Assembly (NCBI GenBank): GCA_023544645.1
Contig: JAMJFO010000006.1
Span: 47,036 to 96,861 of the forward strand
Length of the DNA stretch: 49,826 bases
Source of the DNA: Desulfobulbaceae bacterium
Lineage (GTDB): Bacteria > Desulfobacterota > Desulfobulbia > Desulfobulbales > Desulfobulbaceae
Reading direction: 5' to 3'
The notes under the pieces were generated by a model, which was not told the DNA's origin, did not search any database, and worked only from the letters and a program-made list of their open reading frames with translations. Position numbers and translations under genes: made by a program. Below are positions 1 through 49,826 of this stretch, piece by piece; position 1 is the first letter of the stretch; each line of letters opens with the position of its first letter.

Positions 1-151
1 CTTCCGTCCACCCGGATTCAATTATCCGCCGGACCTGCCCTTCAACCGCCCGGATATAATCCCATCGCCTGCCGTTTCCGCCGGCAACGGAAAAAAAACT
101 GCAGTAGGGGCATTTGCGCAGGCAGAACGGCACATGCAGGTACAATCCCAT
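1..151 (-). CDS. hemW: HemW-like radical SAM protein, N-terminal part only (runs off the window)
   Basis: Only the first 50 or so codons are present. Reading the minus strand from the ATG at 151 gives a start MGLYLHVPFC followed by a CxxxCxxC cluster in the order C-LRK-C-PY-C-SF. This is the iron-sulfur/SAM signature of the HemN/HemW (oxygen-independent coproporphyrinogen oxidase-like) branch; HemW members act as haem chaperones, and that assignment is by family. The gene follows radC by 25 bases in the same direction, so the two may be co-transcribed. A GGAGG lies directly before the ATG, unusually close, so an upstream TTG or other start overlapping the radC end is possible. The catalytic body and the C-terminal HemN_C domain are outside the window, so HemW versus HemN cannot be settled. 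Confidence 0.8.
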   Translation of the reverse strand, partial: MGLYLHVPFCLRKCPYCSFFSVAGGNGRRWDYIRAVEGQVRRIIESGWTE

Positions 152-176
152 GCCTCCGTCGCCGGAGTCCGCAACA

Positions 177-926
177 TCAGCGTATGGCGTCAACAAGGGT
201 TCGGCAGTCATCCTGGATCCTGGCCATGATGCCGTGATCGGCAAAACTGAACGGCTGGTCGCCGTCACCGATGATGAGGTGGTCAAGAAGACGGATATGC
301 ATAAAGTTGCAGATAAGGTGCAGGGTGCGGGTCAGCTGCTCGTCCTGGGGAGAGGGGTTCAGGCTGCCCGAGGGATGGTTGTGGGCAATGACCAGGGCCG
401 CGGCATTTCTTTTGAGGGCAGCGATAACCACCTCGCGGGGATAAACGGTATTGACCGTGACCGTTCCTTCGCTGATCACTTCCGAATCTATTATTCCATG
501 GGAGGCGTCCAGGTAGATAACCGCAAATGCCTCCCTTTTAAGACCGCGCAGCAGGTGAACCAGGTAGTCGGCAACATCGGCGGACGAGGTGATGTAGTCC
601 CGGCCGGCCAGCCGCTGCTTGAGATAACGGCGGGCCACCCCCTGAATAAAGTGCAGGGCAAAAACGTTCTTGGGGCCGATCCCCTTTATCCGGGTCAGCC
701 GCGGGCCGGAAGCGTCAAGCACTGTCGGCAGCGAGCCCAGCTCCTTCAGGGCTGCCCGGGCTGCACCCTTGCAATCGCTGCGCGGGGTGCCGAAGGTCAG
801 GAGCAGCTCGATAATTTCGGCATCGGTAAAGGCATTAATCCCTTGCTCAAGAAATTTTTCCCGCAGGCGCTGCCGATGCCCGGCGCCCTTTTTCTGCCAT
901 TCATCCTTTTTCACGGCTGTCAGCAC
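177..926 (-). CDS. radC: RadC family JAB/MPN-domain protein
   Basis: A 249-residue protein of normal RadC length. The N-terminal half carries a helix-hairpin-helix-like stretch (about residues 76-91, RLTRIKGIGPKNVFAL), which in this family suggests DNA contact. The C-terminal JAB1/MPN-like domain has the full metal-binding signature: HNHPSG at 182-187, followed by S192 and D195 (HxH...SxxD). Named as a DNA repair protein historically, but its biochemical role is unsettled, and a metalloprotease or nuclease activity has not been firmly shown for the family. It lies between repeat copy 1 and the hemW-like gene, on the same strand as gatB. Although radC-like genes are common on mobile elements, the housekeeping neighbours here suggest the chromosomal copy. 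Confidence 0.93.
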   Translation of the reverse strand: MLTAVKKDEWQKKGAGHRQRLREKFLEQGINAFTDAEIIELLLTFGTPRSDCKGAARAALKELGSLPTVLDASGPRLTRIKGIGPKNVFALHFIQGVARRYLKQRLAGRDYITSSADVADYLVHLLRGLKREAFAVIYLDASHGIIDSEVISEGTVTVNTVYPREVVIAALKRNAAALVIAHNHPSGSLNPSPQDEQLTRTLHLICNFMHIRLLDHLIIGDGDQPFSFADHGIMARIQDDCRTLVDAIR

Positions 927-977
927 GAATATCGATCAAGGCCCCCAGGACCAGGTTTAAAATTGAATAAAAAAACT

Positions 978-1157
978 TAGCCTGCATTTCTCACAAGGGT
1001 CGTCGCGAGAAGCCGTAAAGTGCCGTGGATACAAGGCGCTGTACCGAAAACACTCGCAGGCATACTGTACGTATGTCGAGAATGTTTTCAGTGCTGCAAC
1101 GCAGTAGACATGGTGCTTTACGGTTTCGCAGCAGATTTTTGGGAGAAATGCGGGCTA
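978..1157. repeat. Dispersed palindromic element with terminal inverted repeats, copy 1
   Basis: A non-coding element of about 180 bp whose second copy is at 35008-35217. Its ends are inverted repeats: TAGCCTGCATTTCTC at 978-992 against GAGAAATGCGGGCTA at 1143-1157 (14 of 15 pair). Nested inside are further inverted segments: CCGTAAAG...CTTTACGG, then CGAAAACACTCGC...CGAGAATGTTTTC, with CATAC-TGTAC-GTATG at the tip. The whole unit could therefore fold into one long imperfect hairpin on either strand. There is no transposase; it resembles a MITE or REP-type element. The right end carries the gatB stop codon (TAG at 1157-1155 on the minus strand). Confidence 0.85.
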
Positions 1158-2576
1158 GCCCAGTTCCTGCTGAAAGAGCTTGTTCGCCAGCTGCGGATTG
1201 GCCTGCCCCTTGGTTTGCTTCATCAGCTGGCCGACAAAAAATCCCATGACCTTGGTCTTGCCTTCACGGAACTGCCGGACCTGCTCGGGATTAGCCGCAA
1301 TGATCTCCCGGACAGCGTTCAGCAGCTCACCTTCGTCACTCACCTGCGCCAGATCCTTTTCCTTGACGATGGCATCGGGATCCGCGCCGGTGGCAAGCAT
1401 CTCGCCGAACACTGTTTTGGCGATTTTGCCGGAAATGGTCCCTTCTTCGATCATGTTCAGCAGGCGGGCAAGGTTGTGCGGTGTCACCGGGCAAGCAGCG
1501 ATGGTTTCCGGGCCATAGTCGCGGAGCATTTCGGTGCCGATCCAGTTGCTGAGCTTCTTCGGATTGGGATAGAGCATGCAGGCCGCCTCGAAATAATCGG
1601 CCAGCTCCCGGGACGAAGTAAGGATGCCGGCATCGTATTCCGGCAGCTCGTAGTCGGCAACAAAACGTTTGCGGCGTGCGTCCGGCAGCTCCGGGAGTTC
1701 GCCCCGCACCCGTTCTATCCATGCATCGTCAATGACCACCGGCACCAGGTCCGGGTCGGGAAAATACCGATAGTCGTGGGCCTCCTCCTTGCCGCGCATG
1801 GATTCGGTACACCCCCGGTCCGGGTCCCACAGCAGGGTTTCCTGCACCACTTCGCCGCCGTCAAGGAGGATGTCGCGCTGGCGGCGGACTTCAAACTCCA
1901 GGGCCAACTGCACGTTGCGGAAGGAGTTCATGTTCTTCAGCTCGGTCCGGATACCCAATTCCTCCGCGCCCACAGGCCGCAGGGAAATGTTGGCGTCGCA
2001 ACGGAAGCTGCCTTCCTGCATGTTGCCGTCGCTGATGTCGAGGTAACGGACAATGGCGTGGATTTTCTTCAGGTAGGCAACCGCTTCTTCGGGAGAACGG
2101 AGATCCGGCTCGCTGACGATCTCGAGCAGGGGCGTGCCGGTCCGGTTCAGGTCGACATAGCTGACCGGCTCCCTGTCGTCATGGACCAGCTTGCCGGCAT
2201 CTTCTTCCATATGCGCCCGGGTTATGCCGACGGTCTTTACCGCACCGTCCACTTCGATATCCACTGCGCCGTGTTCGGCAATGGGCAGCTCAAACTGGGA
2301 TATCTGGTACCCCTTGGGCAGGTCAGGATAAAAATAGTTCTTGCGGGCAAAACGGTTCTCCCGGTTGATGGAAGAACTGGTGGCCAGGGCGAACTTGATG
2401 CCGTTTTCCACGACCTGGCGGTTGAGGACCGGCAGCACCCCCGGCATGCCGAGGCAGACCGGACAGACCTGGGTATTGGGCGGCGCCCCGAATTCCGTGG
2501 AACATCCGCAGAAAATCTTGCTTCTGGTTTTCATCTGGGCATGGATTTCCAGCCCGATTACGGTTTCAAACTCCAT
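1155..2576 (-). CDS. gatB: Aspartyl/glutamyl-tRNA(Asn/Gln) amidotransferase subunit B
   Basis: A 473-residue protein, the usual GatB length. It starts with the GatB hallmark [12 protein letters not shown], followed by the zinc-site cysteines (CGCS near residue 24 and CPVCLGMPG near 38) and the conserved segment [17 protein letters not shown]. The C-terminal GatB/YqeY tail ends normally. GatB is the kinase-like subunit of GatCAB, which amidates Glu-tRNA(Gln) or Asp-tRNA(Asn). gatA and gatC are not in the window, so the operon is split or lies elsewhere. The gene lies 22 bases downstream of the RdgC C-terminal-like gene on the same strand, and its stop codon falls inside the terminal repeat of the dispersed element. 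Confidence 0.97.
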
Positions 2577-2598
2577 CGGTAAATACTCAACTCAACTT

Positions 2599-3138
2599 TT
2601 ATTCATTGGCGTGGTGGACCCACTGCCTGACTTTTCGCAGCTCGTCCGGCCACTGGCTGGACGCCCGGACTGTAATGAACATCCTGAACAGATCATTGAC
2701 CAGCCCGCTCAAATCCTCAAGAAGCGAAACTCGCTCTAAAATACGGCCTTCCACGGATTCAAGGTCATCGCCCTCGTCACTCCCGGCAACTGTTTTCGGC
2801 AGCCGGACATTGCGGAACTCCATGGTTGCCGCGGCCAGGGTTACATTATACTCATAGTCGCCGCGGGCCAGGCGTATCCGGGCCTGCTCCGGCTTTTTGC
2901 CCATCATCAGCCCGGCGCGCGCTTCTTTCAGCTCGGTCTGCAGGCCGCGGCAGATAACCTTTTCGCTGGCCTCCCCCTCGCCGAATTCAAGGAGCATGTG
3001 TTTCTCGAACACCACGAGCACATCGCCGGTGCCCGGAATATCGACGGCGCCGCCGCGTTCTTCGCTCTTGTACCAGAGCCAGGCCAGGAACTCCTGGCCC
3101 AGAAATCGTTTTTCCTGTATCAGATCTACAAGGTCCAT
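2599..3138 (-). CDS. RdgC C-terminal-half-like protein
   Basis: A 179-residue protein starting MDLVDLIQEKRFLGQEFLAW. The segments FLGQEFLAWLWYKSEE and a later acidic/hydrophobic region followed by DLSGLVNDLFRMFITVR resemble the C-terminal part of longer RdgC-like proteins as I know them from delta-proteobacteria and myxobacteria; this is recognition from memory, not a database result. RdgC is a ring-forming DNA-binding protein that restrains RecA. The ATG overlaps the stop of the upstream TPR gene by one base (TGATG at 3140-3136), implying translational coupling. The matching N-terminal half is encoded two genes upstream (5098-5703), so the pair could form one functional protein. An uncharacterised stand-alone role remains possible. 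Confidence 0.55.
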   Translation of the reverse strand: MDLVDLIQEKRFLGQEFLAWLWYKSEERGGAVDIPGTGDVLVVFEKHMLLEFGEGEASEKVICRGLQTELKEARAGLMMGKKPEQARIRLARGDYEYNVTLAAATMEFRNVRLPKTVAGSDEGDDLESVEGRILERVSLLEDLSGLVNDLFRMFITVRASSQWPDELRKVRQWVHHANE

Positions 3139-5012
3139 CAGCTTCCCGCTATTGTCTGGTCTTTATCATCATCGACGTCAAAATCATCGTCCTTGGACAT
3201 TTCAACGAACCCGTCTCCCATGCCCGGCAGCCCGAACAGGGCGAAGGCCCGCTCCTGAAAATGTTCGGCCTGCTCTTCGTTGCCCATATCACTATACAGT
3301 TCGGCCATATTGTTCAACACCACCGACAGGTTGGGATGGTCTTTGCCCAGGGCTGTTTCGGCAATGGCCAGAGACTGCCTGAACATCGGCTCGGCCCGGT
3401 CATATTTCTTCTGCTGTTTCAGGAGGTTGGCCAGGTGCCCCATGATCGTCCCGACATCCGGATGGTTTTCCCCCAGCACCTTTTGCTTGATCTCCAGAGC
3501 CCTGGTATAGAGCGGCTCCGATTTTTCTTCCATTTCAATCTCTTCATAAAGGCCGGCGAGCTTGTTCAGTGTAGTTCCCAGCCGTGGATGGTCCATGCCC
3601 AACCCCTTTTCAGTCACCTCCAGGGCCTTCCGGTACAGCGGCTCAGCCTCTTCATACCTTCCGGAACTATCAAACAGGACGGCCTGATCATGCAGCACAG
3701 GCCCCAGGTCCGGATGTTCGGCGCCGATGAGCTTTTCCATGGTCTCCCTGGCGCTTTGCAGAAGCTCCTCAACCCTGTCTTTCTGTTCCGCCATGACAAG
3801 CGCCCGGGCCAGTTCATGTTCCGCCCGGGCCAGCTCAACGCTTTCCTCGTCCTGCTGCCGCACGGTATTCACCCCTTTCTCCAGCCAGGTCAGCGCCTGC
3901 TCCGCATTGCCATGGATCCGGGCCATGCGCCCGGCGGCATACAGGCAATCCAGGTTTTCCTCATCAATTTCACAGGCCCGGGCGAACATGTTGGAGGCCG
4001 CGGCAAACTCGCCACGTTCTTCCTCCAACCGCCCCCACTGATACAGCATCCTTGCTGCAACCTGCGGGGCGCCGTCCAGCTGGTTTGCGGCATCATTGAG
4101 CAGGGTGCGTACAACCTCGTACTGACCTTGCCGCAGATTAGCCTGAAATGTTGCAAGCTGAAAACCGGGCAACGCCCGGCGCACCTCGTTCATTACAGCT
4201 TCCAGCTCATCCAGCAACTTCTGCTGCCGCAGAAGGCCGGACTGAAGGTCTGCCTGTTGAGCGCAAAGATTTTCCAGGGCAACTTCCAGAGGGCCCAGTT
4301 TTCCGGTTTCCCGATTTGCAATGGCCGCGTTCATTTCGCCGCGCAGCCGCTCTATCTGTTCCGCAAGTTCCGCGCCATACCTTTCCCGGTCGAGTCCGGC
4401 TTCCGGTGCGATAAATTCCCCGGCCTCCACCGCTTCCTCAACGGGTTCCGTCTCTTCCGCAATGACAGCAGTCTGATCATCCTCTTCGGCCGGTCCCTCT
4501 TCGCTCACCGGCTCCGGTTCCTCATCATCGCTGCCAAGAAAATATTCCAGCCGTTCAGCCAGCTCTTGCGGGGTTTCCCCTTCCTCGATCAGCGCGTAAT
4601 CATCCGGAACATCGGCAAGAGCGGGAGCCATATCCCCCCTTCCTTTTCTTTTTAAAATGTCTTGCTCATCATCAATGAACGGAATATCTTCATCAAATTC
4701 ACCATTGCCCGCCTCTTCCTCCAGGCTCAAATCAAGCTCCTCGACGGGTTCTGCCGCGTCCTTCTCACCTTTCCCGGTGGAAACAATTTCTTCTGTCTCC
4801 TCGAACGCCAGGTCAAGCTCTTCTTCGTCCTCAACGTTTTTATGGGCGCCGGCTTCAATTGCCAGATCCAGTTGATCGTCGGTTGCCGTGGCGTCATCCG
4901 CCGGGGTTTCCCGGGGTTCAGTATCTTTAAACGATTTGGGTTTGGGAGGACGAAATACCAGCACCAGGGCAACAAGAAGCAGAACTAAAATTACGCCGAT
5001 CACATAGGTCAT
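3138..5012 (-). CDS. Membrane-anchored tetratricopeptide (kinesin-light-chain-type) repeat protein
   Basis: A 624-residue protein with three parts. Residues 3-20 form a hydrophobic anchor (MTYVIGVILVLLLVALVLVF) followed by a positively charged stretch, suggesting a signal anchor. About residues 30-210 are low-complexity and strongly acidic (E/D-rich). About 210-290 look coiled-coil. The C-terminal half contains at least four kinesin-light-chain-type TPR units with the repeated theme HPDLG...L..Y..AEPLYRKALE. Such repeats serve protein-protein interaction; no enzyme motif is visible. It lies between two RdgC-half-like genes and is coupled to the downstream one by a TGATG overlap, so it may scaffold them, which is inference. 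The acidic region is probably disordered. Confidence 0.8.
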   Translation of the reverse strand: MTYVIGVILVLLLVALVLVFRPPKPKSFKDTEPRETPADDATATDDQLDLAIEAGAHKNVEDEEELDLAFEETEEIVSTGKGEKDAAEPVEELDLSLEEEAGNGEFDEDIPFIDDEQDILKRKGRGDMAPALADVPDDYALIEEGETPQELAERLEYFLGSDDEEPEPVSEEGPAEEDDQTAVIAEETEPVEEAVEAGEFIAPEAGLDRERYGAELAEQIERLRGEMNAAIANRETGKLGPLEVALENLCAQQADLQSGLLRQQKLLDELEAVMNEVRRALPGFQLATFQANLRQGQYEVVRTLLNDAANQLDGAPQVAARMLYQWGRLEEERGEFAAASNMFARACEIDEENLDCLYAAGRMARIHGNAEQALTWLEKGVNTVRQQDEESVELARAEHELARALVMAEQKDRVEELLQSARETMEKLIGAEHPDLGPVLHDQAVLFDSSGRYEEAEPLYRKALEVTEKGLGMDHPRLGTTLNKLAGLYEEIEMEEKSEPLYTRALEIKQKVLGENHPDVGTIMGHLANLLKQQKKYDRAEPMFRQSLAIAETALGKDHPNLSVVLNNMAELYSDMGNEEQAEHFQERAFALFGLPGMGDGFVEMSKDDDFDVDDDKDQTIAGS

Positions 5013-5097
5013 GCTTTACTCTCCCGGATTCCTTTTCAAAGTGTTCTCTGTATGCCTGACGATAATAATTGAAACGCCGGTTACAGCTCAGCGCCGG

Positions 5098-5703
5098 CTA
5101 CACCAATATGCCCGGACGCAGCCGGTCAAGCTCTGCCTGGGTCTCAGGGTCTGTGACATGGAGGGCGATGGTCCATGGAATCTGCAGGACCAGGGACAGG
5201 CCGAAGGTCTCCTTGAAAAATTCCTCCAGCAGAACCATGGCTTTCTTGCTGGTGGTGAAAAAAAACAGGGTACCGGCAGACAGGCTCCATACCAGATCGT
5301 AAACAATGGGAACAGGAACCGATTTACGCGCCAGCTGGGTTCGCACCCGCTCCTTGATCTCCAGCCTGGCGCTGCGGCTCAGCTTGGGGATCTGGCGCTC
5401 GCGCTTGATCCGCTCCTCTTCCTTGAGTACGCATTTTTTCAGCACGGCAGGCGAAACCTTGCGCTCATCGATTCGCAGGGAAAGCACGACATAGTCACCG
5501 GCCGCATACGAAGCATAAGAGAAATCGGCGTCAAACATATTGGCCACCGAAACCCAGCCGATGGAATATTCATCCAGGGAATCGTCAATATCCTGGAATG
5601 AATGGGCGGCGACGCGTTCGGAAACGAAATCCCAGAACGATTCGGGCAGCTCACCCTCGACCGTAAACCGCATAAACGATGTGGACCCCGACAATATCCC
5701 CAT
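5098..5703 (-). CDS. RdgC N-terminal-half-like protein
   Basis: The chosen start is the ATG at 5703 (MGILSGSTSF), preceded by GCGAGG at a good spacing; a longer reading from 5739 adds 12 residues without clear support. The 201-residue product carries segments resembling the N-terminal half of RdgC: IGWVSVANMFD, VVLSLRIDERKVSPAVLKK, a charged helix EEERIKRERQIPKLSR, and later TSKKAMVLLEEFFKETFGL. E. coli RdgC has the equivalent order (GWV..., ...CARKEEKILPSPVIKQALE..., ...ASAKKAEDTL...). RdgC is about 300 residues, so this covers only the first half; a candidate second half is at 2599-3138. The gene is the first of the minus-strand unit and has about 230 bases of leader before the divergent tRNA genes. 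Confidence 0.65.
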   Translation of the reverse strand: MGILSGSTSFMRFTVEGELPESFWDFVSERVAAHSFQDIDDSLDEYSIGWVSVANMFDADFSYASYAAGDYVVLSLRIDERKVSPAVLKKCVLKEEERIKRERQIPKLSRSARLEIKERVRTQLARKSVPVPIVYDLVWSLSAGTLFFFTTSKKAMVLLEEFFKETFGLSLVLQIPWTIALHVTDPETQAELDRLRPGILV

Positions 5704-5925
5704 GAAAAACCTCGCATCAAAAATGAAACCGCATCGCAACGACAGATTGTTTTACTGTAACCATGCACAGGGTACGGCAACACGGATCTCCCTTGCGCCC
5801 CTGTCTGAAAGAGGTTACGCTTTTTCCATATAGCAAACATGGCCGCCGGCAACAAGCAATTATAAAAATTCCCCGGCCGCAGCCCGAAAAATAAAAAATT
5901 CAGATGATACTTTGAATATTTTTTA

Positions 5926-5954
5926 TTGACACGGTAAAATTAACAGTGTAGAAG
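5926..5954 (+). promoter_or_regulatory. Probable sigma-70-type promoter of the tRNA-Lys/tRNA-Glu unit
   Basis: A perfect TTGACA at 5926-5931 is followed after 17 bases by TAGAAG at 5949-5954, preceded by TG (extended -10). The expected start of transcription is near 5961, about 9 bases before tRNA-Lys. Confidence 0.6.
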
Positions 5955-5969
5955 ATTTTCTCTTCCGTA

Positions 5970-6045
5970 GGGTCGTTAACTCAGTCGGTAGAGTATCTGC
6001 CTTTTAAGCAGAGAGTCGTTGGTTCGAGCCCAACACGACCCACCA
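5970..6045 (+). tRNA. tRNA-Lys (anticodon TTT)
   Basis: The cloverleaf can be drawn directly: acceptor GGGTCGT pairs with ACGACCC, D stem ACTC/GAGT, anticodon stem TCTGC/GCAGA with loop CTTTTAA (TTT), T stem GTTGG/CCAAC with loop TTCGAGC. CCA is encoded at 6043-6045. Total length is 76 bases including CCA. Confidence 0.97.
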
Positions 6046-6055
6046 GAAAATATAC

Positions 6056-6133
6056 GTCCCCATCGTCTAGTCAGGTCCAGGACACCGGCCTTTCACGCCG
6101 GCAACACCGGTTCAAATCCGGTTGGGGACGCCA
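6056..6133 (+). tRNA. tRNA-Glu (anticodon TTC)
   Basis: Acceptor GTCCCCA/TGGGGAC, anticodon stem CCGGC/GCCGG with loop CTTTCAC (anticodon TTC), T stem ACCGG/CCGGT with loop TTCAAAT. CCA is encoded at 6131-6133. It follows tRNA-Lys by 10 bases and is probably co-transcribed with it. Confidence 0.97.
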
Positions 6134-6295
6134 CTTAATACTACAAGGCCGGAAACGGTTACCCAGCAGCAATCGCTGTAATTTTACCCTCCTGTATTCA
6201 TCTCAGGAATTCTCAGGAATTTGTCATTTTATGGCAATGCAGGTATACTCATTACAAATTCAAATCGATAATTCGATCAGCTGGAATCGACATCA

Positions 6296-6324
6296 TTGAC
6301 ATCACCTTGTGATGCTGCAAATTT
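6296..6324 (+). promoter_or_regulatory. Possible promoter with overlapping palindromic operator before the 6346 gene
   Basis: TTGACA at 6296-6301 is followed by a perfect inverted repeat ATCAC-CTT-GTGAT at 6301-6313, which sits in the spacer. AAATTT at 6319-6324 is the best -10 at 17-base spacing and is weak. A dimeric repressor could bind here. Nothing else recognisable lies between the tRNAs and this site apart from a short direct repeat (CTCAGGAATT) near 6205-6220. Confidence 0.35.
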
Positions 6325-6345
6325 ATTTCAGTCGGAGGTCCATGC

Positions 6346-6759
6346 ATGCTGACAGATGAACACAGGGTAGTTGCGCATTATTTAGGCGGAAGGCTCGCCA
6401 AGGGCTATACCTTTGATTTCAACCAGAATCGGGATACCTTTCATCTCTTTGCCGACCTGGAGCAAAGCGAAGAAAGCGTCCTGATCTATCATGAAGAACT
6501 GAAAGCACTGTTTTTTGTCAAGACCTTCGAAGGGAATCCGGCTTACAATGACCCGATCTTTACGGAAAAGGATATCAAACGGCTTGTGGGCATGAAACTG
6601 AAAATCATCTTCAAGGATGGCGAAGTGATGTATGCGACAACCTTTGGCTACAGCCCTGCCCGTCAAGGATTTTTTGTCTATCCCATCGACAAACAGTGCA
6701 ATAACGAAAAAGTTTACGTGGTTACGTCTTCAACCGCGTCCATAGAGATCATCAGGTAA
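6346..6759 (+). CDS. Conserved small protein, DUF6982-like
   Basis: A 137-residue soluble protein with no signal peptide or membrane segment. The segment GRLAKGYTFDFNQNRDTFHL near residues 15-34 resembles a conserved small-domain family found in Geobacter-type genomes that I recall as DUF6982. The rest is mostly beta-type with a second half around LVGMKLKIIFKDGEVMYATT. Its function is unknown; the size and beta-rich pattern recall PilZ-like or Sm-like modules, but I see no c-di-GMP-binding RxxxR or D/NxSxxG motif. GGAGG precedes the ATG by 7 bases, a good ribosome site. The gene converges with the Lcl-domain gene four bases downstream. Confidence 0.65.
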   Translation: MLTDEHRVVAHYLGGRLAKGYTFDFNQNRDTFHLFADLEQSEESVLIYHEELKALFFVKTFEGNPAYNDPIFTEKDIKRLVGMKLKIIFKDGEVMYATTFGYSPARQGFFVYPIDKQCNNEKVYVVTSSTASIEIIR

Positions 6760-6763
6760 TGCT

Positions 6764-7288
6764 CTACTCCCGGCTTGACCGGACAGCCCGAACCCGGCGG
6801 TCTTTTTTGGAATTACGGATCTTGCCGAATTTGACCCGCTCATCAAATATTTCCCCGCTGCCGCATTTCCGCCAGGAAAGATAACCGGTTGCCGCCGTGT
6901 TGGGGAAAAAGTCCTGGTTGATATATGGTTCGGCTCCTTTGACCATGATGGTTCGAAGCTCGTCCGTTGTGGGCAGGCGCCAGTCGGAAAAGCCGCCGAA
7001 ACTGCCGGTGTTCAGCTCTGCCAGGAATGTCTCGCGGGCGCCTTCCCAACTGAAGGTTCTTTCCCGGTCATGAATTGAGCCGTCCGTGGTTTTTACCTCC
7101 CAGATCAGGCCGGTTGCCCGGTCCCTGACCATTGCCCATTGTTCGGCATCAGGGAGAAGTTCCCGTCCTTCCATGTCAAGTTTGACAAAGCCAGCCCCTT
7201 TCGACTCCTCCTCTCCGTTCACCATGGAAACCATTCCGTTCAGAAAAAACACCAAACAACATACAATCATTCCGTAACGATGCATCAT
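6764..7288 (-). CDS. Exported Lcl C-terminal-domain (DUF1566) protein
   Basis: A 174-residue protein with an N-terminal hydrophobic signal sequence (about residues 5-23) ending near VNGEE, so it is probably secreted to the periplasm or outer surface. The mature part shows the Lcl_C/DUF1566 pattern: a domain opening VRDRATGLIWEVKT, then SDWRLPTTDELRTI, then a C-terminal VRAVRSSRE. The family is common in delta-proteobacteria, often in lipoproteins and surface proteins, and its role is unknown; a C-type-lectin-like fold has been suggested for related domains. It is a stand-alone single-domain copy that converges with the 6346 gene. Confidence 0.8.
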   Translation of the reverse strand: MMHRYGMIVCCLVFFLNGMVSMVNGEEESKGAGFVKLDMEGRELLPDAEQWAMVRDRATGLIWEVKTTDGSIHDRERTFSWEGARETFLAELNTGSFGGFSDWRLPTTDELRTIMVKGAEPYINQDFFPNTAATGYLSWRKCGSGEIFDERVKFGKIRNSKKDRRVRAVRSSRE

Positions 7289-7885
7289 TGGTCTTTACCC
7301 CGCATTATGATAAGCTGGTGTCAGCAATCAGCCCCTGCTGCCGCCTCCCTTGATTCGACAACCGCGCCCTGCCGGGATACCTGGCCGTATCAATCATTGC
7401 CCCTCCAGGTTGCTCGTGTCCGCAAAGAATAAAAATAAGCCTTAAAACTCCTTTCCCGGTAAACAGGTAAAAGCGGTTTTCGAAGCATATAATAACAAAT
7501 AATATAGCATACATAAAACGTGGAAAGCAAATCAAGGCCGACCGCCTCATGGGATCAGAAAGTGCATGCAGACTAATCAGGTATTCCGTATTGTCCCATT
7601 GTAGGAGCTGCAAGAAAACATAATTATAAATTACCACTTCCTTTTTATCTAGTAATTACCTTTATTTCAACACGGTGCGACAATATGCCACGTTTTCAAT
7701 GCTCCCCTTCTGTGGTACTGGGTTAATCACGTTGTGGTACATGAAATGAAAACCGCTTCAAAGCGGCAACAATTTCGGCGTAGGCTCCCCCTGCATCTTG
7801 ACAACTGTATGGCGTTGGAGTGGTTTTCATTTCGTGTGGCCAGTAAATAAGGAAGTCAACAAAACCCTACAAGGAGGACCAGCAC
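7289..7885 (+). promoter_or_regulatory. Long intergenic leader with inverted and direct repeats before the split-Soret-like gene
   Basis: About 600 bases without a convincing gene. Close to the downstream gene it is structured: TGTGGTAC occurs twice (7711-7718 and 7733-7740); a hairpin CCGCTTCAAAGCGG lies at 7753-7766; and two arms, 7740-7756 and 7820-7836 (core GAAATGAAAACC against GGTTTTCATTTC, 15 of 17 paired), enclose about 63 bases. The first 350 bases are AT-rich and featureless to my eye. No clean sigma-54 or sigma-70 pair stands out. An mRNA leader element or an operator pair are both possible. An AAGGAGG ribosome site lies just before the ATG at 7886. Confidence 0.4.
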
Positions 7886-8677
7886 ATGAAAGATGACAAA
7901 GAATCCGTATTTGAGCCTTCACGGCGTAAAATATTGATTGGCACAGGCGCTTTGGCTGCGGGAGTAGCTCTGTCCCAGCTCGGTGGTTTAGTCAAGAAAG
8001 CCGAGGCCACCGGCGGCAAGACGGAAAAATGGCCCTGGCCCTATGAAAAGCTTGATCCGGCCAAAACCGCTGAGATCTGCTATAATGAATGGTACCGCGT
8101 TTTCTGCGGAGCTGCCGTTATCAACAGTGTGGTCGGCCAGCTGCGTGAAAAAGTAGGTGAGCCTTACACCTCCTTTCCGGCTGACGCGTTCCTCTTCCTG
8201 GAAGGCGGACAGGTAGGCTGGGGCACCATCTGCGGATCTCCGGCGGGCGCGAACATCGTTGCCAACCTGATTATCGGACCACGTACTGCGGGAGCCCATG
8301 AAGGCCACGCCATTTCCGCCGACATCATGCAGTGGTACTCGGAAACCGCACTGCCGACCTTTACTCCTCAGAATCCAAAACTTACGGCAAAACTGCCCAC
8401 CACGGTCAGCGAGTCCCCGCTGTGCCACATCTCAGTGGGCAAATGGATGAAAGAGGCCAATCAACCCTTGAAGAGCGCGGAAAGAAAAGACCGCTGCGCC
8501 CGGGTTGCCGCCAGCACGGCATATCGCCTGGTTGAACTGCTCAACGACTGGCATGACGGCAAATACGAATCAACGGCAACCTTCAGTTCCGCCAGTGAAA
8601 ATGGCATTACCGGCCAGTTCAACTGCATGGAATGTCATGGCGACGACGTGCCCGAAGCGCCGCAGCCCAAAGCCTGA
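7886..8677 (+). CDS. Tat-exported C_GCAxxG_C_C / split-Soret cytochrome c-like protein
   Basis: A 263-residue protein. Residues 13-36 form a Tat-type signal (SRRKILIG then a hydrophobic GALAAGVALS stretch), so it is exported folded. The mature part has spaced cysteines C65, C74, C117 (in GWGTICGSPAG), C180-H181 and C204, resembling the C_GCAxxG_C_C redox family, to which split-Soret cytochrome c of Desulfovibrio belongs. A single CMECH haem-c motif lies at 247-251. Split-Soret cytochrome carries haem c and a non-haem iron-sulfur centre; that this protein does the same is inference. A periplasmic electron-transfer role is likely. The gene is monocistronic: a long leader lies upstream and a strong terminator downstream. 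Confidence 0.75.
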   Translation: MKDDKESVFEPSRRKILIGTGALAAGVALSQLGGLVKKAEATGGKTEKWPWPYEKLDPAKTAEICYNEWYRVFCGAAVINSVVGQLREKVGEPYTSFPADAFLFLEGGQVGWGTICGSPAGANIVANLIIGPRTAGAHEGHAISADIMQWYSETALPTFTPQNPKLTAKLPTTVSESPLCHISVGKWMKEANQPLKSAERKDRCARVAASTAYRLVELLNDWHDGKYESTATFSSASENGITGQFNCMECHGDDVPEAPQPKA

Positions 8678-8702
8678 TTCAGCAATATACACTCAGGATA
8701 AC

Positions 8703-8747
8703 AAGGGTATTCCGGCATATTTTGCCGGAATACCCTTTTCTTTTTTT
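8703..8747 (+). terminator. Rho-independent terminator after the split-Soret-like gene
   Basis: A perfect 15-base-pair stem, AAGGGTATTCCGGCA at 8703-8717 against TGCCGGAATACCCTT at 8723-8737, with a short TATTT loop, followed by TTCTTTTTTT. Confidence 0.93.
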
Positions 8748-8844
8748 CGCTCATCCCCCCCGGCCTCCCTTTTTCATTTCGCATTTTTCATTTACTCTGT
8801 TATTGTATAGGCAATCAAATTGATTAAAATATTAAGTACGTACG

Positions 8845-9414
8845 ATGCTCACAGACGAACAGGGAAAAATACTCATCAGGCTGGCGCGGCAGGTCATAGA
8901 GGAAAATCTGGAAATGGCGCCGTCCGCTCCGGTCAGCCAACAAGAACTTGCAGATCCGGTTTTCCAGGAACACAAACCTCTGTTCATTACCCTGAACAAG
9001 CACGGCCTGCTTCGCGGCTGTATCGGCAGTTTGGTCGGCACCGAATCCATTGTTGAAGCGGTCAGGAGACATGCGGTCAATGCCGCTTTTTTCGACCAGC
9101 GGTTTCCCCCGGTTTCCGAAGACGAAGTGCCGGAACTGGAAATCAATATCAGCCTCCTGACCGAACCGCAAACACTCGAATACATGGAGGGTGAAGATCT
9201 GGAGAAAAAACTTCGTCCGGGAATTGACGGGGTGATCCTGAGAGACCCCACCCAGGGAGCAGCCACATTTCTCCCCCAGGTATGGGAACAGCTTCCCACG
9301 GTTCCCCTGTTCCTTGACCACCTCTGCGGCAAGGCCGGGCTCCCTGAAGACACCTGGCGTAAACGCCACCTGCAGATCCAGACCTACCAGGTCCAATATT
9401 TCAAGGAAAAGTAA
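8845..9414 (+). CDS. amrA: AmmeMemoRadiSam-type protein A (AMMECR1 domain)
   Basis: A 189-residue single AMMECR1-domain protein, the usual length for AmrA. The signature LRGCIGS is at residues 56-62, followed by the conserved FPPVSEDEVPELEINISLLT stretch and GIDGVILR. In many bacteria and archaea the protein is encoded with a Memo-like protein (AmrB) and a radical SAM protein (AmrS). Neither partner is in this window, so the complete system would have to be encoded elsewhere. Its biochemical activity is not established. The next gene starts 20 bases downstream on the same strand, so they may be co-transcribed. Confidence 0.88.
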   Translation: MLTDEQGKILIRLARQVIEENLEMAPSAPVSQQELADPVFQEHKPLFITLNKHGLLRGCIGSLVGTESIVEAVRRHAVNAAFFDQRFPPVSEDEVPELEINISLLTEPQTLEYMEGEDLEKKLRPGIDGVILRDPTQGAATFLPQVWEQLPTVPLFLDHLCGKAGLPEDTWRKRHLQIQTYQVQYFKEK

Positions 9415-9433
9415 CTCGTTTCCACTGCCGACC

Positions 9434-10063
9434 ATGATGAAGGAAATCACTCTTTCTCCGGCGCTGTCCGGAGAGCTTGGCGCTATATATACTGCCATGG
9501 AGCTGGAATATGATGTTGTGGCAGGGCAGATCAACCTGACCTGCTCCGGTTGTCCGGACAACTGTTGTGACAGCTATTTTCTCCACTACACCTACAGCGA
9601 ATGGGCTTATCTGTGGGAAGGAATGCGCACGCTAGACCATGCGACCCGGGATCGGATCATTGCCCGTTCAACACAGTATATTGAAAAGAGCCGCAGCATC
9701 CTGAAACGCCGTGAGCGGCCAAGGCTCATGTGCCCCCTGAACGATGACGGACTCTGCTCTCTCTATTCACACCGGCTGATGATCTGCCGCCTGCACGGTA
9801 TTCCGGCCGCCATGACCCGGCCCGACGGGCAGACGCTCAAGTTTCCCGGCTGTTTCCGCTGCCAGGAGATTATCCAAAAAAAATATGCACAGGAAGCTGA
9901 CGTCCCGTTCATGGACCGCACAGCCATGCTCAGTAAAATAGCGGCTCTCGAATCAGAGCTTCTTGGCGGCAGACGTCACCTGTTCCCTAAAGTACGGCGG
10001 ACCATTGCCGAAATGATCGTCGATGGACCGCCGCTGATTGACAAACCCTTTTGCCAGCGGTAA
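9434..10063 (+). CDS. Cys-cluster protein of the YkgJ (Fe/Zn-chelating) type
   Basis: The start at 9434 (ATGATGAAGG) follows the amrA stop by 20 bases; the open frame extends further upstream only as overlap. The 209-residue product has the pattern C37-x2-C40-x3-C44-C45, then C100, C108, C118 and a final C140-x2-C143. This matches the CxxCxxxCC...CP...C...RP..CR layout of the YkgJ family, thought to bind zinc or an iron-sulfur cluster. No signal peptide or membrane segment. The next gene, bioB, starts 14 bases after its end, so amrA, this gene, bioB and bioA form one tight run. A link to biotin synthesis, such as cluster supply to BioB, is possible but unproven. Confidence 0.7.
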   Translation: MMKEITLSPALSGELGAIYTAMELEYDVVAGQINLTCSGCPDNCCDSYFLHYTYSEWAYLWEGMRTLDHATRDRIIARSTQYIEKSRSILKRRERPRLMCPLNDDGLCSLYSHRLMICRLHGIPAAMTRPDGQTLKFPGCFRCQEIIQKKYAQEADVPFMDRTAMLSKIAALESELLGGRRHLFPKVRRTIAEMIVDGPPLIDKPFCQR

Positions 10064-10076
10064 TTTTCCCTTTATC

Positions 10077-11039
10077 ATGAATCGTATCGAGCAGACAGAA
10101 TCATCGGTCCGGAACGGCCGCATGATCGATCGCCGGACCGCTGTCGATCTTGCGGCCGGTGGCAGCCAGGAGGACCTGTGGGATGCCGCCGATCGTCTTC
10201 GCCGCCATTTTCACGGCTCGCGTTTCGCCCTCTGTTCGATAATCAACGCCAGGAGCGGACGGTGTTCGGAAGACTGCCGATTCTGCGCGCAGTCAGCCCA
10301 TCACCATAGCAACATTGACGAATACGATATCATTGACCTGGACAAGGCATTGGAGATCGCTGTTGACAATGACCGGCATGAGGTGCACCGCATTTCCCTG
10401 GTGACCAGCGGCCGCAGCGCCGGCGATGCCACCCTGGACCGGCTGCAAAGTATCTACGCCGGCATCTCTCGGACCACCATGATGAAACTCTGCGCATCCA
10501 CAGGGTTGCTGACCAGGGAAAAAGCAGAGCGCCTCAAAGAGATGGGCGTAGTCCGTTACCACTGCAACCTGGAGGCAAGCCGCAATTTCTTTCCCACGGT
10601 CTGCGCCACCCACACCTGGGAAGAAAAAGCTGCAACCCTCAAACTGGCCCGCGAAGCCGGGATGTCCGTCTGTTCCGGGGGGATCATCGGCATGGGTGAA
10701 ACCATGGAGGACCGCATCGATCTGGCCCTGGAGCTGCGCGAACTGGAAGTCAAGTCCATCCCCATCAACATCCTCACACCCATACCGGGAACTCCTTTGG
10801 GCGACCTGGAACCGCTGGTTATCGACGAAATCCTGACCACCATCGCCCTCTTCCGTTTCATCAATCCCCTGGCAGTCATCCGCATTGCCGGAGGAAGACA
10901 ACAGCTGGGCAGGGACCAGTACCGCTGCTTCATGGCCGGGGCCAATGGCGCCATGGTGGGCAATTATCTTACCACTGCAGGCGGTTCCATTGAAGAGGAC
11001 CTGCGCAATTTCACGGTCATGGGATTTTCCTTTGCTTGA
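10077..11039 (+). CDS. bioB: Biotin synthase
   Basis: A 320-residue radical SAM enzyme that inserts sulfur into dethiobiotin to make biotin. The SAM [4Fe-4S] motif C63-x3-C67-x2-C70 lies in [14 protein letters not shown], the BioB signature. Downstream are [18 protein letters not shown] and a C-terminal IRIAGGRQQ, which carries the conserved arginine that ligates the auxiliary [2Fe-2S] cluster. I chose the ATG at 10077 (MNRIEQTES); an upstream in-frame ATG at 10038 lies inside the preceding gene. The end overlaps bioA by 8 bases. No bioC, bioF, bioD or birA occurs in the window. Confidence 0.96.
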
Positions 11040-12294
11040 ATTCGACCGCGGCCACATCTGGCACCCATACACCTCCATGACCGATCCCCTGCCCGTCTAC
11101 CAGGCGGTCTCGGCCTCCGGTGTGCGCATCAGACTGGAGGGCGGTCAGGAGCTCATTGACGGCATGTCCTCCTGGTGGGCGGCAATCCACGGGTATTCCC
11201 ATCCGGTGCTCAACAAAGCGGTTATGGAACAGACGGAAACAATGGCTCACGTCATGTTCGGTGGATTGACCCATGCCCCGGCCGTTGAGCTGGCCCAACT
11301 GCTCATCGCCATTACACCGGAGCCGTTGGACAAGATTTTTTTCTCTGATTCCGGTTCGGTGGCCATTGAAGTCGCCCTGAAAATGGCCATGCAGTACTGG
11401 CACGCCGCCGGCCGGCCGGAAAAACACCGGATGCTGACCATCCGCGGCGGCTACCACGGCGACACCTTTCATGCCATGTCGGTCTGCGACCCGGTCACCG
11501 GCATGCACCACCTCTTTCAGCATGTGCTGCCCCGGCAGCTCTTTGCCCCCATGCCGAGATGCCGGTTCAACGATGAGTGGAATGAAAAGGACATAGCAGA
11601 AATGGAGCGACTGCTGGATGACCACCACCATGAACTGGCCGCGGTGATTATCGAACCCATTGTCCAGGGGGCCGGGGGCATGCGTTTTTATCATCCCGAA
11701 TACCTGCGGCGCCTGCGGGAACTGTGCGACCGGCACTGTGTGCTGCTGATCTTTGATGAAATCGCCACCGGCTTTGGCCGCAGCGGCAAACTCTTTGCCG
11801 CCGAACATGCAGGAATCTCTCCGGACATCATGTGCCTGGGCAAGGCCCTGACCGGAGGGTACATGACCTTGGCCGCCACCCTGGCCACCGACGACGTTGC
11901 CGCAACCATTTCGTCCGCTGCGCCTGGGGTCTTCATGCATGGCCCGACCTTCATGGGCAACCCCCTGGCCTGCCATGTTGCGCATGCCAGCATCAACCTG
12001 CTGCTCAACTCGCCCTGGCAGGAGCGGCTCCAGGCCATGGAGGATCAGTTACGCGCAGAACTGTTCCCGGCCGCGGAGCTGCCCAATGTGGCCGATGTCA
12101 GAGTACTGGGCGGGATAGGGGTCATTGAAATGCGGGATCAGCTCGACGTTGCCGAGCTGCAGCAATTTTTTCTCCAACAGGGGGTCTGGATTCGCCCTTT
12201 CACCAATCTCATCTACATCATGCCGCCCTATATCATTGACCCGATGGACCTGCGAAAGCTGACCGGAGCCATGGTCGAAGCGGCCAGCCTTTAG
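11032..12294 (+). CDS. bioA: Adenosylmethionine-8-amino-7-oxononanoate aminotransferase
   Basis: A PLP-dependent class III aminotransferase making 7,8-diaminopelargonate from KAPA and SAM. With the start I favour, the TTG at 11032 ([16 protein letters not shown]), it has 420 residues. The first in-frame ATG downstream would delete the conserved N-terminal HIWHPYTSM motif, so the TTG start is better. Markers: [10 protein letters not shown] (47-56), [38 protein letters not shown] with D242, and the Schiff-base lysine K271 in [11 protein letters not shown]. It overlaps the bioB stop by 8 bases, suggesting translational coupling. Its end is 33 bases from the convergent hybrid kinase gene. Confidence 0.95.
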
Positions 12295-12327
12295 GAAGTG
12301 GCCCGGCCCAGTCATTGACAAAAATTT

Positions 12328-14934
12328 CTATTTTCGCAGCACATCTCGCAACTTGTATGCCAGTTTGGACATGGTAATGGGCTTCTGGATAAAATTGCCC
12401 CCTGCTTCAAGTACACCGTGATGGGCAATGACATCATCCGTATAGCCGGACATGAAAATGACGGCCATGTCCGGGCGCGACTGTTTGAGTTGATCGGCCA
12501 GCTCCTGGCCGTTGATGTTCGGCATGATCACGTCGGTCAGCAGGACATCAATAACTCCTTCATGGGCATTACTGAGCCTGATGGCTTCCTCACCGTCACA
12601 GGCAGCCATTACCCTGTAACCCATGGGTTCCAGAAACATCATTACCATGTTGCGGATGCTGTGATCATCCTCGGCGATCAATATGGTCTCGGACCCCGCC
12701 GGCAGATTGGCGGATGAAGAATCGCTCTCCGCCACGGCGGCATGGGGCGTTGTCGGCAGGTAAATTTTAAAGGTCGTCCCCTTGCCGCTCTCGCTATATA
12801 CGTAGATCTGCCCGCCATGCTGCTTGATGATACCGTAGACCGTGGCCAGTCCGAGCCCTGTTCCCTTGCCTGTTTCCTTGGTGGTGAAAAAGGGATCAAA
12901 GATCTGGCCCCGCACATCATCACTGATCCCGGTGCCGGTATCGGTCACTGCCAGCAGGACATGCGGGCCCAACTGGGCCTCGGCATGATGATCGACATAC
13001 TCCTTGTCTATATCCACCATGGAGGTCTCAATAATAAAATGACCTCCGCCCGGCATGGCATCCCGGGCATTGACCGCCAGGTTGAGCAAAACCTGTTCAA
13101 TCTGCCCGGCATCGGCGACGACCCTCCCAATGCGCTGAGAAAGATGCAGTTCCAGGCTGATGTCCTCACTGATCACCCGGCGCAGCATCCGGGTCATATC
13201 TTCGACCACTTTGTTCAGGTCCACGGGCCGCATGTTCAGGACCTGCTTGCGGCTGAAGGCGAGAAGTTGCCCGGTCAGCGTGGCAGCTTTTTCTCCGGCC
13301 TCCCTGATGGAGCTGATATCATGAAAAAACTTCGTGTCCCTGTCCACCTCTTTCAGCGTCAGTTCGCAGTATCCAATGATGACCGACAACAGGTTGTTGA
13401 AGTCATGGGCAATACCGCCGGCCAGCCGGCCGATGGATTCCATTTTCTGTATCTGGTTGAGCTGGGCCTGGAGTTTCTGCTGCTTTTCCTCCGCTTTTTT
13501 GCGGGCAGTGATATCAGTCACCACATGAACCAGCCCGCTCAGATTGCGCTCATTATCAAAACGGGGCAGCGCCTTGACCTCAATATGCTTCCGCAGGTGG
13601 GGTTCATACACTTCGGATATGGTGGCAACTCCGGTCTTGAGCGTCGCGCAGCTCGGACAGGCCATGGGGGGGCCATTCGTACCGTGATAGGATTGAAAAC
13701 ATTTCTGTCGGAGAATATCTTCCATTGAACGGCCAAGAATTTCTACTGCCGCATTGTTGGCCTGAATTATATTAAAATCCTTGTCATGGATGGTAATGGC
13801 ATCGCTGATGGTATTGAATATCTCTTCCCAGTGTTCCTTGGCGCCGGCCAGTTCTTCCACCAGTTCCTTCTGCCGGGTTACATCCCTGATCAGACCGGTA
13901 AGGATAAGCTGACCGCCCTGCCCGGAGGGGGAAAAAGAGACCTCCACGGGAAAAACCTCCCCGTTCTTTCTGCGCCCGGCCAGTTCGAAGGTGTTACCGA
14001 TGGAGCAGCATTCCCCGTTGGACATGAAGTTCTGCAACTGCGTCCGGAACGGTTCACAGTGATCAAAGACAAACAGATCAGGAAAAAACAGGCCGTCCGC
14101 CTCGTCGGCATCGTAGCCGAACATCTCTTCCGCAGCCCTGTTCATAAGGAGAACCCTGCCTGTTTTATCTGCCGCGACAATTCCTTCTTCCGCCGAATAG
14201 ATAAGGTTGCGGTAGCGCTCTTCAGAATCTTGCAACCTGCGGTTCTGCTGCTTGATCTGCCGGGCCGCTCCACGGAAAAGCCAGTAAAGGGCCAGGTAGA
14301 GCAGCAGTGTTCCGGTGAGGACAGACAACCAGACCACCCGGTTATGATAGGCAATGTCCTCCATTAATCTGTCCACAGTTGCGTTGACCTGGAAGACTCC
14401 CTTGATCTCGTCGCCGGAACCGTGCCGCACAGGAACAAACAGTTCGATCACAGGACTTGAACTGACTGTAATGCCGAGCTTTTCCGCCAACGTATACGAA
14501 TTGGATATTTCCGTGGTGATCCTGCCGTTGAACGCATTGGCCAGCCTGCTGCTGGCCGGGTTGAGCTTCTCCTCAGCCTCAGCCCCCGTGGACCAGACCA
14601 CCTGCCCTCCCCTGTCCCAGAGCTTCATCGTGCGTATGTGAACATTTGGCCCGAGGTCAAGATCTCCTGTCAGGTATGCAAAGGCGGCGAAATTCCCCTG
14701 CGTTTTCGCCGAGTTTCGACCATTGAGGCGCAGATGATTATGCAGCTCATGATGAACCATATGGGCCGTTATTTCGTTGCAGCGCGTAGTCATGTTCCGG
14801 CGCATGGCCGAACTTATAATTTCCCCTATGGTAAAACCGAAAAGCAGCAGAGCCAGCAGCAATATCAGAGAAAATTTTTTAACCAGGGAAAACCGGAGCA
14901 TTTTTTTTACGCTATTCTCCATGCTAGGGGCCAC
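12328..14934 (-). CDS. Hybrid sensor histidine kinase (2 TM, two PAS, HisKA, HATPase, REC)
   Basis: An 868-residue inner-membrane kinase. Order: TM1 about 21-43, extracytoplasmic sensor about 45-200, TM2 about 201-221, PAS-1 about 236-355, PAS-2 about 365-480, HisKA with phospho-acceptor H510 (GGIAHDFNN), HATPase with DTGTGI and [11 protein letters not shown], and a C-terminal receiver with phospho-acceptor D801 (LLTDVIMPN). There is no output domain, so phosphate must pass to another protein. PAS-2 contains C412, H417, C426 and C429 (CFQSYHG...CPSC), a pattern that could bind metal or haem. It lies downstream of, and on the same strand as, the kinase/regulator pair at 15277-19279, but is separated from it by 340 bases with its own possible promoter. 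Confidence 0.93.
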
Positions 14935-15164
14935 TTATCGAGGTATACGCCTCAAGAACATTGTCATGACAAAATTCATTTTCTCTCCGGATCGGCGAAA
15001 CAACGGAACGGGAAAACTTCGGGCTGACAAGCACGATGGAACCTCACCATGAACATTGAACAAATTAAGCAAACAGGGACGGGAAACCGGTAAAGTATTT
15101 CATTGAGCCCTCTCTCATGAATACTTTTCTTCGGGACCAGCAAAAAGAACAATTAATCCATTAT

Positions 15165-15195
15165 GTTATATTGTTTAAATTGTTGCTCATGTCAA
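15165..15195 (-). promoter_or_regulatory. Possible sigma-70 promoter for the hybrid kinase
   Basis: On the minus strand TTGACA (15195-15190) is followed by AATATA at 17-base or TATAAC at 19-base spacing, in an AT-rich tract. It would give a leader of about 220 bases before the kinase ATG at 14934. The rest of the gap 14935-15276 shows no gene or clear terminator. Confidence 0.4.
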
Positions 15196-15276
15196 CAGAT
15201 AAATACCACAGTGTGACAATTTGCCGCATCGCGAATATCCCTGTCCGAAAAAAAAGGGCAATCTTTATTCCACGGC

Positions 15277-16696
<1,420 letters not shown>

Positions 16697-16704
<8 letters not shown>

Positions 16705-19279
16705 TTTTCAGCTCCTCCGTAAACAACGTTTCCGTGCCCGCGTCCTCCCCGGTCACCGGCAGCAGAACCGTGAACCTGGTCCAGCTGCCGGGCTCGCTTT
16801 CGACCTCGATGTCTCCCCCATGATCGCGGATGATACCGTAGGCAAGGGATAAACCCAGTCCGGTGCCCTGCCCCGGTTCCTTGGTGGTAAAAAATGGATC
16901 GAAAATCTTGTTGATAACCTCTTCGGCAATGCCGACGCCGTTATCTTCGACAATGAACTGAACAAGGCCCCGCTTATCGAGAAACAGTGTATACAGCCCG
17001 ATTTCACCGGTCCCGTTCATGGCCTGGGCGCCATTGATGATGAGATTCATCATCACCTGTTTTATCTTGTCCCCATCAAGCAGGAGCGGTGGCAGCTCCG
17101 GCGAGAGGTCCGTCAGAATACGGATATTGTCCTTTCTGAGCTGAGTACGCACCACGGTCAGCACTTCTTCGATCAGGACATTGAGCTGAACCGGTTTTTT
17201 AACTGTTTTTCCTCCCCGGGCAAAATCCAGCAGATCGGAAACAATATGCTGGCAGTTGCGGGCATGCTTTTCAATTATTTCCAGATCATTACGCGTCTGC
17301 GACGATTGAGCCAGCTCTTCCTTCAATATATCGGTGTAGCAGAGAATGACGCCCAGGGGGTTGTTGATTTCGTGGGCGACGCCCGCCGCCATCTGTCCGA
17401 GGGCCAACAGCTTCTCCGTCTGATACATGCGCTGCTCGATATTTTTCTGTTCCGTAACATCCTTGGCATAGCAGACCACGTTGATGACAGCGTCGGCAGT
17501 ATCAAAAATCGGATAAAAATGTGTTTCATAAATGATCCCGTCCGCTGTGGGCACGTATCCGGATTTTTCTTCCTTTCCTTCACTGCCCAGCAGCAGCAGC
17601 GCATCACCGAAGGGATGGGGCACGGCTGTTCCGCGGTCATAGACCGGCCGGTCGATCACCTCTTCCAGCTGCAGCCGGTACCGCAGCAGGAATGATTTGT
17701 TGACCATTTTAAATTTTCCATTGCAATCGACCAGCACAACGAGATCGGTTATGCCGTCGAATACCGACTGCAGCAGGTCCTTGTTGGCGCTCAGCCTGGC
17801 CAGGCTCTGCAGGCTTTCAATGGTTATTCCCACCTGCCGGCCGATGGAAAACAGCAGTTCCTGCAGTTCGGCGGTTATTTCCTGGAAACCGGTGCCGACA
17901 AAGGTCATCACCCCCAGGATCTTGTCTCGGCAGCATAGCGGCAGATTGAGCGAACGCTCCTCCCGGGAGGTATTGTCAAAAAAATTCAGATGTCCATAAG
18001 CCGCGTCGCAGATGGAAGCGGAATAATCAACCGGTTCCGCCAACATTTCCCCCGAAACCTCCGGCAGCCGGTATTCAAGTTGCTGGACCAGTTCAGGGGC
18101 ATTGGTCCGGCACTGCAGCTCCAGACAAGACGTCTCAGCGCTGAACAGATAAATGCCGGCCCCCCTGGCCGGAATTGTTTTGAGGGAATGTTCAAGAACC
18201 TTGGGCAAAATAGCGTTGAGATCCATTGAACCGGTGATTAGCTCGGCAATGACATTAAGGGTATTCAACTCCATGTTGCGGGCCATTATCTTTTCCTGCA
18301 GCAGATTCTCCGATTCCTGCAGTTTTCTGGTCCGCTCGTCGACCTTCAGCTCCAGGTTTTCCACATAATCCTTCAACTTCTCCCTGGTTTCATTCAGGTG
18401 GTTGGCCATGGTCCCGGCCAGGACCGTAAGATCATCAATCTCCTCCCCTGTTTGCAGATTTTCCATGAATTCTTCGCCCCTGTCATCCTGGATGGTGTCA
18501 CGGAAGATGGCCAGCACCTGCCTGAGATTCTGGACCACAAGCCGATTGAAAAAAAACGTTATAATCCCGAAAAGGAAAAATACGGCCAGGAAGACCGTGC
18601 CGAAAACCGAAAAGGCTAATTCCTTTGTCTTGGCCAGACCGATATCAACCGGTATGCCGACGCTCACCAGCCCGTTTATGTATCCGGCCCGGTTGTGAAA
18701 TCCGGCTTCTTTTCCGTATTTGGTGATAATGCTGGCAGGAGCGTCTTCCGGGGCGCCGTGGCAGCGGCTGCAACCTACGGTGTACTTCACCGGTTGATAG
18801 CGCATGAAATGTCGTCCTGCTTCCGACTGAACAAGACCCCTCCATTCGACCTGGTCCGGATTGTCCCGGAAGTAATGGATCATTGCCCGCTCCTGCCCTG
18901 TCGCTTCATAGACTGGATTTCTGGCGTTGACTGCCACCCGGCGGTATTCAAAATCCGGCAGATCCTCCTTGAAATGATCCATAATCGCCCGACTGATAAA
19001 GGAGCTGGACATCGCTTCGAGTACGAAATCATCATTGCCGAGCAAGGTATACATGCGGGGGCGCAAGGTGCCCCTGACATATTGCCTGGCAGCGCCAGCA
19101 GCGGCCATCACGATTTCCGTCTTTTGAAACGCCTCCTCCTCAATGGCATTTTTTTCATAAAAATAAATAATACCGGCTGCAAAAGCGCTGAAGATGAGAA
19201 GGATGAGGGCCAGGCCCAGCAGAAAACGGGCCTGCAGACCGACGTTTCGCTGAGCGGAATTTTTGCTGCTGTTCTTCAT
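16697..19279 (-). CDS. Sensor histidine kinase with periplasmic c-type haem (DUF3365/Tll0287-like) domain
   Basis: The start is taken at the ATG at 19279 ([10 protein letters not shown]), preceded by GAGG; a GTG at 19306 would add nine residues. The 860-residue protein has TM1 about 21-41, then a periplasmic domain with CSRCH at 170-174 inside a DUF3365-like region ([15 protein letters not shown]), TM2 about 222-245, a HAMP and coiled-coil region, a GAF domain about 350-490, a PAS domain about 505-620, HisKA with [14 protein letters not shown], and a HATPase domain with DNGVGI and [11 protein letters not shown]. The covalently bound haem suggests sensing of redox state, NO, CO or a sulfur species; the ligand is not knowable from sequence. 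It overlaps the downstream NtrC-type regulator gene by 8 bases. Confidence 0.93.
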
Positions 19280-19485
19280 GTTCCCGTTCCTCAAAAGATG
19301 ATTCACCCCGACACCTGTATTGAATCATTCCCGACGCTCGGTGTCAACCTCTGTATGCACTGCTTCCGCAAGTATACATTTTTTGCAGTCCACTGCGTTT
19401 CTGCCGGGCTGGCCCCCAATCCGGACCCTATCGCAACATATTGAAATAACGGGATTTGTAAAAAGAAAGCAGATTTGCGCAATTC

Positions 19486-19501
19486 TGGCACCCCCATTGC
19501 T
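19486..19501 (+). promoter_or_regulatory. Sigma-54 promoter of the yeiH-like operon
   Basis: TGGCAC at 19486-19491, five bases, then TTGCT at 19497-19501: an essentially perfect -24/-12 sigma-54 element with the GG and GC dinucleotides 12 bases apart. Transcription should start near 19512, 46 bases before the ATG. Upstream, GCAGT-CC-ACTGC near 19386-19397 and a GTAT...ATAC inverted pair near 19350-19375 are candidate enhancer sites for the divergent NtrC-type regulator. Confidence 0.85.
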
Positions 19502-19557
19502 AAGTCAAAAACAAACTATCCACCTGCATTCCACTCAGAATAAACGGGAGGTGTACA

Positions 19558-21315
19558 ATGGCAGACAATACGGAAAAAAAATCCGACGCGTCGGAGGTGA
19601 TCACCGACAAGGCGGAAGGCAAGCTCTCTGATCTCTGGAAAAAAGAGGATTACTGGGCCATCTGGCTCGGCTTTGTTCTCCTGGCCGTCGGCATGGTCAT
19701 CTTTCTGCCGCGGCCGCCGGAAAAAATGCACGAAACCATTGCCGCCGCGGAAAAAACCATGCAGGAGCAGGCAGCGATGGCGCCCTTTAAAACCATTGAA
19801 TGGCACAAGGCCAATGATGCCAAGGCAAAAATAAAGGGGACTGACCAATCCTATGCCAAAAAGATAAAAACCTTTATGACCAAAGCGCATGGCTGGAAAA
19901 CCAACCCGTCAAATGCGTTCATCATGAGCAAAGAGGAAGCCGAAGCCAAAAACGTTGCCGGCATGGCAAAGTATGAGGCGGCATTGGCCACGGAGCAGGA
20001 ACTCCTGACTGCCGCCGAATCAGCCCAGGTAACGGCTGCAGCGGCCGGCTTTCAGGATCCGGCGCTCAATGCCGCGGCAAAGGATGCCATCTCCGACTGG
20101 CGGGGCGCCAAACGGCAGGCTTCGGGAGCCAAGAAAAAAATCAGCGCCAAACCATACAACCAGTTGCCCTATCTCATTGGCCTGGGAATTGTCCTGGCGC
20201 TGTTTTTCAGTATCGGCATGCAGTTCATGTCCGGCAGCGGCATGGCGTTTATCAAGGCCTTCGGCTTTGTTTTTGTCATCGCCGTTCTTGCCTATGTCAT
20301 GGAATCCCAGGCAACCATGAAGGAGTACGGCATCGGTTATGCGGCCTGGGCCATTCTCATCGGCCTGATCATCAGCAATACCGTCGGAACACCCAAATGG
20401 GTGATGCCGGCGGTCCAGACCGAATACTACATCAAAACCGGCCTGGTCCTGCTCGGCGCCGAGATCCTGTTCGGCAAGATCCTGTCCATCGGCATTCCAG
20501 GCATCTTCGTTGCCTGGGTGGTAACCCCCATTGTCCTTATCACCACTTTTATCTTCGGCCAGAAAGTGCTCAAGATGCCCTCCAAGACCCTGAACATGAC
20601 CATTTCTGCGGACATGTCGGTCTGCGGAGTTTCAGCGGCAATAGCAACGGCCGCCGCCTGCCGGGCCAAGAAAGAGGAACTGACCCTGGCCATAGGCCTC
20701 TCCCTGGTATTCACCTCGGTGATGATGATCATCATGCCCATGGTCATCAAGGCCACCGGCATGGACCATGTGCTGGGCGGCGCCTGGATGGGCGGCACCA
20801 TTGACGCCACCGGCGCGGTGGCCGCTGCCGGCGCTTTCTTGAGTGAACGTGCCCTGTATGTGGCCGCGACCATCAAAATGATCCAGAACGTGCTGATCGG
20901 CGTCATCGCCTTTGGCGTGGCAGTGTACTGGTGCGCCAAATATGAATGCGAGCCGGGACAGCGGGTCAGCGCCATGGAAATCTGGTACCGCTTTCCCAAA
21001 TTCGTCATCGGGTTCATGGTTGCCTCCATTTTCTTCTCCATGATGTATGGGGTCATGGGCGAATCGGTGGGCTACGCGGTTCTTGACCACGGGGTTCTGC
21101 GCGGCTTTTCCCGGCTGTTCCGGGGATGGTTCTTCTGCCTGGCCTTTGTCAGCATCGGACTGGCCACCAATTTCCGCGAGCTCAAACATCATTTTGCCGG
21201 CGGCAAACCGCTCATTCTCTATGCCTGTGGACAGACACTCAACCTGTGCCTGACCCTGATCATGGCCTATATCATGTTCTTCCTGGTATTTCCTGAAATC
21301 ACCGCGGGGATCTGA
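19558..21315 (+). CDS. YeiH/UPF0324-family putative sulfate exporter with N-terminal extension
   Basis: A 585-residue membrane protein. The last 380 residues (from about 200) are the YeiH/UPF0324 (PSE) transporter core, with about ten hydrophobic spans and the motifs YYIKTGLVLLGAEILFGKI, SADMSVCGVSAAIATAAAC and GGTIDATGAVAAAGAF. The core family is about 350 residues. Here an extra N-terminal TM (about 33-51) and a charged, Ala/Lys-rich, probably helical region (about 55-195) precede it. Family members are annotated as sulfate or sulfonate exporters, without firm biochemical proof. Start: ATG with a strong GGGAGGTG site. The small gene at 21318 follows by two bases. Sigma-54 control is supported by the upstream promoter. 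Confidence 0.85.
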   Translation: MADNTEKKSDASEVITDKAEGKLSDLWKKEDYWAIWLGFVLLAVGMVIFLPRPPEKMHETIAAAEKTMQEQAAMAPFKTIEWHKANDAKAKIKGTDQSYAKKIKTFMTKAHGWKTNPSNAFIMSKEEAEAKNVAGMAKYEAALATEQELLTAAESAQVTAAAAGFQDPALNAAAKDAISDWRGAKRQASGAKKKISAKPYNQLPYLIGLGIVLALFFSIGMQFMSGSGMAFIKAFGFVFVIAVLAYVMESQATMKEYGIGYAAWAILIGLIISNTVGTPKWVMPAVQTEYYIKTGLVLLGAEILFGKILSIGIPGIFVAWVVTPIVLITTFIFGQKVLKMPSKTLNMTISADMSVCGVSAAIATAAACRAKKEELTLAIGLSLVFTSVMMIIMPMVIKATGMDHVLGGAWMGGTIDATGAVAAAGAFLSERALYVAATIKMIQNVLIGVIAFGVAVYWCAKYECEPGQRVSAMEIWYRFPKFVIGFMVASIFFSMMYGVMGESVGYAVLDHGVLRGFSRLFRGWFFCLAFVSIGLATNFRELKHHFAGGKPLILYACGQTLNLCLTLIMAYIMFFLVFPEITAGI

Positions 21316-21317
21316 TC

Positions 21318-21629
21318 ATGACCGTGATGAATATGACGGCTAAACTGCACCAAGCTGCCAAAACTGCGGCCGGCACCGGCCGGCCGCAGGAGCGGAAAGG
21401 CAAAGGCTGGGCCGGACTCCTGGCCTGGCTGCTGCTGCTCTGGGCCTTTGTTTTTGTCTTTGCCCCCTGGCTGCAACACCAATCGGCCTGGATCCGGACC
21501 CTTGCCGACTATATCGATTCAAGCGGCATTGACGCCGGCGCCATCTATTACACCGAGGTCGACGAGGTGGGAGATGCTGATCTGATGATCCGCGATACCT
21601 TCCGTTTTTATCTTGATGAACAGGAGTAA
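21318..21629 (+). CDS. Small single-span membrane protein, partner of the YeiH-like transporter
   Basis: A 103-residue protein beginning two bases after the transporter stop, so it is almost certainly translated with it. One strongly hydrophobic segment (about residues 31-50, GWAGLLAWLLLLWAFVFVFA) is followed by a soluble acidic tail ending FRFYLDEQE. No recognised family, no cysteines and no catalytic motif. The arrangement suggests an accessory or regulatory subunit of the exporter; this is inference from position only. The gene converges with the two-CW kinase, 50 bases away, and no clear terminator lies between them. Confidence 0.7.
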   Translation: MTVMNMTAKLHQAAKTAAGTGRPQERKGKGWAGLLAWLLLLWAFVFVFAPWLQHQSAWIRTLADYIDSSGIDAGAIYYTEVDEVGDADLMIRDTFRFYLDEQE

Positions 21630-21679
21630 TGCGGCTGTTCTCTTTGCCAGAGCATCAGCCTGATGTACAATCTACCTCT

Positions 21680-22717
21680 CTACCCTGAGGGCAAAAGGGA
21701 ATCCATTACAGGAATGAAAACGGAAAAGGTAGCGCCTTTTCCCGGGGTGCTTTTGACCTTAACCGTACCTCCCAATTCTTTTATGGACCGTTCAACAATT
21801 GCCAGGCCCAGGCCGGGACCATTGGTTTTTGTCGTGTAGAACGGCTTGAAAATTTTCTCCTGTTCACCGGCGGAAATGCCTGTTCCATGGTCCTGTACGG
21901 CAAACATGATTGTACCGTTGCTGTTTTTTATACTTACCAGAATGGTGTCACCTGCCGCAGACGCCTCCAAAGCATTTTCGACGAGATTGTAGAGACAGGC
22001 CCTTATCCTGGATAGATCAGATACAATTTCCGGCAAATGCTCATCATGGCGCAACTTGATGGAAATCTGCCGTTGATCGGCAAAATCGGCAAAATCTGTT
22101 ATTACTGCTTCGGCAATGATGTTGATATCACAGGGTTCGAGCCTCAGTGGTCCGGGGTTGGAAAAATTCAAGAAAATGGCGGTAAGGTCATTCAACTTTT
22201 TGACCTCTTCTTCAATGATCCCCAGGAACTCGCTCATCAATTCGTCCTGGTATTTTTTCTTTAAAAAGGAAGTGGCCATTCCTATGGAATGAAGAGGATT
22301 CCGGGTTTCATGAGCTACTCCGGCAGCCATGTCGCTCAACTCCATCAAACGGTCGCTTTTTGCCTTCTCCTGGTCGGAGCGGACACGTTCGTTGAACGTA
22401 TACTTGATGTCCTTGACCATCAGGTTGAACGCTTCAATGAGCTCGCCGATATCGTCGCCGCACGATTCTTTATAGACTACGCATTCCCGGCAATCCTTGA
22501 TGTTTTTGGCGAACTCGCCTGTAACCTCGCCATGACAGCAGGTGCCGGCAATGGACCAGCAACGCAGTTTGCCGAAAGCCGGACAATTATTTTTTTTGCA
22601 GTTAAGCCGTTCCCAGCAGCGAATGATTTTCGGGTTCTCCGCTTCAACATCATAATCGCCTGACTGGATGGCCAGCATTTTTTCTCTTAATGATTTCAAA
22701 CCTTTGAACTTTTTCAT
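21680..22717 (-). CDS. Soluble histidine kinase with N-terminal two-CW cysteine domain
   Basis: A 345-residue kinase without membrane segments. The N-terminus has nine cysteines, C34, C40, C45, C53, C60, C61, C76, C79 and C86, including two Cys-Trp pairs (IRCWERLNC and LRCWSIAGTC). This matches the two-CW domain pattern seen in signalling proteins of delta-proteobacteria, probably a metal- or cluster-binding redox sensor. A short HAMP-like linker (GDDIGELIEAFNLMVKDI) leads to HisKA with H136 (AAGVAHETRNPLHSIG) and a HATPase domain (DHGTGI, GPGLGLAIV). It is the last gene of a kinase-regulator-kinase operon, 15 bases after the NtrC-type regulator, so both kinases may feed one regulator. Confidence 0.9.
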   Translation of the reverse strand: MKKFKGLKSLREKMLAIQSGDYDVEAENPKIIRCWERLNCKKNNCPAFGKLRCWSIAGTCCHGEVTGEFAKNIKDCRECVVYKESCGDDIGELIEAFNLMVKDIKYTFNERVRSDQEKAKSDRLMELSDMAAGVAHETRNPLHSIGMATSFLKKKYQDELMSEFLGIIEEEVKKLNDLTAIFLNFSNPGPLRLEPCDINIIAEAVITDFADFADQRQISIKLRHDEHLPEIVSDLSRIRACLYNLVENALEASAAGDTILVSIKNSNGTIMFAVQDHGTGISAGEQEKIFKPFYTTKTNGPGLGLAIVERSIKELGGTVKVKSTPGKGATFSVFIPVMDSLLPSG

Positions 22718-22732
22718 GCGTAAGAGGCTCCC

Positions 22733-24067
22733 TTAGCGGTTCATCAAGTCCAGATTTTTCATTTTGGTGCGCAACTGCTTCCTTGAGATACCTAAAAGCA
22801 CGGCAGCCCGGGACTGATTCCAGGCTGTTGCATCAAGCGCTTTGGTGATTATCCTTTTTTCAGTTTCCGGGAGATTGAATTCTCCTGGCTGGTCGCATTC
22901 ATCCTCGCCGAAGATTTTTAATTTACACGGTAAACACTCCATATTGATGGAATCATAATTGCACAATATCACAGCCCGTTCCAAAACATTCTCAAGCTCG
23001 CGCACATTGCCCGGCCAGTCATAACTCTTGATGACCTTCAGGACCTCAGGTTCAAATCCCCGGATGTCCTTTTTATTTTTGGCATTAAAGTGATCAAGAT
23101 AATGTTTGGCCAGCAGGGGAATATCTTCCGTCCTCTCCCGCAATGGGGGGATGCGGATGGTTATGACATTCAATCGGTAGTACAGGTCTGACCTGAATTC
23201 TCCTTTTTCCACATCTGCTTCAAGGTCGCGGTTGGTGGCGGAAAGAACCCGGACATTGACCTGAATCTTATTTTTACCACCAACCCGGCGGATTTCCCGT
23301 TCCTGGAGAAACCGCAGCAATTTTTTTTCCAGCGCATAATCGATATCACCAACCTCATCAAAAAACAGGGTTCCTCCCTGCGCCATTTCGATGAGACCGA
23401 TCTTACGGTCCAGGGCTCCGGTGAAAGCCCCTCTTTCATGACCGAACAGCTCGCTCTCCATAAGTTCGGACGGAATTGTCGTGCAGTCAATGGGGATAAA
23501 AGGATTGTCAACTCTGAGCGAAGAATAATGAATGGCCCTTGCCACCATCTCCTTGCCGGTTCCCGACTCGCCGAGGATGAGAATATTGGCGTCGGTCTTG
23601 CTCACCCGGCGGATCAGGGAAAAAACCTCCTGCATGGGTTTTGACTTGCCGATTATGTTCATGAACTGAAAATGGCGGCCCGATTCGTCATCCGAAAGTA
23701 TTTGGCCTGAAAGAAGCAGTTCCTGAACAACGTTTTCCAGCAGCTCAAGATTCACCGGTTTGGTCAGGTAGGTATAAGCCCCCTTGCGCATCGCGTTGAC
23801 GGCCAGCTCAATGGTGCCGTAGGCGGTAAGCAGGACAAACGGTATTCCCGGGGTAATGGTTTTGATTTTTTCGAGCAGCTGTTCACCGCTCATGCCCGGC
23901 ATTTTATAATCGGAAATGACCAGGTCGTAATGCTTCTCCTTGAATCTGGCAAAGGCTTCTTCCCCGGAACGTGCGGTATCCACCCGGATTCTGTCGCCGC
24001 TCAGGGCAGCGGACAGAACCTTGAGTGAATTTATTTCATCGTCAACAGCAAGAATCGTGTAACTCAT
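22733..24067 (-). CDS. NtrC-type sigma-54-dependent response regulator
   Basis: A 444-residue regulator with receiver (phospho-acceptor D53 in VISDYKMPG), AAA+ domain (Walker A GESGTGKE at 166-173, GAFTGA at 213-218, GGTLFFDEVGDID) and a C-terminal Fis-type helix-turn-helix ending NQSRAAVLLGISRKQLRTKM. All key residues are present, so it should activate sigma-54 promoters when phosphorylated. It overlaps the upstream membrane kinase gene by 26 bases and precedes the two-CW kinase by 15. The sigma-54 site at 26135, driving the DsrE-like genes on the other side of the divergent region, is its most likely target. Confidence 0.95.
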   Translation of the reverse strand: MSYTILAVDDEINSLKVLSAALSGDRIRVDTARSGEEAFARFKEKHYDLVISDYKMPGMSGEQLLEKIKTITPGIPFVLLTAYGTIELAVNAMRKGAYTYLTKPVNLELLENVVQELLLSGQILSDDESGRHFQFMNIIGKSKPMQEVFSLIRRVSKTDANILILGESGTGKEMVARAIHYSSLRVDNPFIPIDCTTIPSELMESELFGHERGAFTGALDRKIGLIEMAQGGTLFFDEVGDIDYALEKKLLRFLQEREIRRVGGKNKIQVNVRVLSATNRDLEADVEKGEFRSDLYYRLNVITIRIPPLRERTEDIPLLAKHYLDHFNAKNKKDIRGFEPEVLKVIKSYDWPGNVRELENVLERAVILCNYDSINMECLPCKLKIFGEDECDQPGEFNLPETEKRIITKALDATAWNQSRAAVLLGISRKQLRTKMKNLDLMNR

Positions 24068-25751
24068 CGGTTAAGCTCTCTCCCTGGGGTAAAATCAGAG
24101 TAAAGATGCACCCCTTGCCGGGGGTGCTCTCGACTACGAGATCGCCATTATGCCAGCGGGCAATTTTCTGTGAAATAGCCAGACCAAGTCCGGTCCCCCT
24201 CGTTTTGGTTGTATAAAAGGGATTGAAGATCTGCCTGAGGTCTTCAGGTGCAATTCCCGGCCCTGTGTCGGAAACAGAGATGATGACGTTGCCGTCGCTG
24301 TACCTGGCTGCAACGGTCACCGCACCCTCACCTGTGATTGCATCAAATCCATTGATGATCAAATTGATCAGCACCTGTTTAATCTGACTGTAGTCGCAGA
24401 ATATTTCAGGGATGTTTTCCGCGATGGCAAACTGCAAGTCTATATGCTGTTCCTCTGCTTCCTGGCTAAGGAGCGCACCTATTTCACGGATCAGCCGGGC
24501 GATATCGCTTGGCGCCTTTTCCAGCTGCACCGGTTTGGCAAAACCCAGCAGGGTTCCGGTAAGCTTGTTGATCCTGGCCACCTCGTCAGAGATTATCCTG
24601 GTAAACTCCGAAATAAGGATCCCGTCATAATTTTTGCCGATATAATTTGCTGCCCCGCTTATGGCATTCAACGGATTTTTTATTTCATGGGCCAGGGTGG
24701 CGGCCAGCTCTCCGGTCGCGGCCAGCCGGCAGAGCCTTTCCTGCTCCTCAACCGCATAGGAAAGTTTCACCACCATTTCATTGAAAGCATTGGATAATTC
24801 CCCGATCTCGTCACTGCTCTCAACATCAATATATTTGTTGAGCCCTTCATCCACCAATTTATCCACCGATTCCTTCAAACGGAGGATCGGATGGATAAGC
24901 TTGATGATGGTACCAAGACCGAAAATCAGGACCGAGGTGAAAATAGCCAGCATCAGTAAAAAGATCAGCAGGCGCTGCTCCTCGATATCAATGGAGTTTA
25001 AATTTATATAAAAAACAATAGTCCCGAAGATAATCATCGGTATTGCCGTAAGCAGACTGAATGAGGTCAAAATCCGATAAATGATGCTGCCGCCCATCTG
25101 GCTGTACATGGCCTTATTAATACAGATAAACAGCATCATAAAACCAATGGGGCGGAAGAGGTGGCCGTGCAGCCACGTCGATGACCCTATGGGAGCGGGG
25201 AAAAACAGAAAAATGGCTGAAATACAGATAAAAAGGTAACCTGTCGCGGCGAAAAAAAGACTTTTTTGCTTGATGCGATAATAGGCTGCCACGTGAAGGA
25301 TGCAGACATGACCCGCCAGAAAAGCAATGCTTATCCATACCAATGGCCTGAATATGCCAAACAAGGGAAAGGTTTTGTAAACTTCAGGCACCAGTAAGAC
25401 GAAGAGCGGGAGATAGAGTAACAGCAGCCATGTCTTTTTCTGCGGCCTGGAAGATGAGATGGCAATAGTGAGGATCAGCAGACCAAAACAATAGCTGACG
25501 AGGGTCTGATACAGGAGGTTAAGATCCAGGTCGGCAGCATGGATAAAAGCATGGATGAGACTGCTCATACCCATGATAATGAATCCGCCTGCCATCAGGA
25601 ATAAGCGGCTTTTCTGCTCCTGACTGCATTCTTCCATCCTGTCCCGGGATGCCCTGAATAAGCGCCCGGCAATTGAAATGCAGATCAGGAAAATCAAAAA
25701 TTCTTCCCAGTTGTGATAATGTAAAAAAAATTCCTTGTGCGAATAATCCAT
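24042..25751 (-). CDS. Membrane histidine kinase with multi-span sensor and HAMP domain
   Basis: A 569-residue kinase. The first 285 residues contain about eight hydrophobic spans (for example 17-29, 50-71, 83-100, 108-122, 133-156, 167-185, 200-212) and then a pair (228-250, 261-285) flanking a short external loop. A HAMP domain (286-340), HisKA with H355 (LAATLAHEIKNPLNAISG) and HATPase (DTGPGI, GTGLGLAIS) follow. The N-terminal region resembles MASE/7TM-type sensors, which detect membrane or lipid-soluble cues; no exact family is claimed. The ATG at 25751 has no Shine-Dalgarno sequence and an in-frame stop lies two codons upstream, so the true start may be leaderless or further in. Confidence 0.88.
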   Translation of the reverse strand: MDYSHKEFFLHYHNWEEFLIFLICISIAGRLFRASRDRMEECSQEQKSRLFLMAGGFIIMGMSSLIHAFIHAADLDLNLLYQTLVSYCFGLLILTIAISSSRPQKKTWLLLLYLPLFVLLVPEVYKTFPLFGIFRPLVWISIAFLAGHVCILHVAAYYRIKQKSLFFAATGYLFICISAIFLFFPAPIGSSTWLHGHLFRPIGFMMLFICINKAMYSQMGGSIIYRILTSFSLLTAIPMIIFGTIVFYINLNSIDIEEQRLLIFLLMLAIFTSVLIFGLGTIIKLIHPILRLKESVDKLVDEGLNKYIDVESSDEIGELSNAFNEMVVKLSYAVEEQERLCRLAATGELAATLAHEIKNPLNAISGAANYIGKNYDGILISEFTRIISDEVARINKLTGTLLGFAKPVQLEKAPSDIARLIREIGALLSQEAEEQHIDLQFAIAENIPEIFCDYSQIKQVLINLIINGFDAITGEGAVTVAARYSDGNVIISVSDTGPGIAPEDLRQIFNPFYTTKTRGTGLGLAISQKIARWHNGDLVVESTPGKGCIFTLILPQGESLTDELHDSCC

Positions 25752-25763
25752 ATGCTACACTGT

Positions 25764-25779
25764 AGCACAAACTGTGCCA
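25764..25779 (-). promoter_or_regulatory. Sigma-54-like element / palindrome at the kinase operon start
   Basis: On the minus strand, TGGCAC, five bases, then GTGCT: a -24/-12 arrangement with GG and GC 12 bases apart and one mismatch in the -12 box. The same bases form the palindrome GCACA-AAC-TGTGC, adjacent to CTACA-C-TGTAG, so it could instead be an operator. If it is a promoter, transcription would start almost at the kinase ATG. Confidence 0.4.
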
Positions 25780-26134
25780 AACGGCGCATAAAAACGTAAA
25801 CAATGAAACCGCGATGATTTTCGAAAAAGGAAAAACTCCTGAACGTTGTGAAATGATGCCTTCTCAGGGGCTTAACCGATCCGGTTGCAGAAGAAAATAT
25901 TGCGCCGGACCGAGATTGATATCAGCCTTGTCGGCAGGGACGCAAAATCTCTTTGGCCTGAATGGCACATTTTTTCACATTCCAGGGGAGATTCCGGGCT
26001 ATAGTAGAGTGAGAAAAGGTATTCCTGCACAAAATAGTATAAGGCAACCGAGAGCTTCAACCACAGGTTTTATCGATCATATTTATTCAGCGGCACCGCA
26101 GAAAAAGTTATCCTTCCCCTTTAAAATTTATATC

Positions 26135-26150
26135 TGGCATCTTCATTGCA
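26135..26150 (+). promoter_or_regulatory. Sigma-54 promoter for the DsrE-like / YTD-type genes
   Basis: TGGCAT at 26135-26140, five bases, then TTGCA at 26146-26150. Only the last base of the -24 box departs from consensus, and GG and GC are 12 bases apart. The expected start is near 26161, giving a leader of about 245 bases before the first gene at 26406. The span from 25780 to 26134 holds no convincing gene; an open frame there lacks a ribosome site and any recognisable sequence. Confidence 0.75.
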
Positions 26151-26222
26151 AACTTTTACTGCAAAGGCAGCGAGGCCAGGAACTGCTGGTCAGGATACCG
26201 CTTGTCGAAAAATAAGAGGTGC

Positions 26223-26350
26223 ATGGACCTTTTCAATACACCGCTATGAAGAATACCGAGGTGTCCCCCTCCTCCGGGAATAAGAATGCTGCATGCATTT
26301 CTTATGACACATTTCATGCCCGGCACTCCCCCTGACGTGCCGGGCATGAA
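26223..26350 (+). promoter_or_regulatory. Structured mRNA leader with two hairpins and short upstream frames
   Basis: Inside the presumed leader are two consecutive inverted repeats: ATAAGAATGC against GCATTTCTTAT (26280-26305) and a perfect 14-base arm pair TTCATGCCCGGCAC / GTGCCGGGCATGAA (26313-26326 and 26337-26350). No T-run follows, so it is not a typical terminator. An eight-codon frame at 26223-26249 has AGAGGT before its ATG and overlaps, by ATGA, a second frame of 29 codons ending at 26335 inside the second hairpin. A translated leader or an RNA processing/stability element is possible. Confidence 0.45.
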
Positions 26351-26405
26351 TCTTCCCGCCTTGGGCAGGCTATATTCACCTCTCGGATATTGAACGGAGA
26401 ACAGA

Positions 26406-26678
26406 ATGGCAAAAAAAATTGCAGTTTTAGTAAGGGACAGGCAAAGCGAGGCGTTGCGCATGGCCATCGGAATTATTTTGCTGGACGATATTATCGAAGT
26501 TTATATTCTGGACAAAAAAATTGAAGAGACCGAGCAGAACCAGCTGTACCTGGAAACTATCCAGGATCTGGAGATAAAAGCATACACAAACGTCGAGGGA
26601 AATTATACAATAGAGTACCTGCCGACAGAAGAAATTGCTCGGCAACTGTCCGACTATGACCATGTACTCGCGTATTAA
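26406..26678 (+). CDS. DsrE-family-like small protein without cysteine
   Basis: A 90-residue soluble protein. The N-terminus (AKKIAVLVRDRQSEALRMAI followed by GIILLDDIIEVYILD) has the DsrE/TusD fold pattern: a first beta strand, a helix with R-x-A-x-G, and a second strand ending in acidic residues. It has no cysteine at all, so it cannot itself carry persulfide; in DsrEFH/TusBCD complexes some subunits are likewise inactive partners. GGAG precedes the ATG. It is first in a run of three small genes (gaps of 34 and 138 bases) that together recall the DsrE-DsrF-DsrH grouping, a sulfur-relay complex of the cytoplasm. The family call comes from the pattern and the context. Confidence 0.6.
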   Translation: MAKKIAVLVRDRQSEALRMAIGIILLDDIIEVYILDKKIEETEQNQLYLETIQDLEIKAYTNVEGNYTIEYLPTEEIARQLSDYDHVLAY

Positions 26679-26712
26679 GTATTAAGCTTCAAATCCCATA
26701 AGGAGTCGGTTG

Positions 26713-26880
26713 ATGAAAAGTTTATTTATACTCAAAAAAGATCCGGACCCGACCATAAATACAATCATGGAGGAAAGAGCAAAAGAAGCAGAGATCTATA
26801 TCGTTGATCTCCGAAAGGATCAGGATTACGATGCACTTGTTGAATCCATAGAGTTATGCGACCAGGTCATGACCTGGTAA
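26713..26880 (+). CDS. DsrH/TusB-like micro-protein
   Basis: A 55-residue frame with a good AGGAG ribosome site, starting MKSLFILKKDPDP and ending CDQVMTW. The DsrH/TusB family is short (about 95 residues), starts with a beta strand, and ends with a conserved hydrophobic-Trp tail (for example ...QMAW in TusB), which this end resembles. The single cysteine is five residues before the C-terminal tryptophan. The central region is shorter than in TusB, so it may be a minimal or diverged form. Its place between two DsrE-like genes supports a role as the third subunit of a sulfur-relay complex; this remains inference. Confidence 0.55.
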   Translation: MKSLFILKKDPDPTINTIMEERAKEAEIYIVDLRKDQDYDALVESIELCDQVMTW

Positions 26881-27018
26881 GGACACCCGCAAATGTGCAG
26901 GAATAAAGGAGCTGCTGGATGAAGATTCACCTGCACAAGGAGCCTGGCAGAGAAGCAATTTCACCGGCGCGAGATGCAGCCCAGGGGATGACAATCAATA
27001 AACAACGGGGAATCAACA

Positions 27019-27321
27019 ATGAAACTCGGTATTCTTGTCAACACAAATGATCATTTACCAGCAATAGTCGGCATTGTGCGATCCGCAACACGCAAAGGCC
27101 ATGAAGTAAACCTGTTCGCAATGGATGACGGAACAAGGCTTCTTGAGGAAAAGCCCTTTGTATCGCTCATTGAGATGCCCGGAGTTCTCATGAGCTACTG
27201 CGACCACAGTGCACAGGAATTAAACGTCAAAACCGAAGGACTTTCCTCTTCAATAGAGCGTAGCAGTCAATTCAGCAATGCCCGGATGAACCATACTTCC
27301 GACAAAGTACTCGTCATGTAA
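27019..27321 (+). CDS. DsrE-family sulfur-relay protein with conserved cysteine
   Basis: A 100-residue cytoplasmic protein. It begins with the DsrE-type strand-helix-strand (KLGILVNTNDHLPAIVGIVR, then KGHEVNLFAMDDGTRLL) and carries its single cysteine, C61, in MSYCDHSAQELNVKTEGL, the position and style of the DsrE/TusD active-site cysteine (C followed by S and a Gly-containing turn). The C-terminus SSQFSNARMNHTSDKVLVM fits the last helix and strand. In the Dsr/Tus relays this cysteine accepts sulfane sulfur from a TusA-like carrier; a TusA is encoded at 30863. Ribosome site ACGGGG. A GT-C glycosyltransferase gene follows after about 95 bases. Confidence 0.75.
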   Translation: MKLGILVNTNDHLPAIVGIVRSATRKGHEVNLFAMDDGTRLLEEKPFVSLIEMPGVLMSYCDHSAQELNVKTEGLSSSIERSSQFSNARMNHTSDKVLVM

Positions 27322-27417
27322 CCCCCGGTGCGATGATATAATAATCCCGAAACTCGCCCGGTCAGGACAACCATTTTCCCCGCACCATATAAAAAAATTT
27401 CACAGAAAGGGTAAAAA

Positions 27418-29097
27418 GTGATCCGGCTTGGCAAACTGGAAGGGATCCTGCTCATATCATTTCTCCTTTTTTTTTCTTTCTCCCTCCTGTATATCTTCCG
27501 GTCATTTGATAATAATACGCTGGTCAGCTGGAAATGGATTTTTGGCGACAGGGGATTTTCGGCCATCCTCCCGTTCCTTTTGCTGGGAACAGCCTTTTCC
27601 CTGGTAATTTCCCGGCAGATCCCGCTGGAAAAATACCCGGCTCCTGTTCTTGCTGTCATTGCCGGAACTTCCGTGCTGCCACTGTGGAGCGAACCGGAAC
27701 TATTGCTTGATTCCGGCCGTTACTTTCTTCAGGCGAAATCCCTGTCAGAGTATGGGTCCATCTACTTTATCCGCGAATGGGGGCAGGCAATCTCGAGTTG
27801 GACGGATATGCCCCTCGTACCTTTTCTCTACGGACTGATTCTCAAAAGCGGGAACGAATCAAGAACAGCCATACAGCTCTTCAACACCATCATTTTTATT
27901 CTTACCGTTTTCCTTACGTATAAAACAGGTGCCGGCCTCTGGAACAGGGAGCTGGGTTTTTATGCCGGGCTTCTTCTGGCAGGCATGCCTTATCTGCTTA
28001 TACAAGTTCCCCAAATGCTGGTAGATGTCCATGCCATGTTTTTTCATATCCTGGCGGTTTACTGCTTTGTGCAGGCAATAAGATCCCGGGACCATTTCTC
28101 CCTTTTCCTTTCCACTTTGACATTGGTGCTGGCTGTATTCGTAAAATTTTCAACCTGGCCGATGCTGGCGTTATTACCTGTGACCGGTTTCATCATCTAC
28201 CTGCAGGACGACCGTCAGCAAACCATTCTCAAAAGAGCCGCTTTTATCCTCCTGTCGGCAGCTCTCATTGCAATAATTATCCTTGTTTTCAAGTTTCCGG
28301 TATTTTACCAGCAAATACAAATACTCCTCACCTATCAGCGGCCGGCGTTGACACTCTGGGGCGAGGGGACAATTTCTTCCTTTCTCTTTCAATGTCACCC
28401 CTTTATTGCCATTCTTGCCCTGTACTCTATTTTCCGGGCCTGTCAATTAAGGGATAAACCCTTCCTTATTGTTGCCCTGTATTTGTTATTGATTGTTTTT
28501 CTGCAAATACAACGCATTCGTTATATGATCCCCCTGCTGCCTTTTATTGCTATGATGGCTGCATACGGAATTGTCGCCTTCCGGGAGACGCAGGTCAGAA
28601 GGTTCTGTGGATGCATGATCGTCTCATCATCCCTGGCTATTCTTTATGTCGTCTACCTGCCCTTTTTGCACACCACGAGCATGATGAATATCAAAATGGC
28701 AGGAGAAGCGCTCAACAACCTTGATGATGAATTTATCAATGTAACAGTCCTGCCCCAGGAAAACTCGGAAGGCAGCACTTTTATCGCCATTCCCCTGCTT
28801 GATCTTTTCACTGAAAAACAGATACTCTCCCGGCAAAGTTGGCCCCATACCAAACCCGATCACCTCTCTGCCCACTCACCCTTACTGTTCACCTGGATGC
28901 AGAACAAACCTTCGTATTATGAATTGCCTAAAGATCAAAACCCGGTCCTCAGGCCGTTGATAGTTATTTCATCGGGAAATGTAAGCGACGAGGCTTACCG
29001 CCATCTGCTCGATACAATCCCGTCAACTGACTTCAGTCACTTTACCCGCCACTCGGGTGTCTTTCGTTACCGGACAATGGTTTCGGTATACAACTGA
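27418..29097 (+). CDS. GT-C (ArnT/PMT-like) membrane glycosyltransferase
   Basis: A 559-residue integral membrane protein with a GTG start, preceded by AAAGGG. It has an estimated 10-12 hydrophobic spans and then a soluble C-terminal region of about 120 residues (from about 435). The first large loop contains LLDSGRYFLQAKSLSEYGSIYF, where the acidic residue plus R-Y matches the catalytic D(x)RY region of the GT39/GT83 family, and VKFSTWPMLALL is typical of the PMT2 core. Such enzymes use polyprenyl-phosphate sugars as donors. It sits between the DsrE-like genes and yedE, and its role in a sulfur cluster is not obvious. It could belong with the glycan-type genes at 32-39 kb. Confidence 0.75.
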   Translation: MIRLGKLEGILLISFLLFFSFSLLYIFRSFDNNTLVSWKWIFGDRGFSAILPFLLLGTAFSLVISRQIPLEKYPAPVLAVIAGTSVLPLWSEPELLLDSGRYFLQAKSLSEYGSIYFIREWGQAISSWTDMPLVPFLYGLILKSGNESRTAIQLFNTIIFILTVFLTYKTGAGLWNRELGFYAGLLLAGMPYLLIQVPQMLVDVHAMFFHILAVYCFVQAIRSRDHFSLFLSTLTLVLAVFVKFSTWPMLALLPVTGFIIYLQDDRQQTILKRAAFILLSAALIAIIILVFKFPVFYQQIQILLTYQRPALTLWGEGTISSFLFQCHPFIAILALYSIFRACQLRDKPFLIVALYLLLIVFLQIQRIRYMIPLLPFIAMMAAYGIVAFRETQVRRFCGCMIVSSSLAILYVVYLPFLHTTSMMNIKMAGEALNNLDDEFINVTVLPQENSEGSTFIAIPLLDLFTEKQILSRQSWPHTKPDHLSAHSPLLFTWMQNKPSYYELPKDQNPVLRPLIVISSGNVSDEAYRHLLDTIPSTDFSHFTRHSGVFRYRTMVSVYN

Positions 29098-29396
29098 CCT
29101 GTTCCTCCCTCCCTTTCACCTTTATCGTATACTGACCGGGTAATTGTTCGAAACAGGACAGCGCTCCACACCTGCTGTCCCAAATGGGCCTGCAGGCAGA
29201 GTTAATTTGGCATCTTTCATCTGCCGACCCCTCTCGGCCAGAAAGTTTTATTTTCGCAAACCGCGCTCCACAGGGAACAAAATGGAAATGAACATCTTTC
29301 GAATCTCCGGAGCCCATCAATGGCACGAACCTTGCTGTAAATGGTGCAGATCTACCACAAAGCCTGCACCGAAAAGGATTTCTTGAGGAGAGTTTG

Positions 29397-30836
29397 ATGG
29401 AAATAGCAATACCGAGAAAAAATATCATCTGGGCCTATGTCATAGTTGGTTTTTTCGGCCTGGTCAGTGTGATTACCTTCGCAATGCATGAATATTACGC
29501 CTATCTCTCCGCCTATCTCTGGTTCGGCTTTATTTACGGCATGTGCCTTCAATACGGCAGATTCTGCTTTGCCTCCGCATTCAGGGACCTTTTTGCCGTA
29601 GGGGTGCCGAGAATGGTTGTCGGCATCATGATTGCCACACTCCTCTTTGCCATTACATCCAACCTGGTCGCCGCTACAGGATGGAGCACCTTTCACGCCG
29701 CGCCGGTCAGTATGCACGCCCTCATCGCCGGTTTGATTTTCGGTGTCGGCATGGTCTTTGCCGGCGGCTGCGCATCAGGGTCACTCTACAAGACGGGTGA
29801 GGGCAATGGCGTTTCCCTGCTGGTCATCCTGTCCATCAGTGCCACCCAGGCGCTCTTTGTTGACTGGGGCGGTGTGTTCAACAAATTTGTTCCCGCCTCC
29901 TGGCACGAATCAGCCCTGCAGAAAGGATTGCCGGATTCAATCAATGTCGGCGACGGCTGGGTGGATCAGTATCTGGCCGGCTATGTCTGGAACCAGCCGG
30001 TCAAGACCTATGCCCAGACCCTGGGTATGCAGGATGATACTCTCACCGGCGCGCTCCTGGGCAATGCCTTTGCCGGCGTTTTTATACCGGCGGTCATCAT
30101 TCTGGCCATTGTCTATATCTTCTGGGTCAGAAAAAACTATATCAAAAAAATCAGCGCAGAAAAGGGAGGCTCCATAACCTACAAAGATCACCTGAACGGG
30201 TTCTGGAGCATGATTATGGCCTCGAAAAGAACTTCCATCGCCGGCCTGCTGCTCGGCATAGCCTGCGGGCTGCAGATGTTTGTCATCGAAGGGCTGCGCA
30301 TGAAATTCGGGGTGAAAAACGCGGGCACCATACTTGAACGGCTGGGACACGATTTCGGCATCTCAGCCAAGGGCACGGTTTTTGATCCCGGCTACTGGTA
30401 CGTAACCACCCAGGAAGCGCAGTGGGTCGGCTGGACTCTGCAGAAACTCGGGCTCAACAATATGGACAATATCTATTTCGGCTGGGTCAACGGTATTCCC
30501 AACCCGGCGATGAACCCGGCCGACTGGATGAGTGTGGCCCTTATCGGCGGGGCCGCAGTCATGGCCCTGCTGCATGGTGAATTTAAATTTAAGGCGCCGA
30601 CCAGGGAACTGGCATTCTGGGCGATTCTGGGCGGTTTTTTCATGGGCATAGGCTCACGTCTTGCCCTGGGCTGTAATGTGGGCGCTTTTTTTGTTCGCAC
30701 AGCCATGGGAGACATGTCCGGTTGGCTCTTCGGTCTCGGTATGATCGGCGGGGCATTTATAGGGGTTAAAATATTTAACTGGTACACGGAACGAAAAATG
30801 GCCAAGGAAATGGCCGGCTTTGATCTGGACCTGTAA
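29397..30836 (+). CDS. yedE: YedE/YeeE-type (TsuA-like) sulfur-compound transporter
   Basis: A 479-residue membrane protein starting at the ATG at 29397 with GAGGAG upstream. It has two YeeE/YedE halves. The first contains YGRFCFASAFRDL (near residue 50) and FAGGCASGSLYKTGEG (near 123); the second contains GSRLALGCNVGAFFVRTAMGD (near 425). These conserved cysteines in Gly-rich turns are where TsuA passes thiosulfate through the membrane. An inserted region of about 140 residues between the halves is longer than in the shortest members. The substrate here (thiosulfate, sulfane sulfur or selenium compound) is not set by sequence. tusA follows after 26 bases. The 299 bases upstream hold no gene; one sigma-54-like sequence there has wrong spacing. 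Confidence 0.9.
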   Translation: MEIAIPRKNIIWAYVIVGFFGLVSVITFAMHEYYAYLSAYLWFGFIYGMCLQYGRFCFASAFRDLFAVGVPRMVVGIMIATLLFAITSNLVAATGWSTFHAAPVSMHALIAGLIFGVGMVFAGGCASGSLYKTGEGNGVSLLVILSISATQALFVDWGGVFNKFVPASWHESALQKGLPDSINVGDGWVDQYLAGYVWNQPVKTYAQTLGMQDDTLTGALLGNAFAGVFIPAVIILAIVYIFWVRKNYIKKISAEKGGSITYKDHLNGFWSMIMASKRTSIAGLLLGIACGLQMFVIEGLRMKFGVKNAGTILERLGHDFGISAKGTVFDPGYWYVTTQEAQWVGWTLQKLGLNNMDNIYFGWVNGIPNPAMNPADWMSVALIGGAAVMALLHGEFKFKAPTRELAFWAILGGFFMGIGSRLALGCNVGAFFVRTAMGDMSGWLFGLGMIGGAFIGVKIFNWYTERKMAKEMAGFDLDL

Positions 30837-30862
30837 CAACGAATCATTCGGAGGAACGTATT

Positions 30863-31114
30863 ATGGCAATGACATTTACCAAAAAAGAACAAGGTATCTA
30901 CTCTCTGGACGTAACCGGCTATGTCTGTCCCCATCCACAGATATATACCAAAAAGGCGCTGGAAAAAATACACGGCGGCGATGTGCTTGAAGTGACGTTT
31001 GACAACCCATCTTCATCGGAATCGGTTTCAGCCATGTGTGATTCCAACGGCAATGAAATCATAGAAAAGATTGCCGAAGGCGGCAAATTCACTTTCAGGA
31101 TCAAAAAGGCATAA
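30863..31114 (+). CDS. tusA: TusA-family sulfur carrier
   Basis: An 83-residue protein with the TusA/SirA signature. After the strand SLDVTGYVCPHPQIYTKKAL, cysteine C22 lies in the C-P-x-P motif (C22-P-H-P25), the site that carries persulfide sulfur. A second cysteine, C59 (SAMCDSNG), is near the third strand. Strong GGAGG ribosome site. It directly follows yedE, the pairing seen across bacteria in which the transporter delivers sulfur to a cytosolic carrier. The nearby DsrE-type proteins are plausible partners. Two small membrane proteins follow. Confidence 0.95.
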   Translation: MAMTFTKKEQGIYSLDVTGYVCPHPQIYTKKALEKIHGGDVLEVTFDNPSSSESVSAMCDSNGNEIIEKIAEGGKFTFRIKKA

Positions 31115-31198
31115 CATCCTGAATAAAATCTTAATGACCGGCTTTCTTCACCGCCCTGGTACATTCGAACCCGGTCATCGGCATAAATGGGAGATAAA

Positions 31199-31390
31199 GT
31201 GAAACAGCATCTTTTTGTCATTATTGTAATCGTAACCGGTTTCAGCACTTTTTTACTGGGCTACAGTCTCCCCTCTTTTCTTGAAGTTGGTTTTGGCGGC
31301 GGCGATTCCGCGAGCATAACCCCCGATGCCGAAAATGAAGCCGATCTCATGAAATATTATGAGGACTTATACAAGGACGTTGAAGAATAG
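31199..31390 (+). CDS. Small single-span membrane protein of the sulfur cluster (first of pair)
   Basis: A 63-residue protein from the GTG at 31199, which has GGGAG at ideal spacing; an ATG at 31187 in frame would add four residues. One N-terminal hydrophobic segment (VIIVIVTGFSTFLLGYSLPSF) is followed by a Gly-rich stretch and an acidic tail ending YYEDLYKDVEE. No cysteines and no known domain. It resembles the neighbour at 31400 in layout: TM, Gly-rich stretch, acidic tail with a Y/F-x-S/D-L-x-x-E-x-E type end. It could be one of the two conserved small hypothetical proteins of the YTD-type cluster. Confidence 0.7.
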   Translation: MKQHLFVIIVIVTGFSTFLLGYSLPSFLEVGFGGGDSASITPDAENEADLMKYYEDLYKDVEE

Positions 31391-31399
31391 GGTGCAAAC

Positions 31400-31606
31400 A
31401 TGAAATCAGGTCCCAAAATAATTGTTATAGTTTTGATCGCGCTTTGTTCTTTTTACGGGGGCTACACTTTTTCAGCGCGAACCGGCACCGAGCCGGGTTA
31501 TTTCGATGCGGTCGAAGCAGCCGGTTACGGTGGCGGCGGCAGTGAAAAAATCGAAGGCATCAGTGACGAAATGAACGAGTTTTATCAATCTTTACGCGAA
31601 GAATAA
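31400..31606 (+). CDS. Small single-span membrane protein of the sulfur cluster (second of pair)
   Basis: A 68-residue protein, nine bases after its neighbour. It has an N-terminal TM (about residues 6-25, IIVIVLIALCSFYGGYTFSA), then a linker with AAGYGGGGSEKIEG and a short amphipathic acidic tail ending FYQSLREE. One cysteine lies inside the TM. Its layout strongly recalls the 31199 product, suggesting an ancient duplication or a hetero-oligomeric pair. No function is known. They sit between tusA and a universal stress protein gene on the same strand. Confidence 0.7.
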   Translation: MKSGPKIIVIVLIALCSFYGGYTFSARTGTEPGYFDAVEAAGYGGGGSEKIEGISDEMNEFYQSLREE

Positions 31607-31639
31607 CCATTCATAGAAATCTAATCGCCGGGGATATTC

Positions 31640-32107
31640 ATGAAAAAAATTTTGCTCGCAGTGGATGACACCAAAAGTTCGATTAACATAATCGATACAA
31701 TGTCGGAAATTTTTTGCACCTGCATGCCCCGGGAGGTTGTGCTGCTGTATGTGCAAAAAATGATTTCCGGCAAATCAGTTATGGATGATCTGGTTGTCAG
31801 CGCCAGCGAATGGGAAACCCTCAAAGACTCGCTGGCGGATACCGCGTATCAGGAAATAAAGGAAAAAAAAGCACAAAAGGTCATTGACTACTTCAGCGGG
31901 ATCCTTCGCAAAAAGGGCATAACAGGGATCATCCCGGTGGTGCGGGAAGGTCATGCTGCCGAGGAAATCCTGAAAGTTTCCCAAGAGGAAGAAGTTGATA
32001 TGATCATCATGGGGTGCCGGAGCAGCCGGTTGCACAACCTTTTCATGGGGAGTGTCAGTCGTGAAGTCATCAACAATACGGAAAAATCCGTCCTGCTGGT
32101 AAAATGA
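31640..32107 (+). CDS. Universal stress protein (UspA) family protein
   Basis: A 155-residue single-domain Usp protein. It starts KKILLAVDDTKSS and has the C-terminal nucleotide-loop theme IIMGCRSSRLHNLFMGSVSREVI followed by KSVLLVK; the G-x2-x9-G-S pattern is mostly kept, so ATP binding is plausible. It lies 33 bases after the small membrane protein gene, and its stop overlaps the next start by four bases (ATGA at 32104-32107), linking the sulfur cluster to the following oxidoreductase gene in one transcript. Confidence 0.88.
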   Translation: MKKILLAVDDTKSSINIIDTMSEIFCTCMPREVVLLYVQKMISGKSVMDDLVVSASEWETLKDSLADTAYQEIKEKKAQKVIDYFSGILRKKGITGIIPVVREGHAAEEILKVSQEEEVDMIIMGCRSSRLHNLFMGSVSREVINNTEKSVLLVK

Positions 32108-33522
32108 ATGTCGTTCTAGGCGCAGGTCTTTCAGGGCTGTCAGCCGCAGCATGGTTAACCAGGGCGGGCAAACCCGTAGCAGTTATCGAAAAAAACAGGC
32201 ATGTCGGTGGTCTGGCAAGGACAATAACCCACGGTGACTTTCACTTTGATCTGGGCGGACACCGTTTTCTGACGGAAAATCAACAGGTTCAATCCTTTGT
32301 TGAGGAACTGCTCGGCAACGCTCTCCTGAAAGTACCGCGAAAAAGCCGGATATATATCAACGGCAGGCATATCGATTACCCTCTTTCCCCGGCCAACGCG
32401 GTTTTCGGAATGGGCCTGGCCGCAACCGGAGCAATTCTCCTCGATTACGGCAAGGAAAAATGGCGCAATATCATCCGCCCCCGTCAACTCCATTCCCTGG
32501 AAGACTGGGTGGTCTCTCAGTTTGGTCGAACCATTTTCAATCTGTATTTCAAGAACTACAGTGAAAAAGTGTGGGGCATTGATTGCCGGCATATCAGCAA
32601 GGACTGGGTGGCCAAACGAATCGACGGTCTTTCACTCCGGCAGTTTATCCAGCATTCACTTAAGTTTCATACCCAAAAAAATAAAACATTGACCGATACA
32701 TTTTTTTATCCCCGCAAGGGGATCGGTCAATTATCAGACCGGATGAGCGACCTGGTCAAAAGCAGGAATCCCGTCACGACCGGGGCCGGCGTCGAACGAA
32801 TTTTTCATGCCCATGGCAGTATTACCGGCATCCAGTTCAGTGACGGCGGAAAGACGCATTCCATGCAGGGTTCCACCTATATATCAAGTATTCCGGTTAC
32901 CAGGTTGTTGGAAAAAATTATTCCCTCCCCGCCCGGTCCTGTCCGCAGAGCCGCGGCCAGGATACGTTTCCGTTCCCTGGTGATAGTCGCCTTATTTCTC
33001 AACAAACAGAGCATGACCGATCTTACCTGGATGTATTTTCCCGGCAAAGAGATCCCTTTCGGCAGGATCCACGAACCCAAGAACTGGAGCAGCGATCTGG
33101 CTCCTGCCGGGAAATCCCATATCATAGCGGAATATTTCTGCAACCGGGACGACCGAACCTGGCAGTCTGCCGATGACGCCCTTGCCGGATCAACCGCCCA
33201 TCATCTGCAGAAACTCGGTTTCTTCGATCAAAAAGATATACTTGACAGCTGTGTACTGAGGATTCCCTACGCCTATCCGGTCTTTGACCTCCATTACCGG
33301 AAACATCTGAAGATCATCACCGATTTTCTAGACGGATTTGCCAACCTCCATCTGGTCGGCAGGAGCGGTATGTTCAGTTACCTCAACATGGACCAGGCCA
33401 TGGAAAGCGGTATTGTTGCCGCCCAACAGATTATACAGGACTGCAGAAAGAAAGATCCTGTTCCGGCGACGAGTGATAATATATTCATTCCCGGTCACCT
33501 CCTGCAGCCGGATTATTCCTGA
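32104..33522 (+). CDS. FAD-dependent oxidoreductase (UDP-galactopyranose mutase-like / protoporphyrinogen-oxidase fold)
   Basis: A 472-residue flavoprotein with a Rossmann GAGLSGLSAA (6-15) and VIEKNRHVGGLART for FAD binding, then DLGGHRFLT. The central segment (FNLYFKNYSEKVWGIDCRHISKDW) is typical of a group of NAD(P)/FAD oxidoreductases related to UDP-galactopyranose mutase, usually encoded with glycosyltransferases. The C-terminus GRSGMFSYLNMDQAMESG is the second FAD contact. The substrate is unknown. It overlaps the usp gene start by four bases and shares one base with the next gene (33522), so it belongs to one operon. Confidence 0.8.
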   Translation: MNVVLGAGLSGLSAAAWLTRAGKPVAVIEKNRHVGGLARTITHGDFHFDLGGHRFLTENQQVQSFVEELLGNALLKVPRKSRIYINGRHIDYPLSPANAVFGMGLAATGAILLDYGKEKWRNIIRPRQLHSLEDWVVSQFGRTIFNLYFKNYSEKVWGIDCRHISKDWVAKRIDGLSLRQFIQHSLKFHTQKNKTLTDTFFYPRKGIGQLSDRMSDLVKSRNPVTTGAGVERIFHAHGSITGIQFSDGGKTHSMQGSTYISSIPVTRLLEKIIPSPPGPVRRAAARIRFRSLVIVALFLNKQSMTDLTWMYFPGKEIPFGRIHEPKNWSSDLAPAGKSHIIAEYFCNRDDRTWQSADDALAGSTAHHLQKLGFFDQKDILDSCVLRIPYAYPVFDLHYRKHLKIITDFLDGFANLHLVGRSGMFSYLNMDQAMESGIVAAQQIIQDCRKKDPVPATSDNIFIPGHLLQPDYS

Positions 33523-34964
33523 TGAAATGCACCCTTATCATACCGGCCTGGGAACCCGAGGATATATTCCCGAGCAGGACGGCCGCCTCCCAGATCAATT
33601 ACTGGCAGCCGCTGGGCACCCTCTCCGTCGCCGCCTCCCTGCAGCAGGCCGGTCATGAAGTTGTATTTCTCAACGGCGCTTTTTTAAACCATACCGAGAT
33701 CCTTGAGGCTGCCGCAACCTCCGGCCCGGATTTTATCGGCCTCTATTCAACCACCTTTGGCTGGCCAAAGGCGAAAAAAACCGCCCGGGATCTGAAGGCC
33801 GTTCTCCCCGATGTTTTTATCACCGTGGGCGGGCCTTTTCCCATTGCCCGCCAGGAGCAATGCCTTCAAGAGTGCCGATGGATCGATGCCGTTGTCACCG
33901 GCGAAGGAGAAATACCTGCCGTGGCCATGGTGGAAAATCTGGCTGCCGGCATGAGCATGGCCGGAATTAACGGCGTAGTCTACAGGGAAGGGCCGCGGAT
34001 TGTCAAAAACCCTCCCCAACCCCTTATAATGGACCTTGACACCCTGCCGTTTCCGGCCCGGGAACTCCTTGGCAAAGCGGACTCGTATATCCCGGCTCCG
34101 GCAACATACAAACGTAAACCGGTGGCGGTCATCATGACCTCGCGCGGCTGCAACCGGAAGTGTATATACTGCTTCCAGATCGATAAAAGCCGCAAAAGCG
34201 GCGTCCGCTATCGAAGTATCGAAAATGTGCTGGCGGAAATTGAATTATGCCTTTCCCAGGGCTACCGCGAGATAAAATTCATTGATGAGACATTGGCGGC
34301 GGATTATGGTCGGGCCATGCAGCTCGCCCGGGAAATAACGGCCCGTGAGCTCGATTTCACCTGGTTTGCTTCAGCATGTGTCAATCAGGTGGATAAACCG
34401 TTACTGGCTGCCTTCAAGGAAGCCGGCTGCTGGGCAATACTGATGGGCGCCGAAAGCGGAGTGCAGAAAAACCTCAACACCATCCGCAAGGGAATTACTC
34501 TTGAGCAGGTCCGCAAAGCGGTCCGGGCGGCCCAGGATGTCGGCATAAAGGTCTTCACACCCTTTCTTTTCGGCATCCCGGGCGAAACCTTTGCCGAAGG
34601 ACTCAAGACCATCGATTTTGCCTGCGACCTGAATCCGGATGTGGCCAATTTCCATTGCCTGACCCCCTTTCCCGGTACTGAACTGTATGACAACATCGAG
34701 CAGTACGGCACGATTTCCGATGATCTTACCGATTACACCTACCAGGGAGCTGCTTTTACGCCTTATAGCATGAGCCGTGAAGAAATCGCTGCCCTCAGGC
34801 ATATAGCGTTTAAGAAATTTTATTCAAGACCCCGTTTTCTGCTGCGCAGCATAGTCAACCTGAGAGGGCTCCATGACCTTCGCGCAGCAGCCACCGGCAT
34901 AAAAAGCCTTTTCTGGATATGGGTTACTGACGCGATTTTCAAGAAAAAAACCTGTTGCCGTTAA
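33522..34964 (+). CDS. B12-binding-domain-type radical SAM protein
   Basis: A 480-residue protein. The N-terminal 180 residues form a cobalamin-binding-type Rossmann domain (PLGTLSVAASLQQAGHEV, GPDFIGLYSTTFGWPKAKK, VTVGGPFPIA) but lack the DxHxxG lower-ligand histidine, as in class B radical SAM methylases. The radical SAM core has C210-x3-C214-x2-C217 (SRGCNRKCIYCFQ), then KFIDETLA, GAESGVQKNLNTIRKG and FLFGIPGETF. Methylation or another radical rearrangement of a lipid, glycan or small metabolite is typical of this class; the substrate is unknown. It starts on the last base of the preceding gene. Repeat copy 2 begins 44 bases after its stop. Confidence 0.85.
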   Translation: MKCTLIIPAWEPEDIFPSRTAASQINYWQPLGTLSVAASLQQAGHEVVFLNGAFLNHTEILEAAATSGPDFIGLYSTTFGWPKAKKTARDLKAVLPDVFITVGGPFPIARQEQCLQECRWIDAVVTGEGEIPAVAMVENLAAGMSMAGINGVVYREGPRIVKNPPQPLIMDLDTLPFPARELLGKADSYIPAPATYKRKPVAVIMTSRGCNRKCIYCFQIDKSRKSGVRYRSIENVLAEIELCLSQGYREIKFIDETLAADYGRAMQLAREITARELDFTWFASACVNQVDKPLLAAFKEAGCWAILMGAESGVQKNLNTIRKGITLEQVRKAVRAAQDVGIKVFTPFLFGIPGETFAEGLKTIDFACDLNPDVANFHCLTPFPGTELYDNIEQYGTISDDLTDYTYQGAAFTPYSMSREEIAALRHIAFKKFYSRPRFLLRSIVNLRGLHDLRAAATGIKSLFWIWVTDAIFKKKTCCR

Positions 34965-35007
34965 TTATCCGCTGTTTTTCCATCCGATCCCGGGTCCCTG
35001 CATTTTT

Positions 35008-35217
35008 TAACCCGCATTTCTCACAAGTGTTGTCGCGAGAAGCCGTAAAGTGGTGTAGATACAGATAGCGAGCCTTGCGAGACCTTCGAGGCGCTGTACC
35101 GAAAACACTCGCAGGGATACTGTACGCATGTCGCGAATGTTTTCGGTGCTGCAACGCTGTAGACATGGTACTTTCCGGGTTCGCAGTCCCGACGTGTCGG
35201 GAAGAGAAATGCGGCTT
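35008..35217. repeat. Dispersed palindromic element with terminal inverted repeats, copy 2
   Basis: About 210 bp, clearly homologous to copy 1 over most of its length. The ends are CCCGCATTTCTC (35011-35022) and GAGAAATGCGG (35204-35214). Shared blocks include GTCGCGAGAAGCCGTAAAGT, AGGCGCTGTACCGAAAACAC and GCTGTAGACATGGT-type segments. It differs by an approximately 24-base insertion after GATACA and by a small extra palindrome CCCGACGTGTCGGG near the right end. No gene is inside. It lies between the radical SAM gene and the nucleotidyltransferase gene. Confidence 0.85.
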
Positions 35218-35562
35218 AGCACCTCAACGTACGATAACTCCTCACACCTGTAGTCCACCTCTTCAGACAGCTGCATCTCCGCAATCCATACCATTTATCC
35301 TGTCCCTGCCGGCAATATACTACACTGTGGCCCTTTCCTGCTCGCCGGAAAATGCACTACGCGGATAATTTTACCTGAAAATTGCCAGGCGATTATAATG
35401 ATAAATGGCAATGCATTCATGCATATATCAGAACTTTGAAATCATCTTTTTATGTCACATCGTGGCACATAAAAATGTAGATTATATTTCGCATCCAGCA
35501 AAAAACAACAATAGCTGCTCCTTGTTCAATCAATAAATTTACAAAAATTATATCTATATAAC

Positions 35563-35592
35563 TTGACAATACAGAAATTTTGCCGGTAACAT
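35563..35592 (+). promoter_or_regulatory. Probable sigma-70 promoter of the nucleotidyltransferase gene
   Basis: TTGACA at 35563-35568 and TAACAT at 35587-35592 with an 18-base spacer, about 40 bases before the ATG at 35632. The rest of the gap between repeat copy 2 and this site (35218-35562) is AT-rich and I see no gene in it. Confidence 0.6.
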
Positions 35593-35631
35593 TAAATAAA
35601 GAGCAGTATTCATTTCTACTGGGAATATATT

Positions 35632-36636
35632 ATGCTGCAATCCGACATTACACGGGATTATCCATACAACAACGCCACCGGTTGGGGCAGGTTGCCTGCC
35701 AGCAGCAAAACAGCAAAAGAGCACCTTTCCTCCCCTGTTCCCACCCCTTTGCATGTCAATGATCTCTCCTGTTCCGCCCGGGAAAAAATAGCAGAAAAAC
35801 TGTCTTTCCTTGAGCCGGTTGAAAAATACATCCACAGCCTGGTGGTTGTCGGCAGCGCGGCTTACGGCATTCAAGGCCCGGATTCAGACATTGATCTCGT
35901 CATCATCACCACCACAGGGGGACATGAGAAAGTCTGTGAACTGCTGTTTGAAAAGGAAATAGAAGAATCGCTGGACAGGGGAGGGAAAACCGAATTTGAA
36001 TGTACAATTCTCTCTTCCGGGGACACGAAAAAACTTTTTCAGGCTTCCTCCCCGTTCGCTTATTCCATTCGATACGGTGCGATACTCCGGGACGATGGAT
36101 ATCTTTTACTGCTGCGCGGGGGAAGATACCCCCTGCTCCCGCAAAAGGAATACTACCGGACATGCCTGTTTGAAAAAATACTGACCCCCTATTATACGGC
36201 ACTCCGGGAATTTCGCCGCCAAAACGTGGCAAAGGATTCTTCCGCCTGCCGCTTGAATCGCAGGATCGGCCGAGGATTGTCTCCCGCAGAAATGTTTGCG
36301 CAGGTAATTGTGTGCATGCTGTATGTTACCCTGCCCTCCCGGGGAATGATGCCGTTAACGAAAAACGACATTGTTTCCTATGCGCAGCGGGCTTACGGTA
36401 CGGATGCCGAGAAGCTTGCATCCCGGATCCTTGATATAGTGCGCGGCAATGCGCCAATGTCATATGCTGATGAATGCAGACGGTTGAAAAATTTTGCCGT
36501 GCAGCTGTTCAAGGAGATCCTGCACCTGGTCATTATCGATCATGATGTCAGAATCATGATTGCGGACGCCGCAAAAATCGCCGGCAAAACGTATGATTCG
36601 ATCCGAAACAGCGCAATGAAAAATTGCGTGGTTTGA
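35632..36636 (+). CDS. Nucleotidyltransferase-domain protein
   Basis: A 334-residue soluble protein. The nucleotidyltransferase (pol-beta superfamily) site is clear: GSAAYG (74-79) followed by DSDIDLVII, with D86 and D88 as metal ligands and a further acidic residue in FECTIL, near residue 122. The rest is helical and has no recognised domain. Such stand-alone NTases transfer a nucleotide to small molecules, RNA or proteins (antibiotic-resistance-type or MenA/MntA-type enzymes). No HEPN partner gene is next to it, which argues against a MntA-HepT toxin pair. A GGGAA site precedes the ATG. Gene neighbours suggest a role with the nearby glycosyl or radical SAM genes only by position. Confidence 0.75.
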   Translation: MLQSDITRDYPYNNATGWGRLPASSKTAKEHLSSPVPTPLHVNDLSCSAREKIAEKLSFLEPVEKYIHSLVVVGSAAYGIQGPDSDIDLVIITTTGGHEKVCELLFEKEIEESLDRGGKTEFECTILSSGDTKKLFQASSPFAYSIRYGAILRDDGYLLLLRGGRYPLLPQKEYYRTCLFEKILTPYYTALREFRRQNVAKDSSACRLNRRIGRGLSPAEMFAQVIVCMLYVTLPSRGMMPLTKNDIVSYAQRAYGTDAEKLASRILDIVRGNAPMSYADECRRLKNFAVQLFKEILHLVIIDHDVRIMIADAAKIAGKTYDSIRNSAMKNCVV

Positions 36637-36726
36637 AACCGTTGCAAAGCCCTCCTGTCCCGCCACGAACATCCCTTCTCAATCTCTCTGAAGACCGGGT
36701 TTCCGATCTGCAACCTTTTCTCCACC

Positions 36727-37809
36727 TCAATTTGTAAGCGATAGATAGTTTTTTACCAGTGCGGGATATAATCTATAATTAAACAGAATATTCATCATCA
36801 TATAACATTCATGGGAACAGTAGCATTCCTTGTTTTTAATGGCTGCCAGCGCCTGGGAAGTCTGCGGAGAATGTAAAATCCGCTGCAGATCATAATCAGT
36901 CTCCCGGACATTGCCCAGCTTGCGGGAAAACGATTCGCAGGGGTACACATCACCGGTTTCCGTCACCACCAGAGTAACCCGGCCGGCATAACAGGGCACC
37001 AGCTGCCTCTGCTCTCTTTGTGTCCGATATATCAGCCTGCGCTGAAGGATATCCTGGGCCGTCTTAATGCGCGCCCCTTGAAAGCGGTAGCGTCCCGCCC
37101 GGTTCTTTTTCATCCCGGACTCCATCTTTGAGACAGTCTTCAGGTACTTGCCTAAATCAACCTTTTTGAGTGATCTGTCGTGCACCTGTCCCCGGATCAG
37201 GGAAAGAGTGTGTGTACTGACACCATCCATTCCTTTGACAAGTTCGATAAGTTCATCCTGGCAGTCCTGATTGGCGGCACAGAAGACGGTGTTTATGCCC
37301 AGTTCAAAATTCTCGTACCGCCGCACAAGACCTTTGAGCAGGGTATAGGTTTTAAGGGTGCGCTTATACGCTCCGTCAACCCCGCGCAGGGTATCGTGAA
37401 TGGGTTCAGGGCCGTCAAGAGAGAGCTTGACCGTCACCACACTTCTGGGACAGTTATCCAGTATGGCGGCTGTTTTACGACAGATAACCTCCGGCATCAT
37501 CCCGTTGGTCGGCAGCAGTATCAAGGCGGGCTTGTTGCGTGCATAAAAAATATCCACTACTTCGACCAGGTCCTCACGCAAAAAAATTTCACCTCCAGAA
37601 AATGCCAACCAGAGGAGCCTGCCCAGAGAAGATGCCATTTGTTCAATTTCAGCCAGAGACAGCTCAGAAGAGTTGTTGTCCCGGTCCCGTGAGAGGTAAA
37701 AACAGAAAGGACACCGCGCATTGCAGCGCCTGGTAAGAAAATATGTCAGCTGGACAGGGGCGCTTTTCCGGATAATGGAACCGATATGACGAAACGGCGA
37801 GTAGTTCAT
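36727..37809 (-). CDS. Radical SAM/SPASM-type protein
   Basis: A 360-residue enzyme with the radical SAM motif C29-x3-C33-x2-C36 (TRRCNARCPFCFYL), GGEIFLREDL and SLDGPEPIHDTLRG. The C-terminal cysteine set (CYAGRVTLVV..., GDVYPCESF, then CYCSHECYMM) fits a SPASM or twitch domain with auxiliary iron-sulfur clusters. SPASM enzymes commonly modify ribosomal peptides or make cofactors. I find no short precursor peptide or PqqD-like gene beside it. It overlaps the upstream GT2 gene by four bases (37806-37809), so the two are coupled. It converges with the nucleotidyltransferase gene, 90 bases away. Confidence 0.88.
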   Translation of the reverse strand: MNYSPFRHIGSIIRKSAPVQLTYFLTRRCNARCPFCFYLSRDRDNNSSELSLAEIEQMASSLGRLLWLAFSGGEIFLREDLVEVVDIFYARNKPALILLPTNGMMPEVICRKTAAILDNCPRSVVTVKLSLDGPEPIHDTLRGVDGAYKRTLKTYTLLKGLVRRYENFELGINTVFCAANQDCQDELIELVKGMDGVSTHTLSLIRGQVHDRSLKKVDLGKYLKTVSKMESGMKKNRAGRYRFQGARIKTAQDILQRRLIYRTQREQRQLVPCYAGRVTLVVTETGDVYPCESFSRKLGNVRETDYDLQRILHSPQTSQALAAIKNKECYCSHECYMMMNILFNYRLYPALVKNYLSLTN

Positions 37810-38831
37810 ATTTTATCTTCCCTGCGGATACCCGGTACTATTCCATGGCTGCTCAGCATATATCGCAGCATGCCTGTCAATGCTCCCGCAGCCACGGCAA
37901 AAGGGTAGAGCAGCATATAGTACAAAGATGCCCGGAGCGCAAAAAAAGGGCCGCCAGTCCTGTAAAAAAGGGCAAAAAGCCCCCTGTTCAAGAACGTTAT
38001 CACGATAACAGTGGCCACTAACAGGAATTTAGCAACGACTCCCGGCGCATACAAATCTCCAACCATCAGAATCAGGATAGCCACCAGGGCAAGAACTGTA
38101 CATTTCAGTTCATGGGAAGCTGTGCCGGAATCAGCAAGCAGATCCTTGTTGCCCAGCGAATACATGGTCCAGTATTCGCTTTTTCTATAGCCGTTGTGCA
38201 GCGAATCCCGTAAAAAACGGTACTGAAAAACATGGCGGACTTGCAACTCCTGGTCCATAACCAGCCTATATCCCATTTCCCGCAGCCGGTGGCTGAATTC
38301 CACATCTTCAATAAGAGGAAGGAAATTGTGCGCAAAGCCTCTGGAACGCCTGAATGTCTCTCGGGAGATAACCATTGCGTGGCCGGCAATATAGTCACAA
38401 TCAGCCCCTTTTTTTACTTCAAAAAAATGGATGAAAACGGACTGGAATACACTGTAAAAGGTTTGATCGTGGGGCAGGCAGGTATATGTTCCTCCTATTA
38501 CCGATTCCGGCCCCCATTCCGCAGCCATCTTCTCGGCACGGAGCAGCGTATCCTTTTTTACCAGGCAGTCCGCGTCAATGAAAAACAGCAGATCTCCCCG
38601 GCTGTGTCGAGCGCCTGTATTCCGGGCGGCAGCGGTTCCAAGGTGCTGCTCAAGTCGGATCAGTCTGCAGGGAAATCCCCGGATGATCGAAACAGAAGCA
38701 TCGGAGGAACAGTCGTCAACGACAATTATTTCAAAGGCGTCATGAACTGACCGGCACAATGCATCAAGACATAGACCTATTGTTTTCGCGCCGTTTCTGT
38801 TTGGAATGATGACCGATATACGACAACGCAT
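37806..38831 (-). CDS. GT2-family membrane-associated glycosyltransferase
   Basis: I place the start at the ATG at 38831 (MRCRISVIIPNRNGAK), where the GT2 fold begins; the open frame reaches upstream to 39113 but those residues show no domain, and starts at 38891 or 38900 have weaker ribosome sites. The 341-residue product has VIIPNRNGAKTIGLCLDAL, the metal-binding DAD in LLFFIDADCLVKKD, a base-loop IEDVEFSHRL and three C-terminal hydrophobic spans. It should transfer sugar from a nucleotide-sugar to a membrane or peptide acceptor. It is coupled to the SPASM protein by a four-base overlap. The 38832-39103 gap to the divergent rhodanese gene shows no sure promoter. Confidence 0.8.
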   Translation of the reverse strand: MRCRISVIIPNRNGAKTIGLCLDALCRSVHDAFEIIVVDDCSSDASVSIIRGFPCRLIRLEQHLGTAAARNTGARHSRGDLLFFIDADCLVKKDTLLRAEKMAAEWGPESVIGGTYTCLPHDQTFYSVFQSVFIHFFEVKKGADCDYIAGHAMVISRETFRRSRGFAHNFLPLIEDVEFSHRLREMGYRLVMDQELQVRHVFQYRFLRDSLHNGYRKSEYWTMYSLGNKDLLADSGTASHELKCTVLALVAILILMVGDLYAPGVVAKFLLVATVIVITFLNRGLFALFYRTGGPFFALRASLYYMLLYPFAVAAGALTGMLRYMLSSHGIVPGIRREDKI

Positions 38832-39103
38832 ATCTGCTTTCCCGCTCTCGTGTTCCAGAACGTGTTCCGATCCTGTTTCTTCCTGTCTCATTTGGGCCAT
38901 AATCCACGTAATAAAAGTCCCATATTGGCCATCCATGCCCCTTCTTTTACCTTTATTCACTGCATTTCCGGGCCTTGGCACATTGGTATATATATTGCTT
39001 TGTCCTATGTACCAGATGACAGCGGCATGAATACACATGAATGCAATGAAGCATTCATAAATACTCATGCAAAAAAGAAGCACGATTTCAAGCGAGGTGG
39101 AAA

Positions 39104-40141
39104 ATGATGACAAAAAAATGGGCGAGATTCTTATTACTCTCCATCCTGCTCCTGTTTCCGATTGCAGGAACAGTGCAGGCGGAACAGTGGAAGAACCCGG
39201 AACTGCTGGTTGATGCTGACACGGTCAAGGCGAATATAGACAAACCTGACTGGGTTGTTGTCGATGCCCGCGATCTGAAAGATTACGTCAAAGGGCATAT
39301 TCCCGGCGCTATAAATCTTGGGGATCGAGCGAAAAAAGCTTTGCGCGATCCTACCTCCAGGGCATTCAATGATCCCGCTAAATATGAAGCGTTGCTGGGC
39401 AAGGTCGGCATCGGCAATGACACCCATGTGGTTTTCTATTATGACGGACTGAAAAACATCCATGATGCCACCATTGGCTTCTGGATCCTGGAATACCTCG
39501 GCCATGACAAGGTATATGTGTTAAACGGCGGTCTGGATGCCTGGCGCAAGGGAGGCAACAGGCTGGATACCACGCCGACCATCAAGCCGGAAAAAACCTT
39601 TAAAGCCAATGTGGTGGCAAGCCGCCTGGCTACTACCGGCGAAATACTTGAAATCAGCGCGGGCAACGGCACCCAGTTGATCGACTCAAGAACCAAGAAC
39701 GAATACCTGGGCAAAGATATGCGGGCGCTTCAGGGAGGGCATGTACGCGGCGCAATTAATGTCGACAATGTTGATACCATGGTCAAGGCCAATGACCCCA
39801 AAACCGGCAAACCGAAGGCAACCGATTATATTTCTCCTGAATCAGTCGGCGCCCATTTCAAGGATCTCGACCCGACCAAACGGACGGTTGCCTACTGCCA
39901 GACCGGCACCCGTTCCACCCTCACCTATCTGGAATTACGGCTGATGGGGTTTGACAACCCGGCCAACTGGGATGAATCCTGGCGCGTATATGGGTCGGAC
40001 CTGCATGCCGCAAATCTCATAGAAGCGCCAAACGGCGTACAATTTTACAACTTTGACAAAGTAAATAAATCAATCAAGGAATTGGATAAAAAAGTCGCCG
40101 CTCTGGAAAAAACGATGAAAAAACTCAACGGCGGCAAATAA
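39104..40141 (+). CDS. Exported tandem-rhodanese sulfurtransferase
   Basis: A 345-residue protein with a Sec signal peptide (hydrophobic 9-21, cleavage after VQA at 26). Two rhodanese domains follow. The first (about 35-155) has DARDLKDYVKGHIPGAINL but its active-site loop reads FYYDGLKN with no cysteine, so it is structural. The second (about 175-310) has the catalytic C265 in CQTGTRS. The final 40 residues form a charged Lys-rich helix (KSIKELDKKVAALEKTMKK), possibly a coiled coil for oligomerisation. It is a periplasmic thiosulfate:acceptor sulfurtransferase type, and could feed sulfane sulfur to the YedE transporter; that link is inference. A terminator follows. Confidence 0.9.
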   Translation: MMTKKWARFLLLSILLLFPIAGTVQAEQWKNPELLVDADTVKANIDKPDWVVVDARDLKDYVKGHIPGAINLGDRAKKALRDPTSRAFNDPAKYEALLGKVGIGNDTHVVFYYDGLKNIHDATIGFWILEYLGHDKVYVLNGGLDAWRKGGNRLDTTPTIKPEKTFKANVVASRLATTGEILEISAGNGTQLIDSRTKNEYLGKDMRALQGGHVRGAINVDNVDTMVKANDPKTGKPKATDYISPESVGAHFKDLDPTKRTVAYCQTGTRSTLTYLELRLMGFDNPANWDESWRVYGSDLHAANLIEAPNGVQFYNFDKVNKSIKELDKKVAALEKTMKKLNGGK

Positions 40142-40169
40142 ACACACTCTTTCGTAGGAATGAGACTTC

Positions 40170-40206
40170 AAGCCGGTCAGCCTGCGCTGACCGGCTTGTT
40201 TTTTGG
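40170..40206 (+). terminator. Rho-independent terminator after the rhodanese gene
   Basis: A perfect 11-base-pair stem, AAGCCGGTCAG (40170-40180) against CTGACCGGCTT (40187-40197), with a six-base loop, followed by GTTTTTT. The next 220 bases up to sbcD hold no gene or clear promoter. Confidence 0.93.
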
Positions 40207-40426
40207 CTGCGCACGAAACAGTTATCTGCCGGACCGTTTGTTGCACCCCATGTGATTTTGCTGTTCCCCTTTATCCCTGCCCCTGTTATTCTCAGGCCAT
40301 CATAAATTTGTCGGTTTCGCAACAGATTGGTGAAGCGACGGATCAGTGCTGCAACTGCTCGTTTATCGTAGTTTTCGTCCAGTGTTGTTGCCTTTTTACG
40401 AGTTCCTCAAAATTGATCGATGAACC

Positions 40427-41671
40427 ATGCGCTTTATCCACACCGCCGACATTCATCTCGGCAAGACATACCGCAACTCGCCCGGTGAGGCGGCACGCTA
40501 CGAGGATTTTTTTCACACCCTCGCCGCTGTAATTACCGATGCAGTACAGGAATCCGTCGATTTTGTCCTGATCAGCGGCGACCTGTTCCATACCGGGCAG
40601 ATCCTTCCCAGGACCTTTGCCCGCACCATCGAAACCCTTCAGCCGCTCAAGGATTCCGGTATTCCCTGCATTGCCATTGAAGGAAACCATGACTGGATCC
40701 ATCGCCGCAACAACATATCCTGGATGGAGGCCCTTTCGGAAATGGGATATATCCGGCTGCTGCGCCCTTCCCGGACCGAGGATGGCGGTTATAATTTTGA
40801 TTCGTTCGATGAAAAGACCGGCACCGGCGGGCATATTGAGATCGCCGGCCTGAATATTTATGGCCTGGGTTATATCGGCGCCAATGCCGGCAGCCATGTC
40901 GAGCGAATCTGCGAGGCAGTGACCACCGGCAACAATCTGCTGCTTTTCCATGTCGGCATCTGGAAGTACTCGCCGGTTGAAATCGGCAACATGAAAATCG
41001 AGGAGGCTCATCCACTGGCGGAAAAGTTCAGTTACGTCGCCCTCGGCCACGGCCATAAACCCTACATAATCGAAACCACGGAAGGAAAGCCCTACGCCTA
41101 TAATCCCGGCGCTCCGGAACGGGTCAACTTCGGCGAGGAGAAGTACGACAAGGGCTATTATTTTGTTATCGTCGAGGACGGCAAGTTTATTCCCGAATTC
41201 AGGCCGACTGATCCCCGGCCGATGCTGGTCCAGGTCATCGATCTGGATGGGGCGGAAGATGCCGACACCGCCCTGGCCCGTTTTCGGGAACAGGTTCAGG
41301 AAAAGCTGACCGGTCAGGCCGACAAACGGGCTCCGCTGGTGGAGCTGAAACTGTCCGGGCGGGTCGGGTTCCATCCCTTCGAGCTGAGCCGTGAACGGTT
41401 GCGGCCGGCCCTTGATGAATTTGCTTCCCCTCTGCATGTGGAAATAAAGAATCACCTCTCGCTGGTAACAAGGTCCGGAGAGGAGGAGGTTGTCAAGAAG
41501 TCCCTGGCTGAGATCGAAAGCGATGTGCTGCATGAACTGATCGGCGCCCACTCCCAATACCGGGGGAGGGAAGAGGAGCTGGCCCGGTTGTCCCTGGCGA
41601 TCAGGGACCTGGTCCTGAAGGGCGATGTCGAAGATGACGAATTGCTCGACCTTTTTTCGAAGCAGACCTGA
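40427..41671 (+). CDS. sbcD: SbcD/Mre11-type DNA repair nuclease
   Basis: A 414-residue metallophosphoesterase with all phosphoesterase motifs: D8-x-H10 in HTADIHLGK, ISGDLFH, EGNHDW, the LLLFHVG loop and GHGHK. The C-terminal extension (from about 280) is the Mre11 capping and SbcC-binding region. With SbcC it forms the ATP-dependent nuclease that opens hairpins and protein-blocked DNA ends. The SbcC gene follows after three bases. No ribosome site stands out before the ATG. Confidence 0.94.
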   Translation: MRFIHTADIHLGKTYRNSPGEAARYEDFFHTLAAVITDAVQESVDFVLISGDLFHTGQILPRTFARTIETLQPLKDSGIPCIAIEGNHDWIHRRNNISWMEALSEMGYIRLLRPSRTEDGGYNFDSFDEKTGTGGHIEIAGLNIYGLGYIGANAGSHVERICEAVTTGNNLLLFHVGIWKYSPVEIGNMKIEEAHPLAEKFSYVALGHGHKPYIIETTEGKPYAYNPGAPERVNFGEEKYDKGYYFVIVEDGKFIPEFRPTDPRPMLVQVIDLDGAEDADTALARFREQVQEKLTGQADKRAPLVELKLSGRVGFHPFELSRERLRPALDEFASPLHVEIKNHLSLVTRSGEEEVVKKSLAEIESDVLHELIGAHSQYRGREEELARLSLAIRDLVLKGDVEDDELLDLFSKQT

Positions 41672-41674
41672 GCC

Positions 41675-44113
41675 ATGCAGATCCTCTCCATCAAGCTCAA
41701 GAACATCAAATCCCACCGTGATCGCGAGCTTTCTTTCGTCAAGGGGATCAACGTCCTTTCCGGGGTCAACGGGGTCGGCAAAAGCACGATCTTTGAGGCC
41801 ATCGGTTATGCCCTGTTCGGGGTTGATGCCCGGGATTTTGTCGGCAACATCGACCGCTTTATCACCATTGGCGCCAAAAAGGGTGAGATCGCCGTGACCT
41901 TTGCCACAGATGACGGGGAAACTTACAGGGTTTCCCGCAGTGTCGGGGCCGGGGCCAAATGGCTGTTGGCCCGGGAGATCGGCGGCGCTTTTGAAGTTGA
42001 AGACCACGCCGGAGCCCCGGAAACCGAAGCCCGCATCAGGGAGCTGCTGGGTCTTAATAGCGGACGCTCCCTTGCCGATCAGTTCAAACTGGTGATCGGT
42101 CCTTTTCAGAACGAATTCCTCGGACCTTTTGTTCTCAGGCAGCCGACCCGTCGCCAGGAGGCCTTTGACGAGATCCTCGGCATCGATGCCTGGCGGAAAA
42201 CCTATAAAGGCACCAGTACCCTGTTGAAGGCGGTGCAAAGCAAGATCGAAGTTCTGGCGGTTGAAATAGAGGGGAAGCAGGAACAGGTCGATGCCCTGCC
42301 TGAACGGCAAAAGGAATTGACCGGATTTATTGCCGAGGCTGATGCCCGGCAGAAGGAACTGGGGGGCAAGGAAAAAAGCCTGGCCGAAACCGAAAAAAAG
42401 CTCGGTATGCTTGATGAACAGGAAAAAAAGGTCGCCGCTGTAAAGTCGCAGATCCAGGTTCTGGAGAATCGGATCCGCGACGGCGAAGCGAAAATCGGTG
42501 ATCAGGACAAGAGGGTTAAAGAAGCCGAACTAGCCCTTGAAATCCTTGCAAAGACCAAGGGCGGCAGGGAAGCGTTTGAGGCGGCTGAAACTGATCTGAA
42601 AAACTTGCGGGAAAAAGATAAGCTGCGGCGTGAGATCGAGAAGGATATACACAGGCTGGATAAGGAAAGCGCCCGTCTTGCCCAGGCTTTGGAATACGAA
42701 CGCCGTGAGGTTGAGAAAACCGGGAAGCAGCTCGTTGAGGAAGAAGAGCAACTCAAAAAAGAACGGCAATCCCTGGCCGCAGATGACAATCTGACCAAAT
42801 TAGCGGCCCGCTTGCCGGAGCAGAGGAAAGAGGCGGAAAAACTGCGCTCGGCCCAGGGCCTGCTGCAGGGACGACGGGCAGGTCTGCAGGAAGGGAAGGA
42901 AAAGCTGGCCGAAGGGGTTTGCCCGTTCTTCAAGGAACAGTGCAAAAATATTGCCGGCAAGGCGCCGCGTGATGTTTTCAGTTCCCGGGTAGGCGAACTG
43001 GACCGGGAATATCTTGATCTGGGTAAGCGCCTGGCCGAGGTGGAGCAGGAGATTGCAATGGCCGAAAAGGCCAAGCAGAAAATTGATTCACTTACGATCA
43101 GGGCGAAGGAACTTGAAAAACAGTTGACCGCCCTGGCCGGGAGGCGGGAGGACAACAACAAGCGGGAGCTTGCCCTCGGAGGGATCAAAAAGCAGCGGGC
43201 GGCGGCTGAGAAAAAGGCACTTGCCCGGAAAGAAGATCTCAAAAAGTTCGGAAAACTGGATACCGAAATAGCCAGGGCAGAAAAAAAACGGACTGAACAT
43301 CAGGCCGCTAGAGACACCTACTTTGCCAATCAGAAAGACGCCCTGGATCTGAATAACCGCCGGGAATCCCTGAAAAAGATGGTGGAACTCCTTGAAAAGC
43401 TGAAACAGTCTTCAGCCGCAAAACAGAATGAACTGGTCACGCTGGAGAAGGAGTATGATCAAAAGCGCCACGCCGAGGTTCGCCTGGCCAAGGAACAGCT
43501 CGTCGCGACTGTGGCTACTATCAGGCAGAAAATTACCGATCTGGGCAAGGATCGCCTACGCCTTGAACAAGAGATCAAAAGACTGGAACTGATCAAAAAA
43601 GATATCAAGGCCAAATCGGCAGATAAAAAGATCTTGAAAAACAAAGCCGAACTGGTCACCTTTTTACGGAGCAAGATCTTCAATAATGTCTCCGCCCAGC
43701 TGTCTGAGCGTTTCCGCGAGGAGATCAGCCTGCGCGCTGACAGGATTTACCGCACCATAGCCGAAAGCGATGAAGAGCTTCACTGGGGCGACAAGTACCA
43801 GATCGTGCTGCGGGACATGGAGAACGGGAAGATCCGGGAGCGCACCGACGATCAGCTTTCAGGAGGCCAGACCATGAGCGCCGTGGTCGCCCTGCGGTTG
43901 GCCCTGCTGCAGACCATCGGCGCCCGGATCGCGTTTTTTGATGAACCGACATCAAATCTTGATGCAGCACGGCGGGAAAACCTGGCCCTCGCCTTCCGGG
44001 CCATTGACGTGGGGCGCGAAGAGGTGACCGAACACTGGTACGACCAGCTCTTCCTCATCAGTCACGATGTGGCGTTTTCCGAAGTGACCGACCAGATCAT
44101 TTCACTCGAGTAA
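41675..44113 (+). CDS. sbcC: SbcC/Rad50-type ATPase
   Basis: An 812-residue SMC-like ATPase. Walker A GVNGVGKST is at residues 30-38, then about 550 residues of Glu/Lys-rich coiled coil in two arms. The hook has C416 and C423 (CPFFKEQC), that is C-x6-C rather than the canonical zinc-hook C-x2-C. The C-terminal lobe has the ABC signature LSGGQTMSAVVALR, Walker B IAFFDEPTSNLD and the D-loop. Partner of SbcD encoded three bases upstream. Shorter than E. coli SbcC (1048) because the arms are shorter. It converges with the U32 peptidase gene. Confidence 0.93.
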   Translation: MQILSIKLKNIKSHRDRELSFVKGINVLSGVNGVGKSTIFEAIGYALFGVDARDFVGNIDRFITIGAKKGEIAVTFATDDGETYRVSRSVGAGAKWLLAREIGGAFEVEDHAGAPETEARIRELLGLNSGRSLADQFKLVIGPFQNEFLGPFVLRQPTRRQEAFDEILGIDAWRKTYKGTSTLLKAVQSKIEVLAVEIEGKQEQVDALPERQKELTGFIAEADARQKELGGKEKSLAETEKKLGMLDEQEKKVAAVKSQIQVLENRIRDGEAKIGDQDKRVKEAELALEILAKTKGGREAFEAAETDLKNLREKDKLRREIEKDIHRLDKESARLAQALEYERREVEKTGKQLVEEEEQLKKERQSLAADDNLTKLAARLPEQRKEAEKLRSAQGLLQGRRAGLQEGKEKLAEGVCPFFKEQCKNIAGKAPRDVFSSRVGELDREYLDLGKRLAEVEQEIAMAEKAKQKIDSLTIRAKELEKQLTALAGRREDNNKRELALGGIKKQRAAAEKKALARKEDLKKFGKLDTEIARAEKKRTEHQAARDTYFANQKDALDLNNRRESLKKMVELLEKLKQSSAAKQNELVTLEKEYDQKRHAEVRLAKEQLVATVATIRQKITDLGKDRLRLEQEIKRLELIKKDIKAKSADKKILKNKAELVTFLRSKIFNNVSAQLSERFREEISLRADRIYRTIAESDEELHWGDKYQIVLRDMENGKIRERTDDQLSGGQTMSAVVALRLALLQTIGARIAFFDEPTSNLDAARRENLALAFRAIDVGREEVTEHWYDQLFLISHDVAFSEVTDQIISLE

Positions 44114-44182
44114 GGAACCGAGACTGCTCCTCCTGCAGTTTCACCTGCGTGACAAATTATCACCATCCCTTAACAAGAATCA

Positions 44183-45433
44183 TCATTGCGCCAGTTTCTT
44201 GCGGAACAGGCTGTGCTTCTCCGCTTCAACAAGTAGAGGATCGGTCACTAATACCACTCGTTGCCCGGGATTGGCACGTTCCAGGACCGCACCATCCTCC
44301 AGATGCATTTCTCTTACGATGCACGAAAGCGTTTGCAGGTCGCGGCCCATATATTCAATGCTACTGCCTACCTCCAGCACATTCCTGGTCTCGATGATCA
44401 ACGGGTCTGCCTGGCGGACGATGCCCACAGGCACCCAGGGCTGCTCCATACGCATCCGGTCATGCATCATGGCTGATTCATCCGGCGGTCCGGCAAAAAA
44501 ATTCTCGGTCCAGCCGCGGGTGCCGAGCTTGTGTATTTCATCGGTAAAATATGGAGGCAAAACAAGGTCCGCGACATTCGTTCCCTTCTCCATCCGGTCC
44601 CGTATCCAGTCCAGGGCAGCCCGGTAGACCCGCACCACCCCGCCGACATAGCCCACCGCCTTCATCCTGCCTTCGATCTTCAGCGAATCAGCCCCGGCAG
44701 CGATCAGTTGCGGCAGCCGTTGCAGCAGACACAGATCCTGGGAATTGAAAATATAGGTGCCGCGTTCATCTTCCTCGACCGGAAAATACTGGCCCGGTCG
44801 TTTTTCCTCAACCAGCCGGTAAGAATAGCGGCAGGGATGCGCACAGTCGCCCAGGTTGGCGTCGCGGCCGGTGAAATAGTTGCTCAGCATGCAGCGGCCG
44901 GAATAGGAAATGCACAGGGCCCCGTGAACAAAGAGTTCCAGTTCGACTTCCGTGGCCGCCCGGATCTCCCTGATCTCGTCAAGCCCGAGCTCCCGGGCAA
45001 GGTTCAGCCGACGTACTCCCCGGGCGGCCCAGAAACGGGCGCTGGCCGAATTGGTCACATTGGCCTGGGTCGAGAGATGAACGGGCATGTCCGGCAATGT
45101 TTCCCGTGAAACATTCAAAATGCCCGGGTCAGCGATAATCAACCCGTCGGCCCCAATTTTATTCAACAGCAGCAGGTAGTTTTCCAGTCCGTCGAGATCG
45201 GCGTTATGGGCGAAAATATTGACGGTCACATACACTCTGACCCCCCGGGCATGGGCATAGTCAATCGCCTGTTCAAGGCCTTCCGCATCAAAATTACCGG
45301 CCCTGGCCCGGAGACTGAACCGCTTGCCTGCCAAATACACGGCATCGGCGCCATAATGGATGGCGGTGACCAGCTTTTCGAAACTGCCGGCCGGAGCAAG
45401 AAGTTCAGGGATTAAGGACTTATCAGGTTGCAT
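44183..45433 (-). CDS. U32-family peptidase-like protein (TrhP/YegQ-type)
   Basis: A 416-residue protein of the U32 family: LLAPAGSFEKLVTAIHYGADAVY near the start, VHLSTQANVTN, then the family signature ELFVHGALCISYSGRCMLS and GDCAHPCRY. The extra cysteines could hold an iron-sulfur cluster. YegQ/TrhP with a similar layout takes part in 5-hydroxyuridine formation at the tRNA wobble base; whether this one does so or acts as RlhA or a peptidase is not decided by sequence. The TrhP-type C-terminal barrel (VGIVRQADP...) is present, which favours TrhP. Confidence 0.85.
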   Translation of the reverse strand: MQPDKSLIPELLAPAGSFEKLVTAIHYGADAVYLAGKRFSLRARAGNFDAEGLEQAIDYAHARGVRVYVTVNIFAHNADLDGLENYLLLLNKIGADGLIIADPGILNVSRETLPDMPVHLSTQANVTNSASARFWAARGVRRLNLARELGLDEIREIRAATEVELELFVHGALCISYSGRCMLSNYFTGRDANLGDCAHPCRYSYRLVEEKRPGQYFPVEEDERGTYIFNSQDLCLLQRLPQLIAAGADSLKIEGRMKAVGYVGGVVRVYRAALDWIRDRMEKGTNVADLVLPPYFTDEIHKLGTRGWTENFFAGPPDESAMMHDRMRMEQPWVPVGIVRQADPLIIETRNVLEVGSSIEYMGRDLQTLSCIVREMHLEDGAVLERANPGQRVVLVTDPLLVEAEKHSLFRKKLAQ

Positions 45434-45794
45434 AGCGCTACTTTTTACACCGAATCAGTGCTCCTGTACACTTTTCTCTGCGTGAAGGCCAACACCATCA
45501 CGATTTTTCAGCACCCTGTTCTTCTTTGCCGGCAGAGTTTTCCTCTGCTGAATTACCGGTTGTAATTTTTTACTTGCCCATTATATCCGCCCGCATATAT
45601 ACTCAATTATAAGAGATAACATGAGAATGATGCCTGCTCATCTGTTGCCTCGCTTATCCTGCGAGCTGTCGTTTTTGGGTATCAGGCGCCACTGTTTTGC
45701 AGTTGGTTTATCTACCCTGGCAGAGTCATTTCGCAACGAAACCCTGCTTGAAAAAACTCCTGCAGCATGACAACAACCACACAAAAGGTGTGAG
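45434..45794. other. Intergenic region without recognised gene
   Basis: About 360 bases between the divergent U32 peptidase and YpfJ-type genes. I see no gene, tRNA, strong hairpin or clean promoter pair. Short frames on both strands lack ribosome sites. The divergent promoters must lie here. Confidence 0.5.
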
Positions 45795-46652
45795 ATGCGC
45801 TGGGAAAACGGACGAAAAAGCAGCAATATTGAAGACCGGAGAGGCCGAAGGATTTCAACAGGAATCAAGGGGGGAGGCATTGGAATTCTCCTGCTGGCGC
45901 TGGTCGGCATGTATTTCGGCATCGACCCTTCGATCATCCTCAATCTGGGCGGTCAGATTGGTATGGACCAGACAACCGCTACCACGGACTACCAGCCATC
46001 AGCGGAAGAAAACGAGCTGGCGGAATTTGTCGCCGTGGTCCTGGCCGACACCGAGGATACCTGGAAGGCCCAGTTCCGCGAAAAAGGCGGCAGCTATGTT
46101 GAACCGAAACTGGTTCTCTTCTCCGGAGCAGTTCAATCCGCCTGCGGTTTTGCCCAGGCGGCCATGGGGCCTTTTTACTGCCCCGGCGACCAGAAAGTCT
46201 ACATCGACCTCAGCTTTTACCAGGACCTGAAAGACAAAATGAACGCGCCCGGTGATTTTGCCCAGGCCTATGTCATTGCCCATGAGGTAGGCCATCATGT
46301 CCAGCACCTGCTCGGCATTAGCGACCAGGTGCATGCTGCCAGAGGCCGCCTCGCGGAGAAAGAATACAATCAGCTGTCGGTGCGCCTGGAGCTGCAGGCA
46401 GACTGTCTGGCGGGGGTCTGGGCCAATCATGCCGACAGGGTGCGGCAGATTGTTGAACCGGGCGATATCGATGAAGCGCTCAACGCTGCCAGCCAGATCG
46501 GCGATGACCGGCTGCAGAAACAGGGCCGGGGCTATGTTACGCCGGATTCATTCACCCACGGCTCCTCCGCGCAAAGAGCGAGGTGGTTTAAGCAGGGATA
46601 CGCTGCCGGACAATTCGACGCCTGCGATACCTTTGCGGCGGCGCAATTATAG
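45795..46652 (+). CDS. YpfJ-type neutral zinc metallopeptidase
   Basis: A 285-residue protein of the YpfJ (DUF/zinc_metallopeptidase, KPN_02809-like) family. It starts [17 protein letters not shown], the usual cytoplasmic opening, followed by one TM (about 27-42). The catalytic motif HEVGHH is at 163-168, with the downstream E in [10 protein letters not shown] as third ligand. Other family marks are [18 protein letters not shown] and the C-terminal [11 protein letters not shown]. The catalytic domain therefore faces the periplasm. Substrates are unknown. mscL follows after about 90 bases. Confidence 0.92.
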
Positions 46653-46744
46653 AAAAACCATGGATAGCGCATAAACGCTCTCCAAAGCCTGATGCTGGTT
46701 TCAGCACCGGGAATACTTCAGTAACCCTATACGGAGAAAACAGT

Positions 46745-47200
46745 ATGTTGCAGGAATTCAAGAAGTTTGCCATGCGCGGCAACGTGGTGGACATGGCAGT
46801 GGGCATCATCATCGGCGGCGCTTTCGGGACAATCGTCAAAAGTCTGGTGGCGGATGTTCTGATGCCCCCCATCGGCCTGCTCCTGGGAGGGGTTGATTTT
46901 ACCGACTTATTCATCATCCTTAAGGCAGGCGAAACAGCCGGACCCTATACAACCCTGGCCGCCGCGCAGGAAGCCGGTGCCGTGGTGATCAGCTACGGCG
47001 TTTTCATCAATGCGGTTATCAGTTTCCTGATCGTCGCCTTTGCCGTTTTTCTCCTCATCAGGGGGATCAACAGGCTCCAGGAAGAAAAGGAAGCGCCCCC
47101 CGAGGAGCCAACCACCAGGGAATGCCCTTACTGCGCTTCCACCATTTCGATCAAAGCTACCCGTTGCCCAAACTGCACTTCAGAACTCGCGGCAGCGTAA
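46745..47200 (+). CDS. mscL: Large-conductance mechanosensitive channel with C-terminal zinc ribbon
   Basis: A 151-residue MscL. TM1 (about 14-38) contains [21 protein letters not shown], the gate; TM2 (about 80-106) follows the periplasmic loop. After the usual cytoplasmic helix there is a zinc-ribbon tail with C127-x2-C130 and C141-x2-C144 (CPYC...CPNC). A GGAG site precedes the ATG. MscL opens under osmotic down-shock. Such a tail also occurs in other bacterial MscL proteins, so it is a variant rather than a fusion error. Confidence 0.95.
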
Positions 47201-47248
47201 TTCTTGATTTGCCTCAACCAGCCGTGGGATGTGCAAAAGTCGAACCTC

Positions 47249-49519
47249 TCATGGCTGGAAGTTTTCCTGTCGTCCGTTTTTCCCCTTTTTAACCAGTTCA
47301 AACTGCAAGGGACTGCTGGTATTAAGGTGAATATCGCGCTGGGGGAATGCCACGATAATTCCTTCCTCACGGAATATCTTGTCAATATGAAACCGGACAT
47401 CACTTTCAATCTGCTGTCTGCCGATATTCGGTGTAATTGTAATCCAGAATAAAAGATCAAGAATAAGCGCGTTGTCGCCGAAATCCGAAAGCCAGACAAA
47501 GGGCGCCGGCTTGGCGAGAACCAGACCATGATCGCTTGCCGCCCGGACCAGCAGGTCACGCACCTGATCGGTGGGCGTCCCATAGCTCACGCCTACCCTG
47601 ATTTCACACCGGATGTTATTATCGTTAAGCGTCCAGTTAATAATATTGTTTTCCAGAAAATAGCTGTTGGGCACCAGAATGTGGGTATTGGAAAATGTGC
47701 GGACCATGGTGGCTCGAGTGCCGATATCTTCAATCCAGCCTAATTGTTCATTCATCTGGACAAGATCGCCGACCTTCACGGGCTGCTCGGCCATCAGGAT
47801 AAACCCGCTGATAAAATTGCCCAGCAGTTTCTGGGCGCCGAATCCGACACCGATTGCCACGGCGCCGCCAAGATAGGCAAAAGCAGTCAACGGTATGTTC
47901 ACAATCCGCATGGCGAAAAGGACAATGATCAGGATGAGGAAGTAATGAATAAGTTTTTCAGTGACCGCGGCGGCGCTTTCGCTCATAGTGCCGCGGCGCC
48001 GCAGATTCGCATGGATGTTCCTGGTTATTCTGCGGCTGATGAGAATGCCGGCAAGGAAAATGGCGAGGGCGGTGATAATCTTGCCCAACGTTACGCTGTA
48101 TCCGTCAACAGCAACTATTTCATAGGACCAGATGCTTGCTGCATTCCGGGAGATTTGCCACGCTATTTCGCCAAAAGTCACCTGTTCCCGGACCATGCCG
48201 ACTTCATGCAGAAAGCGGTCGATCAGCTGATTCGTAACGCCAAGCGCGATGATGTATCCGGGCAGGCTCTCCACATGAAAAGTCAAGGCCTCCAGCTCAC
48301 TCCTGTAGGCGCTCTTCAAATCGGAGCCGAAATGCTCGTCCGCGATTTTTTCTTCCAGCCCATCCCGTTGCAGCAACATATCCCGCAACAGGTCCTGTTG
48401 AATGGAAAGATGCATGCGCAGCCTGTCGCCTTCGGCCATGGCCTCCTGCCGCCATTTGGCCAGGTCTTCCCGCGTAAAATCCTCATCAAGCACGGCGAAC
48501 CGATATTTCCACAACCGTTTCTGCAGGGTGCATAACTGCTGCGTCGCCTCATTGCTCTCCAGTTTATCCTGATAAGCCTGTCGCCACCTGTCCGCCGCGG
48601 CGATCTCCGCAGTCAACATGGCCGCGTTTTCTTTGTCGGAGGTTTTTTCCAACTGCCGCTGTCCACTATGCAGCTGCAGCTCATATTTCTGCTGTTTTTT
48701 CAGCAGACTGTCCGTCGCTTCCTGCAGTTCTTTTTCCTTGACCTCAATGTCGGCAATAATCCGATCATATTCTTCCTGGGTAAAGATAAGATGTTCGCGC
48801 ACCCGATCAACAATCTGCCTGTCGATATCGAGCCGCATAACGGCTAACGCCTGCTCAAGCCGGGAGTTCTCCGCCACCAGTTCCTGGAACCGGGCAACCT
48901 CCGTGGCCAGCTTTTCCCGCAGGAGCTGAATCGTTACATTCCAATTGAGCGGAAATTGATCTCCGTCTGACCGGGAAGAAAGCTCCTCTCGTAACTGCCG
49001 AATATCCCTGGTTGCCGACTTCACCTTTTCCTTTGATTTCCCTGCGGCTTTTACCGCGATTGACAAGGCCAGGTCAGCCGCCTCTTTTTTACGGATACTC
49101 TCCTCAAGGCGGTCAAAATATGTATCATACACTTTAACCGGATAGGGCGGCGCGGTCTCAAGGTGAAGCGCTTCGCCGGATGCAATATGCTCCTGCAGGA
49201 GCGCTTTCTCCTTGTCCAGGGATTCTTTCTTCTTCAGGGCCGTCAACTGCCGGTTCAGATATATTACTTCCTCCTGGAGGATGTCGGACCGCTCCTTGAG
49301 CTGATCCACTGTTATGCCGAATTCACGCGCTGTTTCCTCATTTCCATTCTCGGAGTAGACAATTATTTTGTCCTGCAGCTCCTGTATTTTTGCTTCAACA
49401 GCTTCCTGTGAGATCGCGACGGTTGCTTCCGGTTCTTCTTCCTCCGCCGGACTGGTACATGGCAGACATAGAAGCAGAAGTGTTATTGCTGTTATCCAAA
49501 AAAGATTGGTGATTTTCAT
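47249..49519 (-). CDS. Large MscS-type mechanosensitive channel with periplasmic coiled coil
   Basis: The start is placed at the ATG at 49519 (MKITNLFWITAITLLLLCLP, a signal peptide ending TSPA), preceded by AGAGG; the ATG at 49540 is also possible, and the open frame continues further. The 756-residue protein has a long Glu/Lys/Gln-rich periplasmic coiled-coil region (about 30-420), then several TM spans and the MscS core: GGAVAIGVGFGAQKLLGNFISGF for the pore helix, VGDLVQMNEQLGWIEDIG and a beta-rich C-terminal vestibule domain. It resembles MscK/YjeP-type channels. It converges with mscL at a 48-base gap, so two osmotic-stress channels lie side by side. Confidence 0.93.
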   Translation of the reverse strand: MKITNLFWITAITLLLLCLPCTSPAEEEEPEATVAISQEAVEAKIQELQDKIIVYSENGNEETAREFGITVDQLKERSDILQEEVIYLNRQLTALKKKESLDKEKALLQEHIASGEALHLETAPPYPVKVYDTYFDRLEESIRKKEAADLALSIAVKAAGKSKEKVKSATRDIRQLREELSSRSDGDQFPLNWNVTIQLLREKLATEVARFQELVAENSRLEQALAVMRLDIDRQIVDRVREHLIFTQEEYDRIIADIEVKEKELQEATDSLLKKQQKYELQLHSGQRQLEKTSDKENAAMLTAEIAAADRWRQAYQDKLESNEATQQLCTLQKRLWKYRFAVLDEDFTREDLAKWRQEAMAEGDRLRMHLSIQQDLLRDMLLQRDGLEEKIADEHFGSDLKSAYRSELEALTFHVESLPGYIIALGVTNQLIDRFLHEVGMVREQVTFGEIAWQISRNAASIWSYEIVAVDGYSVTLGKIITALAIFLAGILISRRITRNIHANLRRRGTMSESAAAVTEKLIHYFLILIIVLFAMRIVNIPLTAFAYLGGAVAIGVGFGAQKLLGNFISGFILMAEQPVKVGDLVQMNEQLGWIEDIGTRATMVRTFSNTHILVPNSYFLENNIINWTLNDNNIRCEIRVGVSYGTPTDQVRDLLVRAASDHGLVLAKPAPFVWLSDFGDNALILDLLFWITITPNIGRQQIESDVRFHIDKIFREEGIIVAFPQRDIHLNTSSPLQFELVKKGKNGRQENFQP

Positions 49520-49826
49520 CGGTAATCCTCTGTTTTTCATATTTTCCTGTCCGGAAGCGGCAACAAAACAGGCTTCACCATTGTTCTCCCGGCCGGCTGT
49601 TTGATCCATGGGCCCTGCTCGCGGAAAGTGAATCAAGTCCGGCATCAGGCACAACAAGGGTTTCACGGTCCTGTGAACCGCGGGCCATTACGTTGTTATC
49701 AGAAAGGGGTTTTCACGGATTGTCGCCATGGGAAAAAGACGCGCAAGGTCATGCGGAAGGGGTAAATGCCTCTAGGAGTCTGTCGGATTATGGATCATAC
49801 GTGATCAATAAATGACCGCATAAATA
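49520..49826. other. Window end without recognised gene
   Basis: The upstream region of the MscS-type gene. I see no gene or RNA. A short inverted sequence GGATCATACGTGATC near 49793-49807 and a TCTGTCGGATTATGG stretch are the only notable features; neither is enough to call an element. Confidence 0.4.

Follow-up and report, generated by a model that had tools for sequence, protein, structure and literature searches.

The window, a stretch of 49,826 nucleotides from a Desulfobulbaceae bacterium, contains a sulfur-relay gene set that spans positions 19558-40141 (~20 kb) and extends on both sides beyond the interval 26406-32107, which a first-pass annotation had labelled as a YTD-type cluster. 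YTD clusters consist of yedE, tusA, and dsrE together with two or three chp genes (PMC12998232; PMC13047784; PMC13293266). The genes listed in the first-pass annotation are all open frames where it had placed them, and the label fits, as the interval has yedE, tusA, dsrE, and a pair of chp-type genes. The genes and sigma-54 promoter sites of the whole set are:

19486..19501, +, sigma-54 (-24/-12) site upstream of the YeiH-like exporter gene, TGGCACCCCCATTGCT; a strict match, of which the window has three
19558..21315, +, YeiH-family putative sulfate exporter, a probable associate (PF03601, 4.9e-44; in 9/47 well-covered loci)
21680..22717, -, histidine kinase HK2 with a Cys-rich N-terminus (Pfam; conserved in Desulfobulbales and Nitrospirota loci)
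22733..24067, -, NtrC-type sigma-54 activator (Sigma54_activat, 6e-69; 21 loci)
24042..25751, -, membrane histidine kinase HK1 (Pfam; synteny)
26135..26150, +, sigma-54 site upstream of the dsrF-like gene, TGGCATCTTCATTGCA; several related loci have orthologs of this site
26406..26678, +, dsrF-like gene (chp1 of YTD, DsrEFH type II)
26713..26880, +, dsrH-like gene (chp2 of YTD), 55 aa
27019..27321, +, dsrE (type II) with catalytic Cys61
27418..29097, +, PMT/ArnT-like membrane glycosyltransferase (GT-C; PMT), 559 aa (PF13231, 2e-9)
29321..29336, +, sigma-54 site upstream of yedE, TGGCACGAACCTTGCT
29397..30836, +, YedE/YeeE-family sulfur-compound importer, 479 aa subtype
30863..31114, +, TusA (C22-P-H-P)
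31187..31390, +, SM1, small single-span protein, predicted N-in/C-out, with an acidic tail (conserved family)
31400..31606, +, SM2, small single-span protein, motif GYxxSAxTGxEPGYFxAVEAxGYG (conserved family)
31640..32107, +, universal stress protein, Usp (PF00582, 1.5e-17)
32104..33522, +, FAD oxidoreductase of the PRK07208 type (NF005548, 1e-121, above cut-off)
33522..34964, +, B12-binding radical SAM enzyme, HpnJ/BchE-like (Pfam B12-binding and Radical_SAM)
36727..37809, -, radical SAM/SPASM enzyme (PF04055 and PF13186; 45 loci)
37806..39113, -, GT2 glycosyltransferase with membrane segments, MftF-like (PF00535, 5e-29; 36 loci)
39104..40141, +, exported tandem rhodanese with a CQTGTRS loop and a Lys-rich C-terminal coil (PF00581, 5.6e-34; 44 loci)

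The genes at 26406, 26713, and 27019 are, in this order, DsrF-, DsrH-, and DsrE-like and have chp1, chp2, and dsrE of YTD as their homologs, which upholds the earlier assignment of the trio to the DsrE/DsrH-like proteins. Family scans of single sequences provided no usable match for the 26406 and 26713 proteins, and the Pfam DsrE match of the 27019 protein (E=3e-4) lies slightly below the gathering score. Since PDB sequence profile searches with the DsrE and DsrF queries were weak or empty, structure and profile comparisons were used for the DsrE and DsrF assignment. Profile-profile alignment (hhalign) to proteins from the canonical YTD clusters of the host's order resulted in E-values of 4.6e-16 for the 26406 protein and chp1, 1.1e-17 for the 26713 protein and chp2, and 5e-25 for dsrE, the catalytic cysteine of which, C61, is invariant in 20/20 aligned sequences. 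The AlphaFold model of the 26406 protein has a pLDDT of 92.9 and matches DsrF of Allochromatium vinosum (2hy5_B) with a Z-score of 10.1 and an rmsd of 2.0 over 88 residues. DsrE/DsrF folds head the structure search with this model, and its ten best rows belong mostly to the DsrE/DsrF family. The 26713 protein is modelled as a half-Rossmann fold, and the DsrH match of this model (2hy5_C, Z 4.2) is unspecific, being tied with those to unrelated half-Rossmann folds. The trio resembles DsrEFH type I of A. vinosum in the fold of the DsrF-like subunit and in the single DsrE cysteine; however, it is non-orthologous by sequence, and its DsrH-like protein is only 55 residues long and contains no cysteine.

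The yedE and tusA calls are genuine (Sulf_transp, 1.5e-38; Pfam TusA, 3e-21). YedE is homologous to the structure 6leo (E=8.5e-20), and its cysteines C57, C125, and C426, invariant in 91/91 sequences, align with C22, C91, and C293 of StYeeE. Together with C22 in the C22-P-H-P motif of TusA and C61 of DsrE, they are consistent with the previously proposed relay from YedE through TusA to DsrE. Both the conserved importer cysteines and a TusA-family partner are shared with the TsuA-TsuB (YeeE-YeeD) thiosulfate uptake system of Spirochaeta thermophila and E. coli. The window YedE is, however, longer (479 versus 339 residues), is tied to DsrAB carriers and DsrEFH, and is accompanied by extra small membrane proteins. 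The PMT gene at 27418-29097, which the first-pass annotation passed over although it lies inside its interval, is a conserved member of the locus between dsrE and yedE.

The small membrane proteins SM1 and SM2 were previously taken for the hypothetical proteins of YTD. In two papers from 2026, dsrE, chp1, and chp2 are equated with a DsrEFH-like complex (PMC13047784), which was named DsrEFH type II (PMC13293266); the YTD hypothetical proteins thus correspond to the 26406 and 26713 genes. The hhalign matches of chp1 and chp2 to these other genes, and the presence of SM2 in 1/395 genomes of the phylum sample, rule out the earlier identification. SM1-like proteins do occur in 12 extended canonical-YTD loci, with E-values between 2.5e-9 and a marginal 0.02, but none of the f5-type clusters searched has a match. 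In the sampled genomes, SM2 occurs only beside yedE-tusA-SM1. SM1 and SM2 are a separate, rarer pair, distinct from the YTD chp proteins. The pair has invariant residues and is kept in most related loci (SM1 or SM2 in 69/73).

A scan with the window YedE retrieved 80 loci from Desulfobulbales, Nitrospirota, Alpha-, Beta-, and Gammaproteobacteria, and Rokubacteria, representing at least four phyla. Their common gene order is [HK1-NtrC-HK2] // (tusA1)-dsrF-dsrH/dsrE-PMT-yedE-tusA-SM1-SM2-(Usp)-FAD-B12-radical-SAM, and the genes of the SPASM radical-SAM enzyme, GT2, and the exported tandem rhodanese are located near this core in related loci. Among 47 well-flanked loci, PMT is present in 45, SM1 in 41, the B12-radical-SAM gene in 40, SM2 in 39, the SPASM gene in 37, DsrE in 36, the rhodanese in 33, FAD in 32, and GT2 in 28. 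The Usp and YeiH genes are missing from some related loci. In the window, the genes from yedE to the radical-SAM gene are tightly packed: no gap exceeds 72 bases, and there are two overlaps. There are exactly three strict sigma-54 matches in the window, each closely upstream of a gene, and the two closest members of the order have orthologous sites. A counterpart of the site 5' of yedE is found in 17/20 loci with the NtrC-type regulator versus 0/20 loci with a LuxR-type regulator (Fisher p=2.6e-8, a value that overstates the case owing to the non-independence of related loci).

A second YTD cluster of the host, canonical in type, is located on contig C69 and organized as yedE // tusA-dsrE-chp1-chp2. 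The two clusters share the five families of YTD, also called yeeE-tusA-dsrEFH type II: yedE, tusA, dsrE with its catalytic cysteine, chp1 (DsrF-like), and chp2 (DsrH-like) (Umezawa 2020; PMC12998232; PMC13047784; PMC13293266). The window DsrE, DsrF, and DsrH are, however, only ~28-33% identical to the host's canonical set, and the two YedE proteins share 25% identity. The window cluster further differs in its gene order, larger YedE subtype, sigma-54 sites, and additional PMT, SM1, SM2, FAD, radical-SAM, GT2, and rhodanese genes. The locus is a divergent member of the known YTD kind with an undescribed companion gene set, and is likely a member of published subtype 1, found mostly in Nitrospirota and Pseudomonadota. 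Canonical YTD dsrE was detected by profile search in 131/146 sampled genomes of the host's order (an initial DsrE search, which under-counted canonical YTD, found 43/146), and only two other genomes among the 146 have a dsrE closely related to that of the window (61-62%).

Carriers of the window-type cluster are linked to the Dsr pathway. DsrA scores above the curated cut-off in 44/52 carrier genomes, with partial or divergent matches to DsrA in a further four. The host, assigned to Desulfobulbales by its named relatives, encodes dsrAB followed by dsrD on contig C76. DsrD exceeds the cut-off in eight carriers, all of the Desulfobulbales type, and DsrE type I in 21, mainly proteobacteria and Rokubacteria. 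The cluster thus spans genomes with reductive and probably oxidative Dsr-type pathways. DsrE type I coexists with the window-type cluster in most proteobacterial carriers, for which replacement of DsrEFH type I is ruled out; the cluster supplements the type I system.

The companion genes have their own pattern of occurrence. An ortholog of the B12-radical-SAM enzyme (56-78% identical) is present as one copy in 51/52 carriers, in nine of them away from the yedE locus, and in ~26/146 genomes of the host's order. Among 185 genomes of Gammaproteobacteria, five have SM2, and the four with the radical-SAM ortholog all belong to these five (p=1e-7). In several families, the ortholog lies beside canonical YTD in the arrangement tusA-dsrE-chp1-chp2-GT2-SPASM facing radical-SAM-(FAD)-Usp-SM-tusA-yedE-PMT, so that some canonical clusters contain most of the companion set. 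Stand-alone PMT-rSAM-GT2-FAD cassettes, to which no relay is adjacent, are located beside porin-like genes, and an LPG-synthase-TM-like gene adjoins two of three of them. These neighbors suggest that the product of the companion module is a membrane product. The window GT2 resembles MftF of mycofactocin synthesis, the SPASM protein is similar to peptide- and cofactor-related radical-SAM families, and the B12 enzyme resembles HpnJ among the hopanoid modification enzymes (HpnJ, HpnB). All of these scores are far below the curated cut-offs, and the likenesses are therefore resemblances only. The PMT and GT2 enzymes could act on a protein or polysaccharide instead of a lipid. Searches of the open-licence PMC literature found no paper that joins the companion genes with YTD.

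We favor, with moderate confidence, the explanation that this divergent YTD imports thiosulfate or sulfane sulfur and relays it to the Dsr pathway, coupled to an unrecognized glycolipid-like modification of the membrane. The sulfur half of this explanation is well supported; the membrane-modification half is inferred. The exported rhodanese would mobilize sulfane sulfur outside the membrane, and YedE, by homology to StYeeE, would import it via its three conserved cysteines. C22 of TusA probably accepts the sulfur from YedE, and the next acceptor would be C61 of DsrE in the DsrEFH-II complex, as judged from homology to the biochemically tested proteins of a cable bacterium. In vitro, the cable-bacterium DsrEFH-II transfers sulfur one way to DsrC, which speaks for this explanation, but the recombinant proteins were not persulfidated by thiosulfate, which speaks against it (PMC13293266). 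The co-occurrence of genes points to DsrC and DsrAB as the putative end users. SM1 and SM2 may be accessory subunits of this YedE subtype that dock the rhodanese at the transporter, a possibility suggested by their acidic tails, the Lys-rich rhodanese coil, and synteny. PMT, GT2, the B12-radical-SAM and SPASM enzymes, and FAD would constitute a second module, most likely producing a modified, glycosylated membrane lipid that, judging from co-occurrence and family resemblance, may be needed by or co-regulated with sulfur uptake. In Desulfobulbales and part of Nitrospirota, the conserved sites suggest that the NtrC system and sigma-54 promoters switch both operons. More tentatively, and with some doubt on our part, the five enzymes of the second module (and SM1/SM2 where present) might produce a membrane glycolipid or lipid-like cofactor not yet described, required by DSR-linked bacteria for the uptake of zero-valent sulfur or its holding at the membrane. 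If so, the YTD cluster would be half of a larger pathway.

The first-pass annotation had concluded that the host may disproportionate sulfur. In Desulfolithobacter, the abundance of YTD proteins is higher when thiosulfate is disproportionated (PMC9751629), and all S0 disproportionators of PMC12998232 have YTD. The prevalence of canonical dsrE throughout the order, however, leaves it with little information on disproportionation, and the genomes with the window-type cluster include many from proteobacteria that encode DsrE type I, as is typical of sulfur oxidizers. Furthermore, just 40% of the cultured disproportionators have YTD/DsrEFH-II, for which a function in sulfur oxidation has been argued (PMC13293266), and YTD alone was considered unusable as a marker (PMC12998232). 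Disproportionation by the host is thus not indicated, and we consider it unlikely that the cluster is a disproportionation system.

The near-obligate pairing of the relay with the B12-radical-SAM enzyme, in a set with two radical-SAM genes, FAD, and glycosyltransferase genes, would also fit a relay that donates to biosynthesis, in which the radical-SAM enzymes build the TusA/DsrE persulfide into a sulfur-containing lipid or cofactor and no oxidation occurs. The strong tie to DsrAB genomes is unexpected for a purely biosynthetic pathway, and the stand-alone cassettes dispense with an adjacent relay, which makes this reading improbable. It is quite improbable that SM1 and SM2 serve the radical-SAM, FAD, and PMT enzymes as peptide substrates (RiPP-like or glycoprotein). 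The location of these small conserved proteins next to PMT, an MftF-like GT2, and two radical-SAM enzymes speaks for such a role, as does the similarity of the SPASM protein to peptide maturases; however, the f5 clusters and stand-alone cassettes contain PMT, the B12-radical-SAM enzyme, and mostly GT2 and FAD, with no SM match, which disfavors SM1/SM2 as obligatory substrates. Least probable of all, the glycosyltransferase and radical-SAM genes belong to an unrelated cell-surface cluster that adjoins YTD by chance. Surface-glycan regions commonly contain genes of these kinds and stand-alone cassettes occur, but the set stays beside the relay in several phyla, the radical-SAM gene is kept even if unlinked, and its presence is matched in Gammaproteobacteria.

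The role of YTD/DsrEFH-II is disputed, as it is regarded either as a marker of disproportionation or as a marker of sulfur oxidation in sulfate reducers. The locus shows one type of relay both in dsrD genomes and in DsrE type I genomes. The companion genes are targets for knock-outs that could settle the purpose of the relay and the route of sulfur across the membrane.

In the YedE tree, Desulfobulbales rows are nested with Nitrospirota rows (supports 95-98), and a single change per phylum is not enough to explain the tree. Lateral transfer of the locus is possible, with MAG binning errors as another possible source of the pattern. The YedE proteins from extended canonical-YTD loci branch separately in the tree.

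The sigma-54 site (26135-26150, + strand) and the dsrF-like gene of the divergent YTD cluster are separated by a region containing an inverted repeat with a 12-base stem:

26316-26350, inverted repeat, arms catgcccggcac and gtgccgggcatg

In L040, the sister locus, the interval from the sigma-54 site to dsrF also holds a second tusA, which the window lacks.

The N-terminal segment of the histidine kinase HK2 (21680-22717, - strand) is rich in cysteines (CWE..C..CPA..CW..GTCC), and the kinase is possibly a redox or sulfur sensor. An additional NtrC/histidine-kinase pair (15277-19306) is divergent from the YeiH-like gene, and its kinase contains a CxxCH motif, a potential heme c binding site.

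The host genome encodes a second, canonical YTD cluster on contig C69 (L041, 5992-8808), with yedE divergent from tusA-dsrE-chp1-chp2. A further, separate YedE system on contig C102 (L045, 3757-11412) is composed of YedE, a TusA-like protein, a rhodanese, an ArsR-type regulator, a histidine kinase, and NtrC.

At loci L183-L185, in other genomes of the order, PMT-radical-SAM-GT2-FAD genes form stand-alone cassettes adjoining porin-like genes, two of the three also flanked by LPG-synthase-TM-like genes. The window additionally encodes a nucleotidyltransferase-fold protein (35632-36636), found to date in near relatives only (e.g. L077), and a Tat-signal protein (7886-8677), which may resemble the C-GCAxxG-C-C type redox family.
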